DNA of 64,000 bases from a virus, in IMG/VR virus record IMGVR_UViG_3300007609_000014, positions 1 through 64,000 of that record; one strand, 5' to 3'. The translations under genes were made by a program, and so were the position numbers. The notes under the pieces were generated by a model. The model was not told where the DNA came from, ran no database searches, and saw only the letters and a list, made by a program, of their open reading frames with translations. The first letter of the stretch is position 1; every line of letters starts with the position of its first letter. This document shows positions 1-64,000 of this stretch, one piece after another.

Positions 1-190
1 ACTTGATTTTCTTAGCATCACGCAGTCGAGGTGAATGTTCCACTTCACCGTAACGATACACAGCACGAAATATTTCTGCCATTTGTCCGTTCATGTTCTT
101 GTATGAGATTAAGTCTTGCAGTTCTCTGGGGTTGTCGGGTAGTTCGTAATAGTTTGCGGTGCTTCCGTCACTTACAGATTTCTTTGCCAT
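1..190 (-). CDS. Small phage protein, C-terminus cut by window edge (DUF3310-like?)
   Basis: An ATG at 188-190 opens a frame that runs off the left edge with no stop, so only the first 63 residues are visible. The protein starts MAKKSVSDGSTANYYELP and continues with a helical stretch, ELQDLISYKNMNGQMAEIFR, followed by AVYRYG and LRDAKKIK. An aromatic/basic helix followed by a charged R-D-x-K-K helix resembles the small phage DUF3310 family, whose function is poorly known; this is a resemblance by eye. A good Shine-Dalgarno (AGGAG) lies 8 bases before the ATG. The gene has its own perfect sigma70-type promoter at 214-242, so it is probably expressed early, unlike the virion genes beside it. 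Confidence 0.72.
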   Translation of the reverse strand, partial: MAKKSVSDGSTANYYELPDNPRELQDLISYKNMNGQMAEIFRAVYRYGEVEHSPRLRDAKKIK

Positions 191-213
191 AATGTTCTTC
201 TCCTATAAGGTAC

Positions 214-242
214 ATTATAACAAGAGTTGTGGAGGGTGTCAA
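214..242 (-). promoter_or_regulatory. Perfect sigma70-type promoter
   Basis: Read on the minus strand, TTGACA (242-237) is separated by exactly 17 bases from TATAAT (219-214). This is the full consensus with ideal spacing. The -35 box overlaps the TGA stop (241-239) of the upstream neck-like gene. Transcription would start near 207 and run into the small gene starting at 190, whose Shine-Dalgarno lies between. It is expected to be read by unmodified host RNA polymerase early in infection. Confidence 0.85.
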
Positions 243-997
243 CCGATGGTGAAGCCGTATCCTACGCCGCCCGGCACTTGTGTCTTGACTTCTTCTTCCA
301 GCTTGTCCATTTCGGCTTGTGCTTCTGCTTTGAGCGCATCACCGTTAAGTGTGCTTCCGCCCTGAGGACCCGCTATAGTTGCAAACTTGCTGCGTGCTTC
401 GCCCAGCATGTATTTGCAACTGGCGAGCGTGTAATCCTTAAGCCACTGATTGGCAAGATAGTCACTGATAAGCTCTGAATCCGGACGGTAGTTGTACACA
501 TACATCATCAGCGTTTCCTCTGTTCTAGGACGCTGAAGCAGTGTGAGTTTTTTGGTTGTGCTGTTCCACTTGAACTCAATAAAGCTTCCAAACATTCTGC
601 CTACCAGTTCTTGGTATTGTGAGAACATATCGTAAGTTGCAATGCCACCTAGATTTGAGCTTGATAACAGATAGGTGTTTGTGTATGCTAGGTTAAAGGG
701 TTCGAAGATGCTTCCGCCGTCTCCTCCGCCTGTGCGTGATCCCACACTTCTGCGAAACAATTGACGCACTTCCATTACTTCTTTGGGCAAGGTATATTCG
801 TTTTGATCCTCTACCGTGGGCATAAACATATAGCTTTCTTCCACGGCATTGTCGCTTCTCTGTCTAAACCGTGTCAGTGCTTTGGTTAGTGCTGTTTCGT
901 AGTGTATAGGATCAAGCTCTACATCCACCATACCGCCGCCTAGGAATGTGTTTACATAATCGAATATTTCTTGCTTTTGGGTAACTAAATCGCTCAT
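239..997 (-). CDS. Neck/head-tail connector-like virion protein (gp13-like)
   Basis: A 252-aa protein starting MSDLVTQKQEIFDYVNTFLG. The order of elements matches the T4-like gp13 neck family: an N-terminal helix ending in a Leu-Gly turn, then a Val-Glu-Leu strand, an acidic/aromatic helix (ALTKALTRFRQRSDNAVEES), and a C-terminal K-F..-GPQGGSTLNGDAL segment followed by a charged helix (AEAQAEMDKLEEEV). The central region has a Gly-rich loop (SRTGGGDGG) and FGSFIEFKWN. gp13 binds the completed head so that gp14 and the tail can attach. The match is by motif order, so it could instead be a related minor structural protein. A GGAGAA Shine-Dalgarno precedes the ATG, and a late promoter box lies at 1014-1021. 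It is divergent from the gp14-like gene, whereas the two neck genes usually run in the same direction. Confidence 0.6.
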   Translation of the reverse strand: MSDLVTQKQEIFDYVNTFLGGGMVDVELDPIHYETALTKALTRFRQRSDNAVEESYMFMPTVEDQNEYTLPKEVMEVRQLFRRSVGSRTGGGDGGSIFEPFNLAYTNTYLLSSSNLGGIATYDMFSQYQELVGRMFGSFIEFKWNSTTKKLTLLQRPRTEETLMMYVYNYRPDSELISDYLANQWLKDYTLASCKYMLGEARSKFATIAGPQGGSTLNGDALKAEAQAEMDKLEEEVKTQVPGGVGYGFTIG

Positions 998-1013
998 ATT
1001 GTTCTCCGTATTG

Positions 1014-1021
1014 TATTTATT
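1014..1021 (-). promoter_or_regulatory. T4-type late promoter box
   Basis: The minus strand reads AATAAATA, an exact match to the NATAAATA late box of T4-like marine phages (T4: TATAAATA). It lies 16 bases upstream of the ATG at 997 of the neck-like gene, with a GGAGAA Shine-Dalgarno in between. Late boxes of this kind are read by RNA polymerase carrying the phage late sigma factor (gp55-type). Confidence 0.65.
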
Positions 1022-1027
1022 CGTTAC

Positions 1028-1035
1028 GATAAATA
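1028..1035 (+). promoter_or_regulatory. T4-type late promoter box
   Basis: The plus strand reads GATAAATA, matching NATAAATA. Transcription would begin about 6-7 bases later, near 1042, leaving a very short leader that carries the AGGAG at 1048-1052. It faces away from the box at 1014-1021, making a compact divergent late promoter for the gp13-like and gp14-like genes. Confidence 0.65.
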
Positions 1036-1047
1036 TGTTTAACCAAT

Positions 1048-1062
1048 AGGAGAACGGCTATT
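1048..1062 (+). promoter_or_regulatory. Shine-Dalgarno plus apparent AUU start of the gp14-like gene
   Basis: AGGAG (1048-1052) is followed by 7 bases and then ATT (1060-1062), after which the reading frame continues CCT CGT CTT. The frame is open from 1033, just after a TAA at 1030-1032, and contains no ATG, GTG or TTG before the ATG at 1132. The only other near-start is ACG at 1054, which is too close to the Shine-Dalgarno. The ATG at 1132 has no proper Shine-Dalgarno and would delete a conserved-looking N-terminus. AUU is a known rare start (Escherichia coli infC); an ATG-to-ATT change or sequencing error is the other reading. Confidence 0.55.
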
Positions 1063-2220
1063 CCTCGTCTTAGTTTATACAAGCCCGAACGCGGTAACGA
1101 TTACGAATTTCTAGACAAGCAAATCGAAGAGATGTTTGTGGTAGGTGGTACCGAAATCAATATTCACAAATATCTAGGAAGCAACAATCTATCCGACGAT
1201 GAAGCTGATGCAGTACAACCACAATACGATGCTGTGAAAGAAACCAATATTCAAGACTTGCTGTTCCTTGAAAACAGAGACAGAAAGTATGATCCGGATA
1301 TCTATAAAACCCGCGCCATTTACAACGTGCAAGATATAGATTTTGACCTGAGTGCGTTTGGATTGTTCTTGAGCAATGACACGCTGTTTATGACTGTGCA
1401 CATTCGCAACATTGTGAAAACACTGGGCAGAAAACCTCTCAGCGGTGATGTCATAGAACTTCCGCATTTGAAGGACGAATATGCCCTTAATGATTATTCA
1501 GTGGCACTAAAGCGTTTCTACGTGATAGAAGATGTAAACCGTGCCTCAGAAGGATTCAGCCATACTTGGTATCCGCATCTTTACAGGCTGAAACTGAAAC
1601 AGATTTACGACGGACAAGAATTCAAAGAAATACTGGACTTGCCAGCCGAAGAAGAAAATCCAGGCGGAGACACGCTGAGAGATTTGCTGTCAGTGTACGA
1701 CAAAGAAATGCAAATCAATGATGCTGTTATCAAACAGGGCGAAGCTGAAGCACCCCTCAGCGGATACGAAACAAACCATTTCTACACCGTGACTAGAACA
1801 GAAGACGGGCAGGTAGATTTGCGTCCTGCCACGGATACCGAAGTTGACAGCACAGGTGTAAACACTTCAGAAGTTGTTCCTCCTGCAAGACAGGGTTACA
1901 CGGGCTATCTGCTCAATTACGGTGACGGTGAAGCACCCAATGGGGCGGCGTTTGGAAGTGGCATACAGTTTCCACTGGACAACGAACGGGGTGATTATTT
2001 CATGCGCACTGACTTTTTGCCCAACAGGCTGTTTAGATATGACGGCGAGCGTTGGATTAAGGTAGAGGATTCTCTCAGAGAAACACTCACCAATAACAAC
2101 ACCAGAAGCACGCAGAAAGCAGGCTTTATCAACAACACCGCTACAAACAGCATAGGCGGTGAGACGGTACCAGAAAGACAAGCTCTAAGCAAAGCTCTTA
2201 GACCCAAGGCGGATAATTAA
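1060..2220 (+). CDS. gp14: Neck protein gp14-like (head completion)
   Basis: About 386 aa if translation begins at ATT 1060; 362 aa from the first ATG at 1132. The N-terminus PRLSLYKPERGNDYEFLDKQ, then EEMFVVGGTEINIHKYLG and LLFLENRDRKYDPDIY, is of the type found in gp14 neck proteins of marine T4-like phages. Next come FDLSAFGLFL, GDVIELPHLKDEYALNDY, and a C-terminal segment GDYFMRTDFLPNRLFRYDGE ending in RWIKVED. With gp13, gp14 closes the filled head and provides the tail attachment surface. It is longer than T4 gp14 (256 aa) because of a C-terminal extension. Its TAA shares one base with the gp15-like ATG (TAATG), which suggests coupled translation. The start is the odd feature and is discussed separately. 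Confidence 0.8.
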   Translation: MPRLSLYKPERGNDYEFLDKQIEEMFVVGGTEINIHKYLGSNNLSDDEADAVQPQYDAVKETNIQDLLFLENRDRKYDPDIYKTRAIYNVQDIDFDLSAFGLFLSNDTLFMTVHIRNIVKTLGRKPLSGDVIELPHLKDEYALNDYSVALKRFYVIEDVNRASEGFSHTWYPHLYRLKLKQIYDGQEFKEILDLPAEEENPGGDTLRDLLSVYDKEMQINDAVIKQGEAEAPLSGYETNHFYTVTRTEDGQVDLRPATDTEVDSTGVNTSEVVPPARQGYTGYLLNYGDGEAPNGAAFGSGIQFPLDNERGDYFMRTDFLPNRLFRYDGERWIKVEDSLRETLTNNNTRSTQKAGFINNTATNSIGGETVPERQALSKALRPKADN

Positions 2221-3641
2221 TGGAATTTTTTTACGACGGGCAAATACGCAGATATGTCACGCAGTTAATGAGACTGCTCAGTAACTTTCCTGTGAGATAC
2301 GGTGATGGCTCCGTCAAAGCTATTCCGGTAGTGTACGGTGATATTACACGTCAGGTTGCAAACATTATTCGTGACAACTCAGAAAACAAACTGCCCAGCG
2401 CACCTAGAATGGCTGTGTATCTCACAGGACTGGAGCAGGACAGAGATCGCACACAAGATGCCACGTTCATCAACAAGCTGAACATCAAAGAACGTGCTTA
2501 CGACGAAGATGGTGAAGAGTATCTTAATGTTCAAGGTAAGAATTATACTGTAGAAAGATTGATGCCAACACCTTATTTGCTTAAGGCAAACGTTGACATA
2601 TGGACGTCTAATACCGATCAAAAGCTTCAGGTAATTGAGCAGATAGGTGTATGGTTTAATCCAACTCTGGAGCTGCAAACAACAGATAATTTTGTGGATT
2701 GGACCAGCATTACCACACTGGAATTGGAAAACATAAACTGGAGCAACAGAACTATTCCCGTAGGCGTGGACTCAGAAATAGATGTTGCTACATTGAGCTT
2801 CAACATTCCTATATACATATCTCCGCCCGCAAAAGTCAAGAAGCTGGGCGTTATCACAAACATTATTACCAGTATGTTCAATGAAGACATTGGTGACATA
2901 GAAACTGGTGTTTCTAGACCCATAACAAACGCATACGATGATGCAATATCTCCAGGTGTAACAGAAAATCAATTTGGTAGAAAGTCTGTGACAGAAAGCA
3001 CAGACCAAATGGCGAACGTAAACTACCTCAATTATGGAGCGTACATAGACGGCACAACTGCACAAATTATACACAGAGGTGCAGTGGGCAGTGTTAACTG
3101 GAGAGACGTTCTAGAAAGCCTGCCAGGACAGTATATTGCGGATATCAGCAGAATATTTTTAGAAAACAAAGATTCAGATGCTGTGGTTACAGGTTCAATC
3201 AGTCTTAATCCACTAGATGAAAGCAAGCTCAGCATAAACTGGGATTCAGACAGCTTTCCTCAGGACAGCATTATATCAGGTCCTACAGGTGACAAAACCA
3301 CAATCGACTATATTATTGATCCTCAAAAATTCAATCCTACCACAGTAAAGCAGGCAGGCACACGACTGTTGTTGTTGGATGATGTTGGCAACGAACTTGC
3401 CACAGAAGGAGCCGCCGCTTGGAAAAACACGGACGGTACACGCTTTGTTGCAAGTGCAAATGATATTGTAGAATGGGACGGTGCACAGTGGCACATTGTG
3501 TTTGACAGCAGTGAAACTTCTGCAGTGACATATGTTACCAATTTGAATACCAGTGTGCAATACCGTTATGCGGACGGTGACTGGCTGTTGAGCATAGACG
3601 GCGAGTATCCAGTTGGCACCTGGCGCATCAGCTTAGATTAA
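2220..3641 (+). CDS. gp15: Tail sheath stabiliser/completion protein gp15-like
   Basis: A 473-aa protein. Its start, MEFFYDGQIRRYVTQLMRLL, matches the N-terminus of T4 gp15 (aromatic-Tyr-Asp-Gly-x-x-Arg-Arg-Tyr). The first 240 or so residues carry the gp15 fold signature: IPVVYGDITRQ, a PRMAVYLTGL strand, then LKANVDIWTSNTDQKLQVIE and PIYISPPAKVKK near residue 200. gp15 forms the hexameric cap that joins the contractile tail to the neck. T4 gp15 is 272 aa. The extra C-terminal half contains a DIVEWDGAQWHIVF module near its end, similar in style to the YDGERWIKV stretch at the gp14 C-terminus. It sits directly after gp14 with a one-base overlap, as expected for a neck/tail-completion operon. 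Confidence 0.85.
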   Translation: MEFFYDGQIRRYVTQLMRLLSNFPVRYGDGSVKAIPVVYGDITRQVANIIRDNSENKLPSAPRMAVYLTGLEQDRDRTQDATFINKLNIKERAYDEDGEEYLNVQGKNYTVERLMPTPYLLKANVDIWTSNTDQKLQVIEQIGVWFNPTLELQTTDNFVDWTSITTLELENINWSNRTIPVGVDSEIDVATLSFNIPIYISPPAKVKKLGVITNIITSMFNEDIGDIETGVSRPITNAYDDAISPGVTENQFGRKSVTESTDQMANVNYLNYGAYIDGTTAQIIHRGAVGSVNWRDVLESLPGQYIADISRIFLENKDSDAVVTGSISLNPLDESKLSINWDSDSFPQDSIISGPTGDKTTIDYIIDPQKFNPTTVKQAGTRLLLLDDVGNELATEGAAAWKNTDGTRFVASANDIVEWDGAQWHIVFDSSETSAVTYVTNLNTSVQYRYADGDWLLSIDGEYPVGTWRISLD

Positions 3642-3651
3642 TAATTACTGT

Positions 3652-4086
3652 ATGAGCGAGCTAATTGTGTGCAGTGGCGCACTGTTTTATACCCTTGATA
3701 CTAGGCGATTTCTAATGCTGTATAGAAAAAACGGCAAGCGCAGTAACCAATGGGGACTTGTGGGCGGTACTAACAAAGAGTCAGAAACTCCCTGGGAAGG
3801 GCTTCAAAGAGAAATCACAGAAGAAATAGGCGAGCTTCCTGAGATTGTGAAAACAATTCCTTTAGAAACATTTATTTCCAGCGATGAAAAGTTTCAATTT
3901 CACACTTATCTCTGTCTTATTGGAGAAGAATTTATTCCTTTGCTAAACTCAGAACACGACGGATATGCCTGGGTAGGGATGAATAATTGGCCTAAGCCTT
4001 TGCATCAGGGTTTGCGCAATACTCTCAATGCAAAGACTAACAAAATAAAGCTGGCAACCATAGAAGAAATGGCTGATTTATTTTAG
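3652..4086 (+). CDS. Nudix hydrolase
   Basis: A 144-aa protein with a complete Nudix box, G-x5-E-x7-R-E-x-x-E-E-x-G: GGTNKESETPWEGLQ, then REITEEIGE (about residues 38-61). The REITEE glutamates bind the catalytic metal. The family hydrolyses nucleoside diphosphates linked to another group, such as oxidised dNTPs, dinucleoside polyphosphates, NADH or RNA caps; the substrate cannot be read from sequence. The gene is 10 bases after the gp15-like stop and has no visible Shine-Dalgarno, so it may rely on reinitiation from gp15. It is a metabolic-type gene in a late structural operon. Its TAG is only two bases from the TAG of the opposing 4681-aa gene. Confidence 0.9.
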   Translation: MSELIVCSGALFYTLDTRRFLMLYRKNGKRSNQWGLVGGTNKESETPWEGLQREITEEIGELPEIVKTIPLETFISSDEKFQFHTYLCLIGEEFIPLLNSEHDGYAWVGMNNWPKPLHQGLRNTLNAKTNKIKLATIEEMADLF

Positions 4087-4088
4087 AC

Positions 4089-7000
4089 CTAGTCAGTTCT
4101 TCTCCAAAGAGTTAGAGTTTCTACATCAACAGTTGTTGATAACAATGTTAATGATCCAGTAGAAGAATTCCTAGTATCAGTAATTGAACCCATATTTTCC
4201 CAAGTGTTTATGACATCAGGAGGATTACCGTCCGTTGTTATGTCATATGTTCCTTTCTTGGTTTCATGAATTCTCTGCCTAATATACTGTGCAATTGCAT
4301 TTATATCAGCAGATGCATACAGAGTGATTGTGTCATTTTCTAATTTTACAGGTTGCGGATAAGTCCCTTTGTCTTCCTGGGCCACCTTGCGCAATAATTT
4401 ATAGTTGTTTTGTGTTTGATCTAAGGTGTTTGTTATCTGCTGTGCAGTATAGGACGTAATATTGTTTAGATCCCAAGTCCAATTCGTTCTGCTGTTAAAT
4501 TCTTGAGTTTGAAAGAAAGGATCAGATGTCGAAAAGCTAGGATTGCCAGTATCTCCTTCGTTAAACACCAAGTAAATCGACGATGTATCGGCAAAATCAT
4601 ATAGTTCTCCCTTCCAAACATGTTCTTTTGATCCATTTGCAAATTCCTGTACTCCTCTGGCACTTGCCGTTTTCATACTTTGGTATGGAGAATTAAAATC
4701 AGGAAAATATGTCGGAGCCGAATTATTAGTAATATTTCCACTAGAGTCTATATTAAATTTTATATATCCATGACGCTCGTTTAATCCGTATGCACGAACA
4801 GCAACTGATACGACAAATTCTACTTCTGTATTTTCAAAATATAACGAATCGTTTACCTCATAACTTGCGCCGGTTGAACCGACGGGCACAGATTGACTGT
4901 CTACTACTGCTGTATCTATTAAAGTCAACGTGTTTGTTATAAGATTTATATCATAGGTCCTTACAGTGACTCCTATAGGCGTATCTTGGAAATTTGTTAT
5001 CTCTTGTACTGATACAAGAATATTTTGGTCGATCCACATAGTATGTTTAGTACCTGATCCTGAGTTTGGATCGTCTACATCTACAAAATTACCAACCTGA
5101 ACAGTACCCACAAAATCGGTACCATCTGAATTAAAGTCTACGTTTGATATATCTTCGGTTGGATCACTTCCTATCCTAAATGTATCGCCGATATCTGCCA
5201 CAGTTTCCCAGGTACCGGGTCCTGGAGATTCATTAAATTCTACAAGTTTATATGTGTTAGGTCCAGGACTTGATGTTCCGGCACCTAGCATTAGTTCTAT
5301 TGCAATATCTGCAATGTCTTCAAATAATGATCTTCCTGTAGAGCTAGGCTGTAGTGATACTTCTGAGCCGTTCACTGAATATTCAAGCAGATCCGGAGGG
5401 GTGCTAGGCAAGGCAGTGTACTCTTCTTGATCTACAAAATAAAACGGAGTTGAACTTTCTATGACAGCTTGTTCTGTCACAGGATCAAAATCAGTATCTT
5501 CGAATGTATCAAGCAGAGTATTTGTGACACCAGCATCGTCGGTTACTTCTAAATTTCCAGTTTGTTGATTTTGGGTTGCTAGATGCTCTAGCACGTCATA
5601 GGCTAAATTGTTTATTTCTGCAGGTGTCATTGGACGAATTGCAAAGGCGCCTTCTACTAGATTATATTGATATATGTCTCGGCCTTCACTGAAGTAAATT
5701 ATTTTTCTTGAAAAGTCAATATCAAAGAATTTGTTCCTTGTAGTCTGAGTCACTTCGCTTGGAATATCTATTACTTCGTTGTTGTATTCTGCACTTGATA
5801 AATCAAATGGTATAGATAACACATATTGATAAAATTTCAAATCAGTTGAATCAGCCAAGTATAATCTGTTTCCTACCGCATTCATTAGCATGGAAGTTGC
5901 GTTGATTCCGAGCGGAGTACCAAACTGATCAACTCGTAAATCACTGTAATTCAGTATTTTTGACAACACTGCTGTTTGGATTTGGTATGGTACTGATAAA
6001 GTGTATGCATATACTTGCTGATCAAGTGTGTCATTATTCAGTATGAACATTAAACTGCCAGTGTCGTTAAACTGGATATCAAATGGAGCGGGATTGGTTG
6101 TAACTAATGACAAATCAAATGATGCTACGAATGTAGCTGTGCTAACATCATTTGCAGAGGATAGCGCATATTGGTGAACTTGGTTAGATGCAGTGCCGAC
6201 TACAAACATCAGTGAGCCGGACGGATCAAATTCAAGACTGGTCGGCGCAGTTTCCTGACTGCTAACATCGAAGGTTTTGTCGGTTGCAATTGCAGTTGAT
6301 ATATCAAAAGCAGTTCCGAGCTCTAGTTGGACTATGCTGATCGAATTTTCGTCAATAATATTAACATGTTTTCCAGTACTATCTAGTCTAAATCCAAAGG
6401 AAGTAGCAAACCCGTTGTAGAGTTCAACAGTGCTGTTATTATATGCTATTTTTGAGCTAGTGTCTTGTAGATCTGTTTGACAAATAGTGTTAGATGAAGC
6501 TGTTAGCGACCTAAGATAAAATAATTTACTCTGATTTGAGTTCACAACAATATCGTAAATAGTTTTATTATCTGACTCAGTATACATATTAATTTTATAC
6601 AAATTTGCTGTTTCTATCTCAAAAGGTTGATTTAAAGGAATTCCTGCAATTCCTCTATTGAAATGTACATATAACATTGTGCCAGATTCATTGAAATCAA
6701 TTGAATTTGGTTTAAGGATTAGGGGATCTAAATCTGGTAAAGTGATGGATGCGTCTGAATCCCCTCTATTTTGTACGTCATATGGTGACGGTAAATTATA
6801 TTGAGAAACCCTTGCTTCAAATTCACCGGTGAAAAAATTGTAGTTGCCTATATATAATTTTGTACCGTCGTTGTTAAATTTGAAACTTGCCCAAGCCACA
6901 GGTGACGTGGTTGTAAATATAGTACTTGTATTCATATCTGTTGTTGATGAAATATCATAGGCAGAAGAAAGTGTAAGAGTATAAATGAATGCAGACCCAA

Positions 7001-10000
7001 ATTCGATGCCTTCTAATACAAATAATTTAGTTCCGTCTGCAGAGAATTCCATATCGAACAGTCCTGAGGTAGAGGTATTCGAGCTAATTTTATATGTTTC
7101 TCCGGTGTACCTTGCTGTGTCAATATCAAATGGTGTGACTAAATCGTAAGCATAAATGTCTTTTCCCGTAGTCTTTGTATCTGCTACGTAAAGTTTAGTA
7201 CCATCCGGTTTTAATGTAAGTGTAAAAGCGCTGTTGTCGCCAGTAAATAAGTAAACAGGGTCAGTAAAGTCTAAACTCCAATCAGGAGATTTGTATTGAT
7301 AAACTTCATTACCGTCAGCAACATAAAAATCATTGTTGAAAAAAGTAAGGCCTCTTGGTATATTTGTATTTTCAGTGCGCCCGTACGGTATACCGACCTC
7401 TACCATGGTTGTGATATCATATGCAGGATTAAGAGCAAATCTATGTATAAGCTCTGAAGTTGAGTCAAAATAGTAAAGCTCGGTTCCTGATGCGTTAAAC
7501 TGAATATCAGCAGGATTGGTAGTAATTCCTAACGCCCCAAGATCTACGTTAATACCGCTATAAATTGCACTTGATATATCGTATCCATTAGATAACTCAT
7601 ACTGATATATTGTATCCGAGGAACCGTCTAAGATAAACATTTTTGTTCCGGTATTATTGAATAACACAGCTACCGGAAGTGTTCCTGGTGTAATATTAAA
7701 AATTACTCCAGTTTCTGATGCCGTGGATATATCATAGGCAGTTGTCAAAGTTAGTTCATAAAGTCTGTCATTAGTAATATATGAGCCTACTATTAACTTT
7801 GTGCCGTCTGAGTTCCATGACATAAATTTAGGAGTGAAACTTAGGCTAAACTGCTTACTGGCTGTTAAGGCAGTTGTGATATCTGCCGGAGTACTAAGTG
7901 TATATTGATCTATGGTGTCATTAACATCATTAATTGCAATCATTTCGCTACCAGTGCTGTTAAATAAAACTTTGTCTGTGCTTATATCCGACCATACATT
8001 AAAAACTGCTTCATCGTACGAAGGATATATCTGTGAGCTTATATCATACGTTTCAATTATATCATAGATATCATGTCCTCCGATCACAAAGTTTCCTGTG
8101 ATTGTTACAGTGTTAGCATATGTTCTAATTATAGTACCCTCACCTGCATTTCTTTGAGGTCTTACTTGTTCTGTCCAAGTAGAACCACTTCTTGTGAACA
8201 CATTTATTATATCATCATACCCGATTACTACGGTATCACCTGATATTGCAATTGAATCAATGCCTGAAAGCGGTGCACCATCCGCCTCCGGAAGTTCGGC
8301 TTGTGGAGTCCACGATTCACCTCCGTCATCTGTTACAAATACTGTAGCAACAGAAGAACCAACTACTATTGTATTTCCGCTTATTGCCGGGTGAGCAGTT
8401 GTTCCGGTTGGAGGTTGTAGCTGTTGTTGAAGCGTCCATGTAATACCGTTATCTGATGTAGTATATACGTTGCCCGAGTCGCTTACTATGATGTTATTAT
8501 CTATAGCAATATCACTCCCCCCACCTGCTTCTATTATTTGGCGTTCAGTCCAAGTAGTCCCTGATCTGGTGAATACATAAAACCTACCTGTATTTGTGCT
8601 AACTACCAAAGTATCGCCAGATAACGCTACTCCCGAGCCAAATCCATTAGAATCAGGATCTGTCAAGTCACTTGGTATTAAACGAGTTTGAAAATTCCAC
8701 GACGCACCTCCGTCTGAGGAAGTCTGAATTTGAACTGCTCCTTTGTAGGCATCTTGATTTCCGCTGTTATCCCACCCGGGCTCTCCTGCAACTATTGTGT
8801 CGCCTGATATTGCTACCGAAGTTCCCGTGAAGGTCTCACGGGAAGTACCAATAAATTTGTCGGTGTAGGTCCAAGTAGAATTTATGTTTTGAAAAATATA
8901 GACTGCTCCGGACTGGATTGAAATAGCAAACTCTTCAGGAGCGCCGACCACTAATGTGTTACCGTCTGCTGCAAGTGCTTGGCCAAAAGTGTTCGCATTA
9001 GGATCGAAATCCAGGCCGTAAATGCTTTGTTTGACAATCAAGGAATACGGAGCTGGCAATGTATACTGATATGTGGTATGAGTGTTTTTGCCAAGAAGGT
9101 ACATTTTAGTGCCATCGTTGTTGAAGTTTACATCTACTGCAACATCTTCATCAAATCCATACTCAAGAAAATTACCAGTAGTTCGAATATCACCGGGCGT
9201 AGATAGATCGAAATAGTATATAGCACTTGCTCTAACACCGTGACGATCAGATCCAAGTACAAATAATCTGCTAGCGTCTGGGTTCAAAGCTATTGATCTT
9301 AGATTAGTAAAATTGCTAAAATCTGCAAAGTAGTTATTGTCATTAACTGAACCTAATGAATAATTACTTGTGGCGAATTGATAAACTGTATCAGTGTTAC
9401 CTCCAACTATAAATAATCTAGTTCCGAATCGAGCGAATTTTGCATGTTTAGGATCGGAATCTTTGAGGCTAAAGTTATATGATAACCCATCATAGGATGG
9501 GTTGGACAAATCATATGGTGTGCTTAAACTAAACTGAAACAGTACGTCATTGTTATACATGTATATCTTGGTGCCGTCGCCATTAAATTCGAACGCATCA
9601 ATGCCCGAACCTCCATAGATTGTGGTACCAATTTTGCCATCCCAAACTACAAAGTCATAGGATGCGGTGGTTATATCGTAAGGAGTTGTTAAGCTATATT
9701 GATAGATGCCTGTAGGGTGTTGAAATGACGAAGCAAACATCTTAGTGCCGTCGTTAGAAAATCTAAGGCAGTTCGGGAGTTCGGCTTGTCCCTTTAAATC
9801 TGGAGACACAGAACCATCATAATAAATGCTAGAAAAATTTCTAGTGCTTTCAATTTCAGCTGGTAATATTTCCTTTAAAGTTATTACATTAACAGTATCA
9901 CCGGGATCTTTAAATAAAAGAGATTTTACACGATAGTTGCCATCTGTAGGATCTGGTTCAACTGGTACATAAGATCTTCCTTGTAACTGAGCACTTGATA

Positions 10001-13000
10001 CTATAAAGGGCGACGATAAAGAATATCTGTATATTCTAGGAATATTGCTAAGTAATTGGTTATCCAAAACATATAGTTCTGTTCCAGTGGGGTTAAATTC
10101 AAAATAACTCGAATTCGAAATATCTGGGAGATCGTAGACTGTGTTATATGTTACATCGAGTAAATCTGGATAAGTATCATTTGCTGTGAATATATAGGTT
10201 GCGCCGGCGTCGGTACCGCCTTGATCGTCTCCGGTGGCACCAACTGCCACAGTATCACCACTTATTGCTACTCCTCCTCCAAAACTAGCGTCCGAACTGG
10301 CATCACTAGCGACGAGTTTTTGATCTTCAGACCACGTAGATCCCGTTCTAGTAAATACATAAGCAGCACCTGCATTGGCAATGCCGGGGTCTTCAAGAAA
10401 TGCGCCGACGATAGCACGGTCACCTGATACAGCAACTGATTGGCCAAAACGATCGCTTCCTTGTCCATCACTAGCAACGAGTTTTTGTTGTTGGGTCCAA
10501 GTGGCACCTCCATCGGATGTAGTAAATATATAAACTGAGCCAGGGCCAGTGAAGTTAACTCCACCGCTGCCGTCGTACGGTGAACCGACTATTACAGTAT
10601 TTCCATCTATTGCTAAATTGCCGCCGAAGTAATCGCCTGACTCTGCATCACTAGCGACAAGTTTTTGTTGTTCAGTCCACGTGGATCCCGATCTAGTAAA
10701 TACATAAGCAGCACCTGCATCAGTGCCGCCTTGATCGTCTCCGTATGCGCTAATAATAGCTATATCCCCATCTATTGCCACTGGCAGCCCAAAGAAATCG
10801 TTTATTTGACCATCACTGGCGACAAGTTTTTGTTGTTCAGTCCACGTAGATCCCGATCTAGTAAATACATAAGCAGCACCTGCATCTGAGGCAACTTGGT
10901 CGTCTCCGTATGCACCAACTACCACAGTATCACCACTTATTGAAACCGATTGGCCAAAATATTTGTCTGGAGATGCATCACTAGCGACGAGTTTTTGTTG
11001 TTGGGTCCAAGTAGCACCTCCATCGGATGTAGTAAATACATAAGCAGCACCTGCAGAGGTGCCACCCGCATCCTCACCGGGGGCTCCGAATATCACAGTA
11101 TCGCCACTTATTGCTACACTAAAACCACCGCGATCGTCTTGTTGACCATCACTGGCGACAAGTTTTTGTTGTTCAGTCCACGTGGATCCCGATTTAGTAA
11201 ATACATAGGCGGCACCTGCAGAGGTGGTCCCGTCGCCTCCACCTACTACCAAAATATCTCCATCTATTGCCACTGGCGTACCAACTCTATCGTTGGCGGC
11301 AACATCACTGGGTAGGAGTTTCTGTTGTTCTACCCAGGGTGTAAATCCGTATTCATATATTTTGCCTAGATTTGCACCTACAAAAAGTTTTGAACCAGTT
11401 GTGTTAAAGCAAATACTGTTTGCCGCTGTAGTCTGAGCTGTAACATTTAAAAGTTTATTGTTGTATGTTGCTGTGCTTAGATCAAATCCTGTGCTAAGAT
11501 CAATTTGATATATTCTATCATTATTCGCTAGTAAAAACATTTTTTCACCAGTTGAATTAAAAATAATTCCTAGATTATCTGATTCAGGTGCATCGTAACT
11601 AATACCACTGTAAATCGCTGTAGACAAATCGTAGGCTGTTGATAGGTTGTATTCATATACATCAGCTGAAGTTAATACAAACAGCTTAGTCCCGTCATTA
11701 TTAAAAACAGTATCTATGAATTGACTCGTAGGTAACGTGACAGGCCGTGTTGTAAGAGTTCCGTTTATTTCTTCTATCTTTCCTACTTCCGGAATTAAAT
11801 CATATTCATAAATATCCTCATCTTTTGATAAAACAAACAATTTAGTACCATCGCTATTCACTTCAAACTCTTGTATATCATAGTCGACTATTATTCCGCC
11901 ACCCGGTGCAGCGGTATTGATATTTGTTTCGAATGGTGTATCTAAATAAACTGGCGTAATAGAATTTTCCCTACTATTTAAAGTGTAAAGTTTTGAGCCT
12001 GAGCTTGTTACTGCAAACCCTCTAGGCGGGTATGTCGGAGAAGATAATATGCTATAATCATAATTTTCGAGTGATGAAAAATTCAGATAATATACCCGCA
12101 TACTGTTACTTGCGGTAGCAAGTATCTTAGTAAAATTCCGATCAAACGAAAAATTATCTACATCTATGCCAGGTGCATAGGTTATATCGTCCGAATTTGC
12201 AGTAACACTGAAAGGCGCAATTGTGCTTGCCTGAAACCAAGTATTTGTAAAGTCTTCAAGCACATAAATCTTAGATCCTGAGCGATTAAATTGAAAACTG
12301 TCAAAGTTTATATTCTCTCCGGTCATAGGATTGCCACTAACATTATTATAAACTGCTGTGCTTAAATTATTAGGAACCGATAAATCATATTCATAAAGCA
12401 AACGAGAAGGAGCGTCGCTCAGGAACCACAACTTATCACCAGTTTCTGAGAATCTAAATGCTGCGGGATCTGTGGACTGAGAACTTACGTCTAGGACTGC
12501 GGAGTGAATTTTAGCAGAGTTTATATCAAAGTTTGTTTCAAGAGGATATACTTGATAATTACCTTCCGATGAAACGATCAAGCTGTTGCCGGTTCCGCTA
12601 AGATTTACGCCAGAAATATCGGTTGTATTGTTAAAATTGACCTGTATTTCTTTGCTTGCGGATGCTGTTGATATATCGTAAGCAGTTCCTAGATCGTATT
12701 GGTATATTCTGTCGGTAGTATCTCCTGCAAAATATGCTTGAGTTCCTGCAGAATTCATTGTGAATGATCTAATATTGCTGTCGCTCGAACTTAAATCCGG
12801 CGACGATATTAAGTAGTCATTTAGTGTACTCAAGTCAAATCCGGTTCCTAAAGTAAACTGGTGAACTTTATCAGTTTCGTTGCCCGCTACATAGAGTTTA
12901 GTTCCGCTATCTAAAAACTCCATACCAATCGGGCTATTATCCTTGCCACCTACAAATAGAGCACCGTTCAAGGCATATTGAAAGATGCTGTCAGTACCTA

Positions 13001-16000
13001 ACCCAGAAATATACATTTTAGAAAAGTTGTTGTTAAACGCTAGTGAAGTAGGGGACGAATCTTCACTGTTCACGGAGGTACTTATAAAATCATATTGTGC
13101 AGATGATAAATCAAATATGCTAGGCACAGTAAATTGGTGCACACTATTCGAAAGATTATCTAAAACATAAAGTCTGTCCCCTGCGGAATTTATAACAAAA
13201 TCAATTGGATTTAAAGTAACTCCTAAGTTATCCAAATCAACCGACTGAGAGGGGCTCGGTATTGCTGTTGCTGTGTCGAATGCAGTATCTAGAAGGTAAT
13301 AATCAATGGCATTACGGGTAGTATCGCCTAAATACATTTTGGTTCCGTCTGATGTTAACTGAATCGAATCTGGTTTTACTATCAATAAATTACTATTTCG
13401 ACCTATAAAAAACACATCACTGTTAACTTTTGAAGGAAAAATATCATAAGGATCATCTAAATCATACTGTAACAAAACATTGTGTTGGTTTCCTAGTGCG
13501 AACATTCTAGTACCATTATCGCTAAAATCAACACTTACTGGACTACTATCTAGCCCAATACCAAAATTAGAGCTTTCAGTAGCAGTATTGATTTCATGAG
13601 CAGTGCCTAAATTGTATTCTATAACTTCGCCGCTGAAGGAATCGCCGCTAGCGCCATCCGTACAAGTTACAAACATAATTGTACCAGTATCGTTAAATGT
13701 AAGGTCACTAGTAAAACTTGAGTTTATTGATCGTGACTTGTTTGAATAGGTCGTTGTAGATAAATCAAACCCAGATGAAAGATTATATTGATAAACTGTA
13801 TCAGCTGTGGATGAAAGAACCATAGCCCTTGTACCAGAATTTGTAAGCTTGATCCCTACAGGCGACGACATTTCGTTACCTACATAGAAACCGCCTCGAA
13901 GGTCATAAGTTTCAATGGTTCCATTACTGCGTCCTAATATTAAAGTTGTGTTGTCGTCGCTTACATCGATGGTTTCTCCTCCTGTTTTAGAGATTCGAAC
14001 ACCGTCATACGAAGCCGATGTTATATTAGAGTTCGACAAACTGAATTGATAGACTCCGTATGTAAAACTGCTCTGATCGCTGTAAATATATAAATAATCT
14101 GTGTTAGGAGTTACATAGATATCTCTTATTTCAACACTGCTATTACCAGGTATTGACGGAGTATAACTTTCTTCATAATTGTTTTGGTCTAATTGATCGA
14201 TTAGATATGGTGTAGATAGAGAATATTGATGTATTTGATCTTCTCTTGAAACATACAATTTCGAACCATTGTCGCCAAACTCAAAACCAACTGAATCGTT
14301 TCCAATATCAAACGGAAATTGCACTCTGTCAACTAACCCTGCTGGAATTGCAGAATCATTTATGACAGTTGCGTCATTAGCAGCATTACTGACCCAAGAA
14401 AACCCGTTATCGTTGTCGTGCCAAGTAAAACCGTAAGATTTCGATAGCCTCATATTTTCTGCGTAAAGAGCTGTGTAAGTAACAAAATTACCTGTCAATG
14501 TGTTAAGATCAAAAGGAGTAGATAATTTGTATGAAAATACTTGTCCGGTTTCTGAATCAATTGCGTATAGCTCAGTTCCTGAAGGATTAAAGTCAAATCC
14601 AAAAAAATCACCTGCATTTGAAGGACCAATTAGTCCATTATCGCGCAGTGTTATAACAGGTAAATATTCTGCTCCAGCTACATTAAATGAACTAACTCCA
14701 TCATATTCTGCTGGTCCTTGGCTTGAATTAAAGGTAAAAAATCTGTCACCATTAGGGTGCCAATGAAACCCCCAAACCCGGTTAGTAATACGGCTTTTGA
14801 TACTGCTGTTGTTTAAACTTGCAGTTGTGAGGTTATAAGGAGTACTAAGATTATAAGTTATAAAGTCGTTCTCTCTTACAATGGTAAGTTTTGAACCATT
14901 AGGACTTATATCTATGGCTGAAATGTCTATAGAAGTCGGACTAAATTGTGATTGGACGGCTCCGGCAGTTGTAGCATCGTAGGCTGTGCTAAGATTATAT
15001 TGAACAATTCTATTTAAATTATTATCACTTATAAATAATTTTGTTCCTGAATCCCCAAAACACATGCCGCCCGGATCTTGATATCCATGATAAAATGCAT
15101 TTCCTGTATAAGATATGGTAGTTGCATCGTATGCAGTGCTAACACTGTATTCGTAAATACGCAACAATCGTTCTTCCAAAGCATATAATTTTGTTCCGTT
15201 ATTATTCCACACAGCAGATCTAAAGTCAAAAAACAGTGTGCTGTTCCATTGTAGGTCTCCCTCACCGTCATACGTTCCGGTTGACAGATCGTATGCAGCT
15301 CCCAAAGAAAATTGTTTTATTTTCATTCCCTGTAACACATATATCTTAGTACCGTTGTTGTTGAAAGTTATGTCACTTTTGTAATAAGTGCCTGACAAGT
15401 TGGTTAATCCATCGGGTAAAGTTTTAGTCTTCAGTGTGTTTATGTCAAACCCAGAACTTAACGACATTTCAAGGACTCTGCTATCCGCGCTGGCATTATT
15501 TAAGGTAAAAAGTTTTGTTCCATTTGTGTTAAACTGGAAACCAGTAGTAGTGAAGGTAGGCAGAGACACTTCTTTAGAATGATTGGTACTATTTACACCG
15601 GTTATATCATATGCGGGCGACAAATTATGTTCTCTTATTTCGTCGCGACCGCTAGAATTAATAACAGTAAACAGCTTAGTGCCATCTGAATTGAATGCAA
15701 AATCTGTTGTGGATGGATCTAAGCTTCCAGATTGAGATATTTTTGTAGGATTGGAATCAAACGCTACCTGCCTATATGGTGTATCTGTGCTAAAAGTATA
15801 TATACGCATTGCAACGCCATTGGCTAAAAGATTAAATTTGTTTCCGTTATCTCGCCATCTAATCGCTCTTGTTTGCAAATAATCGAGATTTTGATACTCT
15901 GTGCCAGCGGAGCTGGCACTACCTGATGCAACCCTGTTATCTGGTTTCAGGTGGTTCAAAGACGCAGTAGATATATCAAATGCAGTTCCTAAATCAAAAT

Positions 16001-18134
16001 CTAAGATTTGCTCAAATCTGTCATCAAGTACATACAGTTTTGTTCCGTTTTGATTAAACAATAAATCATGCGGTATCAGTGCTCCAGGAGCACTGAGTAC
16101 TAAACTATTGTGCGCCGATTCTACATCCAAAGATTTGTTATCGTAAGTAGCAGTTGAGATGTCGTATGGAGTGCTTAAACTATATTGATATATAGTAGAA
16201 TCGTCAGGGTCTTCATTTACTACGTAAAGTTTGTTGCCATTATTGCCAAAAACAACTGCGCTTATTTTAGTATCAAGAGTGCTAGGCATTTGCGAAGCTA
16301 CGGAAAATGTTCTTGACGAGTCCAACTCTGCGTCAGCAAGCCCTACAACTGGTACTTTTTCAAATGTAGCGGTGCTAATATTAAATGCAGTGCTTAAAGT
16401 GTATTGATAAATCCTGTTATTTGCAACCATGAACATTTTGGTTCCGTCGGGTTTAAAATCAAAACCTTGTGCTATTGCTTGATTCGAAAAATCAAAAGAT
16501 ATGCCATCGTACGACAATGTCGAAGGATCATTCGCAGATGCAAGGCTATACTGATAAAGTTGTCCAGAACCAGAATCTAGGGCATAGAGTTTTGTTCCGT
16601 TATTTTCTATTCTAACAGCACCGGTATTAGATATTTCATCAAATATAAATGTGCTGGATACTGCTGTGGTTATATCATAAGGTGTTGTTAATGTAAATTG
16701 ATGGACAGCTCTATTAGTAAGAACATAAAATTTTGTACCGTTATCACTTATTGCAATAGATTCTGCAGAATCTAACAAATTATCAAATGTAAATGTCTTT
16801 TCATAAGTGGCTGTTGTTAAATCATACGCTGTGCCTAATCCGTATTGGTCCACTCTGTTAGCATAATCTAGGACATACAGTTTGGTTCCGTTTGAACTAA
16901 ACTTTTTATTTTTCGGATTAGGAGATTGACTGGATATATTTAAGCTTACACTGTCGTAAGATGCTTCAGATACACTGTTTGGCAATATTTCTGTATAAAC
17001 TGCTGTTGATATATCGTAAGCTGGATTCAAAGTATATGAGTAAATTTTAGCAGTCTGGCTGCCTAACAGATACATTTCAGTTCCGTTAGCATTGAAGTTG
17101 ACAGAGCGAACTGTTGCATCTTGGTTACTAAAGTCAAAACTCTTGCTGTCATATGTAGCAGAGTCTGGAGCAAAATTTGTAGCTAATGAAAATTGGTGTA
17201 TTGTAGTTGTTGCAAGATCTATAGTGTACATTTTAGATCCACTATCATTAAAAAACAGATTTTCAGGACTTCCTTGCAGGTATGTTTCTTTTGTGCCTAT
17301 GCTGAGAATATCGTACGGAGTATTCAGATCAAACTGATAAATTATTCCGGCTGTTCCGCCAAGCATGTATATTGATGTTCCGTCGTATGATAGAGTGATA
17401 TGCTCAATATTAGTGTCTGCACAACTAAACTGTGAGAGTAACAACTCAACTGTGTCTGTTACAGTTCTTAAATCATACGAAGTACCAAGTGACAATTGCG
17501 AAATTTTTTCATTAGTTGCAACAAAAACTTTTGTTCCGTCTGGAGAAAATTCAGCAGATTTTGTATTACTAAAACTTAGGGTGTTATTTGTAGAAGTTCC
17601 AGGAAAAGTATCACTTGTAGCAGCAAAATTAAAGCCGGCTTCTGCATCATATTTTGCAATTCGTAGTGTATAAGAATTAATCTCTTCTTGAAGCAGAACA
17701 TTGCTGTCATTGTTGTGTTGTCTGTATACTGACTTTATAGGCTTATCACTGTTTATAGCTACAAACTCAAAAGAAGCTGTTGTTAAATCATATGCTGTGG
17801 TTAAATTATATTTTTTTAGCTCTTGGTTTACTCCAACGTATAAAATTGATCCATTATCTATAAAATCAAAGCCTCCTACTTCAGCATTAAGATCTCCTGA
17901 AACCGAAAGGGTTATATTGTCCTGGACAATGGAAGATATATCATATGCTGTGGTTACTGAGAATTGATGGATATTCTTATCTTCTTGTGAAAGTACGAAT
18001 AATTTTGTTCCATCATTATTAAACCTGAAGGATATTGGGCTGTTTACAAAACTGCCTACATCTGCTGACTTATTTGCTGTAATAATCTCTGGTGTAAGAT
18101 CCGTGTCATAACATAAAATATTTGAAATTGTCAT
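4089..18134 (-). CDS. Giant beta-propeller repeat protein, 4681 aa, probable tail adhesin
   Basis: From residue 1 to about 4160 the protein is a chain of roughly 50-residue blades with the pattern F-x2-[DN]-G-T-K-L-[FY]-V-L ... I-x-Q-[FY]-x-L-x-T-[AP]-Y-D-[IL]-x-T-A. By pitch there should be about 60-70 of them; they resemble YVTN/lactonase-type propeller blades. Two different seven-bladed FG-GAP-type units interrupt the series at residues 2266-2651 and 3035-3365. The last 520 residues are not blade-like and begin near FAIRPMTPAEINNLAYDVLE; they may be the attachment or capping domain. There is no signal peptide or membrane segment. The ATG overlaps the upstream TAA by one base (TAATG), with GGGG as a modest Shine-Dalgarno. 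Host-surface binding is inferred from position and architecture; no enzyme active site was recognised. Confidence 0.8.
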   Translation of the reverse strand: MTISNILCYDTDLTPEIITANKSADVGSFVNSPISFRFNNDGTKLFVLSQEDKNIHQFSVTTAYDISSIVQDNITLSVSGDLNAEVGGFDFIDNGSILYVGVNQELKKYNLTTAYDLTTASFEFVAINSDKPIKSVYRQHNNDSNVLLQEEINSYTLRIAKYDAEAGFNFAATSDTFPGTSTNNTLSFSNTKSAEFSPDGTKVFVATNEKISQLSLGTSYDLRTVTDTVELLLSQFSCADTNIEHITLSYDGTSIYMLGGTAGIIYQFDLNTPYDILSIGTKETYLQGSPENLFFNDSGSKMYTIDLATTTIHQFSLATNFAPDSATYDSKSFDFSNQDATVRSVNFNANGTEMYLLGSQTAKIYSYTLNPAYDISTAVYTEILPNSVSEASYDSVSLNISSQSPNPKNKKFSSNGTKLYVLDYANRVDQYGLGTAYDLTTATYEKTFTFDNLLDSAESIAISDNGTKFYVLTNRAVHQFTLTTPYDITTAVSSTFIFDEISNTGAVRIENNGTKLYALDSGSGQLYQYSLASANDPSTLSYDGISFDFSNQAIAQGFDFKPDGTKMFMVANNRIYQYTLSTAFNISTATFEKVPVVGLADAELDSSRTFSVASQMPSTLDTKISAVVFGNNGNKLYVVNEDPDDSTIYQYSLSTPYDISTATYDNKSLDVESAHNSLVLSAPGALIPHDLLFNQNGTKLYVLDDRFEQILDFDLGTAFDISTASLNHLKPDNRVASGSASSAGTEYQNLDYLQTRAIRWRDNGNKFNLLANGVAMRIYTFSTDTPYRQVAFDSNPTKISQSGSLDPSTTDFAFNSDGTKLFTVINSSGRDEIREHNLSPAYDITGVNSTNHSKEVSLPTFTTTGFQFNTNGTKLFTLNNASADSRVLEMSLSSGFDINTLKTKTLPDGLTNLSGTYYKSDITFNNNGTKIYVLQGMKIKQFSLGAAYDLSTGTYDGEGDLQWNSTLFFDFRSAVWNNNGTKLYALEERLLRIYEYSVSTAYDATTISYTGNAFYHGYQDPGGMCFGDSGTKLFISDNNLNRIVQYNLSTAYDATTAGAVQSQFSPTSIDISAIDISPNGSKLTIVRENDFITYNLSTPYNLTTASLNNSSIKSRITNRVWGFHWHPNGDRFFTFNSSQGPAEYDGVSSFNVAGAEYLPVITLRDNGLIGPSNAGDFFGFDFNPSGTELYAIDSETGQVFSYKLSTPFDLNTLTGNFVTYTALYAENMRLSKSYGFTWHDNDNGFSWVSNAANDATVINDSAIPAGLVDRVQFPFDIGNDSVGFEFGDNGSKLYVSREDQIHQYSLSTPYLIDQLDQNNYEESYTPSIPGNSSVEIRDIYVTPNTDYLYIYSDQSSFTYGVYQFSLSNSNITSASYDGVRISKTGGETIDVSDDNTTLILGRSNGTIETYDLRGGFYVGNEMSSPVGIKLTNSGTRAMVLSSTADTVYQYNLSSGFDLSTTTYSNKSRSINSSFTSDLTFNDTGTIMFVTCTDGASGDSFSGEVIEYNLGTAHEINTATESSNFGIGLDSSPVSVDFSDNGTRMFALGNQHNVLLQYDLDDPYDIFPSKVNSDVFFIGRNSNLLIVKPDSIQLTSDGTKMYLGDTTRNAIDYYLLDTAFDTATAIPSPSQSVDLDNLGVTLNPIDFVINSAGDRLYVLDNLSNSVHQFTVPSIFDLSSAQYDFISTSVNSEDSSPTSLAFNNNFSKMYISGLGTDSIFQYALNGALFVGGKDNSPIGMEFLDSGTKLYVAGNETDKVHQFTLGTGFDLSTLNDYLISSPDLSSSDSNIRSFTMNSAGTQAYFAGDTTDRIYQYDLGTAYDISTASASKEIQVNFNNTTDISGVNLSGTGNSLIVSSEGNYQVYPLETNFDINSAKIHSAVLDVSSQSTDPAAFRFSETGDKLWFLSDAPSRLLYEYDLSVPNNLSTAVYNNVSGNPMTGENINFDSFQFNRSGSKIYVLEDFTNTWFQASTIAPFSVTANSDDITYAPGIDVDNFSFDRNFTKILATASNSMRVYYLNFSSLENYDYSILSSPTYPPRGFAVTSSGSKLYTLNSRENSITPVYLDTPFETNINTAAPGGGIIVDYDIQEFEVNSDGTKLFVLSKDEDIYEYDLIPEVGKIEEINGTLTTRPVTLPTSQFIDTVFNNDGTKLFVLTSADVYEYNLSTAYDLSTAIYSGISYDAPESDNLGIIFNSTGEKMFLLANNDRIYQIDLSTGFDLSTATYNNKLLNVTAQTTAANSICFNTTGSKLFVGANLGKIYEYGFTPWVEQQKLLPSDVAANDRVGTPVAIDGDILVVGGGDGTTSAGAAYVFTKSGSTWTEQQKLVASDGQQDDRGGFSVAISGDTVIFGAPGEDAGGTSAGAAYVFTTSDGGATWTQQQKLVASDASPDKYFGQSVSISGDTVVVGAYGDDQVASDAGAAYVFTRSGSTWTEQQKLVASDGQINDFFGLPVAIDGDIAIISAYGDDQGGTDAGAAYVFTRSGSTWTEQQKLVASDAESGDYFGGNLAIDGNTVIVGSPYDGSGGVNFTGPGSVYIFTTSDGGATWTQQQKLVASDGQGSDRFGQSVAVSGDRAIVGAFLEDPGIANAGAAYVFTRTGSTWSEDQKLVASDASSDASFGGGVAISGDTVAVGATGDDQGGTDAGATYIFTANDTYPDLLDVTYNTVYDLPDISNSSYFEFNPTGTELYVLDNQLLSNIPRIYRYSLSSPFIVSSAQLQGRSYVPVEPDPTDGNYRVKSLLFKDPGDTVNVITLKEILPAEIESTRNFSSIYYDGSVSPDLKGQAELPNCLRFSNDGTKMFASSFQHPTGIYQYSLTTPYDITTASYDFVVWDGKIGTTIYGGSGIDAFEFNGDGTKIYMYNNDVLFQFSLSTPYDLSNPSYDGLSYNFSLKDSDPKHAKFARFGTRLFIVGGNTDTVYQFATSNYSLGSVNDNNYFADFSNFTNLRSIALNPDASRLFVLGSDRHGVRASAIYYFDLSTPGDIRTTGNFLEYGFDEDVAVDVNFNNDGTKMYLLGKNTHTTYQYTLPAPYSLIVKQSIYGLDFDPNANTFGQALAADGNTLVVGAPEEFAISIQSGAVYIFQNINSTWTYTDKFIGTSRETFTGTSVAISGDTIVAGEPGWDNSGNQDAYKGAVQIQTSSDGGASWNFQTRLIPSDLTDPDSNGFGSGVALSGDTLVVSTNTGRFYVFTRSGTTWTERQIIEAGGGSDIAIDNNIIVSDSGNVYTTSDNGITWTLQQQLQPPTGTTAHPAISGNTIVVGSSVATVFVTDDGGESWTPQAELPEADGAPLSGIDSIAISGDTVVIGYDDIINVFTRSGSTWTEQVRPQRNAGEGTIIRTYANTVTITGNFVIGGHDIYDIIETYDISSQIYPSYDEAVFNVWSDISTDKVLFNSTGSEMIAINDVNDTIDQYTLSTPADITTALTASKQFSLSFTPKFMSWNSDGTKLIVGSYITNDRLYELTLTTAYDISTASETGVIFNITPGTLPVAVLFNNTGTKMFILDGSSDTIYQYELSNGYDISSAIYSGINVDLGALGITTNPADIQFNASGTELYYFDSTSELIHRFALNPAYDITTMVEVGIPYGRTENTNIPRGLTFFNNDFYVADGNEVYQYKSPDWSLDFTDPVYLFTGDNSAFTLTLKPDGTKLYVADTKTTGKDIYAYDLVTPFDIDTARYTGETYKISSNTSTSGLFDMEFSADGTKLFVLEGIEFGSAFIYTLTLSSAYDISSTTDMNTSTIFTTTSPVAWASFKFNNDGTKLYIGNYNFFTGEFEARVSQYNLPSPYDVQNRGDSDASITLPDLDPLILKPNSIDFNESGTMLYVHFNRGIAGIPLNQPFEIETANLYKINMYTESDNKTIYDIVVNSNQSKLFYLRSLTASSNTICQTDLQDTSSKIAYNNSTVELYNGFATSFGFRLDSTGKHVNIIDENSISIVQLELGTAFDISTAIATDKTFDVSSQETAPTSLEFDPSGSLMFVVGTASNQVHQYALSSANDVSTATFVASFDLSLVTTNPAPFDIQFNDTGSLMFILNNDTLDQQVYAYTLSVPYQIQTAVLSKILNYSDLRVDQFGTPLGINATSMLMNAVGNRLYLADSTDLKFYQYVLSIPFDLSSAEYNNEVIDIPSEVTQTTRNKFFDIDFSRKIIYFSEGRDIYQYNLVEGAFAIRPMTPAEINNLAYDVLEHLATQNQQTGNLEVTDDAGVTNTLLDTFEDTDFDPVTEQAVIESSTPFYFVDQEEYTALPSTPPDLLEYSVNGSEVSLQPSSTGRSLFEDIADIAIELMLGAGTSSPGPNTYKLVEFNESPGPGTWETVADIGDTFRIGSDPTEDISNVDFNSDGTDFVGTVQVGNFVDVDDPNSGSGTKHTMWIDQNILVSVQEITNFQDTPIGVTVRTYDINLITNTLTLIDTAVVDSQSVPVGSTGASYEVNDSLYFENTEVEFVVSVAVRAYGLNERHGYIKFNIDSSGNITNNSAPTYFPDFNSPYQSMKTASARGVQEFANGSKEHVWKGELYDFADTSSIYLVFNEGDTGNPSFSTSDPFFQTQEFNSRTNWTWDLNNITSYTAQQITNTLDQTQNNYKLLRKVAQEDKGTYPQPVKLENDTITLYASADINAIAQYIRQRIHETKKGTYDITTDGNPPDVINTWENMGSITDTRNSSTGSLTLLSTTVDVETLTLWRRTD
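8040..9030 (-). other. Second seven-bladed FG-GAP-like propeller within the 4681-aa protein
   Basis: Residues about 3035-3365. Seven diverged copies of the blade G-x-x-[AV]-A-[IL]-[SA]-G-[DN]-T-[IL]-V-V-G ... V-[YF] can be counted, starting at NTFGQALAADGNTLVVGAPE and ending at TVTITGNFVIGGHD. Three inter-blade turns carry Asp-box-like motifs: SSDGGASW, TSDNGITW and TDDGGESW. It is more degenerate than the first unit. Confidence 0.6.
10180..11338 (-). repeat. First seven-bladed FG-GAP propeller; DNA-level tandem repeats of about 160-180 bp
   Basis: Residues about 2266-2651. Exactly seven blades follow the pattern QQKLVASDG..D.FG..VAISGD, then VVGA.GDD..GTDAGAAYVF. The copies are also alike in DNA: a segment containing TTTTTGTTGTTCAGTCCACG on the plus strand recurs near 10663, 10823 and 11163. 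Two blades carry an Asp-box turn (TSDGGATW) of the type found in sialidases. FG-GAP blades form integrin-alpha-type propellers, usually of seven blades. The integrin DxDxDG calcium loop is not seen. Confidence 0.75.
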
Positions 18135-21100
18135 TAATTACCCCAAATAACGTTTCCGCTACTGTCCTTAATTACTAGTTGTCGATCTTGTGAATCATAA
18201 TAAGCAGATGATTTAACACTGGTAAATACTGGATTTTCAACGTTATTTAATGTACCTTTCAAAACAAATATTTTTCCGTTCATTGCTGCTTGGTTTTCTG
18301 CATTGTAAAATAATTCGCTCGGTGCATCTTGGGGAACTGTGAAAGTAATCACTCCGCTGTCTGTTCCATTGTTTGTAACCCCGTCATTGAATGCAGACCC
18401 AGTACCTGTCGTGTTCGAGGTATTTATATAGAACGAAGTACCAGTTGCATCTATATCGAAAGTGTACGTTTTACCCGGAAGTAGGTATAAATCAGGATTT
18501 GCGTCACTATCGGTGCCCTGTCCACTAAACAACCACGCTGATGTTCCGCTTGCTGTAACAGAGAATGATGTTTGACCTGTGCTGGGTTGCCATTTCGACG
18601 ATGTAGAATTATATACCAATGTATCGCCATTGCTAGGAGGTATAGACGATGTGTCTACATCCACTAGATCGTCTATTGAGGTATTTCCGATGGCCGTATC
18701 AAAATCTGATTGTAGAAAATTTTCTGCAGGGACAAACTTGCTTATGGCTGAATTCCATACTAATGTATTGCCATTTGAAGGAGCAGAACTGGTAATGTCA
18801 ATATCTGATAATGCATCGATACTAATGGACCCCAGTGCTGATTGCACCCTTCCGTTTGTAAAGAATAATTTAGATCCTTCTGTGATTTGGGTCGTAGTAA
18901 TACCAGTTAAATTACTTCCGTCCCCTACAAAAGTACCAGAAAATTCTGTGTTTGCAGTGATTGTGTTAGCAACGATAGAGTTTGCATCAAGTTCAGTAAA
19001 AGATCCGACCGAAGGATTCACACCGCCAATGTCAGTATCATTTATTGTACCACCAGATATAATTGCATTTGCAAAAGAACTGTTACCAGTACTGGTTATA
19101 TTACCTGTGACATTTCCTGTCACAGAGCCGGTAACTGAGCCAATTAAACTTCCTAAAAATGTTCCGGCTTCAAGTGTTCCAGAACCTACAGTCCAGCGAT
19201 CAGTAGCATCGTCCCATTTAAAATCAACCGGAGTGTCGTCACCTCTGTTTACTCGTATACCAGCAGTTTCTGACCCAGCTGCGCCAGTCTTATCACTGTT
19301 TAAAACAATAATATTATCAGCAAGCTCTATTGTTTCTGAATTTATAGTTGTTGTGGTTCCGTTTACTGTAAGATTACCTGATACAATTAGATCAGTAATA
19401 GATTGAGCAGGGGCTTGCAAGGTGCCGGTAACTGTCAAATTATCAAAAGTACTTGTGCCCGAAGTCGCTGTGACATTACCTGTTAGGTCTCCTGTAACAT
19501 TACCTGTAACATTGCCCTGTAAATTTCCTACTACTCCTGAATTTGCATTTATTGTGCCGCTTGCAGTTACACCTGTAAAATTACCAACAGCAGGAGATGC
19601 TAATCCTATATCTGTTCCATCAATATTTCCGCCATTAACATCTATGTCCGCGAATGTACTTGTACCTGATGATGTTATGTCTCCAGTTACGTCGCCACTA
19701 ACATTACCTGTTACATCTCCTGTGATCGGTCCGTCAAATCTTGTATCAGCAGTAATTATTGTTCCGGTTATTAATCCCGGCGAGCCTGCACCGATTACCA
19801 CACCGTCGATGGATCCTGCATTTATGTCAATATCAGCAAATGTACTTGTACTGTTACTGGTTACATCGCCTGTTAGGTTACCAAGCAGTATACCTGCCCT
19901 AAAAGTTGCGCCACTGCCAATATCCCATCTATCATTGTTTTCGTCCCATTCTAGTTTTGCATTACCGCCCGGTGCTTGGTCACGCTTTACGATGATTGCC
20001 GCATTTGAGGTAGGAGCACTGCCGCTGTATGCACTTAATAACACAATTTCGTTGGTGCTGATTTCCACTGCTGAGTTGAATGTTGTAGTTGCACCGCTGA
20101 CTGTTAAATCTCCCCCTACTGTGACATTGCCGCTTGCATCAATGTTTGTAAAGGCATAATTAGGAGCAGTAAGCAATCCATCAACTGTGACATTGTTGAA
20201 TGTAACATCAGACGTTGTTTCTATAGCCTGCGGTATACTTATAACACCGTTTGTGTATGTTACACTGTTTGCGCCGCTAAGATGAGCGTTTACCCTGGCA
20301 TCTGTGTAGTATAATCTTGTTGTTCCTTCGGCTAACGCATCTGTAGTATGATTGGCGATCGAACTTACTGTACCTGTAACGTTTCCTGTTAGATTGCCGT
20401 CAAATGTCTGTGCAGATATCTCACCAGAAGCAGTAACGCTTTGAAATATTCCTGTTGAGGGATTATTTTGACCGATTGCTGTACCATCAATACTGCCGCC
20501 GTCGATGTCAACACTGTTGAAAGAACTTGTTCCGCCTGTTGCAGTAACATTACCTGTAACATTGCCGATTATGTTACCCTCGAACCCACTGTTAGACACA
20601 AATGCTCCACCTATAGCTTCCCATTTGTCAGTGGTTTCGTTCCAGAGTAGCTGCACATCAACAGCTGATCCGCCACCTCGATTTATGTTTATACCAGCAT
20701 TGGCACTAGGAGTGCTTCCTACATAGCCGTTACTGAGTGTGATAATGCTGTCTTCAAGTTCGATGGTTTCTGTATTCAGTGTTGTAGTGTTACCGTTAAC
20801 AGTCAAATCTCCTGTTACAGTAAGGTTTGGTACATCAATAGCTCCAACTACTGTTAAATCACCATCTACGTTAACATCATTAAAAGTAACATTGTCGGTT
20901 GTAGCAACCGGTTGTCCAATGCTGATAGTCCCGTTAGTATATGTTACGCCTGTACCACCACTTAGATGTGCATCAACTCTGGTTGTTGTAAAATACTGTG
21001 TGCCTGATGTTGCCGTTGCAGCAGGATCTTCTGCTAAATCCGCGGTGGTATGATTGCTTATGCTTGATACCGTTCCTGTAAGGTCGCCAACAAGAGATCC

Positions 21101-24100
21101 TGTTGCTGTTATAATATCAGCTGTTACTTCACCGGTTGCAGTAGTAATGTTGCCGCTAGCAGTTACGGTTGTAAAGTTTCCGGAGCTAGGAGAAGTATTA
21201 CCAATTTGTGTAGAGTTAATTGTGCCGCCTGTTATAGTTACGCTGGAGCTGGTTACAGGACCATCAAAAGATCCGGTTATTCCAGCATTAGCATCTATTT
21301 CTGTAAAGTTGCCCGCGGCTCTAGTTGATGCTCCTATCACAGTGTTGTCTATGGTACCGCCATTAATATCTACCGTGTTAAACGAAGAGTTTGTGCCTGT
21401 GCTTACGATGTCGCCAATAAACTTTTCTGCTTCAAAATCCTGAGCATCTACACTCCATCTAGTGTTTGTTCCGTCCCAAAACAGTTGCACATTAGGACTG
21501 TCTCCGCGTTCTACTTCAATGCCTGCATTAGCAGTGTCTACTCCGGTTGCACCTTTGTTTACAGTTACAAACGGTTCGTCAAACGTTACTGTGCCCGATG
21601 CGTTAAAATCACCTATTTGGAAAACTTGTAAGTTGGTAGTGCCAGTCACAACCAGATCGTCAAACGTGGCTGTGGTTCCGTTTTCTCCTTGGATGTCACC
21701 GCTAAATGTAACACCAGCATTAAATTGAGCAATGTTAAACGTAGATGTTCCTGTGGAAGTAACGTTGCCTGTTAAATTACCGGAAACATTTCCATCCAAA
21801 TCTCCCACAAACTGTGTATCTGCTGTGATTGTGGTGCCGGTTATAAGAGCAGGCGTTGTTCCGCCAATTGGCGTGCTGTCAATAGAGCCACCTGTGATAG
21901 TGGCATTACTTGATGTAAGATTACTTACAGTAACAGTTCCAATTGTTCCACCGTTAATTGCGTCACCTGATATTTGATCGTTTGCTAAAGTAAGTGTAGC
22001 CGCACTTACATCTATATTTTGTCCTGCTCCTACCGTCACATTACCTTCGAAATCGCCATATGCAGTACCGAATTGCAGATCTGCTGTTTCAGTACTCCAT
22101 CTGCCTGCACCCTCGTTCCAAAGGAAACTTCTTACACCGTCGCCTCCTCGCCAGACTTCAATTCCGCCGGTTGCTCCTGCTGTAGCATTACTGTTTACTC
22201 GAATTATGTTATCGGCAAGATCAATCTGCTCTGTGCTCACAGTAGTTACAGAACCCTGTACTTCTAAGTCACCTGCGACTGTTAAATTGTTGCCCACAGT
22301 CAGGTTACCGCTCGTAGTAACTGTAGTGAACGAACCAGTTGATGCTATGCCAGTACCAATTGCACCGTCTAGGTTGCCGAAAATAGTTCCGCCTACACTT
22401 AATGATTCAGATCCAGTTGTCCATCTGTTTTCTGACTCGTCCCAGTAAAAGCTAACATCATTGTCACTGCCTCGGTTAACAGTAAATCCTACATCTTCGG
22501 TGGCGGCGGTAGCATTGTCTACATCCGAATTAAGTATTATAAATGGGTCTGCAATATTAACATCGCCTGCTACTGTAAGGTTTGCACCAATTGTCAAACT
22601 TCCTGAAATGCTCAAGTCAGTGAAGTCCAAGTTACCTTGAACTACAAGATCATTCAGCGTTGTTGTGCCAGATGTTGCTGACATATCACCAGTAACATTT
22701 AAAGTTGAAAATTGCGATGTGCCAGAAACTGCTGTTACGTTGCCTGCCAAGTTACCTGTAACACCTGCTAATGCAGAAATATTACCGGTGGCAGAAATTG
22801 TAGTAAAGTTACCTGCAGCAGGTGTACTATTACCTATTCTAGTGCCGTCAATATCGCCGCCGCCAATTGAAACTGTATCAATAGTGCCTGTGCCTGTTAC
22901 ATTTAAATTATTGAGATTTGATGTTCCTAGAGTGGTGCTTATATTTCCTTCAACATCTCCTGTTACCGCACCTACTAAATCTGCGGTTATTGTTCCTGCA
23001 TTAAAATCTCCATTAAAATCCCTACTAACTATTGTGTCTTGGTTATTAGATGCAGTTGCATTTGATGTGATAATGTAGGCAGTGCCGTCGTCTGCACTGG
23101 GTGCATTAATTGATAATCCTACGCCTGACACAGCAACAGTGCTCGCGTATTGCCCCACAGTTTGAGTACCTAGTGTAACTGTGTTGTTTTCAATAGTTGT
23201 TGCGACTGTGGCTGTGTCGCCGCCATCTTGGAATGTGGCTGTGCCAGTTACTGGTCCAGTAAGATCGACTGTTACAGCAGAACTTAGCCCATCGGCTGTG
23301 TCTGCATTTCCAGTAACATTGCCCGTTACGTTTCCTGCTAAGTTTCCTGTGAAGCCGCCGGTGGCTTGAATTGTGGTGCCCACAATAGGTTGAGCGCCAC
23401 CTGTCAGGTTGCCTATAGGCGTGTTTAATATGGTGCCACCGGTAATACCAACAGTGTCTGAGTTAAAAGCAACACCGGTTGCAACTGTAACAGCATTGTT
23501 GAATGTTGTAGTGCCTGTAACTGCCAGTGTTCCGCCCACTGTTAAACTTGCCAAGGTATCATTGCCTGCTGTGGAGTTGATATTTCCTATAAAAGTATTT
23601 GCAGTAATCGAACTGGCTGCAAAATCTCCACTTGAGTCTCTGAATACAAGCGTGCTTTGGGTATTTGCTGGAGTTGCATTTGATGTTATTGTGTATGCAG
23701 TCCCGTCAGATGCATTAGGCGAAGTTGCTGACAGTCCATTACCCGTTACTTCCACAGTGCTGGCAAATTGCCCCACAGTGTCTGTGCCAAGTGCAACTGA
23801 GTTAGCCTGAATGACGGCAGCTATGTTTACATCTGCGGCGCCGTCGAAACTCACACTGCCCACAACATCTCCGCTCAGTTCAATAGTTCTTGTGGTTTCT
23901 AAACGTGTAGCCGTGTCTGCATTTCCGGTTACGTCACCTGTAATATCACCTGTGATGTTACCTGAGACATTTCCTATAAAATTTGCGGCTACTACATCGT
24001 TGCTTCCAAATGTCCAGTAATCATTTGCTTCGTCCCACACGAATGTTACGTCTGTTTCTGAGCCTCTGTTAATTGAAATACCTGCATTGGTTGACGGTGC

Positions 24101-24865
24101 TGTTCCGCCGTCTAAGTCAGAATTTAATTCAATTACAGAATCTGCCAGTGCTATGGTTTCTGTGTTAATTGTTGTGGTAGTTCCGTTGACAGTGAGATCC
24201 CCTCCAACCGTTAAATTACCGCCGAAATTTCCTGTTGTAGTAACTGTAAGAGCGTTCGGAGCAAATGACCCGTTAACTACCAAATCATTTACTGTTGCGT
24301 TTCTCGAAGAATCTATAACAGTTGTTGCTCCAAAAAGCAAAGAGCCGGAGCTTAGTGTTAAGTTTCCATTCAGATCTAAATTGTTTAAAGTGCTTGTTCC
24401 TACAGTACCTGTACTAGGGCCTGTTATATTGCCAGTAAATCCAAGAGATGCTGTGATCGTTGTGCCGTCGATTGTGGTTGCGCCGATTGACTGTCTATTA
24501 CCTGCATCAACACCTATTGCAGTGCCGTCAATATTACCACCGTTTATGTCAACCAAAGAGAACGTAGAAGTACCACCAGTGGCAGTTAAGTTTGTGCCAA
24601 TTACTGCTGCACCTGTTGTTGAAATTGATCCAAAGCCGCCGGCGCCTGTTGCAGAGATAGCAGTAGCAGTAATATCGCCTTCTAAGTCACCAATAAATTT
24701 AGTACTGGCTGTAATCGTTGTGCCGTCGATTGTGGTTGCACCGATGGTGCTTCGCTGGGCTACGTTGTTACCTATTGAAGTACCATTAATTGTGCCTCCA
24801 ACAATGGTAACATCGCCACTAAAGGTACTGGTTAATGCTACGGTGAGATCTTGTAAACTCGCCAT
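18134..24865 (-). CDS. Large modular fibre protein, 2243 aa, with C-terminal cupredoxin-like domain
   Basis: The protein is made of recurring units: STF.NVDINGGTIDGTAIG, GNVTGNVTG strings, and a module of about 60 residues ending in a W-[DN]-E-x2-[DN]-x-W-x-x-G motif, of which seven copies occur (for example NAGISINRGSETDVTFVWDE). These units are common in tail fibres of marine T4-like phages and look like beta-solenoid. Two HTT.LAEG...Y[FY]T..RV.AHLSG linkers lie in the middle. Residues about 2100-2205 form a cupredoxin-like domain without copper ligands. Its ATG directly follows the TAA of the 6200-aa gene, and the Shine-Dalgarno AAGGAG lies inside the end of that gene, so translation is probably coupled. 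A 125-bp segment is nearly identical to one in the neighbour. Probable host-recognition fibre. Confidence 0.8.
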   Translation of the reverse strand: MASLQDLTVALTSTFSGDVTIVGGTINGTSIGNNVAQRSTIGATTIDGTTITASTKFIGDLEGDITATAISATGAGGFGSISTTGAAVIGTNLTATGGTSTFSLVDINGGNIDGTAIGVDAGNRQSIGATTIDGTTITASLGFTGNITGPSTGTVGTSTLNNLDLNGNLTLSSGSLLFGATTVIDSSRNATVNDLVVNGSFAPNALTVTTTGNFGGNLTVGGDLTVNGTTTTINTETIALADSVIELNSDLDGGTAPSTNAGISINRGSETDVTFVWDEANDYWTFGSNDVVAANFIGNVSGNITGDITGDVTGNADTATRLETTRTIELSGDVVGSVSFDGAADVNIAAVIQANSVALGTDTVGQFASTVEVTGNGLSATSPNASDGTAYTITSNATPANTQSTLVFRDSSGDFAASSITANTFIGNINSTAGNDTLASLTVGGTLAVTGTTTFNNAVTVATGVAFNSDTVGITGGTILNTPIGNLTGGAQPIVGTTIQATGGFTGNLAGNVTGNVTGNADTADGLSSAVTVDLTGPVTGTATFQDGGDTATVATTIENNTVTLGTQTVGQYASTVAVSGVGLSINAPSADDGTAYIITSNATASNNQDTIVSRDFNGDFNAGTITADLVGAVTGDVEGNISTTLGTSNLNNLNVTGTGTIDTVSIGGGDIDGTRIGNSTPAAGNFTTISATGNISALAGVTGNLAGNVTAVSGTSQFSTLNVTGDMSATSGTTTLNDLVVQGNLDFTDLSISGSLTIGANLTVAGDVNIADPFIILNSDVDNATAATEDVGFTVNRGSDNDVSFYWDESENRWTTGSESLSVGGTIFGNLDGAIGTGIASTGSFTTVTTSGNLTVGNNLTVAGDLEVQGSVTTVSTEQIDLADNIIRVNSNATAGATGGIEVWRGGDGVRSFLWNEGAGRWSTETADLQFGTAYGDFEGNVTVGAGQNIDVSAATLTLANDQISGDAINGGTIGTVTVSNLTSSNATITGGSIDSTPIGGTTPALITGTTITADTQFVGDLDGNVSGNLTGNVTSTGTSTFNIAQFNAGVTFSGDIQGENGTTATFDDLVVTGTTNLQVFQIGDFNASGTVTFDEPFVTVNKGATGVDTANAGIEVERGDSPNVQLFWDGTNTRWSVDAQDFEAEKFIGDIVSTGTNSSFNTVDINGGTIDNTVIGASTRAAGNFTEIDANAGITGSFDGPVTSSSVTITGGTINSTQIGNTSPSSGNFTTVTASGNITTATGEVTADIITATGSLVGDLTGTVSSISNHTTADLAEDPAATATSGTQYFTTTRVDAHLSGGTGVTYTNGTISIGQPVATTDNVTFNDVNVDGDLTVVGAIDVPNLTVTGDLTVNGNTTTLNTETIELEDSIITLSNGYVGSTPSANAGININRGGGSAVDVQLLWNETTDKWEAIGGAFVSNSGFEGNIIGNVTGNVTATGGTSSFNSVDIDGGSIDGTAIGQNNPSTGIFQSVTASGEISAQTFDGNLTGNVTGTVSSIANHTTDALAEGTTRLYYTDARVNAHLSGANSVTYTNGVISIPQAIETTSDVTFNNVTVDGLLTAPNYAFTNIDASGNVTVGGDLTVSGATTTFNSAVEISTNEIVLLSAYSGSAPTSNAAIIVKRDQAPGGNAKLEWDENNDRWDIGSGATFRAGILLGNLTGDVTSNSTSTFADIDINAGSIDGVVIGAGSPGLITGTIITADTRFDGPITGDVTGNVSGDVTGDITSSGTSTFADIDVNGGNIDGTDIGLASPAVGNFTGVTASGTINANSGVVGNLQGNVTGNVTGDLTGNVTATSGTSTFDNLTVTGTLQAPAQSITDLIVSGNLTVNGTTTTINSETIELADNIIVLNSDKTGAAGSETAGIRVNRGDDTPVDFKWDDATDRWTVGSGTLEAGTFLGSLIGSVTGSVTGNVTGNITSTGNSSFANAIISGGTINDTDIGGVNPSVGSFTELDANSIVANTITANTEFSGTFVGDGSNLTGITTTQITEGSKLFFTNGRVQSALGSISIDALSDIDITSSAPSNGNTLVWNSAISKFVPAENFLQSDFDTAIGNTSIDDLVDVDTSSIPPSNGDTLVYNSTSSKWQPSTGQTSFSVTASGTSAWLFSGQGTDSDANPDLYLLPGKTYTFDIDATGTSFYINTSNTTGTGSAFNDGVTNNGTDSGVITFTVPQDAPSELFYNAENQAAMNGKIFVLKGTLNNVENPVFTSVKSSAYYDSQDRQLVIKDSSGNVIWGN
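18250..18565 (-). other. Degenerate cupredoxin-like domain (C-terminus of the 2243-aa protein)
   Basis: Residues about 2100-2205 contain LYLLPGKTYTFDI, then NDGVTNNGTDSGVITFTVPQ, DAPSELFYNAENQ and AAMNGKIFVLKG. This is the layout of a cupredoxin fold often found in marine phage and bacterial proteins. The usual His-Pro before the first strand reads Thr-Ser, and the usual Cys..His of the ligand loop reads Ala..Gln, so copper binding is not expected. Confidence 0.55.
23157..23281. repeat. 125-bp near-identical repeat, copy A (in the 2243-aa gene)
   Basis: Matches 25698-25822 in the same orientation with only two mismatches that I can find (positions 23171 and 23266). It encodes the LTGPVTGTATFQDGGDT...TVGQYA segment. 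The flanking sequence is much less alike. Confidence 0.9.
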
Positions 24866-27800
24866 TTATTTTTTCTCCTTCAACTCTTTGATTTCTGACT
24901 TCAATTCTTTTATTGACTCTACTAGATAAGCAATTATTTTTGTATAATGCAACCCGTCTGCTTCGCCGTCTTTGTATTCAACTACATTTGGTAAAATCTT
25001 TTCTACTTCTTCTGCAATTAAACCTGCTTCGTCGTTTGAAGAGCCATCTTTTCTATCATAAGTTACACCTTGTAACTGTGTGACTTTGTCCAATGCTCCT
25101 TCAATTGGTTGTACATTTTCCTTATATCTAAGGCTTGATGTTTCTGTTAATACTGTAAATGTGCCTGCTGCAGGAGTGTTTGCGCCAACCTCGCCGTCAA
25201 TTTCCTGGGCGGTAATTGTGTTTGCGCTAGAATCTACTATTACTCCGCCAGACCCGTTTAATACATCGCCTGTTAAGTTTCCTGTAAATCCTGTGTTTGC
25301 AATAACGGTTGTACCTGTAATAGCTCTGGCACCACCTGTACCTGTACCAATTTCAGTGTGGTTAATACTTCCTTGCACAGATGCATTACCAGCTGTGATT
25401 GTGTCAATTGTAGCAGTAGATGCTGTGAGATCGTCAAATTCTGATGTGCCGCCTGCACTTCCATCAATTTGTCCTGTAACATCGCCTGTAACATTACCAG
25501 TAACATTACCCGTTAAACTAGCAGTAATAACACCTGCACTAAAGTTACCACTTGAATCTCTTGACACAATGGCATTAGCTGTGTTATTATTTGTTGCATT
25601 TGAAGTTATAACATAATCCGTAGCATCGTCAGCATTAGGAGCTGTAATGCTAAGACCGCCGCCTGCAGTTACTGAAACTGTGCGTGCATACTGCCCTACA
25701 GTTTGAGTACCCAGTGTAACTGTGTTGTTTTCAATAGTTGTTGCGACTGTGGCTGTGTCGCCGCCATCTTGGAATGTGGCTGTGCCAGTTACTGGTCCAG
25801 TAAGATTGACTGTTACAGCAGAGTTAAATCCATCTGCTGTGTCGGCACTACCTGTAACATTACCTGTGACATTACCAACAAGGTCGCCTTCAAATCCTGT
25901 GGTTGCAGTAAACGATCCTGCACGCATTTCCTCATTGCCTATAGTCCAAGCACCGCCTAACGTCTCAGTCCAGAAGAATTGTTTAATACCTAGGGAACCT
26001 CTAGTTACAGTAAGTCCCATATTTGCTGTAGGTGAGGCTCCCCCAGTAGCATTGGCGTTCAGTGTAATGAATGTGTCATTAAAGTTTACTGCTCCGCCTA
26101 CAGTTAAATTATTTAATACTGACAAGTTTCCTGGTGTAAAATCACCGCTTACTTGTAAGTCTCTAAAGGTAGCAACTGAGCCTGCTGAATCGTTATCTAA
26201 GTTACCTGTAATTGTTATATTATTAAATGAACTGGTATTTTCTGAAACAATATCACCTTCAAATTGGCCGGTTGCTTCAATGGTTGAACCAGTAATTTGA
26301 GCTGGACCCGTGTTACCTATTACAGTGTTGTTAATTGTGCCACCTGTGACAGTAATATCATTCTGGAAATTGCTGGTTCCAACGACAGATAAATTACCCG
26401 TAACACTTAAACCTTCACTTACTGAGACATTTGCAAGGAAGTCATTGCCGCTTGTAGAATTAATATTACCTTTAAATTGACTTGTTGCCTCAATAATTGT
26501 ACCCGTTATAAGGTTAGCACCATTTGTGCCTTGTCCAATTGGTGTTGAATTAATAGTACCACCTGTAATGGTTGCATTGCCGCTGGTTACCGAACCTGTA
26601 AGAGATCCTGTTATTCCGCCGGTGGCATTTACTGTGTTTGCAACCACCGAAACAGGGTTAGCCGAGTTACCTAACGCAGTACCTAATATTGTACCACCTG
26701 ATATGTTTACTTCGCCGCTGACGGTTAAATCAGTACCTATGTTTACACTTCCAATTACACCGACACCGCCTGATACTCTAAGTGCCCCTTCATTTGATGC
26801 TGCACTCGGTGTGGTGCTACTTACAACTAAATCGCCTGATGTATTCAGTGAAGTTAGTGTTGTTGCTCCGCTAGCTGTAAGAGTACCTCCTACAAAAGTT
26901 GCACCAGTTGATCGATTAACAGTGAAGTTGCCTTGTCCTATGTTTAATTGTGTTCCCGTAAACACTAGATCTGCATCGCTGATAATTGAGCCGCTTGCGC
27001 CTGCAAAAGGAATATGGGTAACGGTAATGTCGCTGATTGTTGCACTTGCTAAAGTAGCTTCGCCATCAATGTCGATTGTTCCTGAGATTGTTGTATTACC
27101 TGTGCTACCTGCAACCTGGAAAACATTCTGTGCCGGAGTAGACGCATCTTGGATAGTAAACGATCCTGCATTATCTAATGTCAAACCGTCGCTTACCGTT
27201 ACTGCACCTAGTATTTCGGTATCGCCTGTAACAGCGTTAACTACCATTCTGTCGTTACCTACCACAAAGTCAGAGCCGTCAAATGTTAGGTTTGTATCGG
27301 TTTCTAAGCTGCCCGCTGTGCCTGCTAATACTAGTCCGTTTGCAGATAAGTCGCTTACAGTCGCACTGGCAAGGGTAGATTCCCCTGTAACGGATAGTGT
27401 ACCTGTTGTGGAAACATTACCTGTAATATCCGCTACAACAAATGCTCCATCTACATTCATTCCACCGTCTAAGCTAGCTACGCCAGCGACATCTAATGTT
27501 CCTGCAATCACTGTGTTGCCGGTTGCATCTGCTACTGTAAATCTATCTGTGTCTACAGCGATGCCGCCGTTTGCATTTATAAGATTAGTAAATGTAGTGA
27601 CACCGGTTACGTCTAATGTACTACCTAAGTTCAATGATCCGAGTGTAGCTGCACCAGTGACATTAAGTGTTCCTTCAATTTCGGTATTACCAGTCGCCGA
27701 TGCAACAGTAAATTTGTTAGTTGCAATATCAAAGTCGCCGTCAATGCCAACTGCACCAGTAACATCTAAGTCGCCCGCAATTGCCGTGTCACCTGTGGAT

Positions 27801-30800
27801 GCAGTTACTACAAAATTGGTTCCGCCTACGTTAAATGACGTTCCGTTGAATGTGAGATTAGAATCATCTACAATTGTACCAGCAGTACCTGCTAATACTA
27901 TTCTATTATCAGTTAGATCGCTTATTGTAGCACTTGCAAGTGTTGTTTCACCGGTTACGCCAAGTGTTCCGCCTATTGTGGCACTCCCTGATGTCAATTC
28001 TAGGTCACCTGCTGAGAGTGTTACGTTGCCAGAAGCAGCAATAGTACTAATTGTTAATGCCTTTAACGTGTGATTTATTATTAGAGTGTCGTCTGATGCA
28101 TTAAAGTCGCCTCTAAACACGCCAGCAGCAAATGTTTCGGTACCAATTGTCCACTCGTCGTCTAATTCGTTCCAAATAAATGTTTTGTTTGGATCTGTAC
28201 CTCTTTCTATTTCAATACCTGAGTTTTCAGATGCCGCACCTGTTTCATTGCTGTTTAACAAGATAATGTTGTCTGCTAGCTCTACAGTTTCAGTAAGCAC
28301 AGATGTAACTGCACCGTTTACAGTTAGGTTTCCGCCCACTGTTAGGTCATTGTTTATGTTTGCAGTGTCTACATATAGATTAGCAAATCTATTGGTAGAA
28401 TCACCAAGATCGTATTGTCCGTCAGTATCCACAAATACACTGCTAGACAATTTTGCATTAAGCGAAACTGTGTCTGTGTTTGCACTTCCCAATGTGGTAT
28501 TTCCCTGAACAGTGAAGTCAGTGTTAACGACTGCATCACCTTCCACGGTCATATCACCGTCTAGAGTCATTGCTCCAGTTGTGGAGTTTACTACCAGTTT
28601 AGGATTTTGGTCATCGGCACCTACTACAGTAAAGTTACCAATAACATCAAGTGCGTTACCAATCTCTAAGTTTGTAAATTCTACCGTACCTGTTACTTCC
28701 AATGAAGAAATACGTGCCAATGATCCTACAGGTAAATCTAACAATCCGTTTACACGAACACCGTCAAAGAAACTTTGACCACCGGTTGTTTCGATATTGT
28801 TAGTGTCTAGTGTTCCTGTCCTTGCATCAATATTACCTTCTACTGCACCAACCAATGGTCCCTGGAATTCGTTTGTAGCAACAATTGTAACACCCTTGAT
28901 ATCATCTGGACTGGTTTGTCCGATAGCAGTGCTATTAATAGTGCTGTTTACCATTGTACTACCAGCTTCAGCGGTGATTGTGCCAGCGATGTCACCTGAT
29001 ATACCACCGTTTGCTGTAAGTAATCCAGAGAACGTAGCAGTGTTGAAGTCACTGTTTCCAGTTGAATCAATATCGCCGCGGAATTCGCTGTGAGCCGTGA
29101 TTACAGAACCATAAACGTTGCTATTACCTACTAACGGGTCGGCTGTGCCAATTTGCGTATTGGATATTTGTCCACCGTTTATGGTTACGTTTGTACCCAA
29201 GACAGCATTGTTGTTTACAGTAAGGTTGTTTATGGTTCCTGTTCCGCTGACTGTGGCATCGGTTCCAACAAGAGTAGCCGCAGTGATTGTTCCTCCAGAT
29301 TGAAGATTCTCGTTGCCGATAGTGAACAGCCCAGTTGATTCGTTCCAGATGAAGCTCACCGTTGGCTCAGTTCCTCTGTCTATGACTAGACCAGCTGATC
29401 CTGGAGAAGCAGATCCGCCTACACCGTCTTCTGTTTCTCCTGAATTTAAGGTAATCGAAGTGGTATTAACGTCCACAGTTCCTATTAGTCGAGTATTTCC
29501 CTGTACTTCTAAATCGTTGGCAATAGTAACGTTATCAAATGCCAAGTCTTCGTTAATTGTGATTTCGTCAACTTCAAGAGCACCTACAAGAATAGATGTA
29601 AAGTAACCTTCACGCTGAAGTGTTGGATCTGTGGCTCTAGCCGTGCTTGTTTGGTTTACATTTCCATCAAATCTTACATCAGCCTTTACAATAGTACCTG
29701 TGATCAGAGCAGAACCGTTTTGCCCGATAGCAGTATCATCGATATCGCCGCCGCCAATATCAACATTGTTAGATGTAAAGTTGGTTCCGGTTAAGTTTGT
29801 GATGGTACTTGCGGTTGATCCATTTACACTGATCCTGTCAAACAATGACAAACCTGTACTGTTTATGTCTCCCTGGAATCCATTTAGTGCTCTAATGTTT
29901 GTACCAAATATAGGGTTAGCGCCTCCACTGTCATTACCAATGGTTGTGCTAAGAATGGTTCCGCCTGTCATAGTTGAACCGGAGCCTGCTACTACCTGTC
30001 CAGTATATGTGCCGCCGTTAAAGTTTTGAGCGGCGATAGTGTCTGCTGATATCTCATCAAATGAACTTAATCCTGAAGCAACGTTAATGTTACCGTTAAT
30101 GGTATTTGTCACAGTGATTGATGAGAACTCGCCAGTCGATCTACCACCTGTTCCGATTGGAGTGTTAATAATAGTTCCGCCACTTATGTCAACGTTGGAC
30201 ATTGTGCCGCCACCAATGGTCACACTTGAGCCAAGAGAAGCTGCTCCTGTCACTGAGATTGTGCTGTTAACTTGCAATGCGCCAGATGTGGTTAAGGTAC
30301 CAGTTGTGGTAAGATTGTCAAACTGAGATAATCCTCCGCCGCTAGCATTAACCTGTCCTGTTAACGGGCCCACAACAGAAGTTGCATTAACCAAAGCAGC
30401 ATTCAAAGTGGCGAAAGAACTGGTTCCAGATATCGCCTGAACGTTGCCTTTAAATCCTTGAGCATCAGTAGCAGTAATTTGGGTAGCTGTGATAAGATTG
30501 TTAGTACTGTCAATCATTGTGGTACCACCGGCTTCGCGCACGTCACCTGTCAATACTCCGGTAATACCGTTTTGGGCAAGCAGTGTGGTAAACTCTCCTG
30601 CGTCTCTGCCGCCTACACCTACTGGAGTATTAGTAATTCCAGTGCCACCTGTTACAGTAAGGTTAGAAATAGTTGCGGCATTAAATGTAGCATCTGCCAC
30701 AGTATTTGCACCAATAGTAACTCCGTCCATTGAACCACCATCTATATCCACAGTGGTAGCTGTCAGTCCATTAAATGTTCCTGCGGCTGCTGTAGTGCCG

Positions 30801-33800
30801 CCGATTACCGTGCCATCAATTGCGCCGCCGGATATTGTGACATCTGTGCTGGTTAAGTCCCCTTCCAGTCTTGTACTTGCTTTAATTACAGTGCCGTCTA
30901 TTGTGGTGAACTCTCCGGTATTTGGTGCAGATGTTCCGATAGGGCCGTTTACTGTGCCTGTGTATTCTGCGTTTGAACCATCGCCTGGATCTAAAACAAG
31001 AACTTCCGTGCCAATGCCGCCACCGTAAATATTGCCTACGAAACCGTTGTTGTTTGCAGTTGCATATGCATATCCGCCCAAGTAAAGATCAGTATCTGCA
31101 TTAACATCGCCGCCTACTGTTAAATCTCCAACGGTTATGCCTATGTCGCCTGTTGTAACAGTGATAGACCCTTGATTGAGAGTGAGGCTTCCGTCCTGTA
31201 CGGTTAAATTACCTGTTGTGGTTGTTAGACTGGTAAATCTACCAGAGTTTGCAATGTTTGTTCCAATAGGAGTACTGTCAACTGTGCTGGCGGTTATCGT
31301 TGCGCCGCTAAGTTGCGAGTTAGTTGATACCATTAGTCCGTTAAACTGTGCACCGGCATTTGCTGTAAATTGTCCGCCTACTTCCAGAGTATCCTGGACG
31401 GTAAAGTCGTTAATCTCAATTGCACCTACGTTAAATTGACCTGTAATTGTTACACCGTCAAATGTTGCTACAGTGCCGGTGTCCATATTCAGGTTGCCTT
31501 TGAGGCGTGTTGTTGATTCTACCGTTAATCCATTATTAAGGAATGATGAACCGTCAACATTCAGCGTGCCCGAAGTATCCAATGACGTCACGTATGCAGC
31601 CTGTCTAGATCCGCCCGTGCTGTCATCGTCGCCTAACTGTCCAACAAAGTAATTATTTGCTGTTATAAGTTGTGCTGTTATATCACCTGTGGTTGTTCTA
31701 AAGTCTCCTGACGTAGTAAGAAAACTTCCGCTTAAAGAAGCAAAGTCGCCGGCGGTGGTTGTAATATCAGCAGGTGTGCCTGCATTTTCTGTAACAAATA
31801 CTCCACCAGTAAACTGTGCTGATGTTCCTTCTATGCTTCCTAAGAATGTGTTGGCTGTGATTTCATTGGAAGATAGATTTCCAGTTACTGTGATGTCGCC
31901 ACCTGCAATGATATTTCCATTTGTGGTTTCAATGTCACCGTCCACAGTTTTAATGTCGCCAGCTGTGGTTTCTAGATTACCTAATCCACTTAACACTAAG
32001 CCGTCAGTAATTACATTTGTAAAGGTTGCTTCGCCTGGTACATTTGCTCCAATATCTACGTTATCTAAAGAACCAGTTGCACCTGCAGGATTAACACTGA
32101 ATGAACCTACAATGTCAACCGCGGTGCTTGCTCCAGAAGTAAGTCCGCCTGTGATATCAGCTGTAATGCCGCTGGCTGCTTCCACAGTTGGCACAATCAA
32201 ACCTTTACTGAGGCTCCACTTATCAGTAGCGTTGCCGTATGTAAATGTGGTTACGCCGTCAGTTCCTAAGTCAACTGTGAGTCCTGCACCGTCGGCAGCC
32301 GCTCTATTTGCTACTCCTTTTGCAACAGTGATGTTAACATCCTCAACATCAAGCACTGCGGCGTTAATTGTTGTGGTTGCGCCATTTACAGTGAAGTTTC
32401 CTGCAACTGTTAAATCTCCACCTATTGTTGTGTCAGCGCCAACCTCTAAATCTCTCGAAATAACAGTGTCACCAAACTCACCATCTACAGAAAATACTGT
32501 TTGAACAGTGGTATTTTGTATAGTGAAGTCTGAACTATTATTAATTTGTACGTTTCCGCCAATTGCTGCCGTTCCCGTAACAACAAGATTATCGTTTACT
32601 GTGAGTTGCGATCCAAACGTGCCTGTACCGTCTACTGATAAATTGCCAACAGCATTTAGGTTTTCCGCTATACCAACGCCGCCATCTACAATAAGAGCAC
32701 CGGTTGTGTTAGATGTGCTAGAAGTTGTATCGTTGATGTTTACTGCGCCGCTGGTATCCAGTGTGCCGTTTAGTGTTGTGTTGGCGGCTATCAAAGAACC
32801 GGTAGTTGACACATTACCGTTGGCACCGTCTACGGTGAAAATACCGTCTACACTTATGCCACCGTTTAGGTTTGCGATTGCAGCAAGCGTTAGTGATTGC
32901 AGGTTAATTGCGCCGCCGAACGAGATGTCACCACTGACATTTAAGTCGCCACCAATTCCTACGCCGCCGCCAACAATAAGAGCACCTGAACCCACCGTGG
33001 TACTGGCCGTATTTGAAGCAATCACAGTGTCGCCTGCAACGTCTAATGTTCCTTGAATGTTGGTATTGCCAGTATCACCATTTATTTGGAAAACAATTGC
33101 TGGTGTTCCTGCACCATTGTACATTCTGAGGTTGGCTGCTGAATCTAGGGTAACAGTATCACTTACATCTAAAGTACTTACAAGCGTGGTTGCTCCTACA
33201 ACATCCAGTGTGCTTCCTACATCTAGGGATGTTCCTACACTGAGCTGATCATCAAGGGTGGCAATACCTGTCACATCTAATGTGCCGCTAATGGCCGTAT
33301 TTGCAGCATCCAGTGTGCCTGTTGTAACAATGTCACCTGTTGTATCTGCAACAGTGAATGCACCGTCTACATCAATTCCGCCAGCAAGTGACGCAAGACC
33401 TGTTACTCCTAGTGTACCTGTTACACTTGTACTACCTGCGGCTAACGTACCTGTTGTAACGACATTACCTGTTGTATCTGCTACTGTAAATGCACTGTCA
33501 ACATCAATGCCACCGTCTAAACTTGCTACTCCACTTACGTCTAATGTACCTGTTACGGTGGTATTTCCGGCTCCAAGTGTGCCGCTTGTAACAACATTAC
33601 CTGTAGTATCTGCAACAGTAAATGCATCGTCTACATTTATTCCGCCATCTAAACTTGCAAGTCCTGTTGCAGTTATAGCGGCAACATTGGTTGTTCCGTT
33701 AACAGTAAGTGTTTTGGTATTACCCAGTGTGATATCATACCCTGATATAGAGTTTGTGTTATCATTACCTTGTAAACTAGAGTTGGAAATAGTGCCGCCA

Positions 33801-36800
33801 TCTACTGAATCGCCTGAGATTTGATCGTCACCTATAATAACGGTACCAACAGTTAAGTCTAATGTGCGGGTTGCTCCTAGTGTAAAGTCATAACCTGTAA
33901 TGGTATTAGATGTTCCGTCGCCTGCTAGATTTGCATTTGAAATTGTACCAAGATTGATTTTATCACCAGAAATTTGATCATTTGCAAGAATCAATGATGC
34001 TGTACTTACATTTATCGTACCTGAAAACGTGCTAGTTCCAGCACTTGTAATATCGCCTTCAATATCGCCGGTAAACTGGTGTCCTACTCCTGGATTGATA
34101 TTAATCTGATCAGCGTTTACTGTGGTAATGTCGCCTGTTGTTCCTGTGATAGTAACACCTGTAATATCTCTAGGTGTTGTGCCTCCAATTACCACATCAT
34201 CTAATATGCCACCTTTGATAGTTGCATTTTCAAGTGTGGTTAATCCGTCGACAGTTAAGTTCTGACCAATATCTGCATTGTTGGTAATGGTGATATCAGT
34301 GATGCTCAAGTCGGAGAACGAAATACTTCCTGCAATACTGACGTCATTAAAGTAACTAGTGCCGCCTACACTTGATACATCAACGTTTGCAAACACCGTG
34401 CCGTCGTAAAGATCACCTCTGATAGAACCTACGAAGCCGCTGTCTGCTGTGATCGTGCTTCCTGTGATTTCTCGTGTTGCACTGTTAATGATGGCAGTTG
34501 AATAATCTTCAGCCAACACATTACCTGTCAAATCGCCATCAACACTGCCAGTAACATCGCCAATCACTCCGCCATCTGCTCTAAGCACACCGTAAGATGT
34601 TAGATTGTTAAAGAAGCTGGTTCCGGTACTGTCGCCAGCGTCAATCTGCCCAATAACGTCTCCGGTGAATACTGCATTGTTTCCTGTATGACCGTTTTGC
34701 AGTATTCTTACACCATTTGTGGAATACACATCACCCGTGATATCGCCGATTATGTTACCACGAAGATCACCTTCCACTGTAAGATCATTTGTTACGGTTG
34801 CGGTATCCAGTCTCACCGCGCCAGTGCTTTCTAAATTTACAAACCAAGATTTTCCGCCACGTGTTCGTGCATCAATATTACCGACAATATCGCCAGTAAA
34901 CTCTGCATCGGATCCGTCGGTACCTTGATCTAATATTCTCACACTGTTAGGTGCATACACATCACCAATTAGGTCTGCTGTGACTTCTCTTGCGGAATAA
35001 TCTAGTATAACACTGGAATCATCTCCAATTACATTACCAGTTAAATCGCCTGTGACATTACCAGTTACTTCGCCTGTGATGTCGCCGAAAAATCTTGTTT
35101 CGGCGGTGATTGTTGTGCCTTTGATTTGGTTTGGAGTTGTGAGGCCAATTGTTGCATCGTTAATGGTTCCTGTAATAATTCTAGCATCTGCAAAAGTACT
35201 AATACCTGCTGAGGTAACATCACCTGTAACATCACTGAATGTAGTGCCGGACACTGTTAAGTCTTGTGCAACATTCACAGTTTGTAAATCTGCTACACCT
35301 CCAACATTTTGATCAATGTCTGTGAATAAGCTCTGTCCAGAATTAGCAATTACGTTACCAGTAATATCTCCGTAGAACATATCTGAAGCGGTGATTTCTC
35401 TAGCAAATATGTCTTTTGTGAAATTGTCAATTATCACACTGCTGTCATCCGCTATTACATTGCCACGCAGTGTGGAATCTACCTCTCCTATCACAGTGAC
35501 ATTGGCAAATGTGCTCATTCCAGGACCTGTTATATCACCAGTTACGTCGCCAATCAAACGTCTATCCACGCTGTCAACCAGCACGTCACCGTCTTGTCCT
35601 AAATAGTCTCCTTTAAACGTGGCACTTAACAAGTCAGTGCCGTTTGTGAAGATGGCAGTACCGTCTGCGTTAAGTATGTTTCCAGTCACGTTACCTGATA
35701 CATTGCCAGTAACATTACCTGTGACATTACCAGTGTACTCCGCAGAAACTGTGTTGCTTCCGTTGTCAAGTATAACGGCACCGTCTGAATTTCTTACGTC
35801 TCCTGTGATATCTCCTAGAACATTGCCCGTAACCTGTCCTGTAACATTACCAAGCAACGTTCTAGTATAACTGTCTAGTAATACTCCGCTGTCTTGTCCG
35901 AGAACATCACCTGTGATATTTCCATCTACATCGCCAGTAACATCGCCTACAACATCGCCTGTTACATTGCCATCTAAATCTCCAGTGACGTTGCCGATGA
36001 ACAATGCAGGAATATTTGTGCCATTGCCGCTTTCCAAAACTTTTGTGAGCCCGTCTGATGCTAAAACATCACCGATTAAATTACCAGTAAGTCTACCAGT
36101 TACATTACCCAGTAAGTTATTAACAATAAGATTATTGTTTACTTCCAGATTAAAGAAGGAACTGTCACCTGAGGCATCTACACTTACTGCGTCTATGTCG
36201 CCTATAAACTTGTTTGAAGCTGTAATGACGTGTCCATCGATATCTTTGGTAATGCTGTCAATGATTTTAGTGCTGTCGTCAGCATTCACATCACCTCTCA
36301 GCGTTCCTTCAATTTCTGTTTGCACAGTAACACTGTTAAACACACTTTGCCCAGGTCCGGATATATTACCAGCAACATTGCCAGTTAAGTTACCTGTCAC
36401 GTTACCTGTTACATCGCCTGTAATATCTCCTTGGAAGCCGCCCGAACTGTACACAAATCCTGCGTCAAATCTTTCACCTTCGATCGTCCACTTGTCCAGT
36501 GTTTCGTCCCAGATAAATCTGCGAGCATCTTCGGATCCTCTGTTGATTTCTATGCCAGCATTCTGTGTGGGTGCTGTGAGGTTGTCCAAATCACTATTCA
36601 GTGTTATAATGTTATCTGCTAGCAGTATTTGTTGAGTGTCAACTGTGGTTGTGGTACCAGAAACAGTTAAGTCTCCTGTAACATTCAGTGCACCTCCTAC
36701 AGATACAGTGCCGTCTGTGGTTACAGTGCTGAATTCACCTGTGTTTCTGGTTACACTGTCGCCTACTGCACCAAACACTGTGCCTGTTACTGTTAAATCT

Positions 36801-39800
36801 TGTGCAACGTCTACAGTTTCTAAAGAAGCTGTGCCACCCGCATTTTGAGTAATATCAGTAAAGTTGCTGGTTCCGTTATTTGCAGTGACATTACCTGTAA
36901 ATACCGCATCAGTTCCGTCTGTTCCATTTTCCAATATCACAGTGTTGTTTTCGGAATACACATTACCTGTTAGATTGCCAGTGACACGTTTGGTTTGATA
37001 ATTAACTATCACTGACGAATCGTCGGCAATTACGTTACCAACAATGTCTCCGTCTACGTTACCTGTAACATCGCCTACAAATCGAACATCAGCTGTAATC
37101 GTTGTGCCACGTATGCCTGCGGGATTTGCTAAACCAATAGTAGTCCCAGTAATGGCGCCTGCTCTGGCTGTGATAGTATCAGTGTCAACAGCATTGAACG
37201 TGCTAGTACCGGTGGTAACATTAACGTTGCCAATTATGTCGCCGTCCACTGTGAGATCGTTATTTACTGTTGCTCTGTCAAGTGTAACATCGCCAGTTGT
37301 TTCTAGTTGTTCAAACCAGCTTTTGCCGCCTGTTCCTCTGGCATCTAGATTTCCTTCTATGTCGCCTGTGAATACAGCATCGGTACCATCAGTGCCGGCA
37401 TCTAGTATTCTTGTAAAGTCTGCACTAAACACATCTCCAACGAAGCTACCATTAAACCTCTTTTGTTGATAATCTACAATAATAGAACTGTCGTCTGCTT
37501 TTACGTTACCAAACAAGTCACCATCTACATCACCTTGCAAACTACCTCTTAACAGTCCTTCAAATCTACTGTCTGCTGAAATTATTGTACCACGAATTGT
37601 GTCAGGATTTGTCACGCCAATTTTAGTATCATCAATAAATCCGCCCGAGACATTGATAGTGTCAATGTTTGCAGTTCCTAACACGTTAAGTGTTTGTTGA
37701 ACAGTAACTTCGTCTAAGTCGAACTGCTGGAATGATAAATCTCCAGTTACCGTTAAGTTATTGAATATACTGGTACCCGTACTTGTAATGTCGCCTGTGA
37801 ATTTATTGGTGCCGGCATCAACTAACACTGTGGAATCGTCAGCTATGACATTTCCTCTAATGTCGCCGGATACATTGCCTGTTACATCACCGGTTACATC
37901 GCCAGTGACATCACCAATTACGTTACCTCTGTACTGTGCAGCTACAGTTGCACTTCCTGTATCGAGTACCGGTGTGTTTCCTCCTGGGAAGAATATGTCT
38001 CCAAACAGTGATCCGGTGAGATTACCTTGTACATCGCCGGATACATTGCCTGTAACATCACCAGTAACATCGCCTATTAAATCTCCTCTAAATCTTTGAG
38101 AAGCGGCATCAACCAGTATGGTTGTGCTGTCATCTGCAATCACGTTACCTGTCAAGTCACCAGATACAGAGCCGGTTAAAGTACCGCTTACATCTCCTTC
38201 AATGTCACCAACAAATCTAGAGCGTGCAGTAATAATATTACCTGTGATATTGCCATTAGCAACATTAATACTTCCTGTATCAACTATTACATCGCCGTCT
38301 GTTACTTGTAACTGTGTTGCCTTAATCGTAGCAGGAGTGGTTGTACCGATATTTGTGGCGTTAATATTACCACCTTTTATATCTACTACTTCGAGTGTAG
38401 AAATACCGTCGACATCTAAATTTCTTCCTACCGTTAAATCAACATTTATATCAGCATCGTTAATGTTTAATGCCGCAAATTGCAAGTCACCAGTGACTTC
38501 AATGTCGTTAAATCTGCTTATTCCTGAAGATGTAATATCACCCTGAATATCACCGATAAAGCTGGTATTTGCTCTTACAACACTGCCTGTTATATTTCCG
38601 CTAGTTGCTTCGATTATAGACGAGCTGTCTTGCCCGATAACATCGCCGCGCAATATTCCTGTGATTTCTGTTACAACATCAATGCTGTTGAAACTAGAGA
38701 ACCCGTTAGATGTTACATTACCAGTAAGGTTGCCTGTAACGTTTCCTGTAAATGCTGCAGGAACTGCATTTGATCCGTTGTTTAAAATCCTAGTGCCGTC
38801 TGCATTAAAAACGTTGCCGGTTAAATCCCCTACTAGTCCAATGTCAGCAGTAAATGTATTTGCACGTACTTCTCTGTTGCCAAAGTTCCAGTAACCGTCG
38901 TCGTCACCAGAATTTTCAGTCCACTTGAGACTGACATCAGTTAATGTACCACGGTCTATTTCAATACCAGATGTAGTTTGGCTAACACCAGCACCAGTTT
39001 CACCTTTGTTTAAGGTAATAGTATTATCATTTATTTCTAAGTCGGTAGTCTGTACTGCTGTAAGTCCGCCGGTAACTGTGAGATCGCCAACAACAGTTAA
39101 ATCTCTATTCACTGTTACATTGTTGAATGTTGAACCACCCGACGTTGCGGTTACATTGCCATTGACATCTGCATTTACTGTTGCTGAATTTGCATCAACA
39201 ATTACCGTGCTGTTTCTTCCAATTACATTACCTTCTATGTCTCCAGTAACATGAGCAACCAAGAATGCATCTGACCCGTCCGTACCAGAATCTAATATCC
39301 TAAAGGCTCCATTTGCGGAATACACATCGCCAATTAACTCGCCTGTGACATTACCAGTGACATTACCTGTGTATTGTGCAGGAATGCCGGCGCCTCCTGA
39401 GTCTAGGATTTTCTGAGATGCGCTATTAAATATATCGCCTGTTAAGTCACCAGTAACATCTGCTGTAATCTGTCCACTAGCACTGCCTAAATCAATACTT
39501 CCTCGAACGTCAATGTTATTAAACACAGATGTGCCTGTTGTAATATTAACATTACCTTCAATATCGCCTACAAACTTAGCTGCCGCAGAAATTGTGTTAC
39601 CTTGAATGTTTTCTGTAAGTGCGTCTAGCATCACAGTGCTGTCACTGGCAATAACACTGCCTCTTAAATTACCAACAATTTCGGTTGCAACACTGACCGT
39701 GTCAAACGTAGATATGCCAGTACTTGTAATGTCTCCTGCTACGTCGCCTATCACATTACCTGTGAGGATAGCAGGACTAAATCCGTTTCCAGTTTCTAAT

Positions 39801-42800
39801 ATTTTTGTTGTGCCATCAATTGCAAATACATCACCAGTTAAGTTACCTGTAACGTTTGCTGTGATCTCGCCTGTTGCTCCTGATAAATCAATTGCTCCCC
39901 TAACAACAAGATCGTTAAAGAAACTTGTGCCTTCGTCGATATCGACATTGCCTTCTAAGGGTCCAATGAATTTTGTTGCTGCGGTAATTGTTGCGCCTTG
40001 AATGTTTTCCGTAATCGCATCAATCATTACAGTGCTATCACTAGCAACTACACTACCTCGTATGTCGCCGAGAATCTGCTCTCTAACTTGAATGCTGTCA
40101 AATACAGAAAGTCCAGGGCCATCAATGTTACCTTGTAAGTCAAACACAGCATTTCTTACTGTGGCGCCTAAAAGGTTTAGTTCTCCGCTAAACGAACTAT
40201 TGCCCGATGATTGAATATTAGCAGTAGCTTCGCCAGTAAATGATCCTTGTAGATTACCGTAAATAGTCTTGGTTAAATTGTCAATAATTAAACTGGAATC
40301 TTCTGCAATTACATTGCCGCGAACATCGCCTACCATTACACCGCCGAGATCAATATCTACAAAACTGGATGTGCCTCTAGATATAATGTCGCCTTCGAAA
40401 CGAGTAGATGCAGTAATTAGTGTTCCGTCTACTGTGGTAAATTTAGCTTCTCTAGGGGTAGTAATACCTATTGAAGCATTTTCAATTATACCTGCGCCTA
40501 TGTTTACTTGTGACAGGCTTGATGTACCAGTTACATCTAGATCGTTTAGAACTTCAATATCTGCAGTGTTAATTTTGGCAATATCTAGTTCTGGAAAATC
40601 TAAGGTTCCTGTAACTTCAACATTATGGAAATACGAAGTACCGTTTTCACTAGCAGTGGTTCTTGCGTCTACATTTCCTATTACGGTACCTGTGATATTA
40701 CCTACTACATCACCTACTAAGTCTCCAAACAGATTACCAGTGAATCCGTCTATGATTTTTGAACTGTCTAGGGCAAATACATCTCCGTATAATTCGCCTT
40801 CTGCTCTACCTCTAAATAATCCTTCTACTTCACCTTCTACATTACCTATCAGTCTAGCAGGAATTGTTGTTCCGTTGCCTGACTCAAATACTTTAGTTGC
40901 TTGATCCTGTGCATAAATGTCACCAATCAAATTACCAATGACATCACCTGCTACGTTACCTGACAACGAACCTACCGTAAATGTACCTGCAACGTTAACA
41001 TCATTAAAGTTAGAAATGCCTGTGTCAATGTCAACATTGCCCTGTAGTGTTCCAATAAATCTACCAGTATCCGCATCAACAATAAGGCTTGAACTTGCAT
41101 CATACACACTTCCATACAACTCACCCTGCACAGTTCCGTCCATGGTTCCTGTGAGACTGCCTTGCAGATTACCAAAGAATGCGTCGTTGGCTGTAATTGT
41201 TGTACCAGTTATTGCTCGTGCGCCTGCGGCATCTTGACCTATACTGGTATTGTTTATTGTGCCGCCATTAATATCAACACTCGATAAAGTAGACAACCCA
41301 TTTACATCAATGTTGTTATTGACCAATATTGAATTAATATTGAGAGTGGTAAATGTTAAATCGCCTGTGAATGTAGCCGCGCCGTCCACTATAAGGTTTG
41401 TGATATTTGCTGCATCAATGTTAGCCGCTGCAATCTCAGCGGTGGCAAGTGTGCTTACTCCAGAACTGGTAATGTTACCTGTTACATCACCTGTGAGTGT
41501 GCCTGTAACATTACCAGTTACATTACCAGTAACATCACCTACTAGATTTGCATTTACTACTTCGTTAAATGCATCAACAATAACAGTGCTGTTATCTCTC
41601 GATATTACGTTTCCTTCCAGGCTGCCTTCTACGTTTGCATACAATGCTCCTGTTACTGTGAGATTGCCAAAGGAAGCATTTGCAGAAGGGGCACTAAAAT
41701 TATTGTTTACAATTACATCGTCAGCAACAACGTCTACAGGATTAGATCCCGAACCTAATGTTACACCTTGTATAATACCACCGGTAATATTTGCATTTTG
41801 GAATTCAGTATCACCGCTTACTAGCAATCCGCCGCCGACGGTTAAATCGCCGCCAAAGTCTACATCCGACTGAACAGACAGCGTGCTAAAGTTTAAATCG
41901 CCTTGAACAATAATATTGTCAAACCTTGAAGTACTACCCGCCGCTGCTTGGAATTCACCAATAAATAACGGAGCTTCTATTTGTCCGATTGCTGTGATTG
42001 TGCCTGCTGTTAATTCACCTGATGCATTTATCACAGCACCGTCGATAGTACCGCCGTTAATGTCTACATTTGCAAACGTGCTGGTTCCTGTGCTAGTGAC
42101 ATTACCTTGGAGATTACCTAAAATTGTGGTTGCAACATTCAAATCGCCGGTTATGTTAACATTGTTAAATGTGCTATTGCCGCCGGTAGCTTCTACATTA
42201 CCTATTAGATCTGCTGTTACTTCTCTAGTGTCTACATTTACAATAATGCTAGAGTCATCTGCTTGAATGTTACCATTTACGTCGCCTGTGTGGAATCCTG
42301 TGCTGTTACCTACAAGATCACCATTGAAAATAGTAGTAGCTCCAGACGTGTCCACAACTCTTGTGCTATCTGATCCTAACACATTTCCAAATAAATCACC
42401 GTAAATAAGTCCACTTACACTAATGTCCTGCTCAAAAATTTCATTGACATCTGTGCGTGCTATCTGTAAAATATCAACACCGTCTAGTGTGTCTGCATCA
42501 ACATTAAGAGCATCTAGATAAGGTTTTGTTACTCTATTGTCAATAAACCCTTCTACGTCGCCTTCTGTTAAAGTAAATGCCGTGAATGTACCAGTGTCTG
42601 GATCATATTGTAAATCGCCTGAAGCTGCCAGTGATTGTCTTACACGAGTCCTTGAAAAATATGCACTTTCTTGTCCTGAAAATTCGTCGCCCGGAGTAGG
42701 GTCTAAATCTGTTCCGGTATCTTCGGGCACTTCTGTGGTTGTAATAGTATCTAATCTTTCATCTAGTATAGAAAGACTGGCGCCAACATTGCCGCCGCCT

Positions 42801-43468
42801 ACTGTTGATACGTCTGCTATCTGTGACGAACTTAAACTGGAAAAACTAATCCAAGCTGCGTCAAGTCCGGGTTCAGCATTTGCATCTGCTCCTGACACTG
42901 CTACCCATACAGCATCTTCGTGTGTAACAACAGCTAAGGGCGGATATATTTTATTTGTTTCCCATGCACCGTATGCAAAGAAACCACTGCCTAAAGGAGT
43001 CCATCCTTCAGACTGATCCGGGTCGTTTCCAATCTGTCCGTCGGCTGTGCTAACATAAGTGGCACCCAGATAATAGACTACGTCAAAAGAGTTGTAAGTT
43101 AAAGCAGAATCGTATTCGCCGCGAACATTGAATGTGTTTTGGACCAGGGAGTCTTCGTCCAAAAATGCACCAACCAGTATGTTTACATCGCCGCCATCTG
43201 TTTCTGCCAGTAATTTATCGCCTGGCTGTAAATTAATTGTTTTTGTGTACTCAAAGGAGCTCTGTGGCTCAACTTCAAATATCGTAAAGGCACGTGTGCT
43301 GGGCTCTGAAGCATCGTAGTAGCTGAGGGTTACTTTCACCGTTTCGTTTGGTGAGACGCCTTCATTAAGAACAGCAATAGTATGAATATTACTTTCTTTG
43401 TCTATTGGACTTTCATATACTACGGCTTGATTTTGACCGGTTACTTTCGTATTACCTAAAAATGACAT
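24866..43468 (-). CDS. Giant trimeric fibre protein, 6200 aa, with C-terminal S74 chaperone domain
   Basis: One uninterrupted frame of 6200 codons. Residues 1-110 are a virion-type N-terminal domain (MSFLGNTKVTGQNQAVVYES). Residues about 112-215 hold two short aromatic carbohydrate-binding-like units. The body is thousands of residues of beta-solenoid-like repeats: GDVTGNV tetrapeptide strings, ADDSS.IVD turns, STFN.VDINGGTIDGT.IG units, six W-[DN]-E...W modules, and from about residue 3000 onward stretches of LDVTG.ASLDGGIDVDGAFTVADTTGNV. The C-terminus from Ser6111 (SSLRYKENVQPIEGAL, then GLIAEEVEKILPNVVEYK and a Lys/Glu coiled coil) is a peptidase S74 intramolecular chaperone, which trimerises the fibre and then cuts itself off in the family. 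The Shine-Dalgarno is GGGAG. The start follows two in-frame TAA codons of the 43472-44023 gene. Confidence 0.85.
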   Translation of the reverse strand: MSFLGNTKVTGQNQAVVYESPIDKESNIHTIAVLNEGVSPNETVKVTLSYYDASEPSTRAFTIFEVEPQSSFEYTKTINLQPGDKLLAETDGGDVNILVGAFLDEDSLVQNTFNVRGEYDSALTYNSFDVVYYLGATYVSTADGQIGNDPDQSEGWTPLGSGFFAYGAWETNKIYPPLAVVTHEDAVWVAVSGADANAEPGLDAAWISFSSLSSSQIADVSTVGGGNVGASLSILDERLDTITTTEVPEDTGTDLDPTPGDEFSGQESAYFSRTRVRQSLAASGDLQYDPDTGTFTAFTLTEGDVEGFIDNRVTKPYLDALNVDADTLDGVDILQIARTDVNEIFEQDISVSGLIYGDLFGNVLGSDSTRVVDTSGATTIFNGDLVGNSTGFHTGDVNGNIQADDSSIIVNVDTREVTADLIGNVEATGGNSTFNNVNITGDLNVATTILGNLQGNVTSTGTSTFANVDINGGTIDGAVINASGELTAGTITAIGQIEAPLFIGEFQAAAGSTSRFDNIIVQGDLNFSTLSVQSDVDFGGDLTVGGGLLVSGDTEFQNANITGGIIQGVTLGSGSNPVDVVADDVIVNNNFSAPSANASFGNLTVTGALYANVEGSLEGNVISRDNSTVIVDAFNEVVNANLVGDVTGNVTGNVTGTLTGDVTGNITSSGVSTLATAEIAAANIDAANITNLIVDGAATFTGDLTFTTLNINSILVNNNIDVNGLSTLSSVDINGGTINNTSIGQDAAGARAITGTTITANDAFFGNLQGSLTGTMDGTVQGELYGSVYDASSSLIVDADTGRFIGTLQGNVDIDTGISNFNDVNVAGTFTVGSLSGNVAGDVIGNLIGDIYAQDQATKVFESGNGTTIPARLIGNVEGEVEGLFRGRAEGELYGDVFALDSSKIIDGFTGNLFGDLVGDVVGNITGTVIGNVDARTTASENGTSYFHNVEVTGTLDFPELDIAKINTADIEVLNDLDVTGTSSLSQVNIGAGIIENASIGITTPREAKFTTVDGTLITASTRFEGDIISRGTSSFVDIDLGGVMVGDVRGNVIAEDSSLIIDNLTKTIYGNLQGSFTGEATANIQSSGNSSFSGELNLLGATVRNAVFDLQGNIDGPGLSVFDSIQVREQILGDIRGSVVASDSTVMIDAITENIQGATITAATKFIGPLEGNVDIDEGTSFFNDLVVRGAIDLSGATGEITANVTGNLTGDVFAIDGTTKILETGNGFSPAILTGNVIGDVAGDITSTGISTFDTVSVATEIVGNLRGSVIASDSTVMLDALTENIQGNTISAAAKFVGDIEGNVNITTGTSVFNNIDVRGSIDLGSASGQITADVTGDLTGDIFNSASQKILDSGGAGIPAQYTGNVTGNVTGELIGDVYSANGAFRILDSGTDGSDAFLVAHVTGDIEGNVIGRNSTVIVDANSATVNADVNGNVTATSGGSTFNNVTVNRDLTVVGDLTVTGGLTAVQTTDLEINDNTITLNKGETGAGVSQTTSGIEIDRGTLTDVSLKWTENSGDDDGYWNFGNREVRANTFTADIGLVGDLTGNVFNADGTRILNNGSNAVPAAFTGNVTGNLTGNVTSNGFSSFNSIDVVTEITGILRGDVIGQDSSSIIEATSGNITGSVVRANTSFIGDIQGDITSSGISRFNDIEVTGDLQFAALNINDADINVDLTVGRNLDVDGISTLEVVDIKGGNINATNIGTTTPATIKATQLQVTDGDVIVDTGSINVANGNITGNIITARSRFVGDIEGDVSGTLTGSVSGDLTGNVIADDSTTILVDAASQRFRGDLIGDVTGDVTGNVSGDVQGNLTGSLFGDIFFPGGNTPVLDTGSATVAAQYRGNVIGDVTGDVTGDVTGNVSGDIRGNVIADDSTVLVDAGTNKFTGDITSTGTSIFNNLTVTGDLSFQQFDLDEVTVQQTLNVLGTANIDTINVSGGFIDDTKIGVTNPDTIRGTIISADSRFEGLLRGSLQGDVDGDLFGNVKADDSSIIVDYQQKRFNGSFVGDVFSADFTRILDAGTDGTDAVFTGDIEGNLDARGTGGKSWFEQLETTGDVTLDRATVNNDLTVDGDIIGNVNVTTGTSTFNAVDTDTITARAGAITGTTIGLANPAGIRGTTITADVRFVGDVTGNVDGDIVGNVIADDSSVIVNYQTKRVTGNLTGNVYSENNTVILENGTDGTDAVFTGNVTANNGTSNFTDITQNAGGTASLETVDVAQDLTVTGTVFGAVGDSVTRNTGEFSTVTTDGTVSVGGALNVTGDLTVSGTTTTVDTQQILLADNIITLNSDLDNLTAPTQNAGIEINRGSEDARRFIWDETLDKWTIEGERFDAGFVYSSGGFQGDITGDVTGNVTGNLTGNVAGNISGPGQSVFNSVTVQTEIEGTLRGDVNADDSTKIIDSITKDIDGHVITASNKFIGDIDAVSVDASGDSSFFNLEVNNNLIVNNLLGNVTGRLTGNLIGDVLASDGLTKVLESGNGTNIPALFIGNVTGDLDGNVTGDVVGDVTGDVDGNITGDVLGQDSGVLLDSYTRTLLGNVTGQVTGNVLGDITGDVRNSDGAVILDNGSNTVSAEYTGNVTGNVTGNVSGNVTGNILNADGTAIFTNGTDLLSATFKGDYLGQDGDVLVDSVDRRLIGDVTGDITGPGMSTFANVTVIGEVDSTLRGNVIADDSSVIIDNFTKDIFAREITASDMFYGDITGNVIANSGQSLFTDIDQNVGGVADLQTVNVAQDLTVSGTTFSDVTGDVTSAGISTFADARIITGTINDATIGLTTPNQIKGTTITAETRFFGDITGEVTGNVTGDLTGNVIGDDSSVILDYSAREVTADLIGDVYAPNSVRILDQGTDGSDAEFTGDIVGNIDARTRGGKSWFVNLESTGAVRLDTATVTNDLTVEGDLRGNIIGDITGDVYSTNGVRILQNGHTGNNAVFTGDVIGQIDAGDSTGTSFFNNLTSYGVLRADGGVIGDVTGSVDGDLTGNVLAEDYSTAIINSATREITGSTITADSGFVGSIRGDLYDGTVFANVDVSSVGGTSYFNDVSIAGSISFSDLSITDITITNNADIGQNLTVDGLTTLENATIKGGILDDVVIGGTTPRDITGVTITGTTGDITTVNADQININPGVGHQFTGDIEGDITSAGTSTFSGTINVSTASLILANDQISGDKINLGTISNANLAGDGTSNTITGYDFTLGATRTLDLTVGTVIIGDDQISGDSVDGGTISNSSLQGNDNTNSISGYDITLGNTKTLTVNGTTNVAAITATGLASLDGGINVDDAFTVADTTGNVVTSGTLGAGNTTVTGTLDVSGVASLDGGIDVDSAFTVADTTGNVVTTGTLAAGSTSVTGTLGVTGLASLAGGIDVDGAFTVADTTGDIVTTGTLDAANTAISGTLDVTGIATLDDQLSVGTSLDVGSTLDVVGATTLVSTLDVSDTVTLDSAANLRMYNGAGTPAIVFQINGDTGNTNIQGTLDVAGDTVIASNTASTTVGSGALIVGGGVGIGGDLNVSGDISFGGAINLQSLTLAAIANLNGGISVDGIFTVDGANGNVSTTGSLIAANTTLNGTLDTSGAVNINDTTSSTSNTTGALIVDGGVGIAENLNAVGNLSVDGTGTFGSQLTVNDNLVVTGTAAIGGNVQINNSSDFTIQNTTVQTVFSVDGEFGDTVISRDLEVGADTTIGGDLTVAGNFTVNGATTTINAAVLDVEDVNITVAKGVANRAAADGAGLTVDLGTDGVTTFTYGNATDKWSLSKGLIVPTVEAASGITADITGGLTSGASTAVDIVGSFSVNPAGATGSLDNVDIGANVPGEATFTNVITDGLVLSGLGNLETTAGDIKTVDGDIETTNGNIIAGGDITVTGNLSSNEITANTFLGSIEGTSAQFTGGVFVTENAGTPADITTTAGDFASLSGSFLTTSGDFRTTTGDITAQLITANNYFVGQLGDDDSTGGSRQAAYVTSLDTSGTLNVDGSSFLNNGLTVESTTRLKGNLNMDTGTVATFDGVTITGQFNVGAIEINDFTVQDTLEVGGQFTANAGAQFNGLMVSTNSQLSGATITASTVDSTPIGTNIANSGRFTSLTTTTGNLTVQDGSLTLNQGSITVTTGDIGITVGDLTVGGDVNADTDLYLGGYAYATANNNGFVGNIYGGGIGTEVLVLDPGDGSNAEYTGTVNGPIGTSAPNTGEFTTIDGTVIKASTRLEGDLTSTDVTISGGAIDGTVIGGTTAAAGTFNGLTATTVDIDGGSMDGVTIGANTVADATFNAATISNLTVTGGTGITNTPVGVGGRDAGEFTTLLAQNGITGVLTGDVREAGGTTMIDSTNNLITATQITATDAQGFKGNVQAISGTSSFATLNAALVNATSVVGPLTGQVNASGGGLSQFDNLTTTGTLTTSGALQVNSTISVTGAASLGSSVTIGGGTMSNVDISGGTIINTPIGTGGRSTGEFSSITVTNTINGNINVASGLSSFDEISADTIAAQNFNGGTYTGQVVAGSGSTMTGGTILSTTIGNDSGGANPIFGTNIRALNGFQGDINSTGLSLFDRISVNGSTASTITNLTGTNFTSNNVDIGGGDIDDTAIGQNGSALITGTIVKADVRFDGNVNQTSTARATDPTLQREGYFTSILVGALEVDEITINEDLAFDNVTIANDLEVQGNTRLIGTVDVNTTSITLNSGETEDGVGGSASPGSAGLVIDRGTEPTVSFIWNESTGLFTIGNENLQSGGTITAATLVGTDATVSGTGTINNLTVNNNAVLGTNVTINGGQISNTQIGTADPLVGNSNVYGSVITAHSEFRGDIDSTGNSDFNTATFSGLLTANGGISGDIAGTITAEAGSTMVNSTINSTAIGQTSPDDIKGVTIVATNEFQGPLVGAVEGNIDARTGTLDTNNIETTGGQSFFDGVRVNGLLDLPVGSLARISSLEVTGTVEFTNLEIGNALDVIGNFTVVGADDQNPKLVVNSTTGAMTLDGDMTVEGDAVVNTDFTVQGNTTLGSANTDTVSLNAKLSSSVFVDTDGQYDLGDSTNRFANLYVDTANINNDLTVGGNLTVNGAVTSVLTETVELADNIILLNSNETGAASENSGIEIERGTDPNKTFIWNELDDEWTIGTETFAAGVFRGDFNASDDTLIINHTLKALTISTIAASGNVTLSAGDLELTSGSATIGGTLGVTGETTLASATISDLTDNRIVLAGTAGTIVDDSNLTFNGTSFNVGGTNFVVTASTGDTAIAGDLDVTGAVGIDGDFDIATNKFTVASATGNTEIEGTLNVTGAATLGSLNLGSTLDVTGVTTFTNLINANGGIAVDTDRFTVADATGNTVIAGTLDVAGVASLDGGMNVDGAFVVADITGNVSTTGTLSVTGESTLASATVSDLSANGLVLAGTAGSLETDTNLTFDGSDFVVGNDRMVVNAVTGDTEILGAVTVSDGLTLDNAGSFTIQDASTPAQNVFQVAGSTGNTTISGTIDIDGEATLASATISDITVTHIPFAGASGSIISDADLVFTGTQLNIGQGNFTVNRSTGATFVGGTLTASGATTLTSLNTSGDLVVSSTTPSAASNEGALRVSGGVGVIGSVNIGTDLTVSGEVNISGGTILGTALGNSANPVSVVANTVNATGGITGSLTGSVTSGNATITGGTINSTPIGQGTNGANLITGTIIEATSQFKGNINSTSGNDFLANVSVSEGLSVTGNLSVVGTSNFQNDITVTGGTINNTVIGNTGPAQITGSTIEATGQFEGDIVSENTSSFNNITITGNLDNDSAGSVATFRDLQVSGDFTPGNLSVLNNLTVGGAVNFNDTFITLNANATGGASPTANMGLTVTRGSLGIKQFFWTETLGGAWTIGNEEMRAGSFTATTGFEGDLVGNVTGNVTGSADTADGFNSAVTVNLTGPVTGTATFQDGGDTATVATTIENNTVTLGTQTVGQYARTVSVTAGGGLSITAPNADDATDYVITSNATNNNTANAIVSRDSSGNFSAGVITASLTGNVTGNVTGDVTGQIDGSAGGTSEFDDLTASTATIDTITAGNASVQGSINHTEIGTGTGGARAITGTTVIANTGFTGNLTGDVLNGSGGVIVDSSANTITAQEIDGEVGANTPAAGTFTVLTETSSLRYKENVQPIEGALDKVTQLQGVTYDRKDGSSNDEAGLIAEEVEKILPNVVEYKDGEADGLHYTKIIAYLVESIKELKSEIKELKEKK
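24869..25138 (-). other. Peptidase S74 intramolecular chaperone domain
   Basis: Residues 6111-6200. The S-S-x-R-x-K-x-N-[IV] entry, the LDKVTQLQGVTYDRKDGS strand pair, GLIAEEVEKILPNVVEYK, LHYTKIIAYLVESIKELK and the terminal coiled coil are all present. In endosialidase-type fibres this domain assembles the trimer and is released by cleavage before a conserved serine; here the candidate is Ser6111 or Ser6112. Confidence 0.85.
25698..25822. repeat. 125-bp near-identical repeat, copy B (in the 6200-aa gene)
   Basis: Partner of 23157-23281 at a constant offset of 2541 bases. It encodes the same LTGPVTGTATFQDGGDT...TVGQYA segment near the end of the giant fibre gene. Confidence 0.9.
35682..35741 (-). 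repeat. 12-bp tandem repeats encoding TGNV tetrapeptides
   Basis: Five imperfect 12-base units of the form CC-[TA]-G-T-N-A-C-A-T-T-[AG] on the plus strand, read on the minus strand as Thr-Gly-Asn-Val repeats. Confidence 0.75.
35910..35993 (-). repeat. 12-bp tandem repeats (seven units)
   Basis: Seven imperfect units in register encode NVTGDLDGNVTGDVVGDVTG-type sequence. It is the longest such run I located. Confidence 0.75.
36369..36428 (-). repeat. 12-bp tandem repeats (five units)
   Basis: Five units encoding GDITGDVTGNVTGNLTGNVA. They sit just after a W-D-E...W module of the 6200-aa protein. Confidence 0.7.
37854..37925 (-). repeat. 12-bp tandem repeats (six units)
   Basis: Six units encoding GNVIGDVTGDVTGDVTGNVS. 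Neighbouring units differ mainly at third codon positions and at Asn/Asp. Confidence 0.7.
41478..41537 (-). repeat. 12-bp tandem repeats (five units)
   Basis: Five units encoding GDVTGNVTGNVTGTLTGDVT in the N-terminal third of the 6200-aa protein. Confidence 0.7.
42823..43135 (-). other. Paired CBM5/12-like carbohydrate-binding units in the 6200-aa protein
   Basis: Residues about 112-215. Two consecutive units follow the pattern aromatic-x4-Y-x3-D/L-x-V-V-x3-[GD]-x-x-[YW]-V-[SA] ... P ... W: GEYDSALTYNSFDVVYYLGA with EGWTPL, then GAWETNKIYPPLAVVTHEDA with AAWISF. This is the layout of short chitin/cellulose-binding modules. The assignment is by aromatic spacing only. Confidence 0.45.
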
Positions 43469-43471
43469 TTA

Positions 43472-44023
43472 TTAACAACTCCCAAAGATTAGTGCCATAA
43501 CTCGTGCTTGACGTCTTGCCCTTTGCTTTGTAAAATACAAATTTTCATCGCCCTCTCTGAGATCATCGGTTGTGTGGTTTTCGATGCTTGACACCTGACC
43601 ATTTAAGAAACCGTTGAATTCTCCATAGGTTGAATCTACAAGTTTGGAAGAGTCCTGTCCGAACACATCTCCTTGGAAATCACCAATAAATCTATCTGCG
43701 GATACAGTGCCCTCAACTTGGACTTTGTCTAGTCCATTGTCGAAATCTGTTCCTACTAAAATTGCTCCGCTAGATTCTGCCAGTCGAACGTTGCCGTCAG
43801 TGAATACCTCTATGCTGGGTACTCCTGATTGCTCGTTTACTGAAAAAACTGAGCCTTCTAGCGTGTCTGTAATTTTGACCACATTTCCAGAGTCCCCTTG
43901 TATGCTGAGAACACCATTGTCGTCCATTACTGCTAGAATTGAATTGTCAGAATTTGTGCTTTTGAAGTCAACATTCTGCGTTTGCAGCCCGTTTTTGACC
44001 ACAAAACGTTTCGTATTCGCCAT
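43472..44023 (-). CDS. Small fibre N-terminal module protein, 183 aa
   Basis: The start MANTKRFVVKNGLQTQNVDF (ATG 44021-44023) is preferred over an in-frame TTG at 44041, because GGGGAG lies ahead of the ATG. The sequence is the usual N-terminal module of marine T4-like fibres: DNSILAVMDDNGVLSIQGDS, FSVNEQSGVPSIEVFTDGNV, LVGTDFDNGLDKVQVEGTVS. It then reaches a NHTTDDLREGDENLYFTKQR linker and stops soon after, at RARRQARVMALIFGSC. In longer fibres that linker leads into more repeats, so this protein looks like a detached or cut-short N-terminal part. It is in the same frame as the 6200-aa gene, separated by TAA TAA. It is first in the 40-kb run. Role inferred: virion attachment or fibre base. 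Confidence 0.65.
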   Translation of the reverse strand: MANTKRFVVKNGLQTQNVDFKSTNSDNSILAVMDDNGVLSIQGDSGNVVKITDTLEGSVFSVNEQSGVPSIEVFTDGNVRLAESSGAILVGTDFDNGLDKVQVEGTVSADRFIGDFQGDVFGQDSSKLVDSTYGEFNGFLNGQVSSIENHTTDDLREGDENLYFTKQRARRQARVMALIFGSC

Positions 44024-44057
44024 CGGTTCCACTCTCCCCAATTAGGCTATTGTAACG

Positions 44058-44065
44058 TATTTAGC
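44058..44065 (-). promoter_or_regulatory. Late promoter-like box (GCTAAATA)
   Basis: The minus strand reads GCTAAATA, one mismatch from NATAAATA, in the 86-base gap upstream of the ATG at 44023 (34 bases away). It would drive the four-gene run ending at 4089. Confidence 0.45.
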
Positions 44066-44109
44066 CAAAACCGATTATATGGGTATAGAATTGTGTCTTA
44101 TGAGAAGTG

Positions 44110-44790
44110 TTAAGGTATAGACGAATCACCAATAACATCTACAGCCAGCATCAGCGTTTGTGATACTCTGTACGTTGTGGTGAATTCTGTGAGGTTGGTT
44201 GCTTTCAGTCGCACAGTGTTGTTCACTATGTCAACGTCAAATTCTGCTATAGGATCTTCGGTGGTTGTTAGCACACCGAACTCGGTTGATGTAGCTGTGG
44301 TATTGTTATGAGCAACTAGTAGTTCTGTGATTTGGCGCTCGTTGTTGTCTTCGTCTTGTGCTTGAATAACAAATTTTGCACTGCCAAATTTTATTTTGTC
44401 AAATGTAGCAATTACACCGGAACTGGCGCTCGATGTTGAATCATCGTATACTACTGTTTGAACATTACCTTTTAACTGAAAGCCGTCATTGAATTTGATA
44501 CTTTCTGTAGCTTCATCGTATTCAATATTTGTGGTACTAGAACTTACACCGCCTTTAATAAAAACCAGTTCGTTTTCTTCACCATTTAAACTTAATTGAT
44601 CTGGAGACAGCCAAGCTCTGTTTCCTTCTGTGTCTGAGGTTAAGAAGTAGCCATCGGCTGGAGGAACGCTGAGATTTGGTTCTGAACTGGCAACGTCAAG
44701 AAAAGAGTATCTGTCCGGACTCTTTACGTCGGCTTCAGTGGGTGGTATTGCTTTTACTCTATTGCTTAATAATCCAATGCCTCTAGACAT
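44110..44790 (-). CDS. Virion/fibre-associated protein, 226 aa (second member of duplicated pair, copy 2)
   Basis: The start MSRGIGLLSNRVKAIPPTEA, then RYSFLDVASSEPNLSVPPAD and YFLTSDTEGNRAWLSPDQL, matches the 193-aa protein at 45205-45786 (IGLLSNRVK..P, RY.FLD...EP...VP, G.R.W). The N-terminal module is recurrent in marine T4-like phages; its function is not known to me. The C-terminal half is beta-rich (VVYDDSTSSASSGVIATFDK) and unlike its paralogue. The ATG overlaps the 113-aa gene by 8 bases (ATGTCTAG). Possibly a fibre adaptor or fibre-base protein. Confidence 0.7.
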   Translation of the reverse strand: MSRGIGLLSNRVKAIPPTEADVKSPDRYSFLDVASSEPNLSVPPADGYFLTSDTEGNRAWLSPDQLSLNGEENELVFIKGGVSSSTTNIEYDEATESIKFNDGFQLKGNVQTVVYDDSTSSASSGVIATFDKIKFGSAKFVIQAQDEDNNERQITELLVAHNNTTATSTEFGVLTTTEDPIAEFDVDIVNNTVRLKATNLTEFTTTYRVSQTLMLAVDVIGDSSIP

Positions 44791-45124
44791 CTTCGGTTTC
44801 CAGGAGACTCAAACTTAATCTTACATCAGATTGAGGTGTTGGACCAACCGCACGACACTTAATACTGTCATTGGCGTTAACAACGAGTCTTCCTAGAATT
44901 GCACTGTTACTTTGATTTCCTCTAATACGAAAATCTCTCACAAGAGGTAGTTCCTTGCCTGTGAGGCTGTTGAAATAACTGAACGTTACGTCATAGTCTT
45001 CTGACGAAGTGTTTACCAGTTGAGCATTAATAACAATTGTAGTAATAGTACCAGGACAGGTATAAATGATTTCATTTACACTTGTAATTACTGTGTTAAT
45101 CGCTTTAAATGTATTATTAGCCAT
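44783..45124 (-). CDS. Small beta-sandwich-like virion protein, 113 aa (first member of duplicated pair, copy 2)
   Basis: MANNTFKAINTVITSVNEII is homologous along its length to the 112-aa protein at 45779-46117: shared VNEI-type start, YT.P...T.I...AQ..N, F..F.S.T, F.I.GN...S.I.G.LVV and L.LSLLE. The size and strand pattern suggest a compact beta fold, like the N-terminal 100 residues of the 6200-aa protein (TIAVLNEGVSPNETVKVTLS). Shine-Dalgarno AAGGA. It has its own promoter-like box at 45163-45170 behind the terminator of the previous unit. Function unknown; a fibre or virion accessory role is inferred from the neighbours. Confidence 0.7.
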   Translation of the reverse strand: MANNTFKAINTVITSVNEIIYTCPGTITTIVINAQLVNTSSEDYDVTFSYFNSLTGKELPLVRDFRIRGNQSNSAILGRLVVNANDSIKCRAVGPTPQSDVRLSLSLLETEDV

Positions 45125-45162
45125 TCATTAATCCTTGACTCATATTCTAATGTGCTACTAGG

Positions 45163-45170
45163 TATTTAGT
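45163..45170 (-). promoter_or_regulatory. Late promoter-like box (ACTAAATA)
   Basis: The minus strand reads ACTAAATA, one mismatch from NATAAATA and the same CTAAATA core as the box at 44058-44065. It lies between the terminator at 45188-45218 and the ATG at 45124, where a new promoter would be needed. Confidence 0.45.
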
Positions 45171-45187
45171 AGAGTTTTTTCCCCTGG

Positions 45188-45218
45188 AAATAAAAAGTGG
45201 TTTCTTAATAGAAACCAC
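45188..45218 (-). terminator. Rho-independent terminator
   Basis: Minus strand: perfect 8-bp stem GTGGTTTC / GAAACCAC with the six-base loop TATTAA, followed by TTTTTATTT. The TAA stop of the 193-aa gene lies in the loop, so the stem begins inside the coding sequence (GGT GGT TTC). Confidence 0.85.
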
Positions 45219-45786
45219 CATCTACGTTATGCTCTGTTCCTTCAATTACAATGTTACCTTTCACTACCAAATCATTATTCACTGTGGTTGTTCCAAAGCT
45301 AGAGCCAATGTTAATGTCAGTGCCTTGTCCGGCAAAGTTTACAATTTCAGCAACAGTGTCAATCAAGTTAAATACAGGATTTTGTGTAGTGAGATTGTTG
45401 ACCGATACAGTACCATCTACACGCAATCTTTCGCCTAAGTCTGTCGAATCTGATGCACCAACAATGATTTGATCTAAAAATGTTTTAGTTCCTTCAAATT
45501 CCTGATCCCCGTCTAGGGTAACGAATGCACTTGTATCAACATTAAGTCTACTATCAAAGTCGACATTTAAACCGTCTCCAATAACAACCCAACGACGTGT
45601 TCCGTCTACACCTGATGCGGCAAGACCTGTGTCTTTGTTATTTTGAAGATCTTCAGCAAGACTGACATCTGGAACCCCCCAATCTGGTTCGGCGTTCTCT
45701 AAGTCAAGAAAATCATAACGATAATCTTCTGCTAGAGTAGCTGGGGTCTTTTTGACCCGATTACTTAGTAGTCCAATATTATGCAT
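45205..45786 (-). CDS. Virion/fibre-associated protein, 193 aa (second member of duplicated pair, copy 1)
   Basis: MHNIGLLSNRVKKTPATLAE, then RYDFLDLENAEPDWGVPD and GVDGTRRWVVIGDGL, is the same N-terminal module as the 226-aa protein. The C-terminal half carries fibre-type beta repeats (LRVDGTVSVNNLTTQNPVFN, GSSFGTTTVNNDLVVKGNIV). The ATG overlaps the 112-aa gene by 8 bases (ATGCATAA), with TTGGAG as Shine-Dalgarno. The gene ends in the loop of a strong terminator. The role is inferred to be fibre-base or accessory, from repeats and neighbours. Confidence 0.7.
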   Translation of the reverse strand: MHNIGLLSNRVKKTPATLAEDYRYDFLDLENAEPDWGVPDVSLAEDLQNNKDTGLAASGVDGTRRWVVIGDGLNVDFDSRLNVDTSAFVTLDGDQEFEGTKTFLDQIIVGASDSTDLGERLRVDGTVSVNNLTTQNPVFNLIDTVAEIVNFAGQGTDINIGSSFGTTTVNNDLVVKGNIVIEGTEHNVDGGFY

Positions 45787-46117
45787 TTAGTGACTCCAAT
45801 AAGCTCAGTGTTAACACTAGCGAATCATTTGTGCTAGCCACTGTTCGTAAACTGTTTGATTCTTCAACTACCAGCTTACCTGTGATAGGGCTGGTAGCAT
45901 CATTTCCTGGAATTACAAATCCTTTTAACAGTTCAGTTTGGTCCGCTGTGAACGAATCAAAGTGAAGAAAGTCAACTGCTACAGGTGTTTCCGTGATGTT
46001 TGAGATCTGCGCCATCAAAATAATCGCAGTCTTGCCTTCTGGAACAGTGTAGACAATTTCGTTAATGTCTGTAATCTCTTGTGTTACTGTTTTAAATACA
46101 TTTAACGGTTCGGCCAT
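45779..46117 (-). CDS. Small beta-sandwich-like virion protein, 112 aa (first member of duplicated pair, copy 1)
   Basis: MAEPLNVFKTVTQEITDINE, then IVYTVPEGKTAIILMAQISN, ending LTLSLLESLNA. It is a paralogue of the 113-aa protein, with conserved positions spread over the whole length. It lies 17 bases after the 4253-aa gene, with AGAGG as Shine-Dalgarno in that gap, so it is probably co-transcribed with that gene. Function unknown; no catalytic motif is visible. Confidence 0.7.
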   Translation of the reverse strand: MAEPLNVFKTVTQEITDINEIVYTVPEGKTAIILMAQISNITETPVAVDFLHFDSFTADQTELLKGFVIPGNDATSPITGKLVVEESNSLRTVASTNDSLVLTLSLLESLNA

Positions 46118-46134
46118 TTTATTTTATCCTCTTA

Positions 46135-49100
46135 TTATTGTAGTGACAATATGTATGGTGTTAATACAGCAAACAGTGATCTATCAAATGTGTCACCAGT
46201 GATAGTACCTGTTGCTCGTTCAATAGTCAAGCTGTTACCAATCTTGAAGTCACCTGTCTGGTCCGTACTTGTAAAGTACACCTTACCTTCGTTACTTTCA
46301 ACAACTTGCTGTTCCTGGATTGGCTGTCCACCTTTGTACGGTACTGCTTCATTAATGTTCGTACCTGAACCTACCCACTCAAACGTCTGTCCTGATGCAG
46401 TAATCAAACTGGTCTGGTGGAATGTAGCTCTTTCGCCAATCTTTGGAATTCCTCCTGTAGCAATGTTAACGTCAAACGTTACTGTGCTTGAGTATCCATG
46501 CTGTATTAGGTTTACAATTACCTTAAACAGATCTTCAATTCTGTCTGACTGTGCAGAAGATGCCGCAGGAAGTGATAGATCCTGTGCAACTGCTGTTTGC
46601 AACGGACTTAGTTCAATGTTAATAACTGAGTCTTTGCACAACTCTCTTATATAGTCAAACGTTCTTACAGTAGCTTCCTTAGTTGGTACTGGAATCTGTA
46701 AGAATCCGCCATCGAAGTATTGCTCTGCCGCTAGATGCGCCTGTGAGTTACCCAAGTAGAATATATCGTAGCATACTGCATCTACAATGTATCTGATATC
46801 TCTTTCACATCTTTCTTGTACATATGCATAGTTAGCTTCAATAAACTCTGTAACTGACTGCTTGATTAGAGCTTTCTCATTTTGCAGAGTGTTATGTGCT
46901 GTTACCAACTTGCTGTTAACCCAACTTAGATCTGGCTGTTCTTCTGGATTAGAAGAGTCTCCAATATCGCCTTGTGTATTATCAATCCACTTGATGATAT
47001 CTTCAATCAAAGAACCTGCTTTGATCGATGCCGCATCGCCGCTTGGTGATCCGCCTGTAGTATCTTGGGTTTCCACAGTGTTCTTGGCTGTAATAGAAGT
47101 GTTACTGGCAACGCTCTGTACAATTTGCTCTAGATACTCATAAGCTGCCTTTGTGGCATTGATTTCTCTAATGCTTCCTAGCTGGTTAACACCTTCGTCG
47201 GAGAAGTAACTTCTACCTACAACAGTTGTTTCTAAGTTGCCGCCGTATGTCAAATCGTAACGCACAGCGTCCACAATGTAGTTGATATCTCTGCGGCACT
47301 TGGTTTCTAGATAAGCAAAGTTTTCTTCAATGTATGTAGTAACCTGCTTGACCAAGTTAGCACGCTCACTGATAAACTGATTGAAAATAGCCTGCTTGGT
47401 TCTATTATCATTATCACCAACTACCCAAGTAATTAATGGATATTCTTCAGTTGGTGCAGAACTGTTATCTTCAATAATTGTTATGATATCATCTATAAGA
47501 CTGCTAGCTCTTAGTGCACCAGACGCATTTGAAGCATTACCAGTTGTGTCTTGTGTTAATCCATCAACTGTGTTTAGATCACCTTCTGCATCTGGATTAA
47601 GTAGAGCAACTTGTTCTAACAAGCCGCTCAGATAGTTGTAAGCATCTAAGGTTGCTGTGATTTCGTCACTCTCAGTTCCAAGCTGTTGTACACCTGCATC
47701 TGAATAATATGCACGACCTGCAACTAGAGTTTCTAGATTGCCGCCATATGTTAAGTCATAGTTTACAGCGTCTAAGATATATCCTAAATCACGTGTACAT
47801 TTACCGTCACGATCATAATCGCCGGCTACACCTGGATGATTATCTTCAATGTACTGTTTAACTTGTGCAATAATCCAAGCTCTATTCTTTGCAATGTTCT
47901 CGCGTGCATTGAAGTAGCCTGGCAGATATGAATCTACTGCATTTTCCGTATTTTCATAGTTGTTTGGACTAGGAATAGTAAACGAACTAGGTACTGCACT
48001 TATACCGTCATTGATAATAGTGTTAATTAACGCAATATTACTGTCAATGCTGGCTTTGGCAGTATCAGCATCTGCATTTGTTTGAATAACTAACGCTTTT
48101 AGCAATGTTCCAAGATATGTAAATGCTGCTGTAGTTGCTGCCTTCTGTTCTGCTGGAAGAACTCCACTGCTCTGTCTCAAATAAGAACGTCCTGCTGTGA
48201 TCGAACGGAAGTTTGATCCAAATACCATGTCATAGCTGACTGCATCAATTACTAATCCAGTGTCTCGCTCACAAGTTTCTCTGTCATAGCCTAACAGTGG
48301 GAAGTTTTCGCTAATATAAGCCACAACTTCCTCTACAATGAACTGTCTGTTTGCCACAATAGCATTAGCAGCAATTGCATAATCTGCATTACTAGCATTG
48401 CCTGTTCCACCTGTTGGTGTTGGTAGACTTGGCACTGGAGCACTGCTTACTAGTGTTGGGTAAACACTTAGTGAACCGCTTTCGTCACCTGTCAACGTAT
48501 CTGCGGCGTTTGTGGTAAATGTTCCGCTAACAGTAATCAATGTAATTGAAGTACCGTTTTCCTTCTTGACTTCGCCACTTGCTCCGCTGTTCAACTGTGT
48601 AATGATCTCACCTTCAACAACGTTAGCCGGAGCATTCAGTGTGAGTGTAGTGTCAGGACCTGTGTCAAGTATCTGAATGATGTCATTCATTCTGTCTTCA
48701 ATTGCCTGCTTGGCTCCTGCATCACCTTCTGAACCTGTTGCCTTGGCATAAATCTGTCCGCCCATTCCTTTGAAGAAAGGTGAACCGTACCATATTTCTG
48801 TGGTATAGTTGCCAGTTAGGTCAAGTTCAACTTCGCGTGTGGTTGCAGTAGCAAAGTCTCTTTCATAATCTTCCTGCGTTACTTCAATGCCGTCTAGGAA
48901 GAACTTCACGCCTTGAGCATAGCCTTGGCCGCCTACTTGCAGTGTGCCGTTTTCATTCTGACCAAACACCAGCGGATGTCTTAGATCACCGTAGTACACA
49001 TTAGAAATGTCATCCTGGTTAAATCTATACTTAGCGCCTGGCTCTAGCTCAATGACTGGTCTTTCAACTCCGTCAATGTGGAATGAACCTGTCTTAGCTA

Positions 49101-52100
49101 GACCGTAGCTGTCATCTTCAACTGTAACTGTGAACTCTTTGTCTACTTGTTGTATTCCTGAAGCTGACAGTGTTTCAGCTGATACTGCATCTGCCGCAAT
49201 CACTTTCAAGAACTGGAATGCTGCCAGTGTTGCTTTCTTCTGCGATTCTGTTACAACAGCAGCACCTTCTCTGTAATAAGAACGTCCTGCTGTGATTGAA
49301 CGGAAGTTTGATCCGAACATCATATCGTAACCAATAGCATCTAGCACAAGACCAATGTCACGCTCACAGGTTGCTCTGTCATAACCGATTAGCGGGAATG
49401 TTGTGTTAATAAACGCAACTGCTTCTTTTACGAAGAACTCTTTGTTAGCCTGAAGAATATCTTTGGCTTTTCTGCGATCTTCTGTGATGCCCACTGGATC
49501 ATTGAACTGGATTGTGTCAAGCTCTGCAAGAGCCGCACCAGTAATCACAGCACTTAGTTCGCCTGTTGCACTAGCTACTACAGTGTTAGAGTCTGCTGTG
49601 TTAAATGTTCCACTAACTTCAATCAACTCAACTGTTGTAGCGTCAGTAACATTGTCTTTGACTCTACCAAATGCTTTAGTACCTGCTTGTCTTACAATTT
49701 CATTCTTGCTCAGTGTAACTGGTGTGCTGAATGTAACTGTTGTAACCAAACCATTAGCCATTGTGCGAAGAACATCTTCGAATCTAGCCAACAGTCTTGC
49801 GTACTCTGCTGTATCACCGTATACTTTGGTGGTTGTTTTTGCATTCTGAATTGCTTCAACTGGAGTAATTGCTCTCTTAGCTGGAGTGTCGAATGTTCCA
49901 GGTGCAACTGTAGCAGTGAAGAACGGATCTGTTAATACTTTCTTAACTTCGTCTCTCAAGAACTCAATGGCTCTGATTGTTTCTGGAAGCTGTTCTTCAA
50001 ACACAACACTTGCGCTTGCACGATAATAACTGCTTCCAGCTAACAGTGACTGATAGTTAGAATTCATAATCGTGTCTTCTAGCACAGCATTTAGAATCAA
50101 GCCAATGTCTCTTGAACACTTGAACTGATCATATTTGAATGTTGTGTAACGATCTTCGATAAACTGTAGCACTTCTGCTTTTGCATTTTCTTTGTTAGCA
50201 AGAATGCTGTCAAAGTCATTTTGCAATGCAGTTGCGGCCCAGTCAATTGCTGGAAGCTCTTGATCTGGAAGATTGTTAGTGCCTTGCTCGTCAATTGTGG
50301 CAATAACAATTGCCAACAGTGTGCTCAATCTGCTTGCTTCGATTGTGGTTGCAACGGCACCTGAACTGTCTCCTGTATCTTGTGATTCAGTGTTCTTGGT
50401 GCTAGTAACCACTGTGTTACCAAGCACAACATCGCTCACCACATCTTGCAGTCTCTTGTATGCTTCTAGTGTAGCACGAGTTTCTTTTTCGTCACTGCCT
50501 AGTTGATTGATTGCGAACGAGAAGTAGCTTCTTGCAACTTCACGAATAGCACTGTTACCACCGTACAATACGTCATAGCTTAGTGCATCAACAATGAATC
50601 CTACATCACGCTTACAACGTGTTCTGTCATAGGTTCTTTCTGGGAAGTTCTCTAGCAAGAATGCATTTATACTTGTTCCAAACGATGTGGCTTCAGCAAA
50701 GATTGCATCACCTGCGGCAACATACTCTGCGTCTGCCCACGTGTATGACGGATAAGTTGGTGTGGATGGCAAGCTATCTGTGTTACCATCTGTGATTACA
50801 GTCACAATAGTGTCAATGTATCCGTCGATGCGTGTTTGTTCTGTTGCACCTGCCTCTCCTGAAAGGATATTTGCAATTAATGTCTTGAGATTATTATAAG
50901 CATCAATTGTGGCAGTAGTTTCTACCGAGTTAGTGCCTAGCTGGCTAGTTGTGCCTACAAAGTATGCATCGGCTGCAATGTTTGTAGCACTGTTACCGCC
51001 ATACAGTACGTCATAGCTCAGTGCGTCTAGGATAAATCTTAGATCTCTTTCACAGCTTACTTGATTGTATGACAATTGTGTATTAATATAGTTAATTGTG
51101 GAATCAAGTATTCTGTGCTCGTCGTTTCTAACCTGTACACGAGCATTAATTAGATCTGAATCTGCAAATCCTACACTTGGAAGAACTTCAACACTTAGAG
51201 TGTCTAGTGTACCAGTTCGAACTGCATCTTCGATCTCTTGTAGTAATCCGTCGATCAAATTACTTTCAACTGCTGTTGCGTCTGCACCTGATAGATCGGC
51301 TGTTAATGTGTTAGGGGTAGTACCTGTAATTGTCGGTGATACCGATGGATTAACAAGAACCTCTTTGGCTTTGTTTGTTAAATGTGCATATGCATCTGCT
51401 GTGATAGTTCTTTGATCTGCTGGTAGCTGATCAATAGTAGTACCTTCAAAGTATGCTTGCGCATTCAGTCTTGTACCTAAGTTACCACCATACAACACGT
51501 CAAATGTAATACCGTCGAGAATATATTTGACATCTCTTTCACAGCGTGTTTCATCGTAATCCAAACTTGGATCATTAGTTCCAATAAACGCTTTAACTTC
51601 AGCAACAAGGAAGTCTTTGTTATTAATAAGTCTGTTGGCAGCCGCAATTGAATTAGCAATTACTCTTCCAGCGTATGCTGTAGTTCCTGGATAGCTTGCT
51701 GGACCAATGTTTCCGTCTCCGTCTACGTCAAAGTTAATAGCATCTGCAACACTTGCACTATCACCTGGAACTTCTGCACTTACTGAACCATTTTCAATGA
51801 TATCAAGCACTTCGTCAAAGTTAGCAGTCAGTCTATTCACTGCATCTGTGTTAGCAGTACCGTCACTTACTTTGAACTTAACGTCTGACAGTTCAAGAAC
51901 TCTAGCTTTCAGATATCTGATAGCATTTAAAGTAGCACCCTTTTGATTACTGTTTAACAGCTCTGAATTGCTACCTCTTTGATACGAAATGCCTGCGTAT
52001 ACAGAATTGTAGTTAGTACCAAGTACCATATCAAGTGCAACCGCGTCAAGAATCAATCTGCTGTCTCTGCGACACTTGTCTTGGTCATATGTACCTACAA

Positions 52101-55100
52101 GATTTGAGTTAGCTTCAATGAATGCAATAGTGTCTGTGACAATTGCATCTTTGTTTGCTTGGATTAAATCTTTGGCACTGATTACTGCCGCTGTAGCGTC
52201 TGTTGGGTTTGGATATACCACTGTATCAGCCGCAGATGGTCCATTTGAGAAAATATCAATGATTTCGTCAATTGCATCATCTACACGCTTGATAACTTCA
52301 TAGCTTGGGAAACCAGTTGGCTTTTCAGCTATTGCGTGATTCATAAACTTGTTAGGCATATAGAATGTAACACCTGGATACTCAGTGAACACGTGAATGT
52401 GTGCACCTGCACCTAGTGTAGCATTTGATCCGTCGTCTGCCAGTTCTGCAGCCGCTTGATCGGTGTATAATGGATAGTAATATCCTTCACCGTTGCCCAT
52501 TGGAGTAATGTTGTCAGTACCGAACACATAGAAAGGACCTGTGGCAGTTTGATTGCCGTTAACATCGCTTAGAGCAAACATTAACTTCTTAAGCTGTTGA
52601 TATGCAGCAATAGTAATGTCTTTCTGTGCATAGTTTTGAACTTTGTTAGCATTGGCTCTTTGATATGCAAGACCTGATGTAACGCTGTTATAGTTTGTGC
52701 CCATAGCAACGTCAAATGCAGTACCAACAGTTATGATACCTACGTCTCTTGCACACTTATCAATGTCGTATGTAAAGTTAACAAATTCGTCATTTACATA
52801 TGCAACCACTGTGTCTGCAAGTCCTGTCTTAGCAACAGCTGAGGTAACCGCACCTTCACTTGCACTAACAAATGTGTGTGCACTTGTTTCAGGTGATGTT
52901 CCTACATTCACGGTGATTGTGGTTTGTGTAACATTTTCCACAGTAAGATCTGTATTGTATGCTGCTTCCTTGGTTCTTGGATGACGCAGTACGTTTAGAT
53001 TGCCGTCACTGCCACAAGTAAATGCTAGACTTTCTTCCTTCAGTCTAATCTTGTCGCCATACTCGTATGGATGTGGACCAATTTCCAGTGTCATAATACC
53101 TGTTACAGGATTGTATGCGGCGCCATATGGAGTAAATGTGTTCTTGGCAGTTTCTTGTGCAATTTCCACGAAATCTCTCTGTAGATTTGCATCTGCCCAA
53201 GTGATAACAGGATATTCTTGTACAGGAAGTCCTGTGATATTGCCAACCTTAATTACTTCGATAATAATATCAATCAATGCTTGGTATCTAGTTACTTCGG
53301 CTGCTGATCCAGGATCACTTTCGATTTTTTGTACTAGATTATGCCCAGGGGTAGGTGTAACTTCGTCACACACTACTATCTTAGCAATTAGATCTTTTAG
53401 ATGAACATATCCGTCTATAGTAGCATCAGCCTGCCCTTCTGCTAGCTGATCAATTGTGCCAACAAAGTAGCTCTTGGCTGCTTGTACAGTTGCAGAATTA
53501 CCACCATACAGTACGTCAAAGTTAATAGCATCGATAATAAATTCTACATCACGCTTGCACTTTGATTCTACATAATCTAAATTAGGATAGTTGTTATTAA
53601 TATACTGTACAACATCTGTGGCAATAAATTCTTTGTTGATTCTCAACTGATCTTTTGCATCAGTTTGATCTTGTGTTGCATTAGCTGGGTTGTTTAGCTC
53701 AATGTTTTCTACAACACCTGCGTCATCTGTTGAATCGTATGTGCTGTCATATGTAAATGCACCGTCAAGAATGTCAAGAACAACATCAATCAGTCTGGTC
53801 ATTCTTGCACGACCTTGTGTACTCAGCTTGGTTAGCTCATCTACTTTTTCTTTTAGATGTGCAATAGCCGCTACAGTTTGAATCTTCTGACCTGTTAACA
53901 CTTCGCTAGCATTAGCTCTTTGATATGCAAGACCTGCTGTGATAGTGTTGTAGTTGGTGTTTAACACTGTGTCAAGATTTACAGCATCAAGAAGCAATTG
54001 AGTATCTCTTAGACATTTATCTTCGTCATACGTGAAGTTTGTGAACTGATCGTCAATCCAAGCAATAATCTCTTCTTGGATAAATGTTCTATTGCCTTGG
54101 AGCAAAGTATGTGCATCTTGTGTGTTTTGAGCTACGCCTACAGGCATTACAAAATTCAGTGCATTAGCTGCTTGTCTAGTGCTGGTTGCGCCGTTTTCGA
54201 AAATGTCAATCAGTTCGTCGAATGCCGCAGTTGCACGAGCTTTACCAAGATCTGAAAGTCCGGAAATTTCAAGAACTTCGTCTTTTAGATATTTAATAGC
54301 TGCCAGTGTTTGTGGAAACTGCTCTGCTTTTACTTTTGCAATGCTTGCACTACCACGCTGATAGCTTAATCCTGCAATAATTGAATTGTAGTTTGTGCCT
54401 AGTGCAACATCCATCGACACTGCGTCTAGAATTAAACCTACGTCTCTAGCACATACTTCTTCGTCAAAGCGGAACTCACGGAAAGTAGTATCAATAAACT
54501 TAATTGTCTTAATAGTCAAGTTCTGTCTTTCTGCAAGTATCTTTTCTCTGATTTCGTTGCCTGCCGCACTTTGATTTTCAAAGTCTGGGTCAATGTTATC
54601 AATAAAGTCGTTAATGAAATAATTTCTTCTTACAACACTAGACAACACTTCAAACAGCTTTTGAATTCTCAAAATTTCTGTAATTGTTGTTGCAGTTGTG
54701 CTTGTATCCTGTGCAACGAAGTTTGGATCGTTCTGATTTTGCGTAGGAACAACCCTGTTTGAACGAAGCACGTCACCTATTCTATCTTCTAGCAAATCAA
54801 GTGCGTCGCCTGTTGCTCTTCTCTGTAGATCAGGAATTACAATTTGTCCTCTGCTGTTATAATATTGCTTGGCAGCCGCGAAACTCTGGCTGTTGCCTTT
54901 GTAAAGAGTGTCATATACTACTGCATCGATAATGTAGCCTAAGTCTCTTTCACAAGTTGCTTGATCATATGCAAAGTTTGATTCGATAAAGAAAGTAACA
55001 TCTTTTTGTAGATCGCCTTTTTCTCCTTGCAGAATAAGATGATCAGTATACAATCCTTGATTAGAGAATCCAACTGGGTAAGCAATGTTGGCATCATAAC

Positions 55101-58100
55101 CGTCTACCCAAGTTAGTACTGGCTCTTCTTCTTGAGGTTCTGAACTATCATTTTCGATAATAGTGATAATATCTTCTACCAAAGATCCTGCTCGTGTAGC
55201 TGCAGATGCACTATATGTTGCAACGCCTGATCCTAAAACTTGATCAACTGCTGTTTGCAATTCTGTAACATCAGTGTTAGCACCGATCTGTCTTACTAAA
55301 TCTCTTAGGAATCTGTACGACTCAACAGTGGCAATTACTTCTGCTCTGTTAACTCTTACATAACCCCTGTTAATGTACTCTTGATAATTTGCTCCGTCAA
55401 CTGATTGTGTAAGAGCTTCATCTGTGTAAAGTTGGAATGTAGTTTCGTCTACAACTTTAACAAAGAATGTCTGTGCATTTAGACGAATAGGACCATTTAG
55501 GTCAAACAGTGTAACAGTAAATGCATCTCTTAGGCCATGCTCTTCTTCGGTGCTAATCGTGATTGGGTTACCTAAAGTAACACTGGCAATATCTACGTCT
55601 ACAAACTGAGATCCCAGTTGATCAACATCACCGTCTGCGGCAGCTACTACGTCTGAGAAGTAGCTTCTTCCCGCAATAAGTGTTTCTAGGTTGCCGCCAT
55701 ATGTTAAATCATAAACCACAGCATCTAGAATATAGCCAATGTCTCTTGAACACTTTCCGTCGTCGTCGTAAGTTTCTGAAACTTGTGGGAATTCGTTTTC
55801 AATATATTGCTTGACTTCTGCTGTGATAAAGTCTCTGTTGTTGTCAATGTTAGAAATAACATTTGCAATAGTCGTATCACTGGCATTACCTGTACCGCTT
55901 GTAGGTGTTGGTAAATCGTAGTCTGAAGGGACTCTGCTGATACCGTCTTGGATGATATCCACAATTAGATTCATGTTGTCTTCAATTCTTTCAATAGCTA
56001 CAGTTTCTGAAACAATTGCTTTCATTAGGTCTTTTAGGTGCAAGAATGCACTCACAGTAGCTGCTTTTTGCTCTGGAGGTACAACAGTGTCGCCAATAAC
56101 TTCAGTTTGTTCTACTGTTACAGTGCCGCCGTAGCCGCCGTAGCTGGTAGTTTCGCCGGTTGTAACTGTGGTGCTATTGCTACCAACATTCAATGTTGTT
56201 GTGGTTGGATCACTGGTAATCAATGTGCCAGTAACACCTGATGTTGTAGTAAACAGAGGTCTGTCAGTAGCAACACCTTGTAGGGCACCGCGCAGATACG
56301 AACGTCCTGCTGTGATAGAACGGAAGTTTGATCCAAACATCATGTCATAGCTGATTGCATCAATTACTAATCCCACATCTCTTTCGCAAATTTCTCTGTT
56401 ATAACCCAGCAGTGGATAATTTTGATTGATGTATGCGATACCTTCAGCAATCAAATAATCTTTGTTAAGCTGAATATTTGTTTGTGCTCTGGTAATTTCC
56501 GGAAATACTCCAGTTGGAGCTGGAAACTCAATTAATCCGCTAGAGTCGTAATCTGCAAATCCATTTTCAATAATTTCTAACACAAGATTAAAGTTAGCAT
56601 CAACTCTTTCGTATGCTAGTCTGTCAGCGTCTGAACTGGCTGCACTTGGAGGATCAAGCAATGCAAGGACTTCTGTTTTTGCATACTCTAATGCTGCTAG
56701 CGTTTCTTCTTTTTGGTCTGAAATCACAAGTGCTGCTGTTGAGCTACCATATGTTCTACCTGCCACAACACTCTTATAGTTTGTGCCAAATACCATATCG
56801 TCGATAACTGCTTCGATAATCAGTCCTGTGTCTCTGTAACACTTGGCCTGGTTAAACTCCAGCAACACATAATTTGCTTCCACAAACACAATTGTGTCTT
56901 GTACAAGATTGTCTTTTTCTGCTACAATAGAGTTGTAAGCAGTTAGTTCGTCACTAGTAACACCTAGTGCAACAACATCTGGCTCTACTTCTGTTGGAAG
57001 TGTTTCACCGTCTGCAATATAAGTTGTAGTGATACCAATCAGTGTGTCAATTTCTGTGCCTTCAGTGGCAGTAGCATCTGAACCGCTAGTGTCAACTGTT
57101 TCTGTGTTGCCTGTTGTAGGCGTTACACTGGTGCCTTCTACAATATCTGAAGCAACTGCTGCTAGGTGATTATATGCTGCAACGGTCTGTTCTTCTTGTC
57201 CGTCTACTTGGCTGGCAGCACCTACGTAGTATGCTTTTGCTACTTCTACTGAAGCAGTATTACTGCTGTACATTAAGTCATATTGAAGGGCATCTACAAT
57301 TAGTCCTACATCACGTGAACACTTGTCTGAATTGTAAGTAAATCCTTCCCAAATACTTCCAGGTGTAGCATTAGCAACTTCGTCTGCGATGTATGCAATA
57401 ACTTCTGCTTGCAGGAACGTTCTGTTGTTTTCTAATCTTGCAACAGCGTTTTGCTCGTTTGAGCTTGAATTACCAGCTGCCGGAATGTTAAGGGTGGTCA
57501 GATAGTTGTTTGAGATATAGTAAGCACTGGCTTGCTGATTGTTTAGCAAATCAATAATGATGTCAAACAATCCGTTTGAAGTTGTAGTAAGTCCGGTAGG
57601 TACTAGACTAGCAACTCTGCCCTTTACATATTCAATAGCATCAGCAGTTTGTGTTTTTTGATTGTTAATCAAATATGTGCTATTTGCTCTAGTGTAAGCA
57701 AGACCTGCTGTTAGACTTCTGTAGTTTGATCCTAGTGCCAAATCATTTGCGATTGCGTCAAGGATTTCACCCGTGTCTCTGCGGCACTTGGCTTCGTCAA
57801 AGTCTGTTTGATAAGTTTCTTTAACAAAGTCAACCGTGGCTTTCTGAATGGCTTCTTTCTGCGCAAGAACCACTGTTCTTGCTTCTTGCAATTCTGCATC
57901 TTCGGTTGTGAATGTAGGTCCTGTGACAACACCTTGTCCTACTTTGATTGGCGTTGCATCTTTAATAGTGTAAACTTCTTCCGTGTCAGAGAACACAGCC
58001 GCATTCTGAATGTACGGAATATTGGTTAGATCGTTGAAGATCATTGAGCTTCTGTTTACGTTAGCACCTGCTGATGCTGAGAACAGAGCCTCTGAATAAC

Positions 58101-58896
58101 CGTCGGAAATAAGACCGTAGTTACCAAAAGAAGTGTTTGAGTTAGTCAGTGAACAGAATCCACCAGTTTCGCAAAGGATTGAAATATCACAAGAAATTGT
58201 GAAAATTGATACCAGCTGAGTGTTACCTCTGTTTAGGTGATGTACGCCGATACCGCCCTGGTTGTACTGTGTATAAGCATCAACAACCATTGAACGCAAG
58301 CCTGTAACAACTGATCCGTCTACACGCATACCTGTACCAGTTGTGGTATATGCTGTACAGTTCTGTACATATGGAGAACACATAATTGAACCTGCAGAGC
58401 CGTCTGGTGGGAACGATACCGCGGCACTAGGTGCAATAAAGTTATTAAAACGCATGTCTTTGAGGAAACAGCCATTGTTTACCCAAAACATATCTTGGTC
58501 TTCAAATTCTGGTTGCACAAATGTGGTTCTCAGTGAGTCACCTACAATCGCACAAAATGCTGGAATCTTAACAGGATTCTTTACTGTGTGTTGTCCTGCT
58601 TTCACATACAGTGTAGATCCTTCTGGAATAACACTCAGTGCGTGATGAATGGTGGCAAATGCGTCACCAATGGTCTTACCATCGTTTTCATCAGATCCTG
58701 TTGTGGTTACATAGAAAACGTTATCAGTGGCGTCTCTTGCACCCAGTTCTCTGATTGCAAAATTGCCTTCTTCTTGTTCTCTCTTAAAGAAAAGCTTACC
58801 GTCGTAGGTGTTAAGGGCTAGTTCGCCCAGTTCGAGTTGATCAAAGGAAGGAACCTTATCTGGTTCTGCACTTCTTTTAATTCTGATAGTAGACAT
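46135..58896 (-). CDS. Giant virion protein, 4253 aa, with 20 CxRD helical repeats
   Basis: Residues 1-45 (MSTIRIKRSAEPDKVPSFDQ, LELGELALNTYDGKLFFK) form a phage fibre N-terminal module. Residues about 60-330 look like a pectate-lyase-type beta-helix (VFYVTTTGSDENDGKTIGDA, then many short strands). From about 370 to 4050 there are 20 helical repeats, on average about 190 residues apart, each with [YF]-x4-C-x-R-D-x-x-x-[IL]-x-[DEN]-[AG]-x-x-x-D-x-x-x-x-x-N followed by an AG.SY.R-type helix. Inserted beta domains occur near residues 1912-2015, 2112-2200 and 3249-3387. The last 120 residues (GKVYFTSTDQTGDFKIGNSL, ending FAVLTPYILSLQ) are a cap-like domain seen in marine T4-like virion proteins. 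Late box at 58959-58966. Probable whisker, fibre or baseplate-associated structural protein; exact place unknown. Confidence 0.8.
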   Translation of the reverse strand: MSTIRIKRSAEPDKVPSFDQLELGELALNTYDGKLFFKREQEEGNFAIRELGARDATDNVFYVTTTGSDENDGKTIGDAFATIHHALSVIPEGSTLYVKAGQHTVKNPVKIPAFCAIVGDSLRTTFVQPEFEDQDMFWVNNGCFLKDMRFNNFIAPSAAVSFPPDGSAGSIMCSPYVQNCTAYTTTGTGMRVDGSVVTGLRSMVVDAYTQYNQGGIGVHHLNRGNTQLVSIFTISCDISILCETGGFCSLTNSNTSFGNYGLISDGYSEALFSASAGANVNRSSMIFNDLTNIPYIQNAAVFSDTEEVYTIKDATPIKVGQGVVTGPTFTTEDAELQEARTVVLAQKEAIQKATVDFVKETYQTDFDEAKCRRDTGEILDAIANDLALGSNYRSLTAGLAYTRANSTYLINNQKTQTADAIEYVKGRVASLVPTGLTTTSNGLFDIIIDLLNNQQASAYYISNNYLTTLNIPAAGNSSSNEQNAVARLENNRTFLQAEVIAYIADEVANATPGSIWEGFTYNSDKCSRDVGLIVDALQYDLMYSSNTASVEVAKAYYVGAASQVDGQEEQTVAAYNHLAAVASDIVEGTSVTPTTGNTETVDTSGSDATATEGTEIDTLIGITTTYIADGETLPTEVEPDVVALGVTSDELTAYNSIVAEKDNLVQDTIVFVEANYVLLEFNQAKCYRDTGLIIEAVIDDMVFGTNYKSVVAGRTYGSSTAALVISDQKEETLAALEYAKTEVLALLDPPSAASSDADRLAYERVDANFNLVLEIIENGFADYDSSGLIEFPAPTGVFPEITRAQTNIQLNKDYLIAEGIAYINQNYPLLGYNREICERDVGLVIDAISYDMMFGSNFRSITAGRSYLRGALQGVATDRPLFTTTSGVTGTLITSDPTTTTLNVGSNSTTVTTGETTSYGGYGGTVTVEQTEVIGDTVVPPEQKAATVSAFLHLKDLMKAIVSETVAIERIEDNMNLIVDIIQDGISRVPSDYDLPTPTSGTGNASDTTIANVISNIDNNRDFITAEVKQYIENEFPQVSETYDDDGKCSRDIGYILDAVVYDLTYGGNLETLIAGRSYFSDVVAAADGDVDQLGSQFVDVDIASVTLGNPITISTEEEHGLRDAFTVTLFDLNGPIRLNAQTFFVKVVDETTFQLYTDEALTQSVDGANYQEYINRGYVRVNRAEVIATVESYRFLRDLVRQIGANTDVTELQTAVDQVLGSGVATYSASAATRAGSLVEDIITIIENDSSEPQEEEPVLTWVDGYDANIAYPVGFSNQGLYTDHLILQGEKGDLQKDVTFFIESNFAYDQATCERDLGYIIDAVVYDTLYKGNSQSFAAAKQYYNSRGQIVIPDLQRRATGDALDLLEDRIGDVLRSNRVVPTQNQNDPNFVAQDTSTTATTITEILRIQKLFEVLSSVVRRNYFINDFIDNIDPDFENQSAAGNEIREKILAERQNLTIKTIKFIDTTFREFRFDEEVCARDVGLILDAVSMDVALGTNYNSIIAGLSYQRGSASIAKVKAEQFPQTLAAIKYLKDEVLEISGLSDLGKARATAAFDELIDIFENGATSTRQAANALNFVMPVGVAQNTQDAHTLLQGNRTFIQEEIIAWIDDQFTNFTYDEDKCLRDTQLLLDAVNLDTVLNTNYNTITAGLAYQRANASEVLTGQKIQTVAAIAHLKEKVDELTKLSTQGRARMTRLIDVVLDILDGAFTYDSTYDSTDDAGVVENIELNNPANATQDQTDAKDQLRINKEFIATDVVQYINNNYPNLDYVESKCKRDVEFIIDAINFDVLYGGNSATVQAAKSYFVGTIDQLAEGQADATIDGYVHLKDLIAKIVVCDEVTPTPGHNLVQKIESDPGSAAEVTRYQALIDIIIEVIKVGNITGLPVQEYPVITWADANLQRDFVEIAQETAKNTFTPYGAAYNPVTGIMTLEIGPHPYEYGDKIRLKEESLAFTCGSDGNLNVLRHPRTKEAAYNTDLTVENVTQTTITVNVGTSPETSAHTFVSASEGAVTSAVAKTGLADTVVAYVNDEFVNFTYDIDKCARDVGIITVGTAFDVAMGTNYNSVTSGLAYQRANANKVQNYAQKDITIAAYQQLKKLMFALSDVNGNQTATGPFYVFGTDNITPMGNGEGYYYPLYTDQAAAELADDGSNATLGAGAHIHVFTEYPGVTFYMPNKFMNHAIAEKPTGFPSYEVIKRVDDAIDEIIDIFSNGPSAADTVVYPNPTDATAAVISAKDLIQANKDAIVTDTIAFIEANSNLVGTYDQDKCRRDSRLILDAVALDMVLGTNYNSVYAGISYQRGSNSELLNSNQKGATLNAIRYLKARVLELSDVKFKVSDGTANTDAVNRLTANFDEVLDIIENGSVSAEVPGDSASVADAINFDVDGDGNIGPASYPGTTAYAGRVIANSIAAANRLINNKDFLVAEVKAFIGTNDPSLDYDETRCERDVKYILDGITFDVLYGGNLGTRLNAQAYFEGTTIDQLPADQRTITADAYAHLTNKAKEVLVNPSVSPTITGTTPNTLTADLSGADATAVESNLIDGLLQEIEDAVRTGTLDTLSVEVLPSVGFADSDLINARVQVRNDEHRILDSTINYINTQLSYNQVSCERDLRFILDALSYDVLYGGNSATNIAADAYFVGTTSQLGTNSVETTATIDAYNNLKTLIANILSGEAGATEQTRIDGYIDTIVTVITDGNTDSLPSTPTYPSYTWADAEYVAAGDAIFAEATSFGTSINAFLLENFPERTYDRTRCKRDVGFIVDALSYDVLYGGNSAIREVARSYFSFAINQLGSDEKETRATLEAYKRLQDVVSDVVLGNTVVTSTKNTESQDTGDSSGAVATTIEASRLSTLLAIVIATIDEQGTNNLPDQELPAIDWAATALQNDFDSILANKENAKAEVLQFIEDRYTTFKYDQFKCSRDIGLILNAVLEDTIMNSNYQSLLAGSSYYRASASVVFEEQLPETIRAIEFLRDEVKKVLTDPFFTATVAPGTFDTPAKRAITPVEAIQNAKTTTKVYGDTAEYARLLARFEDVLRTMANGLVTTVTFSTPVTLSKNEIVRQAGTKAFGRVKDNVTDATTVELIEVSGTFNTADSNTVVASATGELSAVITGAALAELDTIQFNDPVGITEDRRKAKDILQANKEFFVKEAVAFINTTFPLIGYDRATCERDIGLVLDAIGYDMMFGSNFRSITAGRSYYREGAAVVTESQKKATLAAFQFLKVIAADAVSAETLSASGIQQVDKEFTVTVEDDSYGLAKTGSFHIDGVERPVIELEPGAKYRFNQDDISNVYYGDLRHPLVFGQNENGTLQVGGQGYAQGVKFFLDGIEVTQEDYERDFATATTREVELDLTGNYTTEIWYGSPFFKGMGGQIYAKATGSEGDAGAKQAIEDRMNDIIQILDTGPDTTLTLNAPANVVEGEIITQLNSGASGEVKKENGTSITLITVSGTFTTNAADTLTGDESGSLSVYPTLVSSAPVPSLPTPTGGTGNASNADYAIAANAIVANRQFIVEEVVAYISENFPLLGYDRETCERDTGLVIDAVSYDMVFGSNFRSITAGRSYLRQSSGVLPAEQKAATTAAFTYLGTLLKALVIQTNADADTAKASIDSNIALINTIINDGISAVPSSFTIPSPNNYENTENAVDSYLPGYFNARENIAKNRAWIIAQVKQYIEDNHPGVAGDYDRDGKCTRDLGYILDAVNYDLTYGGNLETLVAGRAYYSDAGVQQLGTESDEITATLDAYNYLSGLLEQVALLNPDAEGDLNTVDGLTQDTTGNASNASGALRASSLIDDIITIIEDNSSAPTEEYPLITWVVGDNDNRTKQAIFNQFISERANLVKQVTTYIEENFAYLETKCRRDINYIVDAVRYDLTYGGNLETTVVGRSYFSDEGVNQLGSIREINATKAAYEYLEQIVQSVASNTSITAKNTVETQDTTGGSPSGDAASIKAGSLIEDIIKWIDNTQGDIGDSSNPEEQPDLSWVNSKLVTAHNTLQNEKALIKQSVTEFIEANYAYVQERCERDIRYIVDAVCYDIFYLGNSQAHLAAEQYFDGGFLQIPVPTKEATVRTFDYIRELCKDSVINIELSPLQTAVAQDLSLPAASSAQSDRIEDLFKVIVNLIQHGYSSTVTFDVNIATGGIPKIGERATFHQTSLITASGQTFEWVGSGTNINEAVPYKGGQPIQEQQVVESNEGKVYFTSTDQTGDFKIGNSLTIERATGTITGDTFDRSLFAVLTPYILSLQ
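48735..49150 (-). other. Cupredoxin-like insert in the 4253-aa protein, ligands mostly lost
   Basis: Residues about 3249-3387: VIELEPGAKYRFNQDDISN, RHPLVFGQNENGTLQVGG, GVKFFLDGIEVTQEDYERDF, ATTREVELDL and WYGSPFFKGMGGQIYAKA. The His-Pro-Leu of cupredoxin-like marine proteins is present, but the Cys..His of the final ligand loop reads Gly..Phe. A structural role is therefore likelier than metal binding. Confidence 0.5.
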
Positions 58897-58958
58897 ATTT
58901 TTTCCGTTCCCCTTGCAGACTGCGTGTCATTATAGTAGTAGTTTATCTAACACAAAGA

Positions 58959-58966
58959 TATTTATC
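58959..58966 (-). promoter_or_regulatory. T4-type late promoter box
   Basis: The minus strand reads GATAAATA, an exact NATAAATA match and identical to the box at 1028-1035. It lies in the 163-base gap upstream of the 4253-aa gene, 62 bases before its ATG. The rest of the gap is AT-rich; I see no gene in it and no convincing terminator for the upstream 371-aa gene. Confidence 0.65.
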
Positions 58967-59059
58967 AAATAGGCAAAAATACGATTAGTTTTGTGCTAAT
59001 TTAACTATTATTCTGTTAATATATATCCGAGTATTAAATGAACCAACCCAAAAGCGGTT

Positions 59060-60175
59060 TCAAAAAGATCCGCCGTCGATATCGCCTTTTAGTTCGTCTG
59101 CTTCCAATGTTTGGGAAACCCTTGCATTGCCGTAAACTACTAAATTTTCTTCAAACCCTCCGGTTTGTGCTCCTACTATAACTTTACCTTCGTCTATTTC
59201 AAAATCCACGCCTGGGATTCTCACCCGTTCTATAGTCTCATTTCCGATTGTGATTTCGTTGTTTACTACAGAGCTAGAAGGTTCTGCGTGATTACCAATA
59301 AGAATATTGTTTGAACCATCTATTAATAAATTGCCTGCATCGTTGCCCAGGGCAACATTATAGTTTGCACCTGAAGTTAAATTGTCAAAACTTCTAAATC
59401 CCAGTGCTAGATTTTCTTGGGCGTCATTCTTACCATCTGCTAAATCATCTATGGCAAACAGTCTGCCGTTTATGGTGAGATTATTCTGAAAATCAATGCT
59501 GGCTCCAAAGAGTGCATCATTGTTTACTGTAATATTACCGTTGCCGTTAGCTACGAGATTGATGCCACCGTTTTCATTAAGAGCGCGAATATCATTTTCT
59601 TCTAGCTCTAAATTACCAAATTCTGCTCGCTGTCCTTTAACGCCAAAGTCGCTTATGTATTTTGCACCGCTTACGTAAATGCTTTTTCCAGCGATGCCAG
59701 CTGGCAGATTGTCGCCGATAAAGTTTAGAATGCCTGCTTGGTAATCAAAAAACCATTCGTCATTGTTACCACTACCAGAAGCAAATATCTGAGACCCGGT
59801 GGTTTGTGGCGATCCAGATCCAGGATCGTCAATGTAAACTTTTATTTGATAGGTTGATCCAAACTCTGGTGGAATCCAGTCGCCTTCGTTGGTTAGCCAA
59901 GTTCTGTTCGGAGATGCCGTGATATCTGCTGTGCATTCTACGGTTGGAGTAGCACCAAATGCATCACTGTAAACTTCTACAATATCTGTGCTTGTTGCAG
60001 GAATTACTCCGGGTATTAAATCTGAATCTACCCAAATTTTGTCTCCACGCAATAACAGAGGACTTGGTATACTTTCGTTTACAGCGGCTTTTACACTGTT
60101 TATGTCTGTTTTAGCAAAACCGTAACCTATCTTTTTCCAAAGAAAGTCTAGTTTTTGATTATCTGCGATTGCCAT
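59060..60175 (-). CDS. Virion structural protein, 371 aa
   Basis: MAIADNQKLDFLWKKIGYGF, then AAVNESIPSPLLLRGDKIWV and NRTWLTNEGDWIPPEFGSTY, with NNDEWFFDYQAGILNFIGDN, are segments recurrent in virion proteins of marine T4-like phages. Residues 1-190 form this conserved N-terminal part. Residues about 190-371 are fibre-like beta repeats (GNITVNNDALFGASIDFQNN, LALGFRSFDNL, VALGNDAGNLLIDGSNNILI) similar to YadA-type head repeats. The upstream gene ends 3 bases before the ATG, and the Shine-Dalgarno (GGAGAGG) is inside the end of that gene, so the two are coupled. The downstream gap holds the promoter of the 4253-aa gene. Exact location in the particle is unknown. Confidence 0.75.
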   Translation of the reverse strand: MAIADNQKLDFLWKKIGYGFAKTDINSVKAAVNESIPSPLLLRGDKIWVDSDLIPGVIPATSTDIVEVYSDAFGATPTVECTADITASPNRTWLTNEGDWIPPEFGSTYQIKVYIDDPGSGSPQTTGSQIFASGSGNNDEWFFDYQAGILNFIGDNLPAGIAGKSIYVSGAKYISDFGVKGQRAEFGNLELEENDIRALNENGGINLVANGNGNITVNNDALFGASIDFQNNLTINGRLFAIDDLADGKNDAQENLALGFRSFDNLTSGANYNVALGNDAGNLLIDGSNNILIGNHAEPSSSVVNNEITIGNETIERVRIPGVDFEIDEGKVIVGAQTGGFEENLVVYGNARVSQTLEADELKGDIDGGSF

Positions 60176-60178
60176 CTG

Positions 60179-63100
60179 TTATGCCTCTCCAATTTCCAGC
60201 GTGGTTATTTTTTGCCCTGCGTCTAACGCTATTCTCACCAGTACAACATTGTTTGTTGCATTACTCATATTTTCTGCACCCAGTGTCATAACATATTGTC
60301 CACTTAATGCTGTGTTAGGCGCAATAATGTCGCCACCTGTGCTAGCACAGCCGTTTGATCCATTACCGCCATTGTCTGAATCGGCTCCTGGAACACCTGC
60401 ACCAGCATACTGTATGGAACAGTCTAACCAACCGTTTATTGAACTTGCTGAATCAATCGCTGTTCCTGGAGCAGCAATCCATACGCCTGCAACACCAGTT
60501 GAACTTGTTATATTAATACCGAAGTTTGCAACCACCTGTCTACGGAATGCAAACGTAAAGTACTGTGTGCCTGTGTCAAAACTTCTGTCCGGTCCTGAGG
60601 GTAAATAATCCAGACTGTAATTTTCAACATTATGTTCTAGCACACCAAATCTAATAGTTGCTTCTTGTGTTCCTGCAACGCCCGGATCACTGCTTTCGGA
60701 ATAAGGATTATTGCTGTAATAATTTACACCTGTGCTGGAAAACGCAGGATTATCCACAGGATCATTTGCAAAGTTAAAAATTCTTACGCCGTCATCTGTA
60801 AACACACCATTGCCCAATGAATTGTCCACTTCAATTGCTATTTCACTGATACCTATCGCTCCTCCTTGTGTGCTTCTAAACACAGCTATTTTGGTACTCT
60901 TTTCCACAAAGGAGCTGTATCCATTTATATTTCTCATTCTATATCTAATAGTGTCAACAGTTACAATACCCGAACTGGTTATCGGAACTGTCAAATTTCC
61001 AAGTGTGTAAGGTGTTCCGTTTCCGGTATTTGCTTGAGGTATTCCTCCTGAGAGATAAGTTGATGCACCATTATTAATATCTGCATATGAATAATTCAAT
61101 CCTGATGCAATTGCTGAAAAGGACTGCCCTTCAATATTACTTAAACCATTACGCACTTCTACAACATTTGATATATTTGCATAGGTTTGTCCTATCCAGC
61201 TGTCAGCAGTAATGCCTGAAATAACCAGTGTGGGATTTCCAGTGTTGTAATATGGTACGCCGGAGATATATCTATAGTTGCCTGCTACTCCTTCTGAAAT
61301 TACGCCGCCACCTAATGTCACTGTGTTGGTTACATCGTCCTTTACAAAATCTAAAACATTAGTGTTATAGGTGCCGCTGGGTGTTTCCTGTCTTATCTGG
61401 AAAGTATTCAATCCTACTGGTATGCTGGCAGCGTCCTCGGCAATCTTTGCCTTAAATCCGTTAAATGCACTTGGATAAAAGATTGTGTCAACAAACGGTA
61501 TGCTTTGCCCCGCTGAATTAAAAAGATTGAAATCCGTTTCTGATGTGATAACAAGACTGTTATAGGTTCCTATGTTAGCACCTAGGGTAGGAGAAAAAGT
61601 CACAGTTCCGTCTGCTGTGTCATTAACTAAACTGCTGACCACAGGACGATTACCAAAATCAAAATCTGATTCATTACCTGTGCTGGAATATGTCAGTGTG
61701 GAAATAATATCTGTGTCTATTGTGCCCGATGTAGCAACAGTTCGATTTACAGACTGTCCTGCTGAAGTTGTGCTGGTTGCACTATTATCTGTGGCATTAG
61801 CAGCTAATCTAGGATTTAATCCCGTGCTGTTAGCAAAACTGATTGTTTTACTATCAATAAAGTTAGGAGGCGTTGGATCATTTTCGTATATCTTGATTGT
61901 TTTTGTAGCCGACGTTGGTATAACCGCAGGATCGGCAGTGCTGTGTGTTTCTAGTGTAAGTGTTACGTCAGTAGTTCCGGTGCCTGTGGTTGTGCCATCA
62001 GCAAAGGTATGAGTTATTCTGGCTCCATCGCGTCCGCCTGGATCAGTGTCGCTGGCGACGTTGTCTAAAGGTGCTCCGTCGCCCCAATCAATTGAGTATG
62101 TTGCGGTGTTGCCTGCTCCTAGGGCAACACCTGTGTTGGTTGTAAGGTTTTCTAGTGCTAAGAAATTTCCTTCAACAACATATAAAAGGTTTCCAGTCAG
62201 TGCAGAGCCTCCGGTTGGAGATCGATATAAATCAAAGTCTGCTACGGGATCGGGAGTGTAGATAATGATGTAATCGATCTTTTCTTCTTCGGCATCTGTG
62301 CCTGCACTGCCTGGAAATTGGGCGTCTGTATTGCGAGCTACTACCCTCACAGTAAACAAACCTCCCAACACGGCATTGTAAGTAAAACTTACAGGAGTAC
62401 CACTAGGGTACGTAATTTCTTTAATATCTGTAACACCTTGGGCGGCTAGTTGTCCGGTAACATCCCAGTCAACTTCAACCTGTGTGTGAGTTCCGTCAAT
62501 GTCTAAATTTAAAGTAATAGTGGAACCACTGCCGCCGGCTATAGGTGATGCTTCAAAATCAACACTGCGTATGAAAGTGTTGTTTCTAATATTATTCAAA
62601 GATTCGTTAAGTAAATCAACTGCTTGCGATACTTTCATATCGTCGGCAAACACATCTAAAGGTTTAGGACTGCCGTCAGCAGTTGTTTCCGCACTTCTTA
62701 AAAATGCACCGTCGTCGAATGTGCTGTCGTCTGGTGGACCAACTGGTATTCTGTCACCTGTGGACACGTTTGCTGAAAATCTTGCCAATGCACCTTGGGT
62801 TACAACTGCGGTATCACTGGGATTATTTTCTATATTAAATTCATTGTTGTCAATTTTGTCAGTGGTATATCCATCCAGTGTGAGTTTTTTGGAAAAAATG
62901 TTTTTCCAATTTTTATTAATAGCGCCTAGGGTGTAACCCGTAGTACCGTCACTGTTTATGTCAGGAAGTACATTGCTATTGATATCTGCATTAAGAGTGA
63001 TATTATCTGTATCTTCGTCACCCAAGATAAGATCGCCATCTGCTGAGATAGTGCCTGTCGCATGTATGTTTCCTTGAACTTCTAGACTGGAGTTAAAATT

Positions 63101-64000
63101 AATATAGGATACGCCTGGATTAGGAGTTTCGATGTTTAAATTACCATCTGTGGATTCTATGGTATTTCCGTCAATTTGAACATTGTCTATTTCTGCAAAC
63201 ACGCCTGAAATAGAAGTGTTAGAAATTAAGTTTTCTAACTCTAATGTATCGTCTATGACGACAGTTTTAGATCCAGGCTCTAATCTCAAGTCAAAGCCTG
63301 AACCTTCAGTTTTGATTATGTTATCGTCGATGTTTACATCGTTTACGGTTATTCTATCAGCTGTTAAATGATCTATAACATCGACACTGTCGTTTATCGT
63401 AACAATTCCGGTTTCTACTACGTCGATTAGTAAATCACCAGTGTTAGTTGTAATCCTATTAACCACGGACACGTCACTGGTAACAGTGTCAACTACGTCT
63501 AAATCATGTTCTATAAACACATAACCGTAGTTGTTTGTGTTACCGTAAAAATTAAAAGTGTTAACTGTGCTGTCTTCTAAATTATTAACTTTAAAATTTA
63601 AATCGCTTGCATAAGATTCTATGGTATTACCGTCTATTTCTAACTCATTATCAATTACCAGTTTTGCATCAGGACCAGTAATTTTAAAATCTTTGATAAT
63701 TTCAGTTATGCTTTGAAGTTCTATTCGTGTTGGATCAGAAGATGCACTGTCAGCAGGTCCTGACCTTAAAATTAAATCAGTGTCAGGTGTAGCGATCTCA
63801 ATAAAATTATCGTTTATAAAAATATCATCTACTAAAATTTCAGGAGTTTCCAACAACCCTTCACTCACTAAGCTTCCTGTTTCACCGTCGATTGTTAATA
63901 CAGTTTCACCAGCGGAATTAAGGAATGTAAGATCTGAACTGTCTACCATAGTAAGCGATCCATCGATTTCCATAGGACCTTCTACACCAAACTTATTGCC
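60179..64000 (-). CDS. Large fibre/virion protein with PKD-like domain, N-terminus cut by window edge
   Basis: From the first ATG in the window (63973) there are 1264 codons, but the frame is open to the right edge with repeat-like sequence (NKFGVEGPMEIDGSL), so the true start probably lies outside. The visible N-terminal third has units such as LTFLNSAGETVLTIDGETGS and ITVNDVNIDDNIIKTEGSGF. It is followed by LARFSANVSTGDRIPVGPPD and a VSQAVDLLNESLNNI helix. An Ig/PKD-like domain (YSIDWGDG...ITHTFADG...TLTLETHS) lies at about 61860-62255. The C-terminal 500 residues are beta-rich and end VRIALDAGQKITTLEIGEA. Fibre or virion-surface role by family resemblance; no enzyme motif was recognised. 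Confidence 0.75.
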   Translation of the reverse strand, partial: GNKFGVEGPMEIDGSLTMVDSSDLTFLNSAGETVLTIDGETGSLVSEGLLETPEILVDDIFINDNFIEIATPDTDLILRSGPADSASSDPTRIELQSITEIIKDFKITGPDAKLVIDNELEIDGNTIESYASDLNFKVNNLEDSTVNTFNFYGNTNNYGYVFIEHDLDVVDTVTSDVSVVNRITTNTGDLLIDVVETGIVTINDSVDVIDHLTADRITVNDVNIDDNIIKTEGSGFDLRLEPGSKTVVIDDTLELENLISNTSISGVFAEIDNVQIDGNTIESTDGNLNIETPNPGVSYINFNSSLEVQGNIHATGTISADGDLILGDEDTDNITLNADINSNVLPDINSDGTTGYTLGAINKNWKNIFSKKLTLDGYTTDKIDNNEFNIENNPSDTAVVTQGALARFSANVSTGDRIPVGPPDDSTFDDGAFLRSAETTADGSPKPLDVFADDMKVSQAVDLLNESLNNIRNNTFIRSVDFEASPIAGGSGSTITLNLDIDGTHTQVEVDWDVTGQLAAQGVTDIKEITYPSGTPVSFTYNAVLGGLFTVRVVARNTDAQFPGSAGTDAEEEKIDYIIIYTPDPVADFDLYRSPTGGSALTGNLLYVVEGNFLALENLTTNTGVALGAGNTATYSIDWGDGAPLDNVASDTDPGGRDGARITHTFADGTTTGTGTTDVTLTLETHSTADPAVIPTSATKTIKIYENDPTPPNFIDSKTISFANSTGLNPRLAANATDNSATSTTSAGQSVNRTVATSGTIDTDIISTLTYSSTGNESDFDFGNRPVVSSLVNDTADGTVTFSPTLGANIGTYNSLVITSETDFNLFNSAGQSIPFVDTIFYPSAFNGFKAKIAEDAASIPVGLNTFQIRQETPSGTYNTNVLDFVKDDVTNTVTLGGGVISEGVAGNYRYISGVPYYNTGNPTLVISGITADSWIGQTYANISNVVEVRNGLSNIEGQSFSAIASGLNYSYADINNGASTYLSGGIPQANTGNGTPYTLGNLTVPITSSGIVTVDTIRYRMRNINGYSSFVEKSTKIAVFRSTQGGAIGISEIAIEVDNSLGNGVFTDDGVRIFNFANDPVDNPAFSSTGVNYYSNNPYSESSDPGVAGTQEATIRFGVLEHNVENYSLDYLPSGPDRSFDTGTQYFTFAFRRQVVANFGINITSSTGVAGVWIAAPGTAIDSASSINGWLDCSIQYAGAGVPGADSDNGGNGSNGCASTGGDIIAPNTALSGQYVMTLGAENMSNATNNVVLVRIALDAGQKITTLEIGEA
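61860..62255 (-). other. PKD/Ig-like domain in the partial fibre protein
   Basis: VADFDLYRSPTGGS, then TYSIDWGDGAPLD, ARITHTFADG and DVTLTLETHSTADP, ending KTIKIYEND. The W-G-D-G turn and the H-T-F strand are the hallmarks of PKD domains, which serve in surface display and protein-protein or glycan contacts. Confidence 0.65.

Follow-up and report, generated by a model that had tools for sequence, protein, structure and literature searches.

The stretch of DNA analysed here (64,000 nucleotides, hereafter the window) is part of a 68.8-kb IMG/VR virus record whose tail and head genes are T4-like in type; all window coordinates given below refer to the minus strand. A block of genes encodes, in minus-strand order, proteins of 1264 and 371 aa, a 4253-aa tail-fibre protein (U; 46135–58896), two successive pairs of small proteins (A1–B1 and A2–B2), a fibre-like protein of 189 aa, or shorter if an ATG start is used (C; 43472–44041), and fibres of 6200, 2243 and 4681 aa. 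In the first copy, a 112-aa jelly-roll protein (A1; 45779–46117) is followed by a 193-aa short fibre protein (B1; 45205–45786), and in the second a diverged 113-aa member of the same jelly-roll family (A2; 44783–45124) is followed by a 226-aa short fibre or connector-like protein (B2; 44110–44790). The coordinates and sizes of both pairs, as given in an earlier note on this DNA, were exact on re-check, and the likeness of the pairs in gene order, N-terminal homology and 8-nt overlap was confirmed by sequence comparison. U is assigned as a tail fibre on the basis of PHROG matches and carries many helical repeats (KC.RD.G.I.DA..YD...G.N..S..AG..Y); a Pfam match of U to the phycobilisome family (PF00502, E = 4e-8, above the cutoff) is probably a false positive arising from these repeats. 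The 6200-aa fibre ends, as read by eye, in a peptidase-S74-like chaperone sequence.

The A1 and A2 proteins share 41% identity over 107 aa (E = 2e-22), and both match the profile phrog_1276 over its N-terminal ∼110 positions (E = 7e-9 and 1e-4, respectively). This family, annotated as being of 'unknown function', is matched by 81 of the 83 members of the A family. Pfam returned no usable match for A or B, and a sequence search with A against solved structures gave chance matches only. An AlphaFold2 model of A1, built with 83 sequences, is an all-beta jelly roll with a pLDDT of 95.4, and A2 is expected to share this fold. The best solved matches to the A1 model were modest (TM about 0.5–0.65), and comprised Ena spore appendages (7a02, E = 1e-4, TM 0.56), nucleoplasmin cores, a trimeric phage cement protein and a pentameric phage capsid protein. 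Since the matched proteins form rings or fibres, the A1 fold is consistent with an oligomeric docking protein.

Further information on A comes from the Synechococcus phage S-SCSM1, whose homologue (SSCSM1_27, hmm E = 4e-35) is labelled a virion protein and is flanked on one side by a 'long tail fiber protein (virion protein)' gene and on the other by one labelled 'tail fiber protein (virion protein)', the trio adjoining neck genes. The label is that of the record annotation as opposed to the mass-spectrometry supplementary table; a virion proteome of 45 proteins has been published for this phage (PMC9602691). Because the record labels 48 genes as virion proteins, against the 45 reported by mass spectrometry, and because the labelled set includes the three non-structural proteins named in that publication (PMC9602691), the label very likely records detection. 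A role for A outside the particle, as a folding or assembly chaperone for B, would suit a small gene that lies beside, and is probably translationally coupled with, a fibre gene, an arrangement that we infer to resemble that of some fibre-assembly proteins. However, such a role seems highly improbable, in that the virion label of the S-SCSM1 homologue is consistent with the mass-spectrometry proteome (PMC9602691), and jelly rolls are typically found in proteins that are structural or oligomeric. It is also conceivable that copies of A build a neck fibre of the pilus-like or bead-chain kind and that B forms the tip of this fibre, given that Ena subunits are the best PDB fold matches of A, that cyanophage A-1(L) has a gp82 with a pilus-like N-terminal fold and a gp81 whose repeats run head to tail (PMC10966104), and that the S-SCSM1 trio is next to neck genes. 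The Foldseek matches are modest, however, and also include nucleoplasmin and capsid decoration proteins, the A-1(L) neck-fibre chains are absent among the 50 matches listed, and the upstream gene in S-SCSM1 is annotated as a long tail fibre, which together make the neck-fibre reading improbable. With its jelly-roll fold, a homologue labelled as a virion protein and a position between two fibre genes, A is the better candidate for an adaptor.

Diverged A-like proteins were also found before other fibres among the surveyed loci (L numbers). These comprise a second A-like gene in S-SRM01 (L098:13994–14320), which follows glycan-synthesis genes, genes at L011:13533, L106:2625, L110:1705, L117:3137, L136:527 and L149:11291, and two of the three A-family genes of L166 (13088–13414 and 15920–16246). 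The first 120 residues of the 6200-aa fibre (43106–43468) aligned with these A-like paralogues by hhalign with a probability of 81% (E = 1e-5), as opposed to only 17% in a profile–profile comparison with A itself, and may represent an A-like domain, possibly the third at this locus, in cis. That an A-like protein and a fibre N-terminus repeatedly occur together is the strongest general hint that A could have a docking role. A more speculative extension, less likely than not, is that A and the B N-terminus make up a general fibre plug-and-socket of T4-like aquatic phages, with two orthogonal sockets evolved in this lineage and a possible third on the 6200-aa fibre; if true, one virion would carry two different fibres in a controlled way via mutually specific sockets.

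The B proteins are 39% identical over their first ∼67 aa (E = 5e-10), and no similarity between them was found beyond the first ∼65–67 residues. The earlier note had stated that only their C-terminal halves differ; the N-termini are indeed common, but the shared part amounts to ∼65 residues, roughly one third of the protein instead of half. Family alignment together with the B1–B2 comparison (E = 1e-7 for the B1 region) delimits N-terminal anchor regions at residues 1–70 of B1 (45577–45786), where the anchor is common to relatives, and residues 1–66 of B2 (44593–44790). The C-terminus of B1 matches the virion structural/short tail fibre families phrog_6002 and phrog_4527, and B1 is otherwise a plain stem, in which a search with the cap profile found no gp9-like cap. 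In B2, residues 118–214 (44149–44439) form a C-terminal beta-sandwich cap resembling T4 gp9. This cap has a match at E = 3e-8 to phrog_967, annotated as 'baseplate wedge tail fiber protein connector', is found by the cap profile at E = 2e-31 and has T4 gp9 (1qex, E = 5e-7) as its best PDB match in Foldseek, with a whole-chain TM between B2 and gp9 of only 0.39; in the monomer model of B2 the sandwich is confident and the N-terminal anchor disordered. Since the cap gave no match by sequence to T4 gp9 in the PDB, the link between the two rests on the fold and the PHROG profile. The same cap also ends the B fibres of S-T4, Sf-CH8 and ACG-2014f, and makes up nearly the entirety of the 114-aa B proteins. 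The gp9-like cap is therefore frequent at fibre tips and is not confined to connectors. Two other proteins of the window have C-termini reminiscent of B fibres: the fibre-like 371-aa protein (59060–60175) ends in DIDGGSF, similar to the NVDGGFY that ends B1 (MDGGYY in relatives), and the 2243-aa protein (18134–24865) ends in LVIKDSSGNVIWGN, close to the RLVIYDSAG.VLWG at the C-terminus of many B fibres in relatives (L137, L140, L146–L163), and so shares a C-terminal tail with them.

In most relatives B is the fibre itself, with lengths of 119–2517 aa, and its N-terminus comes in a few types, being LLS.rvKk..RY.FL.L..aEPdlGvP in the group to which the window belongs and MPxLISQ or MPYIVG in pelagic groups. 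When mapped onto the A tree, the N-terminal type changes once, compared with 20–34 times under shuffled labels, and the C-terminal cap is gained or lost 10 times, compared with 22–33. The B N-terminus follows the A tree, while the B C-terminus is swapped repeatedly. Since A and the B N-terminus are adjacent, their co-inheritance could be due to linkage alone; linkage would explain part of it, and the pattern is also that expected were A a socket and the B N-terminus its plug.

The overlap between the A and B genes has the sequence ATGCATAA in the first pair (45779–45786) and ATGTCTAG in the second (44783–44790). An overlap of identical length had been taken as a mark of duplication, an argument that is rejected here because single-copy relatives carry the same junction: the 8-nt overlap was found in 70 of 88 loci with the same B N-terminal type, most of the 70 being single-copy, and is the commonest junction. 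The overlap, for which the A1/B1 junction has the ancestral state, and the GLLSN motif do not favour duplication, both being ancestral. A proteins end in Leu-Glu-(Ser/Thr)-x-(Asn)-x-stop, and a Leu codon ending in G before the last Glu creates GGAA or GGAG 7 nt upstream of the start of B. Pattern scanning and codon statistics identified such Shine–Dalgarno-like sites inside the last codons of both A1 (GGAG for B1, 45794–45797) and A2 (GGAA for B2, 44798–44801), and the pattern GGARN7ATGNMTAR occurs twice in the window, precisely at the two A/B junctions, with 0.26 occurrences expected. The G-ending Leu codon is present in 69 of 79 overlapping pairs, as compared with 7 of 41 gapped pairs and 224 of 1031 other A Leu codons (Fisher 2.5e-14 for overlapping versus gapped pairs, a value that is overstated since the loci are related). 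It seems that the 8-nt overlap puts the Shine–Dalgarno sequence of B within the last codons of A, and translation of B may begin from inside A, through re-initiation or coupled initiation.

An intrinsic terminator-like hairpin (45196–45219) follows B1, and two further loci (L099 and L101) fold a hairpin at the same place although the sequence there differs. The late promoter motif of T4 is TATAAATA. A motif of this type, CTAAATAC, is present upstream of A2 (45162–45169) and is kept in L099 and L101; it is present also upstream of C (44057–44064), and further T4-type late motifs precede U (58965) and the gene at 239–997 (1020). Four of the seven minus-strand NTAAATAY motifs of the window fall within 462 intergenic bases (p about 9e-8). 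A sigma-70 promoter between the copies was considered and discarded, the scan of this region returning no site and the T4-type late motif providing a better explanation. Given the similarity of these motifs to the late promoter of T4, each pair is probably a late transcription unit of its own; the earlier proposal of a terminator and a promoter between the copies, and of separate transcription units, is in this respect supported by the hairpin and the late motif, with the putative promoter being of the late rather than the sigma-70 type.

Where the gene upstream of A is readable, it is in nearly every case a fibre that ends in ..YTSTDQ.GNFRIGD...GTI.GR.F.KSLF..TPFILAL, which in U corresponds to a conserved C-terminal domain (about 46138–46362). 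The long fibre, A and B together, in this order, make up a conserved trio, a module that is already known but unnamed; the tandem arrangement is new. A1 conforms to the arrangement of the phrog_1276 family, with a conserved-C-terminus fibre before it and B after it, whereas A2, although followed by B2, is preceded by B1. Relatives of C, of the type MANQNFKVKNG, come after B in cyanophages. Copy number and synteny in relatives agreed with the tandem description: the A–B–A–B order, with an 8-nt overlap in both pairs, was found in all seven IMG/VR relatives (L003–L009). Wider scans, tblastn of phage records and annotated cyanophage genomes brought the collection to about 155 loci with a true A. 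Of those in which a complete B is followed by at least 400 bp, 123 have a single pair and 8, all from the window lineage, have the tandem. The tandem A–B pair is unique to the window lineage among the surveyed loci. Values of dN/dS were 0.05–0.17 in most comparisons with relatives, two being saturated and one without amino-acid change, indicating that all four genes, and with them both copies, are kept by purifying selection where the ratio could be computed.

The sisterhood of the two pairs, put forward in the earlier note as the phylogenetic test of duplication, was neither recovered nor rejected. In a tree of A plus the B N-terminus, sisterhood was 9.1 log-likelihood units worse (AU p = 0.187), with pair 1 grouping with L106/L110/L117 (92/85) and pair 2 lying near L112. 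In a tree of A alone, sisterhood of A1 and A2 had an AU p of 0.494, and a clade with L016 scored above the free tree. The better likelihood of separate placement, the lower similarity of A2 than of A1 to other A proteins, and the ancestral nature of the overlap and GLLSN motif, which deprives duplication of their support, lend some weight to acquisition of the second pair from another phage by recombination into the fibre cluster, a sizeable though lesser possibility. However, A2 lies on a long branch, so its placement is unreliable, the AU tests leave sisterhood standing, the two pairs adjoin one another in the ancestral position, with U on one side and C on the other, and an A2-specific scan of viral contigs returned two already-known contigs only, with no A2 donor lineage. 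On balance, acquisition appears less likely than an in-place duplication followed by rapid divergence of A2.

Given duplication, the pairs would be paralogues derived from a virion module that is conserved among T4-like phages of aquatic bacteria. The ancestral unit would have consisted of the long tail-fibre gene U, then A, a 110-aa jelly-roll virion protein, then the fibre B, with the ∼65-residue N-terminal anchor of B presumably docking onto A and its C-terminal part being exchangeable. Translation of A and B would be coupled, the last Leu-Glu codons of A encoding the ribosome-binding site of B next to the 8-nt start/stop overlap. In the window lineage the A–B unit would have been doubled between U–A–B and gene C, the copies placed under separate transcription by the terminator and late promoter, and the B proteins diverged to two short fibres, the plain stem of B1 and the gp9-like capped B2. 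Doubling and divergence would therefore most likely have given two distinct A–B complexes, presenting or connecting two different distal parts. Overall, it appears reasonably likely that A docks the B N-terminus and that this lineage doubled the pair and gave the copies different tips, hence two distinct A–B complexes; the virion probably carries short fibres of two sorts, both built on one kind of socket. The earlier idea of an adaptor duplicated so that two fibres can be attached thus holds as far as the pairs are homologous, both are maintained and A is an adaptor candidate, but not in treating B as part of the adaptor. B is the fibre itself in most relatives, so the two short fibres are probably B1 and B2 themselves; of these, B2 alone has a tip like T4 gp9, which is a true fibre connector. 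The docking interpretation gives a testable role to a family annotated as of unknown function, for which IMG/VR contains several hundred candidate relatives, and marks the boundary between a constant socket and an exchangeable fibre. It also points to a probable ribosome-binding site for the next gene written into the final codons of a structural gene, and a lineage with two diverged socket–fibre pairs provides a natural test of the carriage of several fibre types by phages.

Several known systems invite comparison. In the long tail fibre of T4, gp34 is proximal, gp35 is a monomeric knee and gp36 is a 221-aa trimer (PMC3004832), and the succession at the present locus of a large fibre gene, small proteins and another giant fibre gene recalls the gp34–gp35–gp36–gp37 series. 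This likeness in gene order and sizes, the conserved C-terminus of U before A, and the resemblance of the B2 cap to the domain that attaches the long tail fibre in T4 (PMC3004832) would accord with U, A1–B1 and A2–B2 being joined end to end as one jointed long fibre in which each A is a joint, instead of forming two fibres in parallel. Such a chain is nevertheless rather unlikely. The 372-aa gp35 differs from a 112-aa jelly roll, the gp35 and gp36 families do not occur among the PHROG or Pfam matches of A1, A2, B1 and B2, the separate promoter and terminator do not suggest a fixed 1:1 stoichiometry, and B1 is a plain stem that lacks the U-type C-terminus preceding nearly every other A. As regards gp9, to the C-terminal domain of which the T4 long tail fibres attach coaxially (PMC3004832), B2, and not B1, has the C-terminal antiparallel beta-sandwich; B2 does not, however, show the whole architecture of gp9, with its gp7-bound N-terminal domain and middle domain, since the N-terminus of B2 is the A-linked anchor, and gp9-like caps end many ordinary fibres, with ten tandem copies in the B fibre of L139 (L139:4498–10071). 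The Ena spore-appendage subunits and the A-1(L) neck-fibre proteins are, like A, small jelly-roll or pilus-like subunits (PMC10966104), with no sequence similarity to A found. A further comparison is with the phrog_1276 proteins of cyanophages (SSCSM1_27 of S-SCSM1, and those of S-T4 and S-SKS1), which belong to the same profile family and have the same long fibre–A–B order. However, the cyanophages examined have a single true-clade A, usually with no overlap with B, and S-SRM01 and S-SKS1 each have one further diverged A-like gene elsewhere, whereas the window has two adjacent copies, each with an 8-nt overlap.
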